A stretch of DNA of 39,149 nucleotides from a virus: IMG/VR virus record IMGVR_UViG_3300042560_001015, positions 1 through 39,149 of that record; one strand, 5' to 3'. The notes beneath the pieces were generated by a model. That model saw only the letters and a program-made list of their open reading frames with translations, was not told the DNA's origin and ran no database searches. Both the position numbers and the translations under genes were made by a program. Shown one piece after another: positions 1 to 39,149 of this stretch. The first letter of the stretch is position 1. Each line of letters starts with the position of its first letter.

Positions 1-80
1 TGCCCAGACAAATAACTGCATATGTCATAAACGTGCCAATATCCGTCATCCTGTCGGCCCGGCGGAACTGTGCCGCAGTT
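1..80. repeat. Terminal direct repeat, left copy
   Basis: These 80 bases are identical to the last 80 of the window (39070-39149). An open reading frame runs without interruption across the join when the two copies are merged. This is the usual signature of a circular or circularly permuted genome assembled with overlapping contig ends. It is more likely an assembly overlap than a true 80-bp terminal repeat of the virion DNA, because it lies inside a coding region. Confidence 0.95.
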
Positions 81-572
81 TCCTGTGTACCATAGCGGGG
101 TAACTCGAATTGTGTTTTGCGTGACTTCATAGCCGTCAGGGCAGAGAACATCAGCGATGACAAACCACATTGTGTGGCCGCCGCCGGAACCGCTGCTCGG
201 CAAGGCAACCCATTCACCTTCAATCCATGCTGCCCGAACCTCATCCCCTGCCGCCTTTGCCTCTGCTGATTCGAACCGTTGCTTGATGTTTTCGTTGCGT
301 CCTGAGTCGATCAAGTCGCCATTTTGGTCTTTGAACCAGACTGACATAACAGCTTCGCCCGGAGCCGTCCCGAAGTTTGTCGCCGCAGGCAAATCGCCAT
401 CGAGTTTGCCAATTATCTCCAGCGGTGGCTTCACGCCGAACGCGGCATTTGCTGACTGCTGCTTATGCCAAAGCATCCGCGCGACCGCATCAGCCAGCTC
501 ATTCAGCCTAGCCGCTGAAAGCCTTTCGCCTCGCTGAAAGTCTGGAACGTGTGGCTGAAAGTTGTTTGGCAT
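1..572 (-). CDS. Virion-associated protein crossing the contig ends (N-terminal part)
   Basis: The ATG is at 572-570 and shares its A with the stop of the upstream 280-aa gene (TAATG). The frame stays open to base 1 and continues at 39069 down to a TGA at 38937-38939, giving 234 aa in all. The N-terminus (PNNFQPHVPDFQRGERLSA) contains the phrase LSAARLNELADAV, which is typical of phage proteins just downstream of the distal tail genes. The later part contains VLCPDGYEVT and several aromatic and cysteine residues, and ends in QPEC. I do not recognise a family. From its position between tail genes and the Cys-rich protein I infer a structural or host-interaction role. Confidence 0.85.
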   Translation of the reverse strand, partial: MPNNFQPHVPDFQRGERLSAARLNELADAVARMLWHKQQSANAAFGVKPPLEIIGKLDGDLPAATNFGTAPGEAVMSVWFKDQNGDLIDSGRNENIKQRFESAEAKAAGDEVRAAWIEGEWVALPSSGSGGGHTMWFVIADVLCPDGYEVTQNTIRVTPLWYTGNCGTVPPGRQDDGYWHVYDICSYLSG

Positions 573-1414
573 TAGGTAAAGATCCGCCGAAGATCCGTTT
601 CCTGAAACGTGTAGCCACTGCCGATAGCGGACTTCGGCCTATCAAAGTCGCCAATTTCTTCTCGCCATTGCCAGTTCCACCCGTAGACAGTGCTTCCGCC
701 GTTTGCGGCCTGCCCTGTTGTACTCCATGACGTTTGAGCCTTTTCCAAGAATGTAAGCGTGAGCTTCCAAGTTGTTTGGCCTAGCGTATTGAGTGAAATC
801 GACGCAGACTTCTCTGCAAACAGCAAGGTGCCCGGAGCGAGCAACTGTTTTGTGATGGGAATTAAAAACGCCACGCTGTTAACGTGATTGATGCACTCAG
901 ACAAAACTCGCCATGGTGGATTCCGCACCTGCGACCATGTCACGACATGCCTCGTGGTCGTTGTGGCATATGCCGCGTTCACGTCCGCAGGAAGCGGAAC
1001 GTTGTCTGAAGCCCATTTCAGCCCGCGACTTGGAACAGTGACAAACTCGCCCTGCTCCTGCATTTCGTAACTAATCAGTGTTCCATCTTCAGTCGGCACC
1101 ATTGGCTTGTAACCGATAGTAATCTTAGCTTCGCCCGCGTGTGTCAAAGCCTGCGACTGCGGATCAACGATTGTTGCGTTGCGAGGGTTTGGTGCAATCT
1201 TGTCAATGCTGAACGTGTCTGCGAACACGCCCGGAAAGCCGGGACCGTAGACCATCGGCAAACCAATCGGCCCGCCAGTAAACATTCCGTTCACAAAGCC
1301 CCAGCGGTCATCCCACGCCGTGACAAAGATTCGCGTAAACTGAAAGTCACCGTCGCGATTGCCGGTCTCGATCGGGCTCTCTTCATGTTCGACGAATGGG
1401 ACTGTGATCGGCAT
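572..1414 (-). CDS. Putative distal/minor tail protein, 280 aa
   Basis: The gene follows the tape measure gene directly: the stop of that gene and this ATG share one base (TAATG at 1416-1412). It encodes a mostly beta-rich soluble protein with many W, F and T residues and no membrane segment or signal peptide. In long-tailed phages the gene after the tape measure usually encodes the distal tail protein or a baseplate hub component, and that is the basis of the call. I do not recognise a motif that fixes the family. It overlaps the next gene start by one base, so it is translated within a tightly coupled tail operon. Confidence 0.75.
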   Translation of the reverse strand: MPITVPFVEHEESPIETGNRDGDFQFTRIFVTAWDDRWGFVNGMFTGGPIGLPMVYGPGFPGVFADTFSIDKIAPNPRNATIVDPQSQALTHAGEAKITIGYKPMVPTEDGTLISYEMQEQGEFVTVPSRGLKWASDNVPLPADVNAAYATTTTRHVVTWSQVRNPPWRVLSECINHVNSVAFLIPITKQLLAPGTLLFAEKSASISLNTLGQTTWKLTLTFLEKAQTSWSTTGQAANGGSTVYGWNWQWREEIGDFDRPKSAIGSGYTFQETDLRRIFT

Positions 1415-2910
1415 TATGCAAGCCCCATGTCAAGGTTCTGAACAGCCTGCAATTGTTGCTGCTGAATGTTCAGTTGCTGCTGTTGCACGCTCAGCGATGA
1501 CTGTGCGACATTCAACTGTTTGTTTAACGTCGATTCACGGAGCGAAGCAAACAACGCTTCGGCTGAAAACGTTTTCGATTGGGAAGCCTCTTTGACCTGT
1601 GACGCAAACTGTTTCGGTAAACGCTTGTTGGCATCAACTGAGGTTTCGTCCACGCCTTTTTTCTTGGCCTTATTTGCTTCATCTTCCGCTACGAGCTGAT
1701 CTTTTTTAATTCTGCGGGCCGCCGCCAATTCTTCGTCGATCTTCTCCATTAGCGAAGATCCGCGCCCGCTCCTAAGTTCCGGCATTTGAAACTCGCCAAG
1801 GGGAACAGTAAACTCAGTCACTTCTTCGCCCATTAGCATCTGCTTGATCGCTCGCATTCTGGCCCCAAGATTGTCGACCATTTTGCCAGAGTTTGCCTGA
1901 ATCCAATCAAAGGCTGCTTTGGCAATGCTGACAATGTCCTCAAACGCATCGCGGAACCTGTCGGCAATGTGAACCGCAGTCACTCCGACAATGACGCCGA
2001 CGCCTTCGAACTTTTCCTGCGTTTCCGTGAACCAGTCGCGAACAGATGTCTGCAACTTGCTGAACGTCGATGGCATTTCGTCGGTTTGGTCGAAGAACTT
2101 GCGAGCCCATTCCAGCAGTTTGTTGGCCTCTGGTAAAAGTGTGGTCCCCATTGCAATTGCCAGCATTTCGACTTCGCTTTTCAGCTTTGCATACTGGCCA
2201 GCAGTTGTTTGGCTCATGCGGTCATTCATGCCCGCAAAGCGACCACCAGCAGACGTTGCATCAACAAAAGCCTGCTTGACCTCTGCCACTGAAACATTGC
2301 CGTCCTCCATTCGTTTCTTGAGGACCGCCATCGATTCGCCGGTTCGCTTGCTAATCTCCTGCAGCGGACTGAATCCTGCGTTGATCATTTGATTTAGGTC
2401 TTGCCCCATCAATCGCCCAGCTCCGGACATTTGCCCGAATGCTCGCGTCATTCCTTCGAGCTTTTGCGAGTCTCCGGCTGCAATGTCGGTAATCATTGAC
2501 AGGATTGGAACAACTTCCTCGCCAGCGACGCCGAAGTTTAGCATCATCTTGGCTGACTCGGACAGCTCCCGCATTCCAAACACAGTTTTCATGTCGAGGG
2601 CTCTCATCGCCTCGATCATGTCTTTTGACTTTTCGGCGGAACCCAACAGAACTTCAAACGCGATCGCAGTTTGCTCTGCTCCGGCCGCCAGCGACATCAT
2701 GCCGCCGACCGCGGCTCCAGCACCGAGTCCTGCAAGTGTGGAGCCCATGCCGCCGATATTCAGCCGCACGCTCCTTAGTTTATCGATCAGCCCGCCCGCC
2801 GCTGTCGTTGTGCGGTCGAGAGCCTTGCCTGCCATTCCCGCCTTTGTCTGGACTTGCGAAAGCCCATCAGCAGAAAAGATAACCTGTGCTTCTTGTACTG
2901 TAATCGCCAT
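1414..2910 (-). CDS. Tail tape measure protein, 498 aa
   Basis: It sets tail length and is the scaffold for tail tube assembly. Residues about 60-250 contain the conserved tape measure core: an AFEVLLGSAEKSKDMIEAM-like helix, then GMTRAFGQMSGAGRLMGQ, then a NQMINAGFSPLQEISKRTG stretch. The N-terminus has a Gly/Ala-rich hydrophobic segment (about 50-80), and the C-terminus is a Gln-rich coiled coil. At 498 aa it is short for the family. Using the known rule of roughly 0.15 nm per residue, it predicts a tail of about 75 nm. The start overlaps the stop of the frameshifted chaperone product (TGATG), as expected for gpGT followed by the tape measure. Confidence 0.93.
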   Translation of the reverse strand: MAITVQEAQVIFSADGLSQVQTKAGMAGKALDRTTTAAGGLIDKLRSVRLNIGGMGSTLAGLGAGAAVGGMMSLAAGAEQTAIAFEVLLGSAEKSKDMIEAMRALDMKTVFGMRELSESAKMMLNFGVAGEEVVPILSMITDIAAGDSQKLEGMTRAFGQMSGAGRLMGQDLNQMINAGFSPLQEISKRTGESMAVLKKRMEDGNVSVAEVKQAFVDATSAGGRFAGMNDRMSQTTAGQYAKLKSEVEMLAIAMGTTLLPEANKLLEWARKFFDQTDEMPSTFSKLQTSVRDWFTETQEKFEGVGVIVGVTAVHIADRFRDAFEDIVSIAKAAFDWIQANSGKMVDNLGARMRAIKQMLMGEEVTEFTVPLGEFQMPELRSGRGSSLMEKIDEELAAARRIKKDQLVAEDEANKAKKKGVDETSVDANKRLPKQFASQVKEASQSKTFSAEALFASLRESTLNKQLNVAQSSLSVQQQQLNIQQQQLQAVQNLDMGLA

Positions 2911-3550
2911 CAGCCCGGCCTCTTCTCAAAGATATCTTCCGGACACCATGCCCCGGCCGCTACCAGCACTTGATACATTGTCATTCGTCCGATTTCCTCG
3001 AACGTCCAACCGTACTTCTCTGCGACATTGCGAAACACCGTAGCCCACGGAATCGTCCGTCTCGTTACTGGCCCGACGCCGCCGCTACTGTCGGGCCATT
3101 TGAGTTTCCCACTTCGGTCTTTTCTTCAATCGCGTGGATGGCATTGACGATGCCGTTAATGTCGCCAAACCAATCAATGAAATCCGCCCCGAGCTGAATG
3201 CCCTGTTCTGCTGGAAGATCCTGCGGAAACTCTATCGAGTGATTCTTCCCCATGGCTCGCCAAATCGACCACGACAGCCCACGCATCGACCTGTCGAACC
3301 GATCTTCATCGACCATTGTGGCAATCAGCGGACGAGCTACAGTGTCCGCTGCGATCTTGATTGCCATTTGCTGAACAGCACGATCTTTGATTGAATCGAT
3401 GCCCGCGTAAGGATTTCCCACGCGGGAAAGAATCGCTTCCTCTTTTTTTGCGTAGTCGGCAAGAGACCGAATTTCGAGCCGATACGTTCTGCCGTCTTTG
3501 CTGAGTTCTGCAGTCCGCCGACCGCAAAGATTGAACAATCCATCCGCCAT
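2910..3550 (-). CDS. Frameshifted tail chaperone, gpGT-like fusion
   Basis: A -1 shift at 3110-3104 takes ribosomes from the gpG-like frame into a second frame. That frame is open from the slippery site to a TGA at 2912-2910, which overlaps the tape measure ATG. The added about 65 residues include YGWTFEEIGRMTMYQVLVAA, a compact helical stretch like the T domains of other tail chaperones that bind tape measure protein. The extension has no start codon of its own with a ribosome site and fills exactly the gap between the two genes. This is the classic lambda G/GT layout. The product is inferred from frame and position. Confidence 0.85.
3065..3550 (-). CDS. Tail assembly chaperone, gpG-like, 161 aa
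   Basis: This is the unshifted product of the tail chaperone pair that coats the tape measure protein during tail assembly. A strong Shine-Dalgarno sequence (AGGAG) lies just before the ATG. It sits between the tail tube gene and the tape measure gene, which is the conserved place for gpG. The protein is alpha-helical and charged, and its C-terminus is rich in Ala, Ser, Gly and Thr. A G GGA AAC slippery heptamer lies near the 3' end in the correct frame, and ribosomes that do not shift stop at TAA 3067-3065. Confidence 0.85.
   Translation of the reverse strand: MADGLFNLCGRRTAELSKDGRTYRLEIRSLADYAKKEEAILSRVGNPYAGIDSIKDRAVQQMAIKIAADTVARPLIATMVDEDRFDRSMRGLSWSIWRAMGKNHSIEFPQDLPAEQGIQLGADFIDWFGDINGIVNAIHAIEEKTEVGNSNGPTVAAASGQ
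3104..3110 (-). promoter_or_regulatory. -1 ribosomal frameshift slippery site
   Basis: On the minus strand the heptamer G GGA AAC sits in the zero frame of the gpG-like gene, matching the X XXY YYZ rule. After a one-base backward slip the next codon is CTC, and the frame is open to 2910. It is near the 3' end of the short gene, as in lambda, whose site is GGGAAAG. Confidence 0.85.
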
Positions 3551-3563
3551 GGATTACTCCTGA

Positions 3564-3968
3564 TTAGTTGAGAGTGAAAGCACCGGCACCTGTCGGAATG
3601 CCTTGGAAGTCGAAAGCAAAATCGCACGCCACTGGTTCACCTGAATCAGCATCGAACGTGATGTCACCGACATCGGTGACGATGATCGTCCCGGTGATTG
3701 TGTCGCTGGATGCCGTGCCATGACACACAACGCTGTATTCGGTGCCGATCTTCATCGCCATCGTTGCCCCGGCATGAATGAACAGTGTCGCCGTGCCCGA
3801 CCAGTCTTTAACGCCAATCGTTGTTTTGCGACCGCCAGCTGTCGAGTTGCTGGCGTATCGGCCCTTGGCTGCTGTGCCTTTCACTGTCCATTTTGTCGTG
3901 TGGTCAATTGCCGTTCCGGAAATTTTGAACGTCATTTCATTGCCGGTGAGCGGTGTGCCTGCTGGCAT
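3564..3968 (-). CDS. Putative major tail tube protein, 134 aa
   Basis: A small beta-rich protein. It begins MPAGTPLTGNE, has the ITGTIIVTDVGDITFDADSG region, and ends in FAFDFQGIPTGAGAFTLN. This matches the pattern of tail tube proteins of long-tailed phages, in which a beta sandwich polymerises into rings. It stands directly before the tail chaperone pair, the expected location. A purine-rich ribosome site (AAGGAA) precedes the ATG. The family call rests on position, size and fold pattern, not on a diagnostic motif. Confidence 0.75.
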   Translation of the reverse strand: MPAGTPLTGNEMTFKISGTAIDHTTKWTVKGTAAKGRYASNSTAGGRKTTIGVKDWSGTATLFIHAGATMAMKIGTEYSVVCHGTASSDTITGTIIVTDVGDITFDADSGEPVACDFAFDFQGIPTGAGAFTLN

Positions 3969-4017
3969 TTGCGTGATTCCTTATTGATGCAAGAAAAGAA
4001 ACAAGACAGCAGTCCAA

Positions 4018-4425
4018 TTATTTCGCTGTTTCGCTGGCGTTAATTTGCAGCCGCAGATTCGATGTTGAGGTGGCAATTCCAAGCACTGTGACGAAGTCGC
4101 CTGACGCCAAATCAGCATAAGGGGCGATTCCACCAGCGGTCGTGCTGACGCAAACCACGTCGCCAGTTGTGAATGCCGTGTTGAATGTCAAGTTGCCGCT
4201 TGTGGCGTATTTCAACGGCTGCCCGTTTGCCGCGCCATGCAGTGCGATTCCGGCCGCTACGCTTGTGGCTGATACGTCAGCGTCACATGCCTTGAGTTTG
4301 CTGCTGTCGGCAGTGTCGATGTAAACGGCCATGCCAGCCGTAATTGTTCCGCCAGCAATTCCTTCGCTGATTGCGGTGTTTGCTGTCTTCACAACACTTG
4401 CAGCGGTTACTGAATAATCAGCCAT
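4018..4425 (-). CDS. DUF2190-like decoration/cement protein, 135 aa
   Basis: The protein is Ala/Thr/Ser/Gly-rich and predicted to be nearly all beta strand. Phrases such as GGTITAGMAVYIDTAD, ATSVAAGIALHGAANGQPL and TTGDVVCVSTTAGGI resemble small phage capsid or tail decoration proteins related to DUF2190. It shares this pattern with the 199-aa protein at 7846-8445. Its place between the tail terminator and tail tube genes suggests it decorates the virion, possibly the tail. I have no evidence for enzymatic activity. Confidence 0.65.
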   Translation of the reverse strand: MADYSVTAASVVKTANTAISEGIAGGTITAGMAVYIDTADSSKLKACDADVSATSVAAGIALHGAANGQPLKYATSGNLTFNTAFTTGDVVCVSTTAGGIAPYADLASGDFVTVLGIATSTSNLRLQINASETAK

Positions 4426-4428
4426 TAT

Positions 4429-4857
4429 CTAGACTCCATTGTGATGAATTTCAAAACTTACAGTGCTGTCCCATATTCCAGTGGACTCATCCTGTTCAGA
4501 TGAAATCCCACCGGAACGACTGAACGTAATTACTGACTCTGATCCTGCAAATGTCCCGCTGTCCCAAAGGGTTTCACATCGCTGAGCAACTGCTTTTCCC
4601 CGGTCATAGTCGATTGACAGCACCGACACCTTGACTTGACTTTTCCATCCTCGCCCGCTGTTTGTTCTCCAGTGCGGCTCAGTGGCGACCTGCAATACAA
4701 CGCAGTCATCAAAATGGCCGTCCTGATCATTATCAGCGTCGGTTGTTTCGTTTGTTTGGGTAATCTCAGTGCTGACTCGATTGGCAGGAATTAGCGAGAT
4801 CAACCCCGCCGTGTTCCGCCATCGTTCGATCAAACATTGATCCAGCCCAGTACTCAC
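4429..4857 (-). CDS. Putative tail terminator / tail completion protein, 142 aa
   Basis: It starts with GTG in a GTGA overlap with the stop of the basic gp10-like gene. The N-terminus (LDQCLIERWRNTAGLISLIP) is a helix followed by beta strands. It contains DDCVVLQV and VKVSVLSIDYDRG, the pattern of tail terminator proteins such as lambda gpU or the DUF3168 family, in which the protein contacts the last tube ring and docks to the head. Gene order (gp10-like, terminator, then tail tube) supports this. The assignment is an inference from order and size. Confidence 0.6.
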   Translation of the reverse strand: MSTGLDQCLIERWRNTAGLISLIPANRVSTEITQTNETTDADNDQDGHFDDCVVLQVATEPHWRTNSGRGWKSQVKVSVLSIDYDRGKAVAQRCETLWDSGTFAGSESVITFSRSGGISSEQDESTGIWDSTVSFEIHHNGV

Positions 4858-5684
4858 TTGACGACCGCTTTCTTCTTGCCGCCTTTGTTGGCCTGCTTGA
4901 GTTCACTTCCAATAACTTTGCCAAATGCCTCTTTGTTGTCTTCGACTGCAGGTTTCAGAAATGGCCTTCCTTTGCCGTCCTTTCGAAACTCCCACATCGC
5001 CATATATCCAGCGATTTTTTTGTCGACATAAACGCGGCTTTCCAGCTTCTTGCCCTTGAGCCTTAACTGAGCCTTGATTGCCGACCTGCCTTTGCCCGTC
5101 CTCATCTTTGGCGGCTCGCCCGGCTTGCTTGCCCCCGGGTCTGCATTTGATGTCCTGACTCGAGCGCCAGTGATGTCAACAGTGCCATCGAAATCAAACT
5201 GAGTTCTTGCTCTCTCCTGTGCTCTCAATGCCCTGCGTTGATCTCTGGCCTGTATCTTTCTTTCGCGTTCCCGAAGTCTTGCCGCCTTTTTGCGAGCCTT
5301 AAAAAACCGCGTTGTGTTTTTCGATGCGGCCCTCAGTGTCTTTTTTGCAAATCGTTTCGCTTTGCGTGTTTGCCCTGGTAACTTCTTCAACCGTCGCCGT
5401 GCCTCTCGTAACCTTCGCTTTCCAATTCGCTTGAGTACCTTTGATGTTTTCTTGGCTTGCCGATTCGCCTTTTTTGCTCGTCTTGTGACCGCCTTGGAAA
5501 GCGAGTTCGACTTAAAAAACCTCGCAGCTCGCCTCTTGCTTTTGTTGACCCTCTTGCTGACTACCTTGATTCTTTTTGCAACGTTTTTTTTCGCAGCTTT
5601 CACCCGCTTACGGCCTGCCTTGGAAGTTGCCGAGAGCAGCTTTCCAGCACGGTATCGGAGCGTTTTAGGTTTGCGTCTGGCCAT
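4854..5684 (-). CDS. HK97 gp10-like connector protein with a histone-like basic N-terminal half, 276 aa
   Basis: The C-terminal 110 residues match the HK97 gp10/neck protein pattern: GEPPKMRTGKGRSAIKAQLRL, then a YMAMWEFRKDGKGRPFLKPA-like stretch. In relatives this region ends in a conserved aromatic-Glu ... Arg-Pro-Phe-Leu-x-Pro-Ala motif. The N-terminal 160 residues are low complexity, with about 40 percent Lys or Arg plus Ala, Ser, Val and Thr, like histone H1 tails or AlgP-type proteins. Typical gp10 proteins are 110-160 aa, so the basic half is an addition. It may hold the DNA end at the portal or neck, but that is an inference. The start overlaps the previous gene by 20 bases. Confidence 0.75.
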   Translation of the reverse strand: MARRKPKTLRYRAGKLLSATSKAGRKRVKAAKKNVAKRIKVVSKRVNKSKRRAARFFKSNSLSKAVTRRAKKANRQAKKTSKVLKRIGKRRLREARRRLKKLPGQTRKAKRFAKKTLRAASKNTTRFFKARKKAARLRERERKIQARDQRRALRAQERARTQFDFDGTVDITGARVRTSNADPGASKPGEPPKMRTGKGRSAIKAQLRLKGKKLESRVYVDKKIAGYMAMWEFRKDGKGRPFLKPAVEDNKEAFGKVIGSELKQANKGGKKKAVVK

Positions 5685-5853
5685 CTTGTTGTGTTGCCGT
5701 TCTTCTTACCCCCGGCCGTCTCACGTATCGCCTGCTGACTGACTGCTGAGAAATAGTCTTCAACTTCAATGCGGCTGCTTCCAATGCGTCCGCCGTTTCC
5801 TTCTGCAGCTCTCTCATCATTTGAACCGTTCTGTCCATTCGTTTGATGCTCAT
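5665..5853 (-). CDS. Small basic protein of unknown function, 62 aa
   Basis: I chose the ATG at 5853 because it forms an ATGA overlap with the stop of the 204-aa gene. The first 40 residues form an amphipathic helix (MDRTVQMMRELQKETADALE), followed by an Arg-rich tail. No family is recognised. It lies in the connector module between the 204-aa protein and the basic gp10-like protein, so a head-tail joining role is possible. Confidence 0.6.
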   Translation of the reverse strand: MSIKRMDRTVQMMRELQKETADALEAAALKLKTISQQSVSRRYVRRPGVRRTATQQDGQTQT

Positions 5854-6464
5854 ACGTCGGACCTCGAACAAATCAAATATGGCAGCTCATCGCGGTTGAA
5901 TCCTTTTTCGAGTCGATCCACCCGAAACGATCTGCCATTAGAATCCGTCAACGTAAGATCCGTATCCAGTTCTGGAACTTCTTCAACAACGCAATACCAC
6001 TCACCCTGCATGGTTCGTCGTTTGTTATCAACGTCGATTTCTGCCGAAGACTGAAACCACTGGCACCGATATGACGCGGCCACCTCGGAAAGAATTGAGG
6101 CGTCTGCCCCGCTTGCTCGCTTGTACTTCGGCCGACGAACAGCTTTTATTGTGTCCGTCAGTTGCAGGTGGCAATGAGACCGCTGCAAAGCTGTCTCCGC
6201 CGGATCCGTGTAAAGAACTCGCCATGTGCTGGTGACGTTGCCACGCTTAACGCGAAACAAATCCCCCTGCCGAGTTGCTGTGCCTTTCTGAACTGTCCAG
6301 ACAAACGCCCGCCTGATTGTTTGCAGGTCCGGTTGCTCAATAAGACGAACAGTTCTGTTGAGTCCCGAGCTTTGGCCGTAAGGCGTCCACAATGCCTGCT
6401 CACCGAGTTCATCGGTGTTCAAGATCGCACACGCATCAACGGCCATTTGCTCGCGAAGGCTCAT
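5850..6464 (-). CDS. Head-tail connector region protein, 204 aa
   Basis: The start is in an ATGA overlap with the previous gene. The sequence is mixed alpha/beta with several Arg-rich stretches (ADASILSEVAASYRCQWFQ; LDTDLTLTDSNGRSFRVDR). The C-terminal part, ending in FNRDELPYLICSRSDV, resembles beta-rich head closure proteins. Position between capsid and gp10-like genes suggests a head closure or adaptor protein. No motif decides the family. Confidence 0.65.
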   Translation of the reverse strand: MSLREQMAVDACAILNTDELGEQALWTPYGQSSGLNRTVRLIEQPDLQTIRRAFVWTVQKGTATRQGDLFRVKRGNVTSTWRVLYTDPAETALQRSHCHLQLTDTIKAVRRPKYKRASGADASILSEVAASYRCQWFQSSAEIDVDNKRRTMQGEWYCVVEEVPELDTDLTLTDSNGRSFRVDRLEKGFNRDELPYLICSRSDV

Positions 6465-6700
6465 TCAGTTGCGTCCACCAGTTTGAGAAATCCCATTCCA
6501 ATGTGACCCTCTACCGCCGCTCTCAAATTGCACTTGATCGCTTCAGGAGTTTCCAAATTGATCTTGACCGGCCTGTCGCCGATCTCGATTCGACCGCCGT
6601 TTGTTTTGTCTTTTGGAGCGATTCGAAAACCGAACACTTTGCCGGTTGCCTTTGGTCCTTTTGCGACCGTGATCGTTTTTGTTTTTTCTGCTGCTGCCAT
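6461..6700 (-). CDS. Small protein after the capsid gene, 79 aa
   Basis: The first gene of the connector module. It starts with MAAAEKTKTITVAKG and has a KTNGGRIEIGDRPVKIN beta stretch. It contains no membrane segment. Its stop overlaps the next start (ATGA). The function is not recognised. A coding role is supported by tight packing and by the clear frame. Confidence 0.6.
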   Translation of the reverse strand: MAAAEKTKTITVAKGPKATGKVFGFRIAPKDKTNGGRIEIGDRPVKINLETPEAIKCNLRAAVEGHIGMGFLKLVDATE

Positions 6701-6760
6701 TACTGAGCCTCATTCCGCCGCCACAAAATGCCCTGTGATTATGGCGGATAACCACAGAGC

Positions 6761-6784
6761 CACCGGAAGACACGGCTTCCGGTG
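6761..6784 (-). other. Hairpin between capsid gene and connector module
   Basis: A perfect 9-bp inverted repeat (CACCGGAAG and CTTCCGGTG) with a 6-nt loop lies in the 105-nt gap between the capsid stop and the next start. There is no T run after it in the direction of transcription, so it is not a standard intrinsic terminator. It could protect the abundant capsid mRNA or mark a processing site. Confidence 0.6.
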
Positions 6785-6805
6785 TTTCTCATCCACAGCC
6801 GCCGA

Positions 6806-7726
6806 TTAAGTGAAGGTGTGAAGAACGGCCTTCCACCATGCCAAATAACCGAGGTTGTATCGTGCCTCAGTCATGAACTTCACGTCCTTGGTTTCACTGT
6901 CGTCAAGCCCTTTCATCTGTCGTGAAAGCGGCTCGCGAGCCTGAAACACGAATGGCTTCAATGGGCCATCCAGATTGAACAGGTAAAACTTGCTCGTGTC
7001 GGTCAGGTAAGCACTGGACATGATCTGCGGAGCGTCCACAACGACGTTTGTACCGCCGGTGCTTACCAGAGGTGCCAGCAACGCTTCTTTGAAGATTGCT
7101 TCGAAGTCGACATTGCACAGCAGAAGCAGATTGCTCAGCCCCATGCTGATTGGTCGATTCAGCAGCTTGCCCTGATCGTTCTTGAACTTCATCATTGCGT
7201 TTCGAGCGGCGTTGAATGCCGCCTTTGCTTCCGCCACTGTCGGCGTTGTGCCGGTTGCTGCCGCGCTGGTCAAGTCGTTGCTCTGTGTGCCAGAGTCGCC
7301 CCAACTGTGATCCGTGTCGAAAAAGAACTGACTATCGAAACACGCTGTTGACTCGCCATTGACCAGCGTTGTGAAAAACAGCTCGTCCGGGTGATAACTG
7401 GCTTCAACGGCCAAGTCTTCCATCAGCGGCCCGTACATGTTCATACGGTCGTCGGCGATGTCGGTCTTTTTGATCTTGAGCGAGTTTTCCCAGTGCTTGT
7501 TCGCAATGGTGAACGTCCCTGCTCGCAGCTCGTGAAACTGACGATCACCCAGCCATTCGCGAACGCCGGGATGATTCCCGAGCATACCGTAGGCTTCGTC
7601 CGCACCGTCGCTTGGCACGATGGTCGAAACCTGCGGGTAGAACGGAGTCGCAGTGCCGATTCGGTTGTCGAATTTCTGCGTCAAAGTCCGCAGTGTGACT
7701 GTTGCTTTTGCTGTATCCAGAGGCAT
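6806..7726 (-). CDS. Major capsid protein, Mu gpT-like, 306 aa
   Basis: It forms the icosahedral shell. It carries the gpT-type series: VREWLGDRQFHELRAGTFTI, then an IADDRMNMYGPLMEDLA segment, then SYHPDELFFTTLVNGES followed by CFDSQFFFDTDHSWGDSG. The residues DDR and FFDTDH are typical of Mu-like major head subunits. About 306 aa is close to Mu gpT (305 aa). The gene sits after protease, scaffold and decoration genes, the standard head order. Its leader has an unusual hairpin with the ribosome site in the loop. Confidence 0.9.
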   Translation of the reverse strand: MPLDTAKATVTLRTLTQKFDNRIGTATPFYPQVSTIVPSDGADEAYGMLGNHPGVREWLGDRQFHELRAGTFTIANKHWENSLKIKKTDIADDRMNMYGPLMEDLAVEASYHPDELFFTTLVNGESTACFDSQFFFDTDHSWGDSGTQSNDLTSAAATGTTPTVAEAKAAFNAARNAMMKFKNDQGKLLNRPISMGLSNLLLLCNVDFEAIFKEALLAPLVSTGGTNVVVDAPQIMSSAYLTDTSKFYLFNLDGPLKPFVFQAREPLSRQMKGLDDSETKDVKFMTEARYNLGYLAWWKAVLHTFT

Positions 7727-7729
7727 GAG

Positions 7730-7747
7730 AGGTTTCCTTCAAAACCT
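7730..7747 (-). promoter_or_regulatory. Capsid gene ribosome-binding site in a hairpin loop
   Basis: On the minus strand AGGTTT and AAACCT form a 6-bp stem around the loop TGAAGG, three bases before the capsid ATG. The loop carries the AAGG of the Shine-Dalgarno sequence. Such a loop can display or hide the site, or stabilise the 5' end of a highly expressed message. Confidence 0.55.
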
Positions 7748-7792
7748 CCATCACGGTAATCACACTGAGAAAATCAACTCTGTCGCGGGTAA

Positions 7793-7820
7793 GCCGGGAA
7801 CGTTGCAACGTATCACCGGC
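7793..7820 (-). other. Palindromic hairpin upstream of capsid gene
   Basis: GCCGG and CCGGC flank a perfect 12-bp palindrome, ACGTTGCAACGT, in the 118-nt gap before the capsid gene. It can form an extended hairpin in the mRNA or be a dyad for a DNA-binding protein. There is no T tract for termination. Confidence 0.5.
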
Positions 7821-7845
7821 CTCCCGTGACGGAGACACAAGAGAA

Positions 7846-8445
7846 CTACTTCAGGCGTGCTTCAAGGTCCAAAACGCGACGCTGAAGGTTCTGAATAACG
7901 TAAAGGATCGTGATGCCTTCAGCCGCGTTTGAAAAGCCGAAAGGCGTGCTGCTTGTGATTGCAGCAATTGCGTAGTCAGGCGTTCCAGCCGCATCTGCTG
8001 GCGTGATGGTTGTGAGCGGAGCAACTTCCAATGCTCCGACGCCGCTTGGCTTGATGGCAATGATTGCTTTTGTAGTGCTGACGAATCGCACAACACGCCC
8101 AATGCGGACGCTGCTTGCGCCAAGAGCAACGACAACCGCGTAGTTGTCATCGCCATACGCTGGCATTCCAACGTCGGTAATGGAGTTGAATGTGCCAGTC
8201 AGCTCGAAGTCACCTTCCGTGTAGACCTCGACTTCAATATCGCCATCTGCGCCGCTGGTGTTGTCGGCTTCTGCGACTGCGATGCCAACAAAAGCGTTAA
8301 CGCCTGTTGCAGTGACATCGCAGGCGTATCCGGCTGCGTTTACATAGACCAGCGTTCCTTGATAAATGCGAGTAGACTCCTCGACAGGATAGCTCCGTCG
8401 ATCGCCTTCCTGCACTTTGATGACTTGATTGGCTGTTACAGCCAT
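7846..8445 (-). CDS. DUF2190-like capsid decoration protein, 199 aa
   Basis: A strong GAGGAG ribosome site precedes the ATG. The sequence TRIYQGTLVYVNAAGYACDV, followed by AFVGIAVAEADNTSGADGDIE, is the DUF2190 pattern of small beta proteins that cement the shell. The C-terminal about 25 residues (ILYVIQNLQRRVLDLEARLK) form a coiled coil that could trimerise. Placement between scaffold and capsid matches decoration proteins such as lambda gpD. Confidence 0.75.
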   Translation of the reverse strand: MAVTANQVIKVQEGDRRSYPVEESTRIYQGTLVYVNAAGYACDVTATGVNAFVGIAVAEADNTSGADGDIEVEVYTEGDFELTGTFNSITDVGMPAYGDDNYAVVVALGASSVRIGRVVRFVSTTKAIIAIKPSGVGALEVAPLTTITPADAAGTPDYAIAAITSSTPFGFSNAAEGITILYVIQNLQRRVLDLEARLK

Positions 8446-8498
8446 GGTATTCGCTCCTCAAACAGTGATTGAAAAAGAATCGCCCTTTTGGAGCGTGA

Positions 8499-8933
8499 CT
8501 AACCTGCAGCGTTCATTGGGGCTTTGAGAACGTCAAGACCCTCGTCAACTCGACGCATTGCAACAAACTGATCGACGGTCATGCTTTTAGCGTAACGAGG
8601 CTCGGCCGCAAATTCCGCCTTGTATTTGGCGTTTGGATCGGCGGGAGCTTCTGGCACGTTGCTGAGTGCAGGGTTTTTCTTTGCGACGATGTCACGCAAA
8701 GCTGCCTGCGTTTCTTCAACGCTGAAATTGTTGTCCACAAACAGGTTGAACTTGTCAGGAACTCCCGCAAGGTCAACCAGTGCCCGAATCTTTTTGCAGC
8801 GTGCTCGTTCGTCGGCTGCGAAGTCCGTTGACAAGTCAGGCTTTGCTGCTGTCTCTTCAACTGGCGTCTCAGTCGTGGTCGTTTCTTCGACCGGTGTTTC
8901 TTCTGGCTTCTCAACTTGTGTTTCGTCGGCCAT
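8499..8933 (-). CDS. Nested scaffold protein from an internal start, 144 aa
   Basis: An in-frame ATG at 8933-8931 (MADETQVEKPEE) is preceded by GGGAG seven bases upstream, a better ribosome site than most true starts here. It begins exactly at the junction between the protease domain and the acidic scaffold domain. The layout copies lambda C/Nu3, where the scaffold is made separately from the same frame. The product is inferred. Confidence 0.65.
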   Translation of the reverse strand: MADETQVEKPEETPVEETTTTETPVEETAAKPDLSTDFAADERARCKKIRALVDLAGVPDKFNLFVDNNFSVEETQAALRDIVAKKNPALSNVPEAPADPNAKYKAEFAAEPRYAKSMTVDQFVAMRRVDEGLDVLKAPMNAAG

Positions 8934-9632
8934 TACAGGCTCCCTGTTTGATAGATAGCGGTCAAGGAAACTGTTGATACGACCCCTGACCACTTCGGGT
9001 TCCGCATCGCCAAAATACGTGGAAAGCAATACTGTCGCCTGCGCTGGCAGGTTTCGCAGATCCGGCGTAGTCAAGTCGAACATTCCACCGCGTGTTGCGG
9101 CTGGCTCGTCAACGATGTCTCCGGCCCGGATGTCAGAAAATCGCATTGGCCACTTTTCGCCCGTCTTTTTCTTGTCGAACTCTTCGAGGCTTGCATAATC
9201 CAGCCGAGTCGCCAGCGATACGCCAAACGCTTCAGGATCGCTTTCAGCCAAGTCCATGACATAGGTGCCAAGGTCGCCTTGTGGGCTCTTAAAAGCAGCG
9301 TCTGCCAAGTGCAGGTCGCCACGTAGCGTTCCGCCGTCGACGCGAACGTTCTTCCACCGACCGAGATAACTGCCCATGCCATCGCTGGACATGTTTGGAT
9401 GAGTGAATCGAGCCTTCGCACCGTTGTTGCCTTTGCTCATCATCTTTTGAGCTTGTGCCAACGATTCTGCATCCACGGTCCACGGCCTCGCATCGCCGTT
9501 GTTGAGGTCGCCAACCTGCATCAGATTGGCCCCGAACACGATGTTAGCTTTTCGATCGACCTTCGATGGCAACTCGGCCTGACGTGTTGTTCTGAACAAT
9601 GCTGGATCTGCTATAGTGTCAAGCTGTGGCAT
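8499..9632 (-). CDS. Capsid maturation protease with C-terminal scaffold, 377 aa
   Basis: The N-terminal about 200 residues resemble phage prohead proteases of the Mu gpI / S49-S78 kind. They carry ARFTHPNMSSDGMGSYLGRW (candidate catalytic His), FGVSL (candidate Ser) and GDIVDEPAATRGGMF. After residue 233 comes an acidic, Thr/Glu/Pro-rich linker and then a helical scaffold domain ending in RRVDEGLDVLKAPMNAAG. An internal in-frame start at 8933 probably yields free scaffold. The gene overlaps the portal gene by 14 bases. Catalytic residues are assigned by pattern, not by alignment. Confidence 0.82.
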   Translation of the reverse strand: MPQLDTIADPALFRTTRQAELPSKVDRKANIVFGANLMQVGDLNNGDARPWTVDAESLAQAQKMMSKGNNGAKARFTHPNMSSDGMGSYLGRWKNVRVDGGTLRGDLHLADAAFKSPQGDLGTYVMDLAESDPEAFGVSLATRLDYASLEEFDKKKTGEKWPMRFSDIRAGDIVDEPAATRGGMFDLTTPDLRNLPAQATVLLSTYFGDAEPEVVRGRINSFLDRYLSNREPVMADETQVEKPEETPVEETTTTETPVEETAAKPDLSTDFAADERARCKKIRALVDLAGVPDKFNLFVDNNFSVEETQAALRDIVAKKNPALSNVPEAPADPNAKYKAEFAAEPRYAKSMTVDQFVAMRRVDEGLDVLKAPMNAAG

Positions 9633-11262
9633 TCTGCACCCCCCGAACTGCTTTTGCCGATGCCGATGGCTTGCCGACTGGTGCAGGCATCGCGTTTGGA
9701 TCTGGTAGCCCTAACGCTTGCCGAGCGTTCATGATTCTGGCCTCTGACTTCATCTTGGCCATCGCTTCGCGTTCTCGCTGAGCCAACGTCTCGTCGAAGT
9801 CTCTGCCTCTTGCAGCAAGGGATTCTGTTTCCGTCTGCAGTCCGCCAGCGATGGCCGCCAGGTCTGCGGTGACTTCTTTTTCAGGATCAACCCACGGCCA
9901 ACCCGGGGGAATCCATGCGTGTTGCAGGAAGTGGTCACGATTTTCCTCGTACTTGACGGGATCAATCTTGATTGCGCCTTCGAATACGCATTGATCGATA
10001 AAACGATGCCAAACCGGCTCCAATGTTCGCTCAATCAGGCATTGCTGCCACACCTTGAACGTAATGCGGCCATCGATCAGGGCGAGTCGTCCGCCGCTGA
10101 AGTTGTTCGTAAACTGCTTTGCAAGGAGTTCATAAGGGTAACGAATTGCAGCCGCAACGCCGTGCAAAGCCCACTCAACATACGGCGCGAGCGTCGTTCC
10201 CGGTCTTGCTGGATCAGAGAACGCCACACCTTCTCCGTCAGCGAGATATTGAATAGTTCCGGGGGACAAGTCTTCAAGATTGCTTCTCGATCGACCTTGC
10301 TCAGCAAGGACCATCGGATCAGTTACGCCAGTGATAAAAGCCGAATGACAGGCTGCGACCTGTTCAGCTACGAGGTTTGCGTAAACGAAGTCCTTCAGGT
10401 CTTTCAGCCGCCCCATTGCAGGAGACAGCCACGGAACTCCGCGAAGTTGCCCTGGGAAAAGTTCCTCGTATGAATGCAGGATCTGCGTTCCAAGGTCTTT
10501 TTCGTCTTCGCCCTGATCGTAGGCTTCGGAGTCGTTTGGATGCGATTTCCGCACGTAGGCAGAGACTGGGAATCCCTGCTGATCGAGACGCAAACCGAGT
10601 CGCCTTCGCTGTCCCGGCTTTATGGACCCGTAGCCCACAACTGGAATTCGCTGCGGCGATATCACCTGCACAGTGAGCGTGACGGGCTTTAGCGGATTAT
10701 CATCATCTGCCAGTTCAAGCCAATTCTCGCCAAACAGCCCGTTGCATCGCTCAAGCTGTCGTTGCTTGGAATAGAATTTCTCGATCTTTGCCCATCGAGA
10801 AAACAGCCATTCCGCCATCACATTAAATTCTTCAGCCTGTGTTGGCGTCAGAATTCCACGTTCTGGCTGAACTCGCGATTGCGGGCGAATCCCTGTGCCG
10901 ACGACGTTGTCAACGCGGCCATTGATTGCGGACGATGCGTAGCAGTCGTTTCGGTACAGGTCCAAAGATCGGTCGATTAGCGTTTCTAACTCAGTCGACA
11001 ACTGATCGTTGCTGCTCAACTTGCTGGCGAGCCACTTTTCGCCGCGAAGACGATCGTTTTCTGCACCTTCGTAAGCTGAAAATCGCTCCGCAACCCGCTC
11101 AGCCATTGCCATGCGCAAGACGTGGTCGACTCGGCTTTTGACTCGGCGGGATGCTTCTTCCGGATTGATCCGAAAAAGCTTCTTTTCTTCGCGGGTTTGC
11201 CGTGCTGCTTCTTTGACCTGTCGAACCAGATCCGACTGTTGTTTTTCCTGCACTTCGTTCAT
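9619..11262 (-). CDS. Portal protein, lambda gpB family, 547 aa
   Basis: It forms the dodecameric ring through which DNA is packaged and ejected. Landmarks are YRNDCYASSAINGRVDNVVG (N-terminal stem region), QVISPQRIPV, the FPGQLRGVPWLSPAM segment and NNFSGGRLALIDG near residue 400, all typical of the lambda-type portal. About 547 aa is in the usual range (lambda gpB 533). Its ATG overlaps the stop of the small upstream gene (ATGA), and its end overlaps the protease start, as in lambda W-B-C order. Confidence 0.93.
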   Translation of the reverse strand: MNEVQEKQQSDLVRQVKEAARQTREEKKLFRINPEEASRRVKSRVDHVLRMAMAERVAERFSAYEGAENDRLRGEKWLASKLSSNDQLSTELETLIDRSLDLYRNDCYASSAINGRVDNVVGTGIRPQSRVQPERGILTPTQAEEFNVMAEWLFSRWAKIEKFYSKQRQLERCNGLFGENWLELADDDNPLKPVTLTVQVISPQRIPVVGYGSIKPGQRRRLGLRLDQQGFPVSAYVRKSHPNDSEAYDQGEDEKDLGTQILHSYEELFPGQLRGVPWLSPAMGRLKDLKDFVYANLVAEQVAACHSAFITGVTDPMVLAEQGRSRSNLEDLSPGTIQYLADGEGVAFSDPARPGTTLAPYVEWALHGVAAAIRYPYELLAKQFTNNFSGGRLALIDGRITFKVWQQCLIERTLEPVWHRFIDQCVFEGAIKIDPVKYEENRDHFLQHAWIPPGWPWVDPEKEVTADLAAIAGGLQTETESLAARGRDFDETLAQREREAMAKMKSEARIMNARQALGLPDPNAMPAPVGKPSASAKAVRGVQNATA

Positions 11263-11492
11263 CGCTGGAACCTCACAAGGTTCTTGCGACCAGCGAGGCC
11301 AGTTCCAGCCTGTGATCGGAGGTCAGCGATTCGTGCATCAAGCTCAGCGAGCCATGTTGATGTCGGCTCTTTTTGAACAGTTTGGCCGTCGACTGAATAC
11401 GAAACTACTGGAGATCCAGACGCGAGGGCTGATTCAACCTTGTCGCGAATGTTCTCAAACAGCGTTAAGCGTTCAGATGCTGAGCGTGCCAT
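11259..11492 (-). CDS. gpW-like head-tail joining protein, 77 aa
   Basis: A small helical protein with GSPVVSYSVDGQTVQ and STWLAELDARIADLRSQ, resembling lambda gpW and related head completion proteins that bind under the portal. It sits between terminase and portal genes, where lambda gpW lies. The start could also be five codons upstream at 11507; I prefer the ATG at 11492 for its fit to the family start. Neither start has a strong ribosome site. ATGA overlap with the portal gene. Confidence 0.7.
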   Translation of the reverse strand: MARSASERLTLFENIRDKVESALASGSPVVSYSVDGQTVQKEPTSTWLAELDARIADLRSQAGTGLAGRKNLVRFQR

Positions 11493-11498
11493 GCCAGC

Positions 11499-11642
11499 AT
11501 GTTGCATTGGCTACGCGATTGGCGGTATGCTGCTCCTCCAGACATCTGGAACCAACATTGGAGAACGCTGTGCAGAGAACTCAAATCATTAGCCGAAAAT
11601 GCCGCCGATGTCGCAAGAGAACACGGTTCGAACGCCACGTAA
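11499..11642 (+). CDS. Possible small plus-strand ORF, 47 aa
   Basis: An open frame on the plus strand with four tryptophans (HWLRDW, IWNQHW), ending in REHGSNAT. It starts 7 bases from the divergent gpW-like gene and overlaps the 61-aa gene downstream by 73 bases in another frame. It has no clear ribosome site. It lies in a gap where the minus strand holds no gene. I list it because its composition looks protein-like, but it may be chance. Confidence 0.3.
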   Translation: MLHWLRDWRYAAPPDIWNQHWRTLCRELKSLAENAADVAREHGSNAT

Positions 11643-11755
11643 CGGCAATGGGATGCGGTGATCTGCTGCTAGTGATTGCTACCCTCGGCCTGTGGCTGAT
11701 TCTGCGGTGGCTGTTTACTCCGGGATATCGCTGTTCTATTTGTGGCGGGAAATAA
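11570..11755 (+). CDS. Plus-strand zinc-ribbon membrane protein, 61 aa (moron-like)
   Basis: It starts at GTG 11570 with GGAG six bases upstream and ends at TAA 11753-11755, exactly next to the convergent stop of the 65-aa minus gene. The protein has one CxxC pair near residue 11 (CRRC), a hydrophobic segment (DLLLVIATLGLWLILRWLF) and a second CxxC at the C-terminus (CSICGGK). This is the pattern of small bacterial zinc-ribbon membrane proteins. It is the best-supported gene on the opposite strand. Its orientation and isolation suggest a separately acquired accessory gene (moron), possibly expressed at a different time. The function is unknown. Confidence 0.6.
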   Translation: MQRTQIISRKCRRCRKRTRFERHVTAMGCGDLLLVIATLGLWLILRWLFTPGYRCSICGGK

Positions 11756-11953
11756 TCAGCCGATCTTTACCACGGTCTGAAACCGATGCCCGCAACCACA
11801 CGCCCGGTATTGAGTCTTAAACTCGGCACCGCTTTGTGTTCCGTCGACCCTCGCGAATTGTCCGCAGATCGGGCATAGTCCATGCCCTGGCACCTGATGC
11901 CACTGGTGATAAACTCGTTTCTGCACATATCCCGGCTCTTTCAGTGGCTTCAC
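11756..11953 (-). CDS. Small zinc-ribbon protein, 65 aa
   Basis: The ATGA overlap with the terminase gene supports the start at 11953. It contains CPICG near residue 27 and CGCG near residue 52, a four-cysteine metal site, flanked by basic residues. Such proteins follow the large terminase gene in several phages and may bind nucleic acid. The function is not established. Confidence 0.65.
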   Translation of the reverse strand: MKPLKEPGYVQKRVYHQWHQVPGHGLCPICGQFARVDGTQSGAEFKTQYRACGCGHRFQTVVKIG

Positions 11954-13971
11954 TTGCGTTTCCTTACAAAAGGCTCTGCTTTTTTCCCTGAAATCACGCC
12001 ATTTGTCGGCGTATTCTCTGCCCTTTTCCGTGCCTTTTCTGACTCATATTCCGCTACGCTGATTCCCACCAGCGACATATAACACGCATCGAGCAAGTGA
12101 TTTCTCGTGAATGTCTGAACCCATTTTCTGACCGTTCCTTTACCAACTTCGAATTGAGTCGTTTCGCGTTCGGCCGTCAGTTGCTTTGCTACTTCAATCC
12201 GGCCTTCAACCTTTTCAGACTTCGGCAAGAGCAACGCCGCCGAGCTGTCAGCCGCCACGGTCAACGACTGGTGAACTCTTCGCTTCCAGTGATCTGCGTT
12301 GTTCTCCAGTTCCCGGAAACGTTTGTTGCCGCGAGTCAAAATCACATCATGCCAGCCCTCGCCAATCTGGTGCATCTGTCGATTCTTGTTCTGCGGAGCC
12401 ACGTAGGCAGATCCGGAGTGCTGCTTAAACCCGAAGCCCTTTGCACGCCTCCAAAGCTGATGTTCGTTCAGCCCCTCTCGAATCGTGTCTGTTTCCCATC
12501 CGATGTCGATCAACGCGATATCGATTCCGCGAAGTCCTGTCAGCCCCTCGACCTCCCACCCTTTATCGAACTTCTCCTGCAAATATCTGATTGCCTGCTT
12601 CAATGCTGTTTTCAGGTCGCTCGCTTCTCTCAAAACGGGCTCAAAACCGTAGTCGATGCAAATTGGCTGACCATTTGCCCGCTTTGCCGTCACAAACCAA
12701 TCGAGCTGCTTTTCTCGAACGTCAACTCCAGCCGCGATCGTGACAACATCGGACGGCATTAACCCGCGTTTCCACTGGCTTTGCCGGTGCATTACCGTCC
12801 GGAAATCCAATGGTTCAACGTCTTGCTCTTTTGGCTTTGCTGGTAGTGCCCACGTCCATTGAAGGAGTTCCTTTTCTGCGTTGTCCTGATCAACTTCGCG
12901 TGCCCCTTTCCATTCATCGGCCCCGACGATCCCGGCCGTTACGAATGTGTTCGTTGCTGCCGAATACCTGAACCCCATTGTCTTCGATGCGACGATCTGG
13001 CCCGTGATTGTTCCGTCAGACAGGATCGACTGACCTTTGTGCCTGACCTTGCAGTTCGTCAATTGTTTCAGCCGCACAGCATCATCAAACAGAATTCCGC
13101 AGCACGGACAGGCCCACCGACTGTTGAGTTCCGCGACATCCTCAGTCGTTGCATCCTGCCAGCCAATCAAGTTGTCTCGCCCCGGGCACATCCACTCGTC
13201 ACAAGCGTGGCATTGAATGACGACCTCTCCGGCCGTCCCGTTGCCCCACTCCTGCCAGATGCGGCCCTGCTCAATCGTCACTGTTGATTCAAGATAAATG
13301 CGAGCCTGTCCACTGGCACGGTAAGCCCTAACGCGGCCTTCCATCTGCTTGAGCTTTGTCGCTTCGTCTGATGTCCCGCCAACTTGATCAAGGTGGGAAA
13401 CCTCCGTGACGACCAGAATCGGACCTGTGAAGCCCGCTCGCTTTTCATCGCCTCCGCCAGCCGTGATGAACTTCAAATTGCTACCGTTGCCGAATTGAAT
13501 TAGCTCCGGCGTTCCACCATTAGATCCGGCACCCTTCCGCGGTAAATACTTCGCAAACTGGCTCGCCTCGATTGCCGGTTTAATGTCCAGTTTCCACTTG
13601 TCGTTCGCCATATCCATTGAAGGCAAACCGAACAGTACCGTCTGATTTCTTTCGAACAAATGGTATAGAATCGGGATAACGACGAATGCCAGCGTTTTGC
13701 CTGACTGCTGCGGACCGGTGCAGGCATATCGAAACCAGTTGCCCGAGTCCACTTCGCGAAAAAAAGCTCCATGTGCCGGTTGTCGTGAGATCCTGAAACG
13801 CTGCCCCTGAAATGGTCCATCCGGAAGAATAATTTCCTGCTCTGCGAAGTCTGAGATTGACCGATAACGCGCAAAGATTGCGATTCGCTGAAACGCTTCC
13901 CGGAGTGCTTTGGCTCCAGGGATCGCGTAATCAGTCCACGTCTGTTTCGATTGTGGAACTATCATGTCCAT
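11950..13971 (-). CDS. Terminase large subunit, lambda GpA family, 673 aa
   Basis: The ATP-driven DNA packaging motor and nuclease. Residues 85-93 hold the Walker A loop (TGPQQSGKT), Walker B is about residue 185 (ILVVTEVSH), and the STVT coupling motif follows at about 228. A zinc-binding loop with CHAC and CPCC pairs lies near 252-300, as in other GpA proteins. The C-terminal nuclease part has VTIAAGVDVREKQLDWFV and a conserved Asp in IALIDIGWET. At 673 aa it is close to lambda gpA (641). It overlaps the small subunit gene by 41 bases. This class usually cuts at cos sites. Confidence 0.95.
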   Translation of the reverse strand: MDMIVPQSKQTWTDYAIPGAKALREAFQRIAIFARYRSISDFAEQEIILPDGPFQGQRFRISRQPAHGAFFREVDSGNWFRYACTGPQQSGKTLAFVVIPILYHLFERNQTVLFGLPSMDMANDKWKLDIKPAIEASQFAKYLPRKGAGSNGGTPELIQFGNGSNLKFITAGGGDEKRAGFTGPILVVTEVSHLDQVGGTSDEATKLKQMEGRVRAYRASGQARIYLESTVTIEQGRIWQEWGNGTAGEVVIQCHACDEWMCPGRDNLIGWQDATTEDVAELNSRWACPCCGILFDDAVRLKQLTNCKVRHKGQSILSDGTITGQIVASKTMGFRYSAATNTFVTAGIVGADEWKGAREVDQDNAEKELLQWTWALPAKPKEQDVEPLDFRTVMHRQSQWKRGLMPSDVVTIAAGVDVREKQLDWFVTAKRANGQPICIDYGFEPVLREASDLKTALKQAIRYLQEKFDKGWEVEGLTGLRGIDIALIDIGWETDTIREGLNEHQLWRRAKGFGFKQHSGSAYVAPQNKNRQMHQIGEGWHDVILTRGNKRFRELENNADHWKRRVHQSLTVAADSSAALLLPKSEKVEGRIEVAKQLTAERETTQFEVGKGTVRKWVQTFTRNHLLDACYMSLVGISVAEYESEKARKRAENTPTNGVISGKKAEPFVRKRK

Positions 13972-14410
13972 AAATTCGCTCTAGGTTTGACAGCACCTCG
14001 CGATTTGCTTCCTCAATCAACTCCAGCGTGTCGGTATCGCCTTTTCGCTTCACATGCTCCGCAACCCTTCTCAGCGGCCCAAACAATGCTGGTGCCGCAT
14101 CCTCAAAGTCATTCAGCATGATCACTTGGCCGCGAGTCTGAGCGAGCTTAATTTCTTCCTGTGCTGCCCTCGCTTGCCGGTATCGTTCAAGCCCGTCTGA
14201 GTCGTCGCCAGCCAGCAGGCTCTCATCTGTTGGGACTGGGTTTGCCTCTTTTCTGAGATACCACCAAACGCAAACCGCATAAATTTCCGCCAGTCCGTTC
14301 TTGTCGAACTCGGGAAACGATGGATCGGGCTTCATTTTGGCGATTGCCTGATGTGACACGCCAAGAATCCGCGACAACTCAGCCTGATTTACTCGCTTTC
14401 TGAATGCCAT
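13931..14410 (-). CDS. Terminase small subunit, Nu1-like, 159 aa
   Basis: It recognises the packaging site. The N-terminus is a winged-helix DNA-binding domain (VNQAELSRILGVSHQAIAKM). The middle has ERYRQARAAQEEIKLAQTRG, a helix shared by Nu1 proteins, followed by VIMLNDFEDA. The C-terminus is acidic and overlaps the large subunit start, where it should contact TerL. The 72-nt gap before it contains two tandem ATGTTTC repeats on the plus strand that might belong to a packaging site. Confidence 0.85.
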   Translation of the reverse strand: MAFRKRVNQAELSRILGVSHQAIAKMKPDPSFPEFDKNGLAEIYAVCVWWYLRKEANPVPTDESLLAGDDSDGLERYRQARAAQEEIKLAQTRGQVIMLNDFEDAAPALFGPLRRVAEHVKRKGDTDTLELIEEANREVLSNLERIYGHDSSTIETDVD

Positions 14411-14482
14411 TGATGGTGGTAACCATGTTTCGATGTTTCAAACACAAAAAAATGAGGACGAACAAGCCCTGCGCGGCGTCAT

Positions 14483-14881
14483 TTACCTCTCGGAAGGACC
14501 CCTAACTCTGCCCCGTGCTGCCTCAGCCACCTTCGTGCACCATTCAATGAATTCATGTTCTGTCATCGTGCCTTTCATTCTGTTGATCACCTTATGAACG
14601 AAATGCACATTCCGCATCACATGCTGCCCACCACGAGACAAAGGTACCCTGTGGTCCAGTGACGCTGTACTTGTCGTTAGCGGCTCGCCTGTTAATCCGC
14701 ACGAGAAATAATTCTCATCCAATTGTTTTAGGAGTTTTACTGTGGTGACTGCATCACAGTCTTGCGAATCATTCTCTTCCTGTGGTTTGACATAGTGTTG
14801 CTGATGTGCGTTCGCCAAACCCTGTATGCATCCCAATGCACTATTCTGGTTCGACACGATAACCGTGCGAGGTCTTCCCAT
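14483..14881 (-). CDS. HNH endonuclease, 132 aa
   Basis: A strong AAAGGAG ribosome site five bases before ATG 14881 supports this start. Residues 60-105 contain the HNH fold: CGLTGEPL, LDHRVPLSRGG (D76 H77), then RNVHFVHKVINRMKG (N91, H96). The protein lies directly before the terminase genes. In HK97-like phages an HNH protein in this place is needed for terminase cutting at cos, so a packaging role is as likely as homing. It shares 145 bases with the upstream zinc-finger gene in another frame. Confidence 0.85.
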   Translation of the reverse strand: MGRPRTVIVSNQNSALGCIQGLANAHQQHYVKPQEENDSQDCDAVTTVKLLKQLDENYFSCGLTGEPLTTSTASLDHRVPLSRGGQHVMRNVHFVHKVINRMKGTMTEHEFIEWCTKVAEAARGRVRGPSER

Positions 14882-15441
14882 GATCGCTCCTTTATCAATG
14901 TGTTTTTCTGAGGTCGCCCATCCATCACTAATCTATTCGTGTTGCAGGAAACGGCGGATTTTATTCTTCGTTCCCACTCCGAAACTGATTCATTGTGTAA
15001 ACATGTGAGCGCCGTCGCATTCTCGCACAGCCTCTGCCACTGCCTACGTTTACTTATGGTTTTGGCCTTTGCCGCTTTCTGCGTTCCCCTCATCCATGCC
15101 TTAAACTTCGTGCGGCTGTTGTGGCAATGTTGAGAGCAGAACTTTGCTGGCTTCTCCTTCAATCTTGATGGCTTCACGCAAAACGCTTTACCACACCACT
15201 TGCATTCTCTTTTGACGTTTTTTGTGTTCTTGGCTGATATCTGCTGCGATCTGCATTTCGGCGAACATGTTTGCTTCTGGCGATCTAGGCAATGAAACAC
15301 TGTCCCGCAATTTGAACATGCTGTTTGCTTAACCGAATCACGGCACTCACGACTACAAAACGATCCATTCTTACCCGGTGCTCCATGTCGAAAAAACACA
15401 ACTTCGCAGGCATCACACTTCCGCTGTTCCATCCTGTTCAT
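14737..15441 (-). CDS. Multi-zinc-finger protein, 234 aa
   Basis: Three treble-clef-like cysteine knots are visible in the first 110 residues: CDACEVVF...FCSREC, CSNCGTVF...CSPKC and CKWCGKAF...FCSQHC. A basic, Trp- and Arg-containing C-terminal part follows. Similar fingers occur next to HNH nucleases and in transposon-like proteins. I prefer the ATG at 15441, in a TGATG overlap. Its last 48 codons overlap the HNH gene in a different frame. It may be a partner of the HNH protein or the N-terminal half of a formerly single nuclease. Confidence 0.7.
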   Translation of the reverse strand: MNRMEQRKCDACEVVFFRHGAPGKNGSFCSRECRDSVKQTACSNCGTVFHCLDRQKQTCSPKCRSQQISAKNTKNVKRECKWCGKAFCVKPSRLKEKPAKFCSQHCHNSRTKFKAWMRGTQKAAKAKTISKRRQWQRLCENATALTCLHNESVSEWERRIKSAVSCNTNRLVMDGRPQKNTLIKERSWEDLARLSCRTRIVHWDAYRVWRTHISNTMSNHRKRMIRKTVMQSPQ

Positions 15442-15791
15442 CACAGCACCTTCACTTTGAGAATCGCTTGCTCCGTCCCCGCTGATGTGGTGAATGTAAA
15501 CGTCAGCGTTGCTGTGTATTCGTCGTCGTCATCGCCTGCTGTTCCCGCAGCCATTGTCCAGCGAATTCCGGTGTTCGCCTCAATGGTAAGTGCGTTTCCT
15601 TGCTGATCGTAATCACTTGTATCGGTTGAAATGATTGAAATCGTAGATAGCGTCAACAGGGCATCATCAGCGGTGATACCGCTCACGGCAGTGATCGTCC
15701 TGCCCTTGATCGCTTCACCGAGATCATAATAATAAATCTTCGCTTCTCCGGTTCGATGCACAAGGATGTCTTGCGTTGAGCAGCACGTCAT
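15441..15791 (-). CDS. Ig-like or beta-sandwich virion protein, 116 aa
   Basis: The ATGA overlap fixes the start. The sequence is beta-rich with AVSGITADDALLTLSTISI and ends EYTATLTFTFTTSAGTEQA. This looks like a small bacterial Ig-like domain. It is part of the tail fibre gene set, so it may be a fibre accessory or decoration protein. No enzyme motif is present. Confidence 0.6.
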   Translation of the reverse strand: MTCCSTQDILVHRTGEAKIYYYDLGEAIKGRTITAVSGITADDALLTLSTISIISTDTSDYDQQGNALTIEANTGIRWTMAAGTAGDDDDEYTATLTFTFTTSAGTEQAILKVKVL

Positions 15792-16003
15792 TGTCTTCCC
15801 CTTGCCACTGCGGTTCTGCTTCTAAACTCTGCGACGCCTGTTCTTGATCGTGTTTCCGTTGTGGCTGTTCTGCTTCTGACTTGTGCAACCAATGTTCCCG
15901 CTGCAATTTCACTGGCCGCGACATCACCGCCAGCCAGCCCCCACGTCCGAAACGCAAAGCCCTGAAACGCAAACCCTCGTTGTGCAAATCTTCCCGTGCT
16001 CAT
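15788..16003 (-). CDS. Small Arg/Ala repeat protein, 71 aa
   Basis: Starts in an ATGA overlap with the 291-aa gene and ends in an ATGA overlap with the 116-aa gene, so it is clearly part of the operon. It has an aromatic stretch (FAFQGFAFRTW) and three 9-residue units beginning RSRT. The function is unknown; it may be a small fibre component. Confidence 0.55.
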   Translation of the reverse strand: MSTGRFAQRGFAFQGFAFRTWGLAGGDVAASEIAAGTLVAQVRSRTATTETRSRTGVAEFRSRTAVARGRQ

Positions 16004-16875
16004 GTCTTAGTCAGCGTTGGAGCTGTCCTTGTTCCAGTGGATGTCTGCCCAGCCATATCGACGGTAAACGTAGACCCGAACACCGTGATTGCGTAAGTCT
16101 CACTGGCTGTCTGCGGATCTGCACATGCTCCGGCTAGAACAGCCAGCAGATAGCCCGACGCGTTTTCGATGTTCGTGATCTTACTTGACTCCGCGGCCAA
16201 TGCAGCACTCGTCGCCAGCCCACTCTGAATCTGACTCACCGGATGGATATGCAGCGACACGATGGTAAACGCCACTCCGTTGACCGGAGCCGATGTCAAA
16301 GGTTCCTCCACCACGATAGTCTTTGTGGCTCCCACATAGTCTACTATCGAACGAACTTGACCGGTTAATGCCCCATCAGTGAAGACGAGCATCGAGTCAT
16401 TATAAAAATCATCAACCGCTGAATCGAGGTCAGTAGCGAACGTGGTCGTTGTTGCAGACGCATCAGTAACAGTCGAGTCGATTTGTTGAAACGCATTCGT
16501 TTGTCGCAGTCGTTTGCCCGATGAAGTGGCGACGTTGTGCGTAGCTTTTGTTAATGGCTCGTCCCAGATCAGGTCAACCAATGCGGCAGTAGCATTGGAG
16601 TCCAGTTCCGCTCTTGATTTATCGTAAGCCTGAAACGTCGCAGTCGTCAGAGTCAGCGTGACGAACCAGCGAGCTACTGGCACGGCTCCAACAAACGCGA
16701 TTAATTCATACTCGCCCGCTGCAACGTCTGTGTAGGCCGCGGAGTACGTGCCTTTGCGATTAGTCGCTTCAGTAGCAGTCACAGAACCAGCTTCCGTATC
16801 GCTGCCAATCGCAAACAATTTCGCCGTGACTGTCTGCGATGGCGGGCTTCTAAATTCAACTGTTTGCGTTGCCAT
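16000..16875 (-). CDS. Putative tail fibre/baseplate protein, 291 aa
   Basis: The ATG at 16875 overlaps the upstream stop (TGATG); a GTG one codon earlier is also possible. The N-terminal about 95 residues form a beta domain. Next come LVDLIWDEPLTKATHNVATS and SSGKRLRQ, a phrase common in phage fibre proteins. The middle forms a TLTGQVRSIVDY-type beta domain. Rich in Thr, Ala and Ser. Probably a receptor-facing or fibre-anchoring protein; inferred from composition and neighbours. Confidence 0.65.
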   Translation of the reverse strand: MATQTVEFRSPPSQTVTAKLFAIGSDTEAGSVTATEATNRKGTYSAAYTDVAAGEYELIAFVGAVPVARWFVTLTLTTATFQAYDKSRAELDSNATAALVDLIWDEPLTKATHNVATSSGKRLRQTNAFQQIDSTVTDASATTTTFATDLDSAVDDFYNDSMLVFTDGALTGQVRSIVDYVGATKTIVVEEPLTSAPVNGVAFTIVSLHIHPVSQIQSGLATSAALAAESSKITNIENASGYLLAVLAGACADPQTASETYAITVFGSTFTVDMAGQTSTGTRTAPTLTKT

Positions 16876-17231
16876 CACTCACCAATCGTTACAGAGCCAT
16901 CAGGATTAACAGTCACGGGCCGCAATGCAGTTAGACATTCGACAGGTACACCTAGCTCGACAGCAGTCTTTCCCAGCATCGCAGCCACCGATTCGATGTG
17001 CCCCATATTGACGCTAGCGATTCCGAAAAACAGTGCAGCCGATCCATTCATTGCCGCTGTAATTTCTTCAGGGGTTGCTTCGTCGGATTGCCAGAACGCT
17101 CGCCACCAGTCGACGTGCTGCCCTACTCTACGGGCGGCCTCCGCTTCCACTTCGCGAAGTAGACCCGCAGCGATTCGCTCAGCAACTGGCGGCAGTGTTT
17201 CGGGGATCACTGGAAAAATTGATTCAACCAT
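16875..17231 (-). CDS. Tail-fibre-associated helical protein, 118 aa
   Basis: A soluble, mostly helical protein with a Trp-rich patch (HVDWWRAFWQSDEATPEE) and a C-terminal beta hairpin (RPVTVNPDGSVTIGE). It lies between two fibre genes with a 2-base gap upstream and an overlap downstream. No family recognised. A fibre chaperone or adaptor would fit the location. Confidence 0.55.
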   Translation of the reverse strand: MVESIFPVIPETLPPVAERIAAGLLREVEAEAARRVGQHVDWWRAFWQSDEATPEEITAAMNGSAALFFGIASVNMGHIESVAAMLGKTAVELGVPVECLTALRPVTVNPDGSVTIGE

Positions 17232-17233
17232 TG

Positions 17234-18805
17234 TTATGTCCCATATGCAATTTCAAGACCTTCGACAACCGCTACCCATCGCCACGTTTCCGAGGTTATG
17301 CCAGTCACATTGATCTGCAGGGCGTCGTTAGTGTTATCAGCGGTAATCGCAACGTCGCAGCCTGCCGAGTCCTCAATGTCTGTACCGATCGTTTCGACTG
17401 TGCCCACTAAGGCAGTCGTGCCGCCGACGTTCTTAATCGCGACTTTTCGCTTGTAGCAAACTGCGGCCGAACCGTCTGATTTAATGCCTGAAATCAGCAC
17501 GTCAGCAAATAGGATCTTCCCCGATGGAATCGTTAATCGCACTGCCGATCCATCTGCAAACAGCGTCGTCGGGGTAGTGTTCGTGGTTTTGTTTCGTAAC
17601 AAAAACCTAACCGATTGATTGTCGCCAGCAACGGCAAATTTTCCGCTTGCGTACGATTGCTGCGAATGTCGATCCGCAGTGCTCTCCCAGCCAAGTGCAA
17701 TTGTGTTCCATTCGCTCGCTGTATTCGCTCGACCGATCGCAACAGCGTGGATATTACTGGCTGTGCAACTTAGACCAAGAGCAATGAGTCCATAGTTAGT
17801 AGCGAGGCATGATGTACCGATCGCGAAATACCCATTCGATGTGACCGAAGTCGACTCACCGATAGCAATTCCACTACTTGCGGAACATGCGTAGCCAATG
17901 GCAATGCTGTATGTTCCTGTTGAACTACATGCGGCACCGATTGCTGTTGTGTACGTGCCAGAGGATGTGTTGCTGATGCCGATTGCAATCGCTCCACTGC
18001 CCGACGCTACTTGTGCTGCTGTAGATCGCAAAGTCTGCAGATCGACAGCATTAGCCCCGCGTGCATTTCCGCCGGTCGATGTGCCATCTGGAACAGCCAA
18101 GCAGAATGCACCCGTCCCCTTGGGCTTTATACTCACACTGACATTTGTCGTGCCGCCTGTCGCTTCAAGGCAGGCATGGTTCACTGTGTTGTTTGGACTT
18201 GCGGTCGCGTTGTCGGCTATCACAAACGCGGAATTTTGCAGCGTTGCTCCACCAGTACCGTCCGCTCGCAAAACCGAATTGTCAGTTGACCCTGTCGCTC
18301 CACCGATACCACCACCTGCCGCTGCGGCATACTCTAATGCCGTTGCTCCAGCGTTAACCCTTAGCACCTGCAATGCTGTACCGAGTGCGGTTAATCCTGT
18401 GCCACCTTTGGCAACGGTGACGGTATCCGATAATGTAGACCCAGCAGCAGTCACCGTTATGTTTGCTGACCCGTCGAAGCTAACGCCGTTGATCGTCCTC
18501 GCCGTTTGCAGGACAGTAGCTGATCCGGCGTTACCACTCACAGTAGTTTGGTCGCCAGTATTTGTGCCGGATGATGTGCCGCTGAATGTCCCTGACTGCG
18601 TCGCGAGTGTCCCAAGGCCGAGGTTAGTCCGTGCTGTTGCTGCCGAAGCCAAGTCGCTGAGATTATTCGCCGCAACAACGTCACCACTGCCAGTTCCAGC
18701 CCCGATCGCAGTGCGTGCAGCAGCGGCATTAGCCGCAGTCATAACAGACCTGCCGACCGATGTCGTATCGATCACTTGCGTTGAGATTAAGGCTTCGACA
18801 GACAT
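17234..18805 (-). CDS. Tail fibre / receptor-binding protein with YadA-like head repeats, 523 aa
   Basis: The N-terminal 160 residues contain phage fibre repeats (NLSDLASAATARTNLGLGTL; VTVAKGGTGLTALG). Residues about 270-385 hold about eight repeats of 13-16 residues built around AIG or ALG: SGAIAIGISNTSSG, TYTTAIGAACSSTG, TYSIAIGYACS and so on. This is the left-handed beta-roll head of trimeric autotransporter adhesins such as YadA. The C-terminal 120 residues form a separate beta domain, a candidate receptor-binding tip. Expected to be a homotrimer on the tail. Most likely the main host-binding protein. Confidence 0.85.
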   Translation of the reverse strand: MSVEALISTQVIDTTSVGRSVMTAANAAAARTAIGAGTGSGDVVAANNLSDLASAATARTNLGLGTLATQSGTFSGTSSGTNTGDQTTVSGNAGSATVLQTARTINGVSFDGSANITVTAAGSTLSDTVTVAKGGTGLTALGTALQVLRVNAGATALEYAAAAGGGIGGATGSTDNSVLRADGTGGATLQNSAFVIADNATASPNNTVNHACLEATGGTTNVSVSIKPKGTGAFCLAVPDGTSTGGNARGANAVDLQTLRSTAAQVASGSGAIAIGISNTSSGTYTTAIGAACSSTGTYSIAIGYACSASSGIAIGESTSVTSNGYFAIGTSCLATNYGLIALGLSCTASNIHAVAIGRANTASEWNTIALGWESTADRHSQQSYASGKFAVAGDNQSVRFLLRNKTTNTTPTTLFADGSAVRLTIPSGKILFADVLISGIKSDGSAAVCYKRKVAIKNVGGTTALVGTVETIGTDIEDSAGCDVAITADNTNDALQINVTGITSETWRWVAVVEGLEIAYGT

Positions 18806-18823
18806 GCTTTCCCCATTCCCTCA

Positions 18824-18836
18824 AATCAACAGCGGA
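18824..18836 (+). repeat. Copy of dispersed intergenic motif AATCAACAGCGGA
   Basis: This 13-mer lies in the 46-nt gap between the PAS-protein gene and the fibre gene, in plus orientation. The same word occurs in minus orientation at 22598-22611 and 23018-23031, both also between genes. Three intergenic copies suggest a binding site or RNA element. Confidence 0.45.
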
Positions 18837-18851
18837 TCAACGAGTCCGCGT

Positions 18852-19505
18852 TTACTGTCCGACTTGTTCCTGCATCGTGACCTTGACTGGCAGGTTCACA
18901 ACTCCTGTTCGCTGCAACAATTCCACCACATTGTTCAGACCGAAAATCGACAGCGCAAACGCAATGCACGCGGCTGTCATTTTGGGATATCGCTGAACCA
19001 TTCTGATTGTCCCGAGAATAAATCTGTCCTCATCCGTTTGCGTCGTCACTGTCCTGATTTCCGTGGTCATCGCTTCCAGCCTTTTCGTGATTTCGCCGTA
19101 ATGGTCCATCGCCTGCGTGAATGCTGCCGCCGTACCATTTTTTAGGGGCTCCCATGTGCAAAGACAACATTCAATCGGACCACTAAGCGGATATCTCATT
19201 ACTGTCAATTGGCCCCACTCAGGCTTCGCCCCTTTGGGGATGTATTGTTTTTTCACGATGTAGGTTGGATTGTAGGCATCGAGGTTTTTTGCCTCATCGA
19301 TATCTGATTCAAGACTCTTATCAGGCACGCTGATCTGCATCCATGTCAGCCGCCTAAGTTCCGTCAGCGTGTACTGTGACCAATCACAAAACGCGGCATT
19401 CGCCCACAATATCTGACCGTCTAACGTACTCACGAGTTTCATTGCGGGACAATGCTTAACCCACGTTCTCAAATGCTGCTCGCTTGCAGTGTCGTCGATC
19501 CACAT
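18852..19505 (-). CDS. PAS-domain membrane protein, 217 aa
   Basis: Residues 15-125 form a PAS sensor domain: MKLVSTLDGQILWANAAFCD, then SQYTLTELRR, then a YIVKKQYIPKGAKPEWGQLT stretch, matching the usual strand, helix and strand pattern. A short helical linker (about 126-155) follows, then a hydrophobic segment at 176-197 (MTAACIAFALSIFGL). No histidine kinase, GGDEF or other output domain is present. ATG 19505 is chosen because the PAS domain begins soon after it and the longer form would overlap the previous gene. It lies downstream of the holin and protease block, so it may sense a ligand or redox state and modulate a membrane process. This role is inferred. Confidence 0.78.
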   Translation of the reverse strand: MWIDDTASEQHLRTWVKHCPAMKLVSTLDGQILWANAAFCDWSQYTLTELRRLTWMQISVPDKSLESDIDEAKNLDAYNPTYIVKKQYIPKGAKPEWGQLTVMRYPLSGPIECCLCTWEPLKNGTAAAFTQAMDHYGEITKRLEAMTTEIRTVTTQTDEDRFILGTIRMVQRYPKMTAACIAFALSIFGLNNVVELLQRTGVVNLPVKVTMQEQVGQ

Positions 19506-19524
19506 TAGCACCAATTCCCTGCTG

Positions 19525-19833
19525 TTAGTCCTGTTGCGTTTCCATCTGATCCCAGAGCCACTCAATCACCTGTATCGCAAACTGCCGCACGAAGAACGAA
19601 AGCAGCATTGTGAGAAATGGTGCGACCATTTCGACTGCTTCTTGTTTTGTTCGCGGTGGGTTGCTTGACGACATGACCTTACGAAAGGTGTCGATTGTGT
19701 TTCCAATCTGATCTCGCTTGCGTGCCGCTTTTCGATCTGGCTTTTGAAACATGCTCACGGCCTTTGGCGAGCATTCGAAATGAAAGCACGCCTGATCGTA
19801 TAGGCTGTCACGTTCTAAAAATGCCGCCGTCAT
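19525..19833 (-). CDS. Membrane-associated protein of unknown function, 102 aa
   Basis: The ATG overlaps the upstream stop (TGATG). A basic N-terminal half (KPDRKAARKRDQ) is followed by a hydrophobic helix (APFLTMLLSFFVRQFAIQVI) and an acidic end. It probably has one membrane segment. It sits between the lysis genes and the PAS protein and could be part of the lysis machinery or an inner-membrane partner. No family recognised. Confidence 0.6.
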   Translation of the reverse strand: MTAAFLERDSLYDQACFHFECSPKAVSMFQKPDRKAARKRDQIGNTIDTFRKVMSSSNPPRTKQEAVEMVAPFLTMLLSFFVRQFAIQVIEWLWDQMETQQD

Positions 19834-20105
19834 CAGTAATTCACCCTCACCTGGCTCAACCTCAGATCCACCAACGCATGATCCTCAAACGCTGTCACCC
19901 GCAACACATCCGGATTTATCGGCCCCGGAATATCAACCTCAACGGTCCCGTCTGTCACTGTCAACACTGCCTGTTCGCCGTCATGTTGCAGTTTTAGGTT
20001 AACCGTCTCTGACCATTCAATCCGCTCAATGCGTCCGCTGATTACCGCTTGGATTGCCTCGCGGATATTCAGGTGTCGCAGATCGACTGGCTTGATCAAG
20101 TTCAT
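19833..20105 (-). CDS. Small soluble protein of unknown function, 90 aa
   Basis: The ATGA overlap with the lipoprotein gene fixes the start. N-terminal helix (LRHLNIREAIQAVISGRIER) and a beta-rich remainder (TVEVDIPGPINPDVLRV). No signal peptide. I do not recognise it. It is translated together with the lipoprotein and the 102-aa membrane protein. Confidence 0.55.
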   Translation of the reverse strand: MNLIKPVDLRHLNIREAIQAVISGRIERIEWSETVNLKLQHDGEQAVLTVTDGTVEVDIPGPINPDVLRVTAFEDHALVDLRLSQVRVNY

Positions 20106-20701
20106 CGAAACAAGCCTCCGAAAAGTCCACGCCGCTGTCTAGTGTTTGTTGGGCATTGGCCACCGGGACATTGCGACCCGCGATTGATCATCTGCACTGG
20201 CTTTGACTTCATCGCGACTGGCTTGCCGTCGTGTAAATCGGCATGGATGTCAGCCATCTGCTGGTGAGTCATGCCGTCCGTGTTGATGCCATGCTCACGC
20301 AGATGTGCTGATGTCTGAAGGATTGTCGGATTCCAATTGCCTTCGATGTCCAATCGAAGAACCGTGCCATCTGAAGCAACACGAGAAGAAGCCGCCGGCG
20401 TAGCGACTTGAGAGGAGTTAGGGGTGTTGTTCGCTGTTGCCGGCGGCTCAGGGGCAGACTTGATCACCTCCGTTCCGTTGGACTTTGGAGACGACAAACT
20501 TGCTTCCAGTTTTGTTTCTATGCGAGCGAGTGCTGCTGTGTTTTCCTTCAGGATCACAACAGCTTCGATTGTCTTTTCTGATGTCGCTTTCTGCTCAGAA
20601 ACGACAGTCTCTTTTGCGTTTTCAAATGCTGTCCGCATCGCCGCGAGTTCACCAGAATCACCGCATCCAGTTAGCATGATCAGAAACAGAAATCGTTTCA
20701 T
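20102..20701 (-). CDS. Putative lipoprotein, 199 aa
   Basis: The start at 20701 forms an ATGA overlap with the protease stop; the longer frame upstream is a shadow. The N-terminus MKRFLFLIMLTGCGDSG is a signal peptide ending in a lipobox (LTGC), so the mature protein should be lipid-anchored. Residues 20-75 form a coiled coil (ENAKETVVSEQKATSEKTIE). A Pro/Ser/Thr linker follows, and then a domain with DIEGNWNPTILQTSAHLRE and a basic Cys-containing end. A lipoprotein with a coiled coil next to the holin is a candidate outer-membrane spanin, but no partner inner-membrane spanin is clear. Confidence 0.7.
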   Translation of the reverse strand: MKRFLFLIMLTGCGDSGELAAMRTAFENAKETVVSEQKATSEKTIEAVVILKENTAALARIETKLEASLSSPKSNGTEVIKSAPEPPATANNTPNSSQVATPAASSRVASDGTVLRLDIEGNWNPTILQTSAHLREHGINTDGMTHQQMADIHADLHDGKPVAMKSKPVQMINRGSQCPGGQCPTNTRQRRGLFGGLFR

Positions 20702-21522
20702 ATCTCCAGCCCTTTCCGCATGTCTTCCAAGGTGAATTCCCGAGGCTTTACGTTTGGCATGTCGGACAGACCGAAGCAGGCCGTGTACCGATGCCGCAGC
20801 ATTTGCTCCACGGCATTTGGTGCCCATTCAGCCCAGCCACCATTGCCCCAGTTTGCTCCCCAACTGTTAAGGATGAACACGAAAGGCCGACCGGAAGAAT
20901 CAAGCCGTTCTGATAAGCCAAGCAGGGCTATCGCATGGCCGCCACCACCTGCCCCACTGAATGAATTGACGATTGGGCGGTCGACTTCGCCACCCCATGA
21001 AATGCCGATTGAGATTCCGCCTTGGCCGCTGCCGAGAAACGTTCTCACGCCGTCATAGGACTCCATTCGGTAAGACTGGCCAACCTTATGCTGAGCCGCG
21101 TCTGCTTCGATCTCGGCCCAATTTGACGGCCTGCGAGCGTCGTAACGGCCTGAGTATTTCCAGAGTTCTTCGCGGCAGATGCCCTTTGTCGTCGCGAGCT
21201 TAATCCCGCCGCTAATTGTGCTGCCACGGTCAGACGTGATTCCGTCGATTCGCTGAGTCTCGTAATAAGCCGCAGCCCTCGACAACTGCAAAGACAGATC
21301 ACTAGTCGCAATGTAATAGCATAGCTCGCAAACGCTACTCAGTGCGTGCCCCTGACAGCTTCCGACCGATCCTTGGTTTTCAATTTTCATCACCTTGCGA
21401 GGGTCAACCTTGACTTCGCTGTAACTGCCTCGCATGGCAAGCACTGCTGATTCCCCTGGCAATGCGTCCAGAAAATCGCGATCTTCTTCAGTCTGTAACC
21501 ATCCGCCGATGAAGCCGCTCAT
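20698..21522 (-). CDS. Papain-like (C1 family) cysteine protease, 274 aa
   Basis: All four landmarks of papain-type peptidases are visible: NQGSVGSCQGHAL with oxyanion Gln50 and nucleophile Cys56, GGGGHAIALLG with His196, and ILNSWGANWGNGGWA with Asn219. There is no signal peptide or long pro-region. The length suits a bare catalytic domain. The gene follows the holin and a membrane protein with ATGA overlaps and precedes a lipoprotein gene, i.e. the position normally held by an endolysin. No lysozyme, amidase or transglycosylase gene is seen elsewhere. It may act on a protein or peptide component of the host envelope. The fold call is strong, the lysis role is inferred. Confidence 0.88.
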   Translation of the reverse strand: MSGFIGGWLQTEEDRDFLDALPGESAVLAMRGSYSEVKVDPRKVMKIENQGSVGSCQGHALSSVCELCYYIATSDLSLQLSRAAAYYETQRIDGITSDRGSTISGGIKLATTKGICREELWKYSGRYDARRPSNWAEIEADAAQHKVGQSYRMESYDGVRTFLGSGQGGISIGISWGGEVDRPIVNSFSGAGGGGHAIALLGLSERLDSSGRPFVFILNSWGANWGNGGWAEWAPNAVEQMLRHRYTACFGLSDMPNVKPREFTLEDMRKGLEI

Positions 21523-21998
21523 TTGCCCTCCAGTTCATCAGCAAACTTTGCGAGCGTTCCGGCTGCAAAATGATCTGTTACCGCTGACGTGTACGGTCGA
21601 AAGTCAGGGCCGCGATTGCGAAAACGGTTATCGTTGAACCATTTGGTTGCGGCTTCTCTGCCTGCGTCGTCGTTGGTAAAACACTTTGCGGCGTAGTCAC
21701 GCAAGACAGCCGCCTGAGTGACCCTGTCGGCGTCGTAGGACTGCTGAAGCACGTCATTGCGGACAACCGGCCCCGGACCAATTGGAATGCCGCCCGCCGC
21801 ATAAACTCCAGCCACAGCCCCGGCAACAATCAGCGCGACGGCCTTGGCCCCACTGACTAACCAAGACCGCCACGCGATTGACTCGAAATGTCGGTCGAGT
21901 GCGTCGATGTCATACTCGACAGGCTTTGGCTCAACAGGCTTTTTTGCCGCTGGCTTTCGCTTTGCCGGAGGTTTTGCGGGGGCTTTTTTGGCCATCAT
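21519..21998 (-). CDS. Membrane protein with basic N-terminus, 159 aa
   Basis: The first 28 residues are Lys/Pro/Ala-rich (AKKAPAKPPAKRKPAAKKPV). A hydrophobic segment (SGAKAVALIVAGAVAGVYAA) spans the membrane once, followed by a soluble, aromatic C-terminal domain. Start chosen for the ATGA overlap with the holin stop. It lies between holin and protease. It could be a second holin, an inner-membrane spanin-like protein or an anchor for the protease. No family recognised. Confidence 0.6.
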   Translation of the reverse strand: MMAKKAPAKPPAKRKPAAKKPVEPKPVEYDIDALDRHFESIAWRSWLVSGAKAVALIVAGAVAGVYAAGGIPIGPGPVVRNDVLQQSYDADRVTQAAVLRDYAAKCFTNDDAGREAATKWFNDNRFRNRGPDFRPYTSAVTDHFAAGTLAKFADELEGK

Positions 21999-22234
21999 GC
22001 CACCATCGCACATGAGCAGGCGACGAACAGCAACACGGCTGGCGGAACCGTCTTGTTCTTGCCAAAGTCAGCGAGACCTTGGCTCACAACGTAGGCAGCA
22101 ATCGCCCCGATGATTTGCGTCACGGCTTCTTCAGGCAACTGCAAGCCGATTCGATTTGTGGCGACGATCAGCACGCCAGCGAGTGTAGCAATGGCTTTTT
22201 TGCTGGTGAGCAGTTCCGCGATTAGCTTCCACAT
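21995..22234 (-). CDS. Putative holin, 79 aa
   Basis: ATG 22234 is chosen because GGAG lies nine bases upstream and the text begins MWKLIAELLTSKKAIA, a common start of small phage holins. There are two to three hydrophobic segments (AIATLAGVLIVATNRIGL; IIGAIAAYVVSQGLADFG; PPAVLLFVACSCAMVA) with charged residues between. It follows the promoter at 22318-22346. Holins time lysis by forming membrane holes. Confidence 0.72.
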   Translation of the reverse strand: MWKLIAELLTSKKAIATLAGVLIVATNRIGLQLPEEAVTQIIGAIAAYVVSQGLADFGKNKTVPPAVLLFVACSCAMVA

Positions 22235-22379
22235 CTTCACGCACTCCATGACGCTGCGAACGCGCAAAACCTGTGCGCGAAACAGTCAAGAGTCGTCATA
22301 ACACCAGCGGTAGAGACATCATGCCAGGAACGCGGCCAAATGTCAATGCAATTTGAGCAGAGCTATGGTTAACCGATCC
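22235..22379 (-). promoter_or_regulatory. Leader region of the lysis block
   Basis: A gene-free 145 nt stretch upstream of the holin. It contains a promoter (22318-22346) and, closer to the gene, a perfect 6-bp stem CGCGCA/TGCGCG (22261-22279) with a 7-nt loop that would form in the mRNA leader. Confidence 0.55.
22318..22346 (-). promoter_or_regulatory. Sigma70-like promoter for lysis/late genes
   Basis: On the minus strand a perfect -35 TTGACA (22346-22341) is followed after 17 bases by CATGAT (22323-22318), a weak -10. It directs transcription into the holin and protease block. The poor -10 may mean activation is needed. Confidence 0.55.
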
Positions 22380-22568
22380 TCAAACCAACGCCTCGCCCGT
22401 CACTCGATGCCAGATCGCCGCACAGGCCATCATAATGCCAGTTTGATATTCCATGTTTGCCGCTTCCGGAATTTCCTCGCGAAGACGTTCCGCTGACCGA
22501 TACAGATTCAGCAGTTCCGCTTTCCAGCGGCTATCGGGACGGCTCATTTTTCTTTCTTCGATTGTCAT
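22380..22568 (-). CDS. Small helical protein, 62 aa
   Basis: ATG 22568 has GAGGAG five bases upstream; the GTG one codon earlier is too close to it. Contains SRPDSRWKAELLNLYRSAER and MACAAIWHRVTGEALV. No membrane segment. Function unknown. Last gene before the lysis promoter. Confidence 0.6.
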   Translation of the reverse strand: MTIEERKMSRPDSRWKAELLNLYRSAERLREEIPEAANMEYQTGIMMACAAIWHRVTGEALV

Positions 22569-22597
22569 CACAACTCCTCGCGACTATCGGAACGAAA

Positions 22598-22611
22598 TTC
22601 CGCTGTTGATT
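22598..22611 (-). repeat. Copy of dispersed intergenic motif AATCAACAGCGGAA
   Basis: This word lies in the 43-nt gap between the 114-aa and 62-aa genes. An identical 14-mer is at 23018-23031, and a 13-mer in the other orientation at 18824-18836. Confidence 0.5.
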
Positions 22612-22956
22612 TCAGGACTTCAAAGCCGCGATTGACTCGCCCTCTGCCACGTCAGTGCAGGTGACGCACCATCGGCACAGCGTTCCGGACTCATCCTCAT
22701 GGCCCGTCAGCTTGTCTTCACATTTTTCACAGGTCTTGAAGTACTCAACTGGCTTGCATTCTGCGTCCATTTTCTGTTCCTCAACAAAGGCTTCAATGCT
22801 TTCCCGCATCTCACGAAGCAGCGGGCTAATCTTGAGTTTCCATTTCTGGTGAGACTCAACCGCACATGGTGTGCAGAGAGGACCGACGCGGAGTCCGAAG
22901 AATGTTTGCGGATGTGCTTTTGAGTTTCCGCACCGAGTACACTTTGAATCAACCAT
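22612..22956 (-). CDS. Double zinc-finger protein, 114 aa
   Basis: Two four-cysteine clusters: CTRCGN with CTPC in the first 31 residues, and CEKCEDK with CRWC plus CVTC near the end. A helical linker (SPLLREMRESIEAFVEEQK) joins them. Likely binds zinc and perhaps nucleic acid or a protein. Not assigned to a named family. Confidence 0.65.
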   Translation of the reverse strand: MVDSKCTRCGNSKAHPQTFFGLRVGPLCTPCAVESHQKWKLKISPLLREMRESIEAFVEEQKMDAECKPVEYFKTCEKCEDKLTGHEDESGTLCRWCVTCTDVAEGESIAALKS

Positions 22957-23017
22957 CAGATCACCTGTAAACGAAAGCCCAATGTTTTTCGCGTTTCACA
23001 CCAACAGAGCATACAAG

Positions 23018-23047
23018 TTCCGCTGTTGATTCTGTTTGCATCAACAG
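23018..23047 (-). repeat. Dispersed motif copy overlapping an inverted repeat
   Basis: The 14-mer AATCAACAGCGGAA (23031-23018) overlaps a perfect 8-bp inverted repeat, CTGTTGAT at 23023-23030 and ATCAACAG at 23040-23047 with a 9-nt loop, at the end of the 70-aa gene. It could be a weak terminator-like hairpin or a binding site for a phage protein. Confidence 0.45.
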
Positions 23048-23253
23048 GCTGACGCGCCCATTGATGAGTTCAGCAACTCACGAGGAACGCACATTCGTCC
23101 CTCCGTGTTTTTATCTCTGTCCAACGTTTCCAACTCGATCACGTCTTCCTGATTCGTTGCGCCGAGGAACACCCCAACAACACGCCAAACCCTCCAGCCT
23201 CCATTGTCTGCACGAACGCGAATCAACTCATCGACCTTCCACGATTTTGCCAT
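23041..23253 (-). CDS. Small beta-rich protein, 70 aa
   Basis: ATG 23253 (MAKSWKVDELIRVRADNG) begins within the end of the iron-sulfur gene (26-base overlap). The text WRVWRVVGVFLGATNQEDVI suggests a small SH3-like barrel. Function unknown. Confidence 0.55.
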   Translation of the reverse strand: MAKSWKVDELIRVRADNGGWRVWRVVGVFLGATNQEDVIELETLDRDKNTEGRMCVPRELLNSSMGASAC

Positions 23254-23467
23254 CTTTGCTGCTTTCTTTAACTGACAATGCTTGCGGCGGACACAGTTCC
23301 ACCTGCTTTCTGATTTCCTCATTTGTTGCCCCGTTCATGTTTACACATGGACGCGACTGCGGATCGAACACGCTCGGCAGCCCACGCCAACATGCTTCGC
23401 AATGCTCGCACTTCTCGGAGTCCCACAGGACCGTCAGCCCATCTTTCGTGTACTCACGTTTTGCCAT
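23228..23467 (-). CDS. YjdI-type divergent 4Fe-4S ferredoxin-like protein, 79 aa
   Basis: Matches the Fer4_19 (YjdI) family pattern: VLWDSEKCEHCEACWRGLP, then VFDPQSRPCV, then IRKQVELCPPQAL. The Cys at positions 20, 23, 26 and 59, and possibly 41, could hold one iron-sulfur cluster. In bacteria this family is found alone or with GNAT or CDGSH partners, with poorly known functions. It is rare in phages. Next to it are unknown small genes, so its electron partner is not apparent. A metal-binding but clusterless role cannot be excluded. Confidence 0.75.
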   Translation of the reverse strand: MAKREYTKDGLTVLWDSEKCEHCEACWRGLPSVFDPQSRPCVNMNGATNEEIRKQVELCPPQALSVKESSKDGKIVEGR

Positions 23468-23473
23468 GTCTGC

Positions 23474-23680
23474 TCACCCTACCACTGACCACACATCGAA
23501 AAACAGATCATCAACCCATTGCCCAGTGAACCGCACAGCCTTCCCAAAGGACGCCTTGATGTCCGCAATGAGCCCAGGGCTAAAATAGATTTCCACTCGC
23601 CGCCCCTGAGACGACAAGATCCTCCCCGTGTGAGTGTCCAGGTCGATCTGCCGAATCTCCCCCGTCAGTTGCTGAGACAT
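23474..23680 (-). CDS. Small beta-rich protein, 68 aa
   Basis: GAAGGAAAACCA upstream of ATG 23680 is a good ribosome site. The text GEIRQIDLDTHTGRILSSQG, then KAVRFTGQWVDDLFFDVW, suggests a small beta barrel. Its first 101 bases overlap the end of the DUF6884-like gene in another frame. Function unknown. Confidence 0.6.
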   Translation of the reverse strand: MSQQLTGEIRQIDLDTHTGRILSSQGRRVEIYFSPGLIADIKASFGKAVRFTGQWVDDLFFDVWSVVG

Positions 23681-24206
23681 TGGTTTTCCTTCGTGTGTAG
23701 GTTCGCGTTTTGGTTTTCGTTTCTGGTTTCGCCTGACAATACCACGCCAACTGCTCACCGATCCCGAGGCCAGCCAGCGGCAGCTCGACCGCGATTCCCA
23801 CTGCTGCCAGAATCTCTGCCAGCGGATGGCAGTAGTCAGCCCCGGCGTGGATCTCTACCGTGAGTTCTGACGGCTTGATTGGAGTAACTGACCTCCCAAG
23901 GTTGTAGGACTCCCAAAGCTCCTCCATGAGCCTCTGAGCGACTCCGACGTGCCAGGCTGCAATGTCCGCCGCTTCCATGTCCGCGAACGTCTGATCGTAC
24001 GCCTTGAGCCCGATGTGCGGGAACCAAACGCCGTACCGAGCCGACAGGACGGCCCAACGAATCCCCCTAGCTTTTGCGTAGTCGACTCGCTTCGTAAAAA
24101 GCTGCGATCCGTAGAGTTGCTCAGGAGTGACGCGACCGCCTGTCCGTGGATCAAAGTCGACAGCCTTTTTTGTTTTGCTGCAGCCGATCAGCATTAGTCG
24201 TGTCAT
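23580..24206 (-). CDS. DUF6884-like protein, 208 aa
   Basis: The N-terminus (RLMLIGCSKTKK), the LYGSQLFTKRVDYAKARG helix, WAVLSARYGVWFPHIGLKAYD and the conserved YD are typical of the DUF6884 family, which is related to YaaA-like folds. ATG 24206 has GGAG upstream. The core ends near residue 165; the last about 40 residues are low complexity (KTKTRTYTRRKTN) and overlap the next gene. Members occur in phages and actinobacteria, and the biochemical function is not known. Confidence 0.7.
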   Translation of the reverse strand: MTRLMLIGCSKTKKAVDFDPRTGGRVTPEQLYGSQLFTKRVDYAKARGIRWAVLSARYGVWFPHIGLKAYDQTFADMEAADIAAWHVGVAQRLMEELWESYNLGRSVTPIKPSELTVEIHAGADYCHPLAEILAAVGIAVELPLAGLGIGEQLAWYCQAKPETKTKTRTYTRRKTNVSATDGGDSADRPGHSHGEDLVVSGAASGNLF

Positions 24207-24255
24207 CTTAAGAAACTCCAATGTTTTCAGGGACAGTGGATGCAATTACCTCTGT

Positions 24256-24678
24256 TCAAAACGACCCGACATCCGTAGCCCAATCTGCCGCAACATCCAG
24301 CTCGCGTCGAATACCCTCTAGGCTCACCCACAGATCATGCTCAGTCTTGCAGATCCCGCCGTCAGCCATTCCCGCCTGCACGATGGCTTCCAGTTTCTTT
24401 TCCGCCTGCTGCACGGCATTCAGCAAATGTGGAGCACACGCGATCAACACAACGTTCCGCCATCGATCGCCGTCCTCACCATCGCGAATGATATTGTTGT
24501 CTCCGTACTCATCCGGCCCGCATGGAATGCAGTCAATCTCGCATACCGACACCACCATGTGCGGACTACCCGCGATCGGAATGTGAATCACCGCAGTCGC
24601 CTCGGCAGCCTCCGGGTAATCCCTGTCGATTCGGCATTCCCACGACATCATTCCGTTTTCCAATAGCCTACTTTTCAT
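24256..24678 (-). CDS. Unknown protein, 140 aa
   Basis: A mixed alpha/beta protein with ATAVIHIPIAGSPHMVVSV and a helical C-terminus (LLNAVQQAEKKLEAIVQ) preceded by CAPHLLNAV. The phrase resembles small early phage proteins that carry an LIAxAPxxL helix. A purine-rich site precedes the ATG. No function is assigned. Confidence 0.6.
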   Translation of the reverse strand: MKSRLLENGMMSWECRIDRDYPEAAEATAVIHIPIAGSPHMVVSVCEIDCIPCGPDEYGDNNIIRDGEDGDRWRNVVLIACAPHLLNAVQQAEKKLEAIVQAGMADGGICKTEHDLWVSLEGIRRELDVAADWATDVGSF

Positions 24679-24725
24679 AACTCTCCCCTTTGTTTTTGTG
24701 AGCAGCGGATGTTCCGCTCCTCCGC

Positions 24726-24908
24726 TTAACGCAACTCTTTCAAAACCTTCACCTGAATCAATCGAAGCTGAAACGTCAGAAACCGCTTCCTGTCGCTCGC
24801 CAAATGCTTCTCTGCCTCCGCCCGATCCTTTGACCGGAACGACTCACGCCAAAGAACATCGGCAGCCCTGCGAAACTCGACAACGTATTCCGGTTTGTTT
24901 TCGCTCAT
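24726..24908 (-). CDS. Small basic protein, 60 aa
   Basis: Starts in an ATGA overlap with the upstream 106-aa gene. Composition is basic and helical (RSKDRAEAEKHLASDRKRFL). Function unknown. Confidence 0.55.
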   Translation of the reverse strand: MSENKPEYVVEFRRAADVLWRESFRSKDRAEAEKHLASDRKRFLTFQLRLIQVKVLKELR

Positions 24909-25225
24909 ACCAGCCTCTTCATTTCTTGCTTTTGTTTCTCGACCAGCATCTGCGCCGCCGACTCATTACCATCAAATGCAGCGTCTCTGAGTTGCGTTAT
25001 CGTCAGTCTCTTTGTGTCACCGAATGGCGCGTAAACTGTTGTCGGCCGCCTCGCCCTCACCTTCCGGGCCTCCTCTGCAATCGTTCCGAGGTTTACGAAC
25101 TCGACAGAGGAGTGCATCACCTGCTCGATTGCCATGAGCACATCATCAACGTCGTAATCCGCCGCCAGTTTTCGTGCCCAGAATGCATGAGTGTCATCAT
25201 CGAGTTTCAGTGTCGGCTTTGCCAT
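24905..25225 (-). CDS. Early protein downstream of replication gene, 106 aa
   Basis: I chose ATG 25225 (MAKPTLKLDDDTHAFWARKL) because the longer frame overlaps the end of the replication-like gene. The protein is helical and charged. Position after the initiator-like gene suggests a replication accessory role, perhaps a loader or adaptor, but no P-loop is present. Confidence 0.55.
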   Translation of the reverse strand: MAKPTLKLDDDTHAFWARKLAADYDVDDVLMAIEQVMHSSVEFVNLGTIAEEARKVRARRPTTVYAPFGDTKRLTITQLRDAAFDGNESAAQMLVEKQKQEMKRLV

Positions 25226-25241
25226 TGCCAGTTCTGAGAGC

Positions 25242-26105
25242 TTAACTGCTACCAGCGGAAAGGATTCGTTGCAGTTTTGCTTTCTCGCGTTCTGCCGTGC
25301 TTGATGGACTTGTAGGTTTCCCATGATTGCTTCCGTTCTGTTTTACGCTCGGCTGTTCCTGCTGGTCCTGAAACACCACCCAACCCTCTGCCATTGACTT
25401 TTGGACCGCGGCGCAAAATCCATCCGCACCCATTTTTGACACCTCGTGCCACCACGCTTGCTCCTGCGGGCTGTTCCGCGGTGGCACTTTGCTGTGTTTG
25501 TCTTTGCTTTCAAGATGGCGAAACCACAAACCGACTGACTGCATTACCGCAGCAGTTTTCATTCGCTCAGGAACAACGATGTCTTGCCCAGGAGAATAAA
25601 GAGAGAGAGAAGGACTAGGGCTAGAAGGTTCCCCCTGTTCGTACCCCACTTCATCCCTTGTTCGTACCCCACTTCGTATCCCGATTTCGGATGTATTCGT
25701 GTTCAGTTGTCCGTCTCTGAATCCGTCTTTATACCCCTGATCGTATCCCGATTTAGGGTATGATTCTTCGATTGGAGTATCGTCGATGGCTTCGTATCCG
25801 CTTGGAATTGTTACGAAGTATTCACCCGCGGATCGCTTGCCGTTGCACTCATACTGAAGCCACCCAGCGGCGACGGCTCGCTTTCTTGCCGCGTCAAATT
25901 GCTCCCATTTCTTGAACCCAAGCGTTTCGACGAGCTGTGAGTTCCAAAACTTTGCGGCCCCGCGGTATCGCATTGCGTCTTCTGTATGGACGATCACGAC
26001 GAGGAGCGAAAAGGCATCTCGACCGATCTCGGCGGCGACGGCTGATTTGTGCAGCAGCCTCACGAACCTATGGGCAAAAAACGGCTCACGCCTTGGATAC
26101 GGCAC
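25242..26105 (-). CDS. Replication initiator-like winged-helix protein, 287 aa
   Basis: GTG start at 26105 with GGAGG just upstream. Residues 10-95 form a winged-helix domain of the kind seen in phage replication initiators: FVRLLHKSAVAAEIGRDAF, then a WNSQLVETLGFKKWEQFD helix, then AGWLQYE. The middle (about 110-160) is low complexity with GYDQGYKDGF repeats encoded by repeated DNA. The C-terminus has EQAWWHEVSKMGADGF. As with lambda O, the origin may lie inside the gene. It shares 20 bases with the fusion gene upstream. Confidence 0.65.
   Translation of the reverse strand: MPYPRREPFFAHRFVRLLHKSAVAAEIGRDAFSLLVVIVHTEDAMRYRGAAKFWNSQLVETLGFKKWEQFDAARKRAVAAGWLQYECNGKRSAGEYFVTIPSGYEAIDDTPIEESYPKSGYDQGYKDGFRDGQLNTNTSEIGIRSGVRTRDEVGYEQGEPSSPSPSLSLYSPGQDIVVPERMKTAAVMQSVGLWFRHLESKDKHSKVPPRNSPQEQAWWHEVSKMGADGFCAAVQKSMAEGWVVFQDQQEQPSVKQNGSNHGKPTSPSSTAEREKAKLQRILSAGSS
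25637..25755. repeat. Repeated sequence in the initiator-like gene, possible iterons
   Basis: GTTCGTACCCCACTTC occurs twice exactly (25637-25652 and 25660-25675). TTCGTATCCCGATTTC (25673-25688) and ATCGTATCCCGATTTA (25740-25755) are close variants. Spacing is irregular. The repeats encode a Gly-Tyr-rich linker, so they may be only protein repeats, but their place within an initiator gene fits replication iterons. Confidence 0.5.
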
Positions 26106-26979
26106 GACTTTCCTCCTGCTCGTATAGTCGCTGTAGTTCTTGCATTTGGATCTGCCTCACCCCTACAGCCTCCCAAACTTCATCTGCACATATCTCGCAT
26201 GATTCTGCTTCCAATACCTCCTTCGCTGCAAACCTAATGACCTGCCATCCGCTTGCTTCTAAATATCGCGTTCGCTTTCTGTCCGCGATGAATGCAGCCT
26301 GATTCCCGTGGAACTCGATTCCGTCAATTTCAACGACGATCTTTGTGTCCACAAACGCAAAGTCAACTCTATAGGGTCCGATCTGGTGCTGTGGAATTGG
26401 TCTATCATATAATCTCTGCATCGACGAAATCAGCTTCCTTGCGAACGCTAATTCTGCTGGCGACTCGCAAGCATTCATGAACCTGTCGTAATCGTCTCGC
26501 TCGTCGCAAATGTCTAAGATGCTGTCGACTGTTTCATTCCTGTACAAGCCAAACCCACCGATGCAAAATCCTTTTGCAAACCAGCATTCTTTACCTTCGC
26601 TTCCGACCACATACACAGGCTTTCCGATGCCGTAAGCGAATCCTATTTCGCACAGGGTTCCATGTGCGTCGTCGCCGACGACAGCAATCACAACGTCGCT
26701 GCTACGAATTCCTAAGATGGCGCGTTCCCATACATCTTTGTGCGGCCTGAGTTCATGTTCATGTGTGTTTTTGTCGTAAACACTTTCTCCTGCACCATGC
26801 ATCCCATCGCCGTGAGCCCCACCGTGTTGACCTTCAATAAAAAATGGCCCAACATAGTCATGCCTGCCCCTGATGGCATTCTTTATGACCTTTGTTCCAA
26901 ATGGGTGATTGCAAAGATCGTCCACGAAATCGTTTCGCCAATCCTTAAACCCGATCTTTCCAGCCAAATAAATCTTCAT
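26086..26979 (-). CDS. Nucleoside deoxyribosyltransferase-like domain fused to a DUF559/Vsr-like endonuclease, 297 aa
   Basis: Residues 1-140 match the nucleoside 2-deoxyribosyltransferase fold: MKIYLAGKIGFKDWRNDF, then SSDVVIAVVGDDAHGT followed by CEIGFAYGIGKPVYVVG, where Glu111 is the likely nucleophile. A His-rich insert spans about 50-80. Residues 172-255 are a PD-(D/E)xK nuclease of the DUF559/Vsr type: SPAELAFARKLI, YRVDFAFVDTKIVVEIDG (Asp206, Glu217, Asp219), then GWQVIRFAAKEV. The two domains together suggest cleavage of a base-sugar bond, or sensing of a nucleotide, coupled to DNA nicking. No such pairing is familiar to me. It is preceded only 13 bases after a strong terminator and followed by the initiator gene. 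Confidence 0.78.
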   Translation of the reverse strand: MKIYLAGKIGFKDWRNDFVDDLCNHPFGTKVIKNAIRGRHDYVGPFFIEGQHGGAHGDGMHGAGESVYDKNTHEHELRPHKDVWERAILGIRSSDVVIAVVGDDAHGTLCEIGFAYGIGKPVYVVGSEGKECWFAKGFCIGGFGLYRNETVDSILDICDERDDYDRFMNACESPAELAFARKLISSMQRLYDRPIPQHQIGPYRVDFAFVDTKIVVEIDGIEFHGNQAAFIADRKRTRYLEASGWQVIRFAAKEVLEAESCEICADEVWEAVGVRQIQMQELQRLYEQEESRAVSKA

Positions 26980-26992
26980 TGTTCATTCCATG

Positions 26993-27038
26993 AAAAAAAC
27001 CGCCACGCAAAAAGGTCGAGAACTTTTTGCGGGCGGTT
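26993..27038 (-). terminator. Strong intrinsic terminator/attenuator upstream of the fusion gene
   Basis: A 14-bp stem with one bulged base (27000-27014 paired with 27023-27036, 8-nt loop) is followed on the minus strand by seven Ts (26999-26993). It sits only 13 bases before the ATG of the 297-aa fusion gene, leaving no room for a promoter between them. It may close the early operon and also attenuate the gene behind it. Confidence 0.85.
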
Positions 27039-27039
27039 A

Positions 27040-27060
27040 CATTCGGGACTAAGCCCGATG
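27040..27060 (-). ncRNA. 5' hairpin of a short leader or small RNA
   Basis: The minus-strand RNA can form a 7-bp stem with one bulge (CATCGGG paired with CCCGA and TG) around the loop CTTAGT, just after the predicted start site and directly before the terminator hairpin. Together they would make a structured transcript of about 70 nt, either a small RNA or the attenuated leader of the fusion gene. Confidence 0.45.
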
Positions 27061-27067
27061 CGATTAA

Positions 27068-27095
27068 ATTGTATGTGATGGAAGTCTCGACTCAA
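27068..27095 (-). promoter_or_regulatory. Sigma70-like promoter upstream of the attenuator
   Basis: TTGAGT (27095-27090), a 16-bp spacer and TACAAT (27073-27068) on the minus strand. Transcription would start near 27062 and enter the hairpin/terminator leader of the fusion gene. It is in the 223-nt gap after the 93-aa gene. Confidence 0.55.
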
Positions 27096-27202
27096 CCAGC
27101 ACGCCCGTATTATCTTCACCGCGCGGATTTCTGCATTAGAAAATCGCGGTCCATTGCCATCTTCTGCAAATCTAATCCGCTTTCGGACGCCAATCTCAGA
27201 AG

Positions 27203-27484
27203 CTACTCATCATCCCCGAAAAGATTTCTTTGCGCGGCCAAAGGTTTCTTTGCCTCTGGCTGCTCAGTAATCCACGCCTGCAACTCCTCCCAGGTCTTAA
27301 CCGGCGTGTTCTCGCCATGAATGACCGCCGACCCATCGCCAGCAGCCAGCCAAAACGATTCAGGCTGACCTTGCCGAATGCCTTTCACGCAAACGGCGCG
27401 GCCAAGTTCTTTGAGATCCGCTCCCCAATCTTCAGGGGTGAATCCGATCGTGCGAAGCCAGTAAAGTCGTTGGTTGTGGCTCAT
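27203..27484 (-). CDS. Unknown early protein, 93 aa
   Basis: ATG 27484 lies one base after the upstream stop; an in-frame ATG at 27505 would overlap that gene. Contains NQRLYWLRTIGFTPEDWGAD and KTWEELQAWITEQPEAKKPL. The end (NLFGDDE) looks like a short interaction tail. Function unknown. It is the last gene before the terminator. Confidence 0.6.
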   Translation of the reverse strand: MSHNQRLYWLRTIGFTPEDWGADLKELGRAVCVKGIRQGQPESFWLAAGDGSAVIHGENTPVKTWEELQAWITEQPEAKKPLAAQRNLFGDDE

Positions 27485-27485
27485 A

Positions 27486-27683
27486 TCAGTGTTGCTTGTG
27501 TGCATCCCATTCGGTCATCGAATCATCATTCCCGCTCGTCTCAGTCACCGGCCGATGTTTCTGCCGCCCGAAGTCAATCGCCTCTTGGATCTGACCAATC
27601 GGCAATCGTTCCACATGCGGCGGCATCTCGTAGCCGTAGACAGAGAACCATTCATCGTGAAAGCGTGTTTTACGTTTGGTCAT
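27486..27683 (-). CDS. Unknown small protein, 65 aa
   Basis: ATGA overlap with the HD-protein stop. Text includes FHDEWFSVYGYEMPPHVERL and IGQIQEAIDFGRQKH. No membrane segment or metal site is clear. Function unknown. Confidence 0.55.
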   Translation of the reverse strand: MTKRKTRFHDEWFSVYGYEMPPHVERLPIGQIQEAIDFGRQKHRPVTETSGNDDSMTEWDAHKQH

Positions 27684-28231
27684 CTCATCGCCTCCAGCGT
27701 CTTCATCGTTTCCTTAAACGACACAAGCCAGTGCGTTGCGTCAATCTGTGCGTTTCCGTGAAACGCCAACTGCCAAGCTGCTTCCCTAAGATTTGGTAGT
27801 GCGTCCGTGATCTCGCTGGATGACTTGCCCAGCAACTGCATCTCCAGCTTGCAGGCCGTGTCGTCGGCAGTGCTGACCGCGTTCAGCACAGCGATTGACG
27901 GATCGAACCCAATCAGCGAATACAACTGCCGGTCGATAGCCTGTTGCTCGCAGAGGATCTCCATTCGCGACGACATGCTAAGAAGCCGCGTCATCGGCCG
28001 CAGAATGTCGCCTGTCAACGCCTCGTGGGCATCGTGTAACAACGCCGCCATCTTGTGTTCTGGATCGTCAGGAGCCAATGCCGCGACAACCAAAGAATGC
28101 CGAGCCACGCTGTAATGATCTGGCGTTGCTCCGGCGTATCGGCAGAGCTTTCCAAGTTGCCGTGCGATCTGTTCTGCGGGGAATTCCGCTATTGACTGGA
28201 TCTCCGGCAACATCCATGATGGCCGACTCAT
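27680..28231 (-). CDS. HD-domain phosphohydrolase, YfbR-like, 183 aa
   Basis: His45 (HYSVARHS), His66-Asp67 (ALLHDAHEALTGD) and a later Asp (STADDTACKLE) form the HD metal site. The motif order and length are those of YfbR-type 5'-deoxynucleotidases, which hydrolyse dNMPs. In a phage this would adjust nucleotide pools or remove modified nucleotides. ATGA overlaps at both ends place it in the early operon. Confidence 0.8.
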   Translation of the reverse strand: MSRPSWMLPEIQSIAEFPAEQIARQLGKLCRYAGATPDHYSVARHSLVVAALAPDDPEHKMAALLHDAHEALTGDILRPMTRLLSMSSRMEILCEQQAIDRQLYSLIGFDPSIAVLNAVSTADDTACKLEMQLLGKSSSEITDALPNLREAAWQLAFHGNAQIDATHWLVSFKETMKTLEAMR

Positions 28232-29190
28232 GCTGCACCGCCTTTCAATTCAACCTGCCGAGCCTGATAGTATGGCCGCACCAGTGACAGCACCTGCTGG
28301 CTAACGCTGGCTTTCATTGCTGCCAGCTCCTTGCCAGCCTCTTCCAGTTTCTCCATCGTCTTTGCCGCGGCAATCTCATTCCAGACCGACTCAACAAACG
28401 TCAACTGGTCCGGATTGTCACCAAGAATCTTGCGGATGCGTGCCAGCGATGGCTCGTGCTTTTCGGTTTCGGATGGTTCAGGCTGCACCACCACTGGCTG
28501 TTGCGGTTCCTCAATCAGCATCGTCTGCGGCATAACTTCCACTTCGTCCGCCTGATCATCATTCAGGATTGGGCTAACCTTGGTCCACAACGCTTTCAGG
28601 AGCTGCCTGCGGCCCTTGGCTGTGATTCCTGCCACATTGTCCGACTCATAGCCCGGCAGCCCCAAGGCCATCGCCCCAGAGAACTCCACCGCGTATTCCT
28701 TGCCGCCATAGGAGCAGGAGGCCTTTCCTTCAACTCGCCAAATTTTCTTTCCAGACTTTCCAAGCGGCACAAACTCAGGATGCCCGACTGAAACCTCTGG
28801 CACAATTCCGAGGTGCGCAAACAGCGTTCGAAAGCCTGCCTCCTTCGTGTAGAGCTTTCCGCCCCCCTTTCCGCCGAACACGGCAAACTGATCATCGCCA
28901 GGACAGAACCCGCTCAGGATGGCAATCGCACAAACCCTGATTCGATCTTCGTCCGTTGGATTGTTGGCGAGTTCAACCATGTTGATTCGTGGATCAGTCA
29001 TCCGCAGCAGACGGGCCTTGATGTTCTCATCGGTCAATGACTCGATTAACTGAATGCGAGCCTCTGCCATCGCGAACGCCGCGTTAATTCGTGATCCATT
29101 CTTTGCTGCGTCAATCAGTTCGTTCCGGCTTGCGTCAATTCGCGTGAGCCAGTCTCCGACCGTGTTGGTTGTAGTAGTGATCGTGCCCAT
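28228..29190 (-). CDS. Unknown DNA-metabolism protein, possibly recombination-related, 320 aa
   Basis: Residues 80-200 have a conserved-looking core: CAIAILSGFCPGDDQFAVFG, then KLYTKEAGFRTLFAHLG, then a SDNVAGITAKGRRQLLKALW segment. An acidic linker (VVVQPEPSETEKHEP) leads to a helical C-terminus. The core's strand, Gly-Phe-Arg helix and Arg-rich helix order loosely recalls phage single-strand annealing proteins, and RusA is two genes away, but I do not recognise the family with certainty. Overlaps the 131-aa gene by 76 bases. Confidence 0.55.
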   Translation of the reverse strand: MGTITTTTNTVGDWLTRIDASRNELIDAAKNGSRINAAFAMAEARIQLIESLTDENIKARLLRMTDPRINMVELANNPTDEDRIRVCAIAILSGFCPGDDQFAVFGGKGGGKLYTKEAGFRTLFAHLGIVPEVSVGHPEFVPLGKSGKKIWRVEGKASCSYGGKEYAVEFSGAMALGLPGYESDNVAGITAKGRRQLLKALWTKVSPILNDDQADEVEVMPQTMLIEEPQQPVVVQPEPSETEKHEPSLARIRKILGDNPDQLTFVESVWNEIAAAKTMEKLEEAGKELAAMKASVSQQVLSLVRPYYQARQVELKGGAA

Positions 29191-29510
29191 TTTCGTATTG
29201 CCTCGATTTCTAAAAAGATCGTTTCGTCGGTTAATTGTTCAGCGAGCACCTGCACTCGCTGTTCTGATTTATGCTTCTCAATGTCTCGTTTTGCCTTCTC
29301 AATCCTTGCCCGCCACATCGGATGAGTGATCGGCTTTCGTTCGTCGTCGCGATACCGTGCAAACGGATCGACAACGTCATACGTTCCAAGCCCGAGCCAA
29401 TACGAGTCTCCGGCTGTTGCCCCGAAACTGCGTTCGTTGATGTAACGCCGATGAATGTGCGCACAGTATTCGTGCGATGGCGTGAAACTAATGCAGAAGA
29501 CTTCACTCAT
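29115..29510 (-). CDS. Unknown protein, 131 aa
   Basis: ATGA overlap with the RusA stop. Contains HEYCAHIHRRYINERSF and KITHPMWRAR-like basic text, with a helical acidic/basic middle. A proline- and serine-containing end overlaps the 320-aa gene. No family recognised. Confidence 0.55.
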   Translation of the reverse strand: MSEVFCISFTPSHEYCAHIHRRYINERSFGATAGDSYWLGLGTYDVVDPFARYRDDERKPITHPMWRARIEKAKRDIEKHKSEQRVQVLAEQLTDETIFLEIEAIRKWARSLLQPTRSETGSRELTQAGTN

Positions 29511-29920
29511 TCGCTCACCCCGCGAATAACGATTTCACACCTTGGAACACACTCACCACTGCACACAAATTTTCTTACGGTCGCTGAAAACACCTGCGCG
29601 TCGTCGACCCACGCCAGCCCGTTCAACGCATCAAGCACGGCCTTCAGCACGTTGTCAGCATCAGGCTTTTTGATATGCCGATACGATGGCATCGGCCTTG
29701 TTTTCCACGTCTTCGATTTCGGCCGAGGAAACCAAGCATTGACGACAATCTCCACCGCCTCATGGAATGGCAGTCGCTTTCCGAACTCTGCTTGGACTGC
29801 CCGCTTAAATGCGTGAACTGGATGCTTCGCTGGAAGATACATGCGAGCATGTTTCCCGTGTGTCGATATGCGATGTCGTGGCTGTCCAACTGGCTCGTGG
29901 TACACGACGAACTCTCTCAT
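29507..29920 (-). CDS. rusA: RusA-family Holliday junction resolvase, 137 aa
   Basis: The KPDADN motif (residues 85-90) followed by AVLDALNGLAWVDDAQV contains the conserved acidic residues of RusA that bind metal (E. coli Asp70, Asp72 and Asp91 equivalents). ATG 29920 is in an ATGA overlap; the longer reading overlaps the 83-aa gene. It would cut recombination or replication junctions in phage DNA before packaging. Confidence 0.88.
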   Translation of the reverse strand: MREFVVYHEPVGQPRHRISTHGKHARMYLPAKHPVHAFKRAVQAEFGKRLPFHEAVEIVVNAWFPRPKSKTWKTRPMPSYRHIKKPDADNVLKAVLDALNGLAWVDDAQVFSATVRKFVCSGECVPRCEIVIRGVSE

Positions 29921-30168
29921 CCCTGCCCCCTCAAAACGCCGCTGCCACTTGGAAGCATTTGCGTCGAACACTCACGAATCTGTGACGGCCGATACAAGCC
30001 TTTGTCCTCTGGAAGATCAGGCCGTTCCATGCGGATCGATTCCGCCAGTCCGATAGTTGCTTCAGTGCCCCAAATCTCTTCTAATGATGGATCTCGCGTC
30101 ATTGGCTTGCGATCGACTGAAGCGTGCAGCCTGTTGGATTTCTTCCCGGCTTTCTTGCGTCGTGTCAT
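29917..30168 (-). CDS. Small protein of unknown function, 83 aa
   Basis: Starts in an ATGA overlap with the csrA stop and ends in one with rusA. Basic N-terminus (TRRKKAGKKSNRLH), then acidic/helical (SLEEIWGTEATIGLAESI). Not recognised. Confidence 0.6.
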   Translation of the reverse strand: MTRRKKAGKKSNRLHASVDRKPMTRDPSLEEIWGTEATIGLAESIRMERPDLPEDKGLYRPSQIRECSTQMLPSGSGVLRGQG

Positions 30169-30437
30169 TGCGGTTTCCTTCTCATGAGTTCACCTGGTAG
30201 CCGTTCACCGATTCGCACGACTGGCATAAGCGGAGCAATTGGAAACGCCTCTGGATTGAAGCCTGTTTCCTGAATCGCGTCGTGGATCTCCTTACGGTCG
30301 ATCCTCACGTTCCGCGATGCCGTGAACCCAATCCGTGCGTGATTGGTTCCGACAGTGTCAACCAGCTTGACGACAATCCTTTCCTCACCGACCGTGATGA
30401 TGATCTCCTCACTAACCGACCTTCGAAGCACCAACAT
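30165..30437 (-). CDS. csrA: CsrA/RsmA-family RNA-binding regulator, 90 aa
   Basis: The first 56 residues align by eye with CsrA: MLVLRRSVSEEIIITVG, then HARIGFTASRNVRIDRKEI followed by HDAIQ. Arg48 sits at the RNA-binding position of E. coli Arg44. A 34-residue extension (NPEAFPIAPLMPVVRIGERL and so on) is unusual. ATG 30437 is preferred over 30452 because AAAGGA lies just before it; this site also fits the CsrA binding word, so autoregulation is possible. CsrA dimers bind GGA in mRNA leaders and control translation or stability. It could redirect host carbon metabolism or regulate the phage's own mRNAs. Confidence 0.88.
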   Translation of the reverse strand: MLVLRRSVSEEIIITVGEERIVVKLVDTVGTNHARIGFTASRNVRIDRKEIHDAIQETGFNPEAFPIAPLMPVVRIGERLPGELMRRKPQ

Positions 30438-30448
30438 CTGAAATCCTT

Positions 30449-30553
30449 TCATTGACCATGAAAACCTGCGAACGGCTTTGACGAACTATTGACCACGCCA
30501 CCGCTGGCAAGCCGTCCGCAGGAGTACAAAATCAGAGCCTGCTGCGCCTTCAT
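30449..30553 (-). CDS. Possible leader peptide before csrA, 34 aa
   Basis: An open frame ending in a TGA 11 bases before the csrA ATG. No clear ribosome site. The ATG lies inside the long inverted repeat at 30532-30606. It could be a regulatory leader peptide or chance. Confidence 0.25.
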   Translation of the reverse strand: MKAQQALILYSCGRLASGGVVNSSSKPFAGFHGQ

Positions 30554-30694
30554 TGGCTTGCGGGGGCCAGCCGTTGAAAATCATTTTCCAATGCAGCAGG
30601 CTCTGAGGAGATTCGCCCTGTGCCGTTGCCACAGAGCCGGACAGAAACACTCTGCCCGTTGCGATTTGATCCGGTGGACCCTTGCCCTCGCCGG
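30454..30694 (-). other. Leader region between the 46-aa gene and csrA
   Basis: About 240 nt with no confident gene except the doubtful 34-aa frame. It holds the large inverted repeat. This is the longest quiet stretch inside the early operon. Confidence 0.5.
30532..30606 (-). promoter_or_regulatory. Large inverted repeat in the csrA leader
   Basis: Perfect 14-base arms TCAGAGCCTGCTGC (30532-30545) and GCAGCAGGCTCTGA (30593-30606). Inside, ATTGG (30552-30556) pairs with CCAAT (30588-30592), and GAAAATCATTTTC (30576-30588) is a 13-bp near-symmetric dyad. The RNA would be a long bulged hairpin about 95 nt upstream of the csrA start. It may control csrA translation. Confidence 0.6.
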
Positions 30695-30835
30695 TTAGTA
30701 AGTCCGTCCATATTTCTCACGGATGTGCCGTTGAATCCGCTTCCGCTCAGCCCGCTCGCTGACAATCTCACACGAGCCAGCAGCGAAGCAACCAAGCATC
30801 ACGATCACTAAAAATGCCAGACAGCTATTGAGCAT
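30695..30835 (-). CDS. Small membrane protein, 46 aa
   Basis: The ATG lies 11 bases inside the end of the zinc-ribbon gene. The N-terminus is hydrophobic (CLAFLVIVMLGCFAAGSC), then a basic tail (ERAERKRIQRHIREKYGR). One membrane segment or a lipoprotein signal (LGC) is likely. A short toxin, lysis-related or anchoring peptide are all possible. Confidence 0.55.
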   Translation of the reverse strand: MLNSCLAFLVIVMLGCFAAGSCEIVSERAERKRIQRHIREKYGRTY

Positions 30836-31106
30836 TGGCCAGTCTCCTTTTTCGTTTTTCCATCATCGCCGCTCGTGCAATGTGAGCAGTCGCCAGTCCC
30901 TTGATCCGTGCCTTCTCTCTTCGCAGGCACCCGCACGACTTGACGTGACCATCGCGAAGACGTGCCACGTTTACCGTTTTGGTTTTGCCGCAGACGCACT
31001 GGCAAAACCATTGCGTGTATCTGCGTCCGTCTTTTCGCTCGTAGTCTTCAACTTGCCAGAGAACTGTGAGGCGTGATTCAGGGTGAGGGATTGGTTTTGT
31101 TGTCAT
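30825..31106 (-). CDS. Zinc-ribbon protein, 93 aa
   Basis: ATGA overlap with the GNAT stop sets the start. Residues 30-70 hold FCQCVCGKTKTVNVARLRDG and SCGCLRREK, a common small phage zinc ribbon seen near HNH nucleases and in regulators. The C-terminus is basic and helical. Probably binds DNA or protein. Confidence 0.65.
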   Translation of the reverse strand: MTTKPIPHPESRLTVLWQVEDYERKDGRRYTQWFCQCVCGKTKTVNVARLRDGHVKSCGCLRREKARIKGLATAHIARAAMMEKRKRRLANAQ

Positions 31107-31552
31107 GCCTGCTCCTTTATTCTGTATCGAAACCGATACGCATCGCTGCCATTCCATGCGTCCTTGACGACTCGTACCGCCGTGAATCCGCACGCCTGCA
31201 AAAACAACTGAGCCTGAAGATTCTCCTCAGTGACAGTGCATTCGATGGCCGTCCGGTGTTGCTGATCGAGTTTGCCTTTCAGCCGATTGATCATCTGCCT
31301 GCCGTGTCCGCAACGTCTCTCAATTGGCTTGACTGCCATATTCAGCAGTTCGAATTTCGTTTTGCCGAGCTTGTAGATCGCGTAGCCAAGAATGTCTAGG
31401 TCATCCTCAATAACGGTTCCGATCGTGTCGCGTTCTTTCAGGTTCTCAGCCCATTCGGCTCCGCTCCACGGATGCGAAAAGCTGGCGTTCTCGATCGCCT
31501 GCACTGCGTCCATATCGCGGCGAATTAGCCATCGGATTTGCGTTGTGATCAT
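31103..31552 (-). CDS. GNAT-family N-acetyltransferase, RimI-like, 149 aa
   Basis: IRWLIRRDMDAVQAIENASF at the N-terminus, LNMAVKPIERRCGHG (acetyl-CoA loop, RxxGxG) in the middle, and TVTEENLQAQLFLQACGF near the end are GNAT landmarks in the RimI style. It would transfer an acetyl group to an amine or protein N-terminus. The substrate is unknown; protection against a host toxin or modification of a host protein are possibilities. Confidence 0.82.
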   Translation of the reverse strand: MITTQIRWLIRRDMDAVQAIENASFSHPWSGAEWAENLKERDTIGTVIEDDLDILGYAIYKLGKTKFELLNMAVKPIERRCGHGRQMINRLKGKLDQQHRTAIECTVTEENLQAQLFLQACGFTAVRVVKDAWNGSDAYRFRYRIKEQA

Positions 31553-31875
31553 TGCTGCTCCTTCACGCGAAACGTCATTGCTGATTTGCCGGTCACTTCG
31601 CAGGCCCGATAACCGCATTCAATGGCCTTGCCGACCTCGACCAGTTCGTGTAATCGCTTCCGATATGACTCTGCCAGCTTGCCATACTGTCGGACGCACT
31701 CGGTTGCGATCTCGTTGGCTGTTCGTGGTGACAATGCACGACCGAGGACAACCATGCAGCAGGATTGCAGGCCGGTTAGCTGTGGCTCTGTTTCGGCAGC
31801 ACTTTTTTGCGACGTGATTGGGTCTGATTTGCGGGAGATGTTTGCGGGACAGTCGAAGAGGGTTAGCTGGCTCAT
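31549..31875 (-). CDS. Winged-helix-like protein, 108 aa
   Basis: ATGA overlap with the methyltransferase. After a short N-terminal peptide (SQLTLFDCPANISRKSDPIT) comes a helix-turn-helix-like region (LSPRTANEIATECVRQYG) and VGKAIECGYRACEV, typical of winged-helix proteins encoded next to phage DNA enzymes. Could regulate early genes or modulate the methyltransferase. Inference from pattern only. Confidence 0.6.
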   Translation of the reverse strand: MSQLTLFDCPANISRKSDPITSQKSAAETEPQLTGLQSCCMVVLGRALSPRTANEIATECVRQYGKLAESYRKRLHELVEVGKAIECGYRACEVTGKSAMTFRVKEQQ

Positions 31876-32804
31876 GTTGCGACCTCCTCAAGCTCAGAAA
31901 ACAAACTCGACTGATGAACCGCCGAATGCTGACGTGTTGCCAAATCAAGATTTTTTAATGCCTGCTTATGATACTCGGTTTTCAGCTCGCACCCGTAAAA
32001 CCGCCGCTTGTCGTAGATCGCTCTTTTCGTCTTTGGCGACGTTCCGCCGAGCGAAACAAAGCCTTCTGACCCAATGCCAGCGAACGGGCTGAATACGATT
32101 TCGCCGGGATTTGAGTACAACAAAACACATCGGCGAATCACTTCAAGCTGGAGCGGGCAAATGTGCCTCGTGTCATCGTCTGATTTTGCCGCCGCTGTGT
32201 TCAGGGTGTCGGTCTCATGCACGTCATCCCAGCATCCTTCCGCCCATGCGATCCAATCGTTTCGGCTGACCTGTCCTTTCGCGTCGATGGGAGTGGCGTT
32301 CTCCCCTGGCTTGCGAAACTTGATCAAGTAGTCTTGAAGCGTGCCGCGTTGCTTTGAGCGATCGCTTTCCAGCCCAGAAAACTGCAGTTCTCGTGATCGT
32401 GTTCGGATGGCCTGACTCTGAGGATTCTTGCGAACACTCCAGTCGTATTCGTAGACAAGGCCAGCACGCTCACCGAGCCGAATGTTCGTTCCTCGAAAGT
32501 CGCACAAGCCAACGCCACCCGATCGCTTCATTCGTGGAATCTGACAGACGTGAACGATTGCGGCCCGTCCGGGTTTCAGGACTCTGGCAAGCCCATTGAA
32601 CATGAACGACAGATGAACCGCCGCTTCCATGCCCATTGAGTCAACGTTTCCAATGTCGCCTTCTGCATCGCTGTATGCGTACAGTGAAGGAAATGGCGGG
32701 CTGAACACAGCAAAGTCGACTGAGTCTTCAGGCATGTCTTCCAGCATGTGCGGAATGCAATCGCCGTGATGGACGTGGTATTGTTCGTTATCAGACAGCA
32801 GCAT
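31872..32804 (-). CDS. DNA methyltransferase, beta-type (m4C or m6A), 310 aa
   Basis: SPPF at residues 35-38 (FAVFSPPFPS) is motif IV, common in N4-cytosine enzymes. FSPFAGIGSEG near residue 250 is the SAM-binding motif I, so motif order is IV before I, the beta class. A target recognition stretch lies between. There is no partner restriction gene, so it is an orphan enzyme likely protecting the phage from host restriction. ATGA overlap with the following gene. Confidence 0.85.
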   Translation of the reverse strand: MLLSDNEQYHVHHGDCIPHMLEDMPEDSVDFAVFSPPFPSLYAYSDAEGDIGNVDSMGMEAAVHLSFMFNGLARVLKPGRAAIVHVCQIPRMKRSGGVGLCDFRGTNIRLGERAGLVYEYDWSVRKNPQSQAIRTRSRELQFSGLESDRSKQRGTLQDYLIKFRKPGENATPIDAKGQVSRNDWIAWAEGCWDDVHETDTLNTAAAKSDDDTRHICPLQLEVIRRCVLLYSNPGEIVFSPFAGIGSEGFVSLGGTSPKTKRAIYDKRRFYGCELKTEYHKQALKNLDLATRQHSAVHQSSLFSELEEVAT

Positions 32805-33030
32805 GTTTTGCTCTTTCGGTAAGACGTTTGTGTTCGCGAATCAACAGGCAATAAACAAACCCGAATGCGTGATCGCGAGATGAAAAACAGGCAAAAGGAG
32901 TGATCAAGTCGCGAGGGTCAGTGCGGTATAAATTCCGAATGGCCGGGTAATAGTCCGGCATGATTGTGTGATCGATCTGCTCTAAGATTTCGATATAGAT
33001 CGCACAGAAATCAGTTGACGAAACAAGCAT
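32791..33030 (-). CDS. Unknown small protein, 79 aa
   Basis: I place the start at ATG 33030 (MLVSSTDFCAIYIEILEQID), inside the end of the helicase gene. The text is mixed with Tyr-Pro-rich middle (MPDYYPAIRNLYRTDPRDL) and a basic end. Overlaps the methyltransferase start by 14 bases. Function unknown. Confidence 0.5.
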   Translation of the reverse strand: MLVSSTDFCAIYIEILEQIDHTIMPDYYPAIRNLYRTDPRDLITPFACFSSRDHAFGFVYCLLIREHKRLTERAKHAAV

Positions 33031-34498
33031 GGCCGATGTCCTTGAAAAGTGCCTCCTGCTCCTCAGTGTCCTGTTGAACTCGACCGGCTTTGCGAAGCAC
33101 GTTGTCGACAAATGGAACTTCCAGTTCTGTCACTGGAATATGGACATTAAGAGGCTTCGTAGAACCGATACGATTCGAACGCTTGACGGCCTGATAGAAC
33201 TCCTCATAGGAATCCTTGATGCCGCTAAAAATTTGCCGCGTGCATACCTGTAGATTCAAACCAAATCCGAGTATCTTTGGTTTCGTAATGAGCACTTTGA
33301 CGCGGCCTGACTTAAACGCATCAACCGTCGCTTCCCGGTCTGCTTCTTTAGTGTCGCCAGAAACGCTGACGGCTTCTGGAAACAGCTTTTCCATCTGCTC
33401 TTGTTCGTCGTTGTAGTGACACCAGATGATTGTGGATTCTTCGGGCCAGCTTTCGACCTGCGATCGAATAAAGGCAGGCTTTAGCGATGCGATGCCGCCC
33501 TTGCCTTTTGCGATCTGGGACAACTTGCCACGGTCACCGATGCCGCCGATGTTGTTCGTGATCAGCGAGCCGGTAACTGACTGAGCGGCCTTGCGTTGCT
33601 CGTCTGTTAAATCAATGTGATCGATATGGATATTGATTGGTGGAGTGACGCCAACATTATCCTTCCAGCCGTAGGTGGCCGGATTCGTCAGGAAGATCGA
33701 CCAATCAGCAAGTGACCGATAGAACGGCTTTAGTGCGTGCGGCTTTAGTTCCCATCGGTTTTGAGTCTCGCCGCGATTGATAAAGTATGTGGCGAGAAAC
33801 TCATTGACGGTCTTCGCACGGTCCAACAGCACAGCATGATTCGCAAACTCGATTCGATCGTTCGGGGCTGGCGTTCCTGTCGCGCACAATTTCCAATCAA
33901 GTCCTCGGCCCAATTCGATCAGCCGCGTGCCCCATGCACCGTAATGACTTTTGAGCATGGATGATTCGTCAAGAATCAGACCGGTAAGTTTGCCAGGCTC
34001 AAGTCCTTCGCGAATCGCTTCGTAGTTCGTGATTCCAATTTGCGAATCGAGCGAGCTACTTGAGTTCAGCCAATACTGCAAATCGAAGGCTTTAACTCGA
34101 CCGATCGGGAATGATTCGCCGTACCATTTGAGGGCTTCGTCGACGGTCTGACGGCATACCATAAGCGGCGAAACGATCAGCACTTTGCCTTTTGTCTGCT
34201 CAGCACAATGGCGAGCAAACTCCAGAAGCATTAGAGTTTTGCCGAGTCCGCAGTCAGCGAAGATTGCATACTTGCGACGTTCCACGGCGATGCGAACGAT
34301 GTCTGCCTGGTAGTCGAACAGGTTGACGGCCGGAGTGTATTTCTTGCCCGTCTTTCGCTTTGACTTCACGCCGACGAGTGAGGCGTATTCGTCAGGGACA
34401 ATTGCGGCCGATCCCTTAAACTGGTAGATCGGGCATTTGCGTACAGCTAAAAAACGTGCGTAGTCTTCTGCTGAACGTGTATTGAAATCAATTCTCAC
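33011..34498 (-). CDS. SNF2/DEAD-type helicase, 495 aa
   Basis: A superfamily 2 ATPase. Motif I ADCGLGKT (residues 81-88), motif Ia VLIVSPLMVC, motif II LILDESSMLK (DExx variant DESS), motif III CATGTPAPND, and C-terminal motifs around GFGLNLQ and AVKRSNRIGS (motif VI). GTG start in a GTGA overlap with the RHH gene. Such phage helicases probably remodel or unwind DNA in replication or counter host DNA-binding proteins. Its length matches the phage type. Confidence 0.9.
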   Translation of the reverse strand: MRIDFNTRSAEDYARFLAVRKCPIYQFKGSAAIVPDEYASLVGVKSKRKTGKKYTPAVNLFDYQADIVRIAVERRKYAIFADCGLGKTLMLLEFARHCAEQTKGKVLIVSPLMVCRQTVDEALKWYGESFPIGRVKAFDLQYWLNSSSSLDSQIGITNYEAIREGLEPGKLTGLILDESSMLKSHYGAWGTRLIELGRGLDWKLCATGTPAPNDRIEFANHAVLLDRAKTVNEFLATYFINRGETQNRWELKPHALKPFYRSLADWSIFLTNPATYGWKDNVGVTPPINIHIDHIDLTDEQRKAAQSVTGSLITNNIGGIGDRGKLSQIAKGKGGIASLKPAFIRSQVESWPEESTIIWCHYNDEQEQMEKLFPEAVSVSGDTKEADREATVDAFKSGRVKVLITKPKILGFGLNLQVCTRQIFSGIKDSYEEFYQAVKRSNRIGSTKPLNVHIPVTELEVPFVDNVLRKAGRVQQDTEEQEALFKDIGHACFVN

Positions 34499-34650
34499 GC
34501 TTTCCGCCCCTTAAAATACTTTGCCGCGATCCTCCACAGCACACCCTGCCGACTTTCGCCGGTCTTCGCTGATTCATCCGCCAAGGGCTTTTGCAGTTCC
34601 GGCGGAACACGCAGCAGCAGTTGGGGATTGCCTTTGACTTTCTTTGTCAC
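34495..34650 (-). CDS. Ribbon-helix-helix DNA-binding protein, 51 aa
   Basis: Too short for most gene finders. GTG start with GGAG eight bases upstream, in a GTGA overlap with the 38-aa gene. The text PQLLLRVPPELQKPLADESA, then ESRQGVLWRIAAKYF, is a beta strand followed by two helices, the Arc/MetJ fold. Such proteins bind as dimers to short palindromes; two TGATATCA sites lie in the promoter of the same operon. Likely an early autorepressor. Confidence 0.7.
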   Translation of the reverse strand: MTKKVKGNPQLLLRVPPELQKPLADESAKTGESRQGVLWRIAAKYFKGRKA

Positions 34651-34763
34651 TTCAGGTTCTCCAGTTCCTTCTTGAGCCGCAAGACTTCGGCGTGGTTGCC
34701 GTCGTGCTGGGCGTAAATGATGCGGGCTTGCAGGTTGCGGATTGTTGCGAGTGTGTCGGTCAC
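34647..34763 (-). CDS. Short helical protein, 38 aa
   Basis: GTG start in a GTGA overlap with the 59-aa gene, and stop in a GTGA overlap with the RHH gene. Helical with leucine spacing (TLATIRNLQARIIYAQHDG, then VLRLKKELENLK), perhaps a coiled coil. Overlap coupling supports it as a gene. Confidence 0.5.
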   Translation of the reverse strand: MTDTLATIRNLQARIIYAQHDGNHAEVLRLKKELENLK

Positions 34764-34939
34764 GCTGTCACCACTGAGTGAGAGATGTAGCACAACAAAG
34801 CCCCATATTTGCGGCCCATCTGGTTAAGAATTTGCTGGCACTTAGCGCGAGTTGGAAGTCCAGTTGATGTCCCGTCGTTAACCACAATTGTCATTTCGTT
34901 TCCGGTTAATTCGTCATTAGCGATGATTGTGATTTTCAT
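34760..34939 (-). CDS. First gene of the early operon, 59 aa
   Basis: ATG 34939 follows AAGGA by about nine bases. It has the pattern MKITIIANDELTGNEMTIVV, then GTSTGLPTRAKCQQILNQMG. It is small and soluble with unknown function. As the first gene behind the main early promoter it may be a host takeover protein. Confidence 0.6.
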   Translation of the reverse strand: MKITIIANDELTGNEMTIVVNDGTSTGLPTRAKCQQILNQMGRKYGALLCYISHSVVTA

Positions 34940-34980
34940 TTTTTCTTTTCCTTACCAGTGTTTTGCGTCTCGATGCGGGC

Positions 34981-35024
34981 ATGATATCACTATCGGCAGG
35001 GGCGTCAATGCGTGGTGATATCAT
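34981..35024 (-). promoter_or_regulatory. Early promoter with twin palindromic operators
   Basis: On the minus strand TTGACG (35008-35003), 16 bases, then TATCAT (34986-34981) form a sigma70-type promoter. TGATATCA lies over the -10 (34982-34989) and again upstream of the -35 (35016-35023); with flanks they form perfect 10-base inverted arms (34981-34990 and 35015-35024), centres 34 bp apart, about three helical turns. This suits cooperative repressor binding. The RHH protein of the operon is the obvious candidate. Confidence 0.7.
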
Positions 35025-35089
35025 TTTGCAGGATTGTGGGAAAGATTTTGTTTTGCCCGTGTTTTGTGGGGTATTCAGAAACGCAGTGA

Positions 35090-35111
35090 GCCGCACCCGA
35101 TCGGATGCGGC
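35090..35111 (-). terminator. Hairpin at the end of the late operon, weak terminator candidate
   Basis: GCCGCACCCGATCGGATGCGGC is nearly self-complementary (one C-A position that becomes a G-U pair in the minus RNA). It lies 69 bases after the methyltransferase stop, just before the early promoter region. No clear T tract follows, so termination is uncertain. Confidence 0.4.
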
Positions 35112-35179
35112 CCTTCCCAGACTGCGTTTTTGGCCCCTGCTATTTATCCGCAGGACCGGCCGAACTATGACGGTCTTGC

Positions 35180-35671
35180 CTACAATTTCCACGCCACCGC
35201 GTAAGTGTCTCGCCAGTGTTCATTGCCGCTGACATCGATCTGCACAAACCCGGCGTAATGCAGTTCCTCGGCCAGCTCATCCAGGCTGATGTTTCCGTAA
35301 TGCTCGTCAGGCTGCAATGCCCCGCCATCGAATGCTGAGTGCGGATCTCTGCCGGGACCGCCGCACGTGATCAGGATTTTTCCGCCGGGCTTCAGCCAGC
35401 TTGCAGCGTGGGAAATCAGCGAGCCCCATGTCATGCAGTGCTCAAGCACCTCGCAGCAGATCACGATATCGACCTTTTGCGGTGGTTGGTAGTCCAGAGC
35501 ATCGCAGACAATGTCGACCGCCGGGCCTGCAATCAAATCAATGCCAATCCATGTGGCATTCGGAAACTGGCAACGAATGCTGCCGTTGATGTCCCTGCTG
35601 CCAATCTCCGCAACGTAGATTGACTCTGTCGTCAAATGCCTGCCAATGAATTCAAACGCGCCGGGGTGCAT
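35180..35671 (-). CDS. SAM-dependent methyltransferase, class I, 163 aa
   Basis: ATG 35671 follows GGAGG. Residues 20-45 hold AEIGSRDINGSIRCQFP and WIGIDLIAG (SAM site), then VDIVICCEVLEHC and LKPGGKILITCGGPG (motifs of class I methyltransferases). Substrate unknown. Its neighbours are two glycosyltransferase-like genes and a fibre protein, so it may modify a sugar or a virion protein. It overlaps the glycosyltransferase end by 20 bases. Confidence 0.8.
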   Translation of the reverse strand: MHPGAFEFIGRHLTTESIYVAEIGSRDINGSIRCQFPNATWIGIDLIAGPAVDIVCDALDYQPPQKVDIVICCEVLEHCMTWGSLISHAASWLKPGGKILITCGGPGRDPHSAFDGGALQPDEHYGNISLDELAEELHYAGFVQIDVSGNEHWRDTYAVAWKL

Positions 35672-36359
35672 GGCATCCTCCTGTGGTGCAAAATCTTGAC
35701 GTGAGCTTATCGCCATCTGGCCGCCATGAGTTGCTATCGTTCGCCGTCGCGAAGTAGTTCGCGTTCTCCGCGTCCAGATTTGTCGGATCGAGATACCACG
35801 GCGTATGGCGGGCCGTGTAATCGCCGCCTGCTCTGACCGCACGAACACCAGCAACCTTCGTTGCAATCCTGACTGGCGTGTGACTGCGATACATCGCCAG
35901 TGTGGTATCGATTGGAGCCCAATATCGAAATCCGTCAGCACGTTGTCGCCAAAACCGCGACTCCCATTCCCTGACCTGTGTCTGCCACGGCGGAAGGTCA
36001 TCGATTCGCAAGGCAACGCCTGATTTGATGACAGGCCCGCGAAACGATTTCAGCGGAACTTGCAGCACTTCCATGAGATCCGCTGGTATGCCCTCTAGGT
36101 CGAGATCGCAATCAGTGACGCAATAGAATCCATCGTTCGGCCTGTCGACGAGCTTCGCAGTCCAGGGGGCGTGATGTCCGATGTTTTCTGTCAGGCGGAT
36201 TACCTCGAACGGGCAGTCATTGAGCCACTCTACCAAAGGCTCCCACGTCGAGGCGTTGTCCAAAATGATCGGGTAGGCGTTGTCGAGGGCTGCGATTTGT
36301 TCGCAGAGCTTGCGAGTTGTTGTGAGACGGTTCCGACAATTCACTATGACTGGAATCAT
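35652..36359 (-). CDS. Glycosyltransferase family 2-like protein, 235 aa
   Basis: ATG 36359 forms an ATGA overlap with the previous gene. IPVIVNCRNRLTTTRKLCEQ and AYPIILDNASTWEPLVEWL are the nucleotide-binding Rossmann-like start, and YCVTDCDLDLE gives the DxD metal site. A GT-A fold is likely. The C-terminus lacks a membrane segment. It could decorate virion proteins or modify host surface sugars. Confidence 0.72.
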   Translation of the reverse strand: MIPVIVNCRNRLTTTRKLCEQIAALDNAYPIILDNASTWEPLVEWLNDCPFEVIRLTENIGHHAPWTAKLVDRPNDGFYCVTDCDLDLEGIPADLMEVLQVPLKSFRGPVIKSGVALRIDDLPPWQTQVREWESRFWRQRADGFRYWAPIDTTLAMYRSHTPVRIATKVAGVRAVRAGGDYTARHTPWYLDPTNLDAENANYFATANDSNSWRPDGDKLTSRFCTTGGCHAPRRV

Positions 36360-37570
36360 TGCAAACCTCGTGATTCTTTCCACGCGGCCCACTCTGGCTC
36401 AACGTGCTCCGCAAAGTATGCGTGATTCAGAACAGACGACGGCACGAGATCGTGGAAGATGCAGGCTGACTCCTCAAACGGAAACAGATGGCACGGAAAA
36501 TACTCAACCCACCATCTGGTCTTGTCGGTGTATGTCCAATCCCGTTCGAATACTTCGTTGGCTCGTAGCCAGTAGAACGAACCGGCCGGAAACCAGTCGC
36601 CCGGCTTCTTTTTGACCAGTGGCGTTTGCGATCGCAGACAGCATACTGCTCCATGACTTGCCAACGCATCCTCGACGGATGGCAGATCCATGTTCGCCGC
36701 CCACATGATCTCCGCCCATTTCTGCTCCACGGCATCAGGCGACTTCGTGACGCCCTTCGAGTGCGCCCTAAAGATAATCGCGTTCGGATCTTTGGTGAGT
36801 AACTGGCTGAGCATCTCAACGTGTGTCAGCGTTTCTGCCAGCTTGTTGTTGTCGGCCCGCAGCCAATGGTCGACGCGAATTCCGTCGAACAACGCCTGCA
36901 CCTCCTCAATCGTCGCTGTGTTCTTATCGACGCCCACGCCGATGACGATCCGGCCGTTAAACTTGTCCTGATGCTTTCGGATCTGCTCGATATGCCAATG
37001 CCAGTTCCATTCCTTGCCCTTTAGCGGGTACAGGTGAAACATCAGGCTTCGCGTCGGATTCACCAGCGGCCTGTATTCATCACGATACGCCGACCACTTC
37101 CCGAGCGGACACGATGACGAACGCGGCATCACCTTAAACGCCAAATCGCATCCGCAGCCGCCCTTCGTGTCGTCGCACCATCCCGCATTGTTCAGTGGGC
37201 AACTGGCACAGATTGCGGATCGTTTCGCTTGCTGCTCCTCGCTGGCGATGGCCATGCCGTCACGCACAAAATCGACCGCTGCGTTTTTCAGACTGACAAC
37301 GCGATCGACCGTGCGGGCAACGATGCCCTTTGGCTTTGAGCAGCCTGCGCACGACTTCGAAGTCTTTTTCGACGTGCCCACCGATCGCCCCGGCGTTCTT
37401 TTCTTTTCCCGCTTTGGGGCCGCGTCGATCGGCAATGATGCTGTGTCAATTTGAGCATACAACTGGTCGAGATGCTCAACCATTCCCGCCTGGCATTTGC
37501 GATGATGAACGCTCGACATCACCCGTCGTCGTCGCTCGCAAAAACCAGAAATTGGGCAGGAACACTCCAT
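36356..37570 (-). CDS. Cys-rich protein with a glycosyltransferase-like C-terminal domain, 404 aa
   Basis: ATG 37570 is preceded by GAGGA, and the text begins MECSCPISGFCERRRRV; the longer reading into the upstream gene is a shadow. Residues about 110-155 hold a zinc-ribbon-like cluster (ICASCPLNNAGWCDD; GGCGCDLAFKVMPRSSSCPL). The C-terminal 230 residues (LMFHLYPLKGKEWNWHWHIE; IVIGVGVDKNTATIEEV; IIFRAHSKGVTK) resemble sugar-transferase-like proteins of the rhamnan or polysaccharide type, but no DxD motif is certain. It stands between the Cys-rich virion protein and the family 2-like enzyme. Confidence 0.6.
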   Translation of the reverse strand: MECSCPISGFCERRRRVMSSVHHRKCQAGMVEHLDQLYAQIDTASLPIDAAPKREKKRTPGRSVGTSKKTSKSCAGCSKPKGIVARTVDRVVSLKNAAVDFVRDGMAIASEEQQAKRSAICASCPLNNAGWCDDTKGGCGCDLAFKVMPRSSSCPLGKWSAYRDEYRPLVNPTRSLMFHLYPLKGKEWNWHWHIEQIRKHQDKFNGRIVIGVGVDKNTATIEEVQALFDGIRVDHWLRADNNKLAETLTHVEMLSQLLTKDPNAIIFRAHSKGVTKSPDAVEQKWAEIMWAANMDLPSVEDALASHGAVCCLRSQTPLVKKKPGDWFPAGSFYWLRANEVFERDWTYTDKTRWWVEYFPCHLFPFEESACIFHDLVPSSVLNHAYFAEHVEPEWAAWKESRGLQ

Positions 37571-37577
37571 GCTGTCC

Positions 37578-38933
37578 TCAGATAGTAAGTTGCAGCGTTT
37601 GGCACGTAATCTGGCACCCGATCGGCTGGCCTGCACATGGGCCTGTCGTGTAGTTGTCACGCACAAGAGCCAAGGAAATATCGAACACCGCCGAAACACC
37701 ATTTTGCCCATCACAGGCGCAAGTTGTGGGCGTTATTTTTAGCCATGAATCGCAGCCACCAATGACCAGTTCCGCTGGGGGTCCGTCTGGATCGGCTCCA
37801 ACCAGTGGCTCCGTGGCTCCGACCCATAACCGCATATGACTACAGCATTCTTCCAGCCCGTTGTCCTCGTCGTCCGTAACGCATTCCAGCACCAAGCAGA
37901 TCGCCACTGAGCATGGCGTGTCCATGCAGTTTTCGCCGGACTCAATCTTGAGCGTACCAACGACAACGCCAGCCCAATCTCCGCGATAACTTCCGCAGGG
38001 ACCGCACGATCCGCTTGTTAGCGTTCCCGGTTCAAATGGCCGGAACGTTCCACTGAGCGTTGCTGCCGCACATCCGTCCAAATCAAAAGGCATGTCTGCC
38101 AACGCCCCGCCGGGGTACAGCGGATCGTCGTAGGTGATCGGCCAACAGCAACCAACGACGCACTCGCCCAACTCGCAGGAACATTGCTTGCATCGCACGA
38201 CGACGACCGAGCCATCCGCTAGCGTGAAGTTCGCTGACATATCATCGCAGCCCGCCACAGAAACGGCATCCAGCTCAACGCCGTCGACTGTCGGCGTGAT
38301 AATGCACTCACCGTATTGATCTCGCCCCAACGCAATTTCGAGTGAGTAACCACCGACACTTCCAGACCATAGCGGCGGATCACAGTCATACGCCACGTCG
38401 CAAATTTCACCGCGATCCGTAAGACCGTAAGGTGACGTGATCGTCACGCAAAGACACTCACACGAGCACCGGCAGTTTCCGCAAAAGAAGTCTCTGCAAC
38501 CCGTGTCCGGATTGTCGATCAGTGCCAGTTCGCGTGGTTCGTGCTTGCTCCATCGCAGAGTGCCTTCGAGGTATGCCGTCGACACTGCAACTTCGCCGGA
38601 TGGATTGCGGCAGCTGGCTCCCTCGTAGCATGTCGCACGGTAAACTTCTTCGTCGTCCAACGTGACGATGTACTCGCATTCGCCTGATTCGTAGTTTCGC
38701 TCCCAATACGATACGAACGAATGACCGCCAACTGTCCCTGTCCATGATGATCCGCCAAACTCTGCAGAACCATAGGCAATGCCGTCGTTGTAGGTTTCCC
38801 ATTCAAGACAAAGTTTGCAGGGAATCACACCACAACAGCCATCAGCCGTTTCGATGTCGCAAACGTCAACCATTCGCTCTGAGCATGGCTTGAGCCTGTC
38901 TGGTGACGATCTGCGAAGATATCGTGATGGCAT
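37578..38933 (-). CDS. Cysteine-rich repetitive virion protein, 451 aa
   Basis: About 41 cysteines by eye (near 9 percent), many in CxC, CC or CxxC patterns (CRCSCECLCV; RCKQCSCELGECVVGCC). Two related modules are visible: SSWTGTVGGHSFVSYWERN with ESGECEYIVTLDDEEVYRA, and PLWSGSVGGYSLEIALGRD with YGECIITPTVDGVELDA. Further weaker copies follow. No signal peptide. It comes directly after the gene that crosses the cut, in the fibre/tail region, so a disulfide-rich or metal-bound exposed protein is likely. I know of no named family. Confidence 0.7.
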   Translation of the reverse strand: MPSRYLRRSSPDRLKPCSERMVDVCDIETADGCCGVIPCKLCLEWETYNDGIAYGSAEFGGSSWTGTVGGHSFVSYWERNYESGECEYIVTLDDEEVYRATCYEGASCRNPSGEVAVSTAYLEGTLRWSKHEPRELALIDNPDTGCRDFFCGNCRCSCECLCVTITSPYGLTDRGEICDVAYDCDPPLWSGSVGGYSLEIALGRDQYGECIITPTVDGVELDAVSVAGCDDMSANFTLADGSVVVVRCKQCSCELGECVVGCCWPITYDDPLYPGGALADMPFDLDGCAAATLSGTFRPFEPGTLTSGSCGPCGSYRGDWAGVVVGTLKIESGENCMDTPCSVAICLVLECVTDDEDNGLEECCSHMRLWVGATEPLVGADPDGPPAELVIGGCDSWLKITPTTCACDGQNGVSAVFDISLALVRDNYTTGPCAGQPIGCQITCQTLQLTI

Positions 38934-38936
38934 TCG

Positions 38937-39149
38937 TCAGCACTCCGGCTGTGCGCAAAGGTCGCTCAAGATCCATGCCGGAACGCAAGGTGGGGGATCG
39001 TAATCGTCGGCTGTGTACGGGTAGTAATACGTCGCTCTGCCAGTTGTCCCGGGCAAATCGTCAGCGACCTGCCCAGACAAATAACTGCATATGTCATAAA
39101 CGTGCCAATATCCGTCATCCTGTCGGCCCGGCGGAACTGTGCCGCAGTT
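38937..39149 (-). CDS. Virion-associated protein crossing the contig ends (C-terminal part)
   Basis: This is the remainder of the 234-aa gene that starts at 572. Bases 39070-39149 duplicate 1-80. The frame enters from base 1, continues through VADDLPGTTGRATYYYPYTA and ends QPEC at TGA 38939-38937, three bases before the ATG of the Cys-rich gene. The C-terminus is Tyr-, Asp- and Pro-rich. Confidence 0.85.
   Translation of the reverse strand, partial: NCGTVPPGRQDDGYWHVYDICSYLSGQVADDLPGTTGRATYYYPYTADDYDPPPCVPAWILSDLCAQPEC
39070..39149. repeat. Terminal direct repeat, right copy
   Basis: Exact second copy of bases 1-80. Removing it gives a circle of 39,069 bp. It carries the same part of the coding sequence of the gene that crosses the cut. 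Confidence 0.95.

Follow-up and report, generated by a model that had tools for sequence, protein, structure and literature searches.

In the window, by which we mean the whole 39,149-nucleotide viral record that was analysed (IMG/VR IMGVR_UViG_3300042560_001015), six genes follow one another on the minus strand in the order holin-like protein, anchored protein, protease, lipoprotein, 90-residue protein and 102-residue protein (Table 1). Start and stop codons overlap throughout the run. The start of the lipoprotein gene, for example, overlaps the protease stop (ATGA), and the likely start of the anchored protein, at 21998, overlaps the stop of the holin-like gene. Downstream of the run lies a tail-fibre-like gene, and the terminase genes come after it. 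The tail-fibre-like protein (17234-18805) matches YadA head repeats with an E-value of 0.0006, below the cut-off. The early region (22380-34498) encodes a DUF6884 protein, a 4Fe-4S mono-cluster protein (PF06902), a CsrA-like regulator, a nucleoside deoxyribosyltransferase and a GNAT acetyltransferase.

Table 1. Features of the protease locus, in order of transcription (window coordinates)
Feature	Position	Strand	Remarks
Promoter-like site, TTGACA-17-CATGAT, TG before second hexamer	22318..22346	minus	10/12 matches; directly before cassette
Holin-like small membrane protein; possible starts 22267, 22249, 22234	21995..22267	minus	PHROG 9987 holin, weak, E 0.0016
Membrane-anchored protein, one transmembrane segment, helical C-terminal part presumed periplasmic	21519..22013	minus	Family c1
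Peptidase C1A (papain, xylellain type), proposed endolysin, 274 aa	20698..21522	minus	Pfam, PHROG, PDB, model, conservation
Lipoprotein: LTGC lipobox, coiled coil, HLREHGINTDGMTHQQMADIHADLHDG module, CPGGQC and basic tail	20102..20701	minus	Family c3
90-aa protein, family c8	19833..20105	minus	Start overlaps lipoprotein stop
102-aa protein, hydrophobic C-terminal segment, family c32	19525..19833	minus	Last in overlapping run

A first-pass annotation had placed the protease between a holin plus a membrane protein on one side and a lipoprotein on the other. The neighbours agree with this, the holin as a candidate with a weak PHROG match, the membrane protein with its single transmembrane segment and the lipoprotein with its lipobox. 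What that annotation overlooked was the conservation of the upstream partner and the thioredoxin-like domain of the lipoprotein family; its coordinates for the protease reading frame were exact, and it did not state the strand. The anchored protein matches nothing in Pfam or PHROG. Neither it nor the lipoprotein, which between them flank the protease, matches a spanin family in either collection; their topology resembles that of a spanin pair. Small proteins related to the holin-like one precede the protease in 13 of the 68 loci with enough upstream sequence. Family c1, that of the anchored protein, occurs at 48 loci (re-fetched duplicates included), mostly directly upstream of the protease, and in the nearest relatives the c8 protein usually comes after the lipoprotein. 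The promoter-like site ahead of the holin-like gene is suggestive only, being the best of three sites in a region where 2.6 would be expected by chance, and the predicted RNA fold before that gene is no better than those of shuffled sequences.

In phage lambda the holin, endolysin and spanin genes form a compact group before the terminase genes. The window has a similar look, with compact genes for a holin-like protein, a soluble enzyme, an inner-membrane-anchored protein and a lipoprotein, also before the terminase; it differs in that its enzyme is a protease preceded by the anchored protein, and in that many relatives have a thioredoxin-like member of the lipoprotein family. Among phages related through the large terminase (TerL; L136-L165 and others), many contigs begin some 500 bases ahead of TerL, immediately in front of the small terminase gene. 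This points to a cos- or pac-like genome end near window position ~14470 and to a permuted window assembly. With an end at that place the presumed lysis genes would directly precede the start of packaging, as in lambda.

The protease matches Pfam PF00112 (Peptidase_C1) with an E-value of 1.3e-7 and 32.4 bits (cut-off 20.7), and PHROG 16701 ('peptidase') at 1.9e-7. Its nearest PDB sequence is xylellain, 3ois (2.4e-11), and a profile built from 47 relatives reaches the same entry at 4.5e-28, together with cathepsins. Among those 47, whose identity falls as low as 21%, Gln50, Cys56 and His196 never vary, and more than 90% keep Asn219 (one relative, L007/L043, does not have it), so the reading frame is not a chance one. 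The C1 signature reported at first pass was therefore numbered correctly and is conserved. An AlphaFold2 model built on the 47 aligned relatives (pLDDT 91.3, pTM 0.90) has xylellain 3ois as its top structural match (Z 26.9, rmsd 3.0, 240 residues); cathepsins and papain come next, many of the cathepsins at Z above 20. The papain fold claimed earlier is thus borne out. No signal peptide or transmembrane segment was seen in the protease. Sequence and model together identify the protein as a C1A peptidase with predicted proteolytic activity, a narrower assignment than 'papain-like' in the broad usage that includes CHAP and NlpC/P60.

Where else does this protein occur? A profile scan found at least 97 relatives at IMG/VR loci, 80 of which were fetched, and tblastn of the window's protease against 50,697 annotated phages returned nothing. 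Two divergent relatives match Thermoanaerobacterium phage THSA-485A, and one of these also matches an unannotated 595-kb phage. A single scan of GTDB 220, one genome per species, gave one relative, on a Planctomyces MAG contig. Profile searching of 392 Planctomycetota genomes gave strong matches in megabase-sized contigs of G349, G311, G222 and G133; the weaker matches in the same Planctomycetota genomes were mostly open frames of 550-750 residues, which resemble host C1 peptidases. In G349 and G311 the cassette is followed by a gene that has a terminase-like relative (in G349 it is a Pfam TerL_ATPase match), which marks these two as prophages or remnants. Because relatives of the protease lie in Planctomycetota chromosomes, the window's phage probably infects a planctomycete. 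The G133 chromosome has a three-gene cassette (L134 9057-11770) of a multi-transmembrane protein, a C1 protease and a thioredoxin lipoprotein with neighbours that are not phage-like, presumably a remnant or a domesticated copy; a test gave no support for reading its upstream gene as a holin fusion. Some phage loci have an extra gene beside the protease, family c24, which by eye resembles an HNH/AP2-type homing endonuclease, inserted in the gap between anchored protein and protease (L046, L048-L050, L052) or after the protease (L043).

It is the cassette as a whole that is conserved, beyond the protease alone. Directly upstream in most relatives is a small protein with one transmembrane segment or a lipobox. 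Automated rules on hydropathy and motifs were applied to 40 cassettes with less than 85% protease identity: 33 had an upstream neighbour, anchored in 23, and in 31 the downstream product was anchored or secreted. Sixteen of the downstream products have a CxxC motif, mostly in a thioredoxin-like setting, and 14 more have only CxxxxC (CPGGVC, for example). Among the families of the upstream partner, c4 is related to G349u and G425u, and c1 probably to c110; comparison of c1 with c4 established no link.

The downstream gene of the chromosomal copies matches Pfam Thioredoxin in G349 (6.3e-6), G222 (1.5e-6) and L090 (5.8e-6), and in G133 at 4.4e-4, below the cut-off. For the phages, an AlphaFold2 model of family c3 has a block pLDDT of 82-90 over the domain, with the CxxC at a helix start, and its structural matches are nearly all thioredoxins, the first being the periplasmic thioredoxin SoxS (Z 6.1). 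Although this Z is not high, the motif, the fold and the Pfam matches point the same way, and phage c3 relatives carry a thioredoxin-like domain. A full-length c3 protein consists of lipobox, coiled coil, thioredoxin-like domain, 'WTWPGDLATHLRETHGV' module and CPGGVCP basic tail. The window's own lipoprotein (20102-20701) has no CxxC; just the module and the CPGGQC tail remain, and by its sequence it has evidently lost the thioredoxin-like domain found in many relatives. Across 34 records the Pfam Thioredoxin model matched one gene, outside the cassette, and so neither confirms nor excludes the domain in phages. Another downstream family, c20, had no usable match in a PDB profile search. One phage group (L083 7328-7840; L084 and L088 as well) encodes, downstream of its C1 protease, a small protein with the zinc-protease motif HExGH; against Astacin the L083 protein scores 0.001, below the cut-off.

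The same slot can be compared in phages fetched by TerL relatedness, whose protease sequences are unrelated to the window's. Four of them (G424, G427, G425 and G431) have very divergent C1 proteases there, with E-values of 1e-10 to 1e-21, each followed by a secreted or lipoprotein gene with a thioredoxin-like CxxC (CAPC, CAPC, CGPC and CAPC, respectively). In G431 (L230 668-1813) that lipoprotein joins a Trypsin_2 domain (1.1e-8) and the CAPC thioredoxin-like segment in one chain. With the weak astacin-type protein of L083, this makes two cassettes with an additional protease. The contig of a fifth, G426, ends within a very divergent C1 protease, below the search threshold, and G423 has in this slot a 322-residue protein with papain-like motifs and then a thioredoxin-like protein, assigned by eye. 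For the divergent proteases of G423 and G424 phmmer gave no usable match. No muralytic enzyme was seen in the slot of these phages, and its recurrent content is a protease with a redox partner. Another phage, G421 (L216 14525-16525), encodes a protein with a sulfatase-modifying-factor (FGE) domain (4.2e-33) between its tail and helicase genes.

Our first-pass annotation had seen no lysozyme, amidase or peptidoglycan peptidase in the genome, and that absence has held up. Models for Amidase_2, Phage_lysozyme, M23, SLT, CHAP and GH25 matched in none of 34 records, several of them incomplete; the window record was searched in six frames, and known genomes served as positive controls. There was no peptidoglycan hydrolase among the listed Pfam and PHROG matches of the window's reading frames, nor, by Pfam, among 58 reading frames of a 68-kb relative (G005) or among further unassigned genes. 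No known muralytic catalytic domain was found in the protease, which is C1A. Many genes in the window and its relatives have no family match, and since the Thioredoxin model found just one gene in the 34 records, although such proteins are visible by motif and structure, a divergent lysin could escape Pfam.

Whether peptidoglycan or protein bears the load in the planctomycete envelope has been disputed for decades. One published description of the wall is that of a disulfide-bonded protein sacculus (PMC2754498). Planctopirus limnophila can dispense with murA-G and murJ, and its deletion mutants of genes such as mraY, rodA, murJ and pbp2 grow normally and have a normal shape (PMC10632474). With a protein sacculus and dispensable mur genes in its host, a phage would gain little from a muramidase alone. 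PBP transpeptidases are encoded in all 18 genomes checked, so some peptidoglycan is probably made by the cassette-bearing hosts; 'no peptidoglycan' is an unsafe premise, and the proposal that these hosts have none is unsupported. An early guess that the host has a proteinaceous layer gains support from the cassette in Planctomycetota chromosomes, the protein sacculus and the dispensable mur genes; the encoded transpeptidases speak against a simple version of the lysis reading.

We propose, with a probability of roughly 0.58, that the run is the lysis cassette of a planctomycete tailed phage and that its endolysin is a xylellain-type papain protease, with a putative lytic role and substrate. 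The protease, having no export signal, would fold and stay active in the reducing cytoplasm until, at a set time, the holin-like protein opens the inner membrane. It would then meet its anchored partner, synthesised immediately earlier and perhaps serving to position, activate or restrain it, and would digest the proteinaceous layer of the planctomycete's envelope. In many relatives the lipoprotein is a thioredoxin-like thiol-disulfide protein; it might open disulfide cross-links or keep the catalytic cysteine reduced, and the cell would burst. The job given here to each partner is one we infer. A released cytosolic cysteine protease, an anchored periplasmic partner and a thiol-active lipoprotein fit a disulfide-linked protein wall.

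Could the lysis be done by something else? The protease might be an auxiliary factor for lysis or egress that clears a surface or S-layer-like coat, while a very divergent, unrecognised peptidoglycan hydrolase elsewhere in the genome lyses the cell. We consider this unlikely. The transpeptidases of the hosts and the many genes without a family match agree with it, and in THSA-485A the C1A papain gene directly adjoins a GH25 lysozyme, so a helper role has precedent; against it stand the six hydrolase families missing from all 34 records and the lack of a peptidoglycan hydrolase in the Pfam scans of the 68-kb relative and of further unassigned genes. Somewhat less credible is an accessory envelope cassette with no part in lysis, for superinfection exclusion or as a host-modifying trait of the lysogen, the protease cutting a protein of the host or of an incoming phage. 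Exclusion systems often include lipoproteins and small membrane proteins, and the G133 copy lies among genes with no evident phage neighbours. The window's cassette, on the other hand, is an overlapping run with a holin-like gene, is placed before the terminase genes as in lambda, and is present in most examined relatives of the phage group, with no other recognisable lysin. Least credible, and very improbable, is a head-maturation or virion protease that processes structural proteins or rides in the virion for entry: the window has no confidently annotated head protease and in one phage group (L060) the cassette lies inside the head-tail structural module, which also tells against a simple lysis reading, but a better candidate is the gene at 8499-9632, before the Mu-gpT-like capsid gene, which has a weak match (E 0.002) to 'major head and protease protein' and is conserved with capsid genes in most TerL relatives listed, whereas the C1 gene is linked to genes for membrane proteins and lipoproteins.

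How does a protease-centred lysis cassette compare with what has been described? We know of no account of how phages lyse planctomycetes, and a limited literature search found none. Xylellain, the closest solved structure, has the same short C1A architecture and catalytic residues; it is about 20% identical, and is a cellular protein with no tie to a holin, an anchored partner or a redox lipoprotein. Tailed phages are reported to have acquired xylellain-type C1A genes (PMC10380794), and the literature examined gave no function for the phage proteins. THSA-485A, a sequenced phage of a named host, has its C1A gene near a cell-wall lytic enzyme; the likeness extends over part of the protein at 26% identity, no neighbouring annotation names a thioredoxin-like partner, and the adjoining GH25 lysozyme sets it apart from the window, where no muralytic enzyme is recognised. 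PeiW and PeiP are cysteine peptidases with which phages lyse hosts that have an unusual wall (PMC4592898); they belong to another peptidase family and cleave an isopeptide bond in pseudomurein, and are no general C1 proteases. The main text of a 2025 survey of viral lytic proteins has no mention of papain or of planctomycetes (PMC12596118). What appears to be new, then, is a conserved cassette with thioredoxin-like envelope partners, present in planctomycete chromosomes and without a recognisable muralytic enzyme. The window's protein is a member of peptidase family C1A; that it works like an endolysin we infer, and we claim for it no membership of a muralytic endolysin family.

More tentatively, and at somewhat less than even odds, we suggest that across a large and diverse set of planctomycete phages muralytic endolysins have been replaced by a protease and envelope-tethered thiol-disulfide proteins, because the load-bearing wall of the host is a disulfide-linked protein sacculus. 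If this is true, the lysis genes of these phages reveal which structure keeps a planctomycete cell intact. A conserved lysis cassette of protease plus thioredoxin would be evolutionary evidence of an independent kind on the load-bearing wall, and would supply enzymes for direct tests of it. Such a cassette would also extend the concept of the endolysin past peptidoglycan and pseudomurein.

Follow-up and report, generated by a model that had tools for sequence, protein, structure and literature searches.

MilB, BcmB and BlsM (PDB 4jem, 4jen and 5vto) are N-glycosidases of CMP or hmCMP that belong to the nucleoside deoxyribosyltransferase (NDT)-like superfamily and have their catalytic glutamate in the motif G-T-x-x-E-I-G-x-A. 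They have neither a nuclease domain nor the D-H-G-C insert described below. DNPH1, a 2'-deoxynucleoside 5'-phosphate N-hydrolase, is a single-domain nucleotide enzyme. In a survey of 21,191 viral proteomes, DrHyd domains were found in viruses only as the ADP-ribosyl-cyclase type (PMC9503650). For NDT domains in fusions with Abi modules, a possible action on DNA had been predicted before (PMC3710099).

Among nucleases, the closest described proteins are the EDxHD homing endonuclease I-Bth0305I and NGO0050 (PDB 3hrl), whose partner domains are not of the NDT type. The T5orf172 and HNH homing endonucleases of phages, along with Odn of phage ICP1, combine a nuclease with an exchangeable partner near replication genes, and those partners are zinc-finger or RepA_N DNA-binding domains (PMC10448857). 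There is also a precedent for base excision being used against phage DNA: the DNA glycosylase Brig1 (PMC11078745), which is host-encoded, has an unrelated fold and is not fused to a nuclease.

Here we describe a phage gene whose product joins an NDT-type domain to a DNA nuclease. To our knowledge, no enzyme of the NDT superfamily acts on a base within a DNA polymer. In the literature that we searched, no paper brought together a deoxyribosyltransferase and DUF559, or a deoxyribosyltransferase, GIY-YIG and HNH; this is a weak negative result, as subscription journals were mostly outside the search. The gene is from a viral record of 39,149 bases, which we analysed over its whole length ("the window") and which is a tailed-phage contig, with portal, terminase and tape-measure genes. 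Its N-terminal half belongs to a distinct and apparently undescribed family, which we name the DHGC family after a conserved motif and which was not among the versions covered by the viral DrHyd survey (PMC9503650). We view this family as a viral branch of the DrHyd superfamily that has repeatedly been wired to DNA nucleases and is placed in replication modules.

The fusion gene and its two domains

The features that we discuss are:

25242..26105, minus strand: adjoining downstream gene, family unassigned, with a homologue in contig L116
26086..26979, minus strand: NDT-DUF559 fusion gene (P0001), 297 amino acids, ATG start
26200..26484, minus strand: DUF559/MTES_1575 (EDxHD, Vsr-like) nuclease domain, residues about 166-260 (PF04480, PF18741, conservation and fold matches)
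26536..26973, minus strand: NDT/MilB/DNPH1-like domain, residues 3-148 (PF05014, conservation, and matches to PDB profiles and folds)
26647..26649, minus strand: codon of Glu111, which aligns with MilB E103, is conserved in 37 of 37 members and is expected to be the nucleophile
26740..26832, minus strand: His-rich insert, residues 50-80, a divergent copy of the DHGC-family motif
26993..27037, minus strand: strong terminator-like hairpin followed by a U-tract (RNA fold); from its end, the fusion gene's start codon is about 15-20 nt away

The initial annotation had proposed that a single 297-residue open reading frame at 26086-26979 joins a deoxyribosyltransferase-like domain to a Vsr-like nuclease. 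The reading frame, on the minus strand and with an ATG start, is as described, and it overlaps the adjoining downstream gene by 20 nt. Both halves score above the curated Pfam cut-offs: PF05014 (Nuc_deoxyrib_tr) on residues 3-148 (6.4e-11, 42.9 bits against a cut-off of 28.8), PF04480 (DUF559) on residues 197-259 (4.4e-13, 49.5 bits against 20.6), and PF18741 (MTES_1575) on residues 180-259 (4e-10, 40.1 bits against 38.2). The N-terminal half thus falls inside the NDT-like superfamily by profile. When we compared the protein with solved structures using phmmer, the C-terminal part matched NGO0050 at 3e-6 and the N-terminal part matched the CMP glycosidase BlsM (5vto) at 0.008. An artefact in which two reading frames were joined is ruled out by the same domain order over the full length of proteins from other genomes.

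AlphaFold models cover both domains with moderate confidence (mean pLDDT 71.8 with nine aligned relatives and 79.5 with 28), and their domain orientation and insert are unreliable. With Foldseek against the PDB, the N-terminal half matched MilB, BcmB, DNPH1, NDTs and YtoQ, while the nuclease half matched I-Bth0305I (3r3p; TM-score on the target 0.70-0.79) and NGO0050. Each match spans half of the query, which keeps the E-values weak (4e-4 to 1e-2). EngA/YphC GTPases also appeared among the top matches, and we discounted them as they span both domains at an rmsd of about 14. Two of the original descriptions need adjusting. The N-terminal half is in the superfamily that was named, but its fold is nearer to the nucleotide N-glycosidases (MilB, BcmB and BlsM, and DNPH1) than to classical NDTs alone; profiles and predicted fold make it a member of this superfamily, though perhaps not a canonical enzyme of the NDT or DNPH1 type. 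The C-terminal half does have an EDxHD/Vsr-like fold with its residues kept, but its nearest relatives are I-Bth0305I and NGO0050 rather than Vsr, which was absent from the top fold and structure matches.

The same fusion is present in other genomes, so we reject the idea that it is unique to this phage. A search of viral contigs with the single sequence found no relatives; it took alignments of relatives to find them. A full-length homologue (30% identity, 2e-32) is encoded on a Streptomyces canus plasmid. With this protein as the query, we found phage contig L007, four more Streptomyces loci (intact in L010 and L012, truncated in L009 and L011) and a divergent fusion protein from a Myxococcota MAG (L013). 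Another Streptomyces locus (L043) and two phage contigs (L077 and L084) were added later. Besides the window protein, there are at least eight full-length NDT-DUF559 fusions, from phage contigs, Streptomyces, a plasmid and the Myxococcota MAG. In all of the fusions that we scanned, the DUF559-type half is above the Pfam cut-off; the NDT half is near or below its cut-off in the more divergent ones.

The fusion was found in 3 of 393 Streptomyces genomes (two of which were already known) and in 1 of 396 Actinomycetota, and the NDT family was found in 1 of 250 and 1 of 299 genomes in the bacterial samples that we searched, the hit being the seed itself, so the family is not common in bacteria in these samples. 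Among 50,697 records of cultured phages, there was no full-length family member at the thresholds we used; the matches were limited to the nuclease half, apart from an HNH-only match for an HNH-NDT query. The DUF559 halves of the fusions group together when compared to 25 control DUF559 domains (L009, though also listed as a control, is itself a truncated fusion and is not counted among the 25). This clustering bears on a single origin for the NDT-DUF559 fusion, with some forks unresolved and with L013 possibly separate.

Some of the bacterial copies have neighbours worth recording. In S. griseus, the fusion gene (L046, 10444-11352) is flanked by a type III restriction-modification pair on one side and Wadjet-like genes (JetC) on the other, and an integrase-like gene is close by. 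The Myxococcota fusion gene (L013) is followed after about 500 nt, on the same strand, by a gene of the uracil-DNA-glycosylase superfamily (3004-3819). Genes for DUF5131 (phage Gp37/Gp68) and TcmP (L002, 1511-3472) are near the S. canus plasmid copy.

The DHGC family and its nuclease partners

A search with the NDT half alone uncovered the DHGC family, which occurs in viral contigs and in a small number of bacteria. Its members share the blocks Y-x-A-G-K-I....W-R; G-P-F-F (also G-P-x-F); D-H-G-C-x-H-G-x3-4-H-G...C; and G-T-x-x-E-I-G-x-A (also G-T-x-x-E-x-G-x-A). The window protein has every block, and its insert reads Q-H-G-G-A-H-G...H-G, without the cysteines. Our comparison includes 37 NDT domains, of which one pair (L057 and L058) is nearly identical.

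Twenty-two of the 37 are fused to a nuclease, with some assignments below threshold:

DUF559, C-terminal: 9 members
HNH, N-terminal: 9 members
HNH, C-terminal: 1 member (L083)
T5orf172/MUG113, C-terminal: 1 member (L073)
T5orf172/MUG113, N-terminal: 1 member (L082)
phage-endonuclease-I-like domain, N-terminal: 1 member (L051)

The HNH, MUG113/T5orf172 or DUF559 domains are above the Pfam cut-offs in L049, L055, L057, L070, L073, L083 and the DUF559 fusions. Those of L082 (T5orf172) and L051 (Phage_endo_I) are below the cut-off; L081 is called as HNH on a motif alone; and L047, L052, L053 and L058 are assigned to HNH from their similarity to L049 or L057. The other 15 members, which include bacterial ones, stand alone without a nuclease. 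The partners represent up to four folds and may precede or follow the NDT domain. We count seven architecture states, and to account for them any tree requires no fewer than six changes; the best tree, which is poorly resolved, requires 12. This base-handling domain, then, has been joined repeatedly to different kinds of nuclease in a little-known viral family. Because related NDT domains join several unrelated nuclease folds, a functional link between the two domains is supported indirectly.

No NDT branch in the tree is longer than that of the window domain (2.72), which has no well-supported parent and could not be placed.

The viral copies sit in replication and recombination modules. Among 99 proteins encoded near viral members, primase-helicases (D5/DUF5906/VapE), Prim-Pol, DnaB, DnaD-like loaders, Sak4 and ERCC4-type nucleases recur, and SSB and RusA have a single match each.

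Conserved residues and the putative substrate

Five residues are identical in all 37 NDT domains: Tyr4, Arg15, Gly44, Pro45 and Glu111. Nearly as conserved are Trp133 (36 of 37), His52 and His61 (35 of 37 each) and His56 (34 of 37), followed by Asp51 and Cys54 (32 of 37 each) and Cys67 (30 of 37). The glutamate that had been singled out as catalytic is therefore invariant; it aligns with E103 of MilB by profile alignment, and its counterpart in DNPH1 is E104 (PMC4081090, PMC10603095). In the nuclease half, Glu176, Asp206, Glu217, Asp219, His224 and Asp233 are invariant in all nine NDT-DUF559 fusions, and these include the three acidic residues (Asp206, Glu217 and Asp219) proposed from the sequence of the window protein. 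The catalytic residues (Glu176, Asp206, Glu217, Asp219 and His224) are shared with I-Bth0305I and NGO0050.

Other parts of the MilB site have changed. By the profile alignment, 28 of the 37 members have Cys where MilB has Asp78, and the window protein has Ala87 there. This aspartate binds both the ribose and the base in MilB (PMC4081090), and its counterpart in DNPH1, Asp80, is the catalytic acid (PMC10603095). The position of MilB Ser97, which binds phosphate, is Ala or Cys in the DHGC family. MilB Phe17, on the other hand, is replaced by a tyrosine: by inspection of motif positions, Tyr4 pairs with Y24 of DNPH1 and F17 of MilB. By the same positional criterion, the Tyr, the Glu and a deoxyribose-type pocket are shared with DNPH1. 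The F17Y substitution in MilB reportedly shifts its preference to deoxyribose (PMC10603095). Given this effect and the invariance of Tyr4, a deoxynucleotide is a better guess for the substrate than NAD+ or a ribonucleotide; that is, the sequence of the NDT domain suggests a preference for deoxyribose.

The His-rich insert had been noted as odd. It is real and homologous to the conserved motif of the family, by which we reject low-complexity noise as its source. In most members, the insert looks like a Cys-His-His-Cys metal site, to judge from its sequence, and we speculate that its D-H pair takes the place of Glu55-His56 of DNPH1. In the window protein, His52, His56 and His61 are kept, while Asp51 is replaced by Gln, Cys54 by Gly and Cys67 by Val. 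L008 has a similar pattern of losses. Across the family, a member that lacks one of these residues tends to lack others as well (positions 51 and 54, Fisher p = 0.0004; positions 54 and 67, p = 0.0025; not corrected for relatedness). Given its long branch and the loss of Asp51, Cys54 and Cys67, the NDT half of the window protein may be altered or inactive.

Gene surroundings and possible roles

The only relative that we found of the adjoining downstream gene is in L116 (61% over 150 amino acids). There, an HNH endonuclease gene precedes the homologue, in the slot that the fusion gene occupies in the window, and an HNH_3 gene lies further upstream. Just before the fusion gene is the hairpin, whose region folds at -40.3 kcal/mol over a 121-nt stretch (z = -3.5; RNA fold, minus strand). 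A scan for consensus terminators did not list it, probably owing to a bulge, and a promoter scan found nothing above chance near the fusion gene. The hairpin may attenuate expression of the fusion gene, which may depend on read-through. A few genes upstream, on the same strand, an HD-domain protein (27680-28231, minus strand) matches a dNMP 5'-phosphatase PHROG at 6.3e-27, and a RusA gene is further upstream, also on this strand.

The best explanation that we have, and one that we hold only tentatively, is that a nucleotide-recognising or base-processing domain of the NDT type is coupled to a DNA nuclease. The N-terminal part would be a phage-borne branch of the NDT/DNPH1/MilB enzymes that binds a 2'-deoxynucleotide, and most DHGC members probably act on the bond between the base and the deoxyribose. 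The C-terminal part would be an EDxHD/Vsr-like PD-(D/E)xK nuclease that cuts DNA. The NDT part might select or process a nucleotide, whether as a base inside DNA or at one of its ends or as a freed dNMP; the nuclease would then cut, during replication and recombination of the phage DNA. The target would probably be DNA unlike the phage's own, from the host or from a rival. We argue that the conserved Glu and Tyr mark an active or recently active deoxynucleotide site, and that the repeated fusions to nucleases imply that this site works on DNA or its products. Against this, the position of the general-acid Asp is replaced across the family and the Ser97 position of MilB is not kept, and homing endonucleases, too, usually have HNH, GIY-YIG-type or EDxHD nuclease domains. 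That the Asp is lost speaks against a chemistry that simply copies MilB or DNPH1. The initial annotation had suggested coupled base removal and nicking: the link between the domains gains indirect backing from the fusions to several nuclease folds, but base removal plus nicking is a putative activity, and the canonical acid is missing. A bolder form of the proposal, which we consider rather unlikely, is that these are a new class of modular DNA-attack enzymes from phages of soil and water. Their NDT-derived domain would bind metal, single out or remove one kind of base in DNA, which might be a modified one, and bring any of several unrelated nucleases to it. Such a base-selective glycosylase-nuclease would tell self from foreign DNA during phage replication. 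If the NDT domain does act on bases in DNA, this would be a novel chemical means of telling DNAs apart, from which base-specific tools for cutting DNA might be developed.

The main rival, which we think possible but not likely, is a homing-type or domesticated phage endonuclease: a mobile nuclease module in which the DHGC domain recognises DNA or a nucleotide without catalysis. The gene would either spread by cutting at the slot beside replication genes or have been recruited against competing satellites, as was Odn of ICP1 with its borrowed RepA_N domain. The nuclease classes in the family (HNH, T5orf172 and EDxHD) are those of phage homing endonucleases, the nuclease half of our protein matches one in fold, and the exchange in L116 and the hairpin directly before the start codon fit as well. 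Homing endonuclease genes are also reported near essential genes, with domain swapping and Odn-type domestication (PMC10448857). However, a passive recognition domain would not need Tyr4 and Glu111 to be invariant, the 15 members without a nuclease exist in bacteria as well as viruses, and the partner domains in that study bind DNA and are not enzymes, whereas ours is from an enzyme superfamily and has an invariant Glu. The exchange is seen in the single relative that we found, neither an empty site nor an intron or intein came to light, and there is no sign of homing for the window protein. Should the NDT domain serve for recognition of DNA alone, it would represent a novel type of partner domain for homing nucleases.

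Three other explanations seem to us less likely than either the coupled domains or the homing nuclease. Nucleotide salvage or sanitising, which we consider improbable, would have the nuclease degrade host or damaged DNA and the NDT domain hydrolyse particular dNMPs (as DNPH1 acts on hmdUMP), which would exclude unwanted or modified bases from the phage's DNA. The family profile is indeed closest to BcmB, MilB and BlsM, with DNPH1 further down, and genes for the dNMP 5'-phosphatase match and a DNA methylase are nearby in the window; but the acid Asp and the phosphate-binding Ser of those enzymes are not kept, and salvage would not need a covalent fusion to nucleases of several sequence types. 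Even less probable is a nucleotide-triggered or NAD-linked defence effector, in which the NDT (DrHyd) domain would sense or cleave a nucleotide such as NAD+ and so switch the nuclease on. DrHyd, TIR and SLOG domains do serve as sensors or NADases in immunity (PMC9503650), and an integrase-like gene, a type III restriction system and Wadjet JetC all lie close to the S. griseus copy. Most of the members that we found are viral and in replication modules, though, with a clear defence setting for only one bacterial copy; the invariant Tyr4 suggests deoxyribose; and the glutamate is kept in all members, in contrast to inactive sensors. When we compared the protein to known anti-phage defence systems, no PADLOC model matched the whole of it, and there were weak partial matches to the nuclease half (the best at 0.0065). 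We give a similarly low probability to an explanation for the window phage only, in which the NDT half is decaying or structural and the nuclease works alone. The long branch and the joint loss of Asp51, Cys54, Cys67 and the equivalent of Cys87, with intact nuclease residues, would fit decay. Yet Tyr4, Lys8, Arg15, Gly44-Pro45, His52, His56, His61, Glu111 and Trp133 are all kept, and the similar losses in L008 also speak against it.

We also noticed several other genes in the window, all on the minus strand. The DNA methylase gene (31872-32804) adjoins one for an SNF2-like helicase (33011-34498), so that the pair spans 31872-34498; both match PHROG 16, and as they match different parts of its single 986-position profile, this suggests a split polyprotein. 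A CsrA-like regulator is encoded at 30165-30452 (PHROG 9500, 6.5e-8) and a DUF6884 protein at 23580-24245 (3.6e-27). The protein from 20698-21522 is a candidate papain-type cysteine peptidase by eye (GSCQGHALSS, GGGGHAIALLG and LNSWGANWGNGGW). Finally, a small Cys-rich, iron-sulfur-like protein is encoded at 23228-23467, and tblastn identified a 36% identical stretch in an actinobacterial locus (L030, 7e-8).
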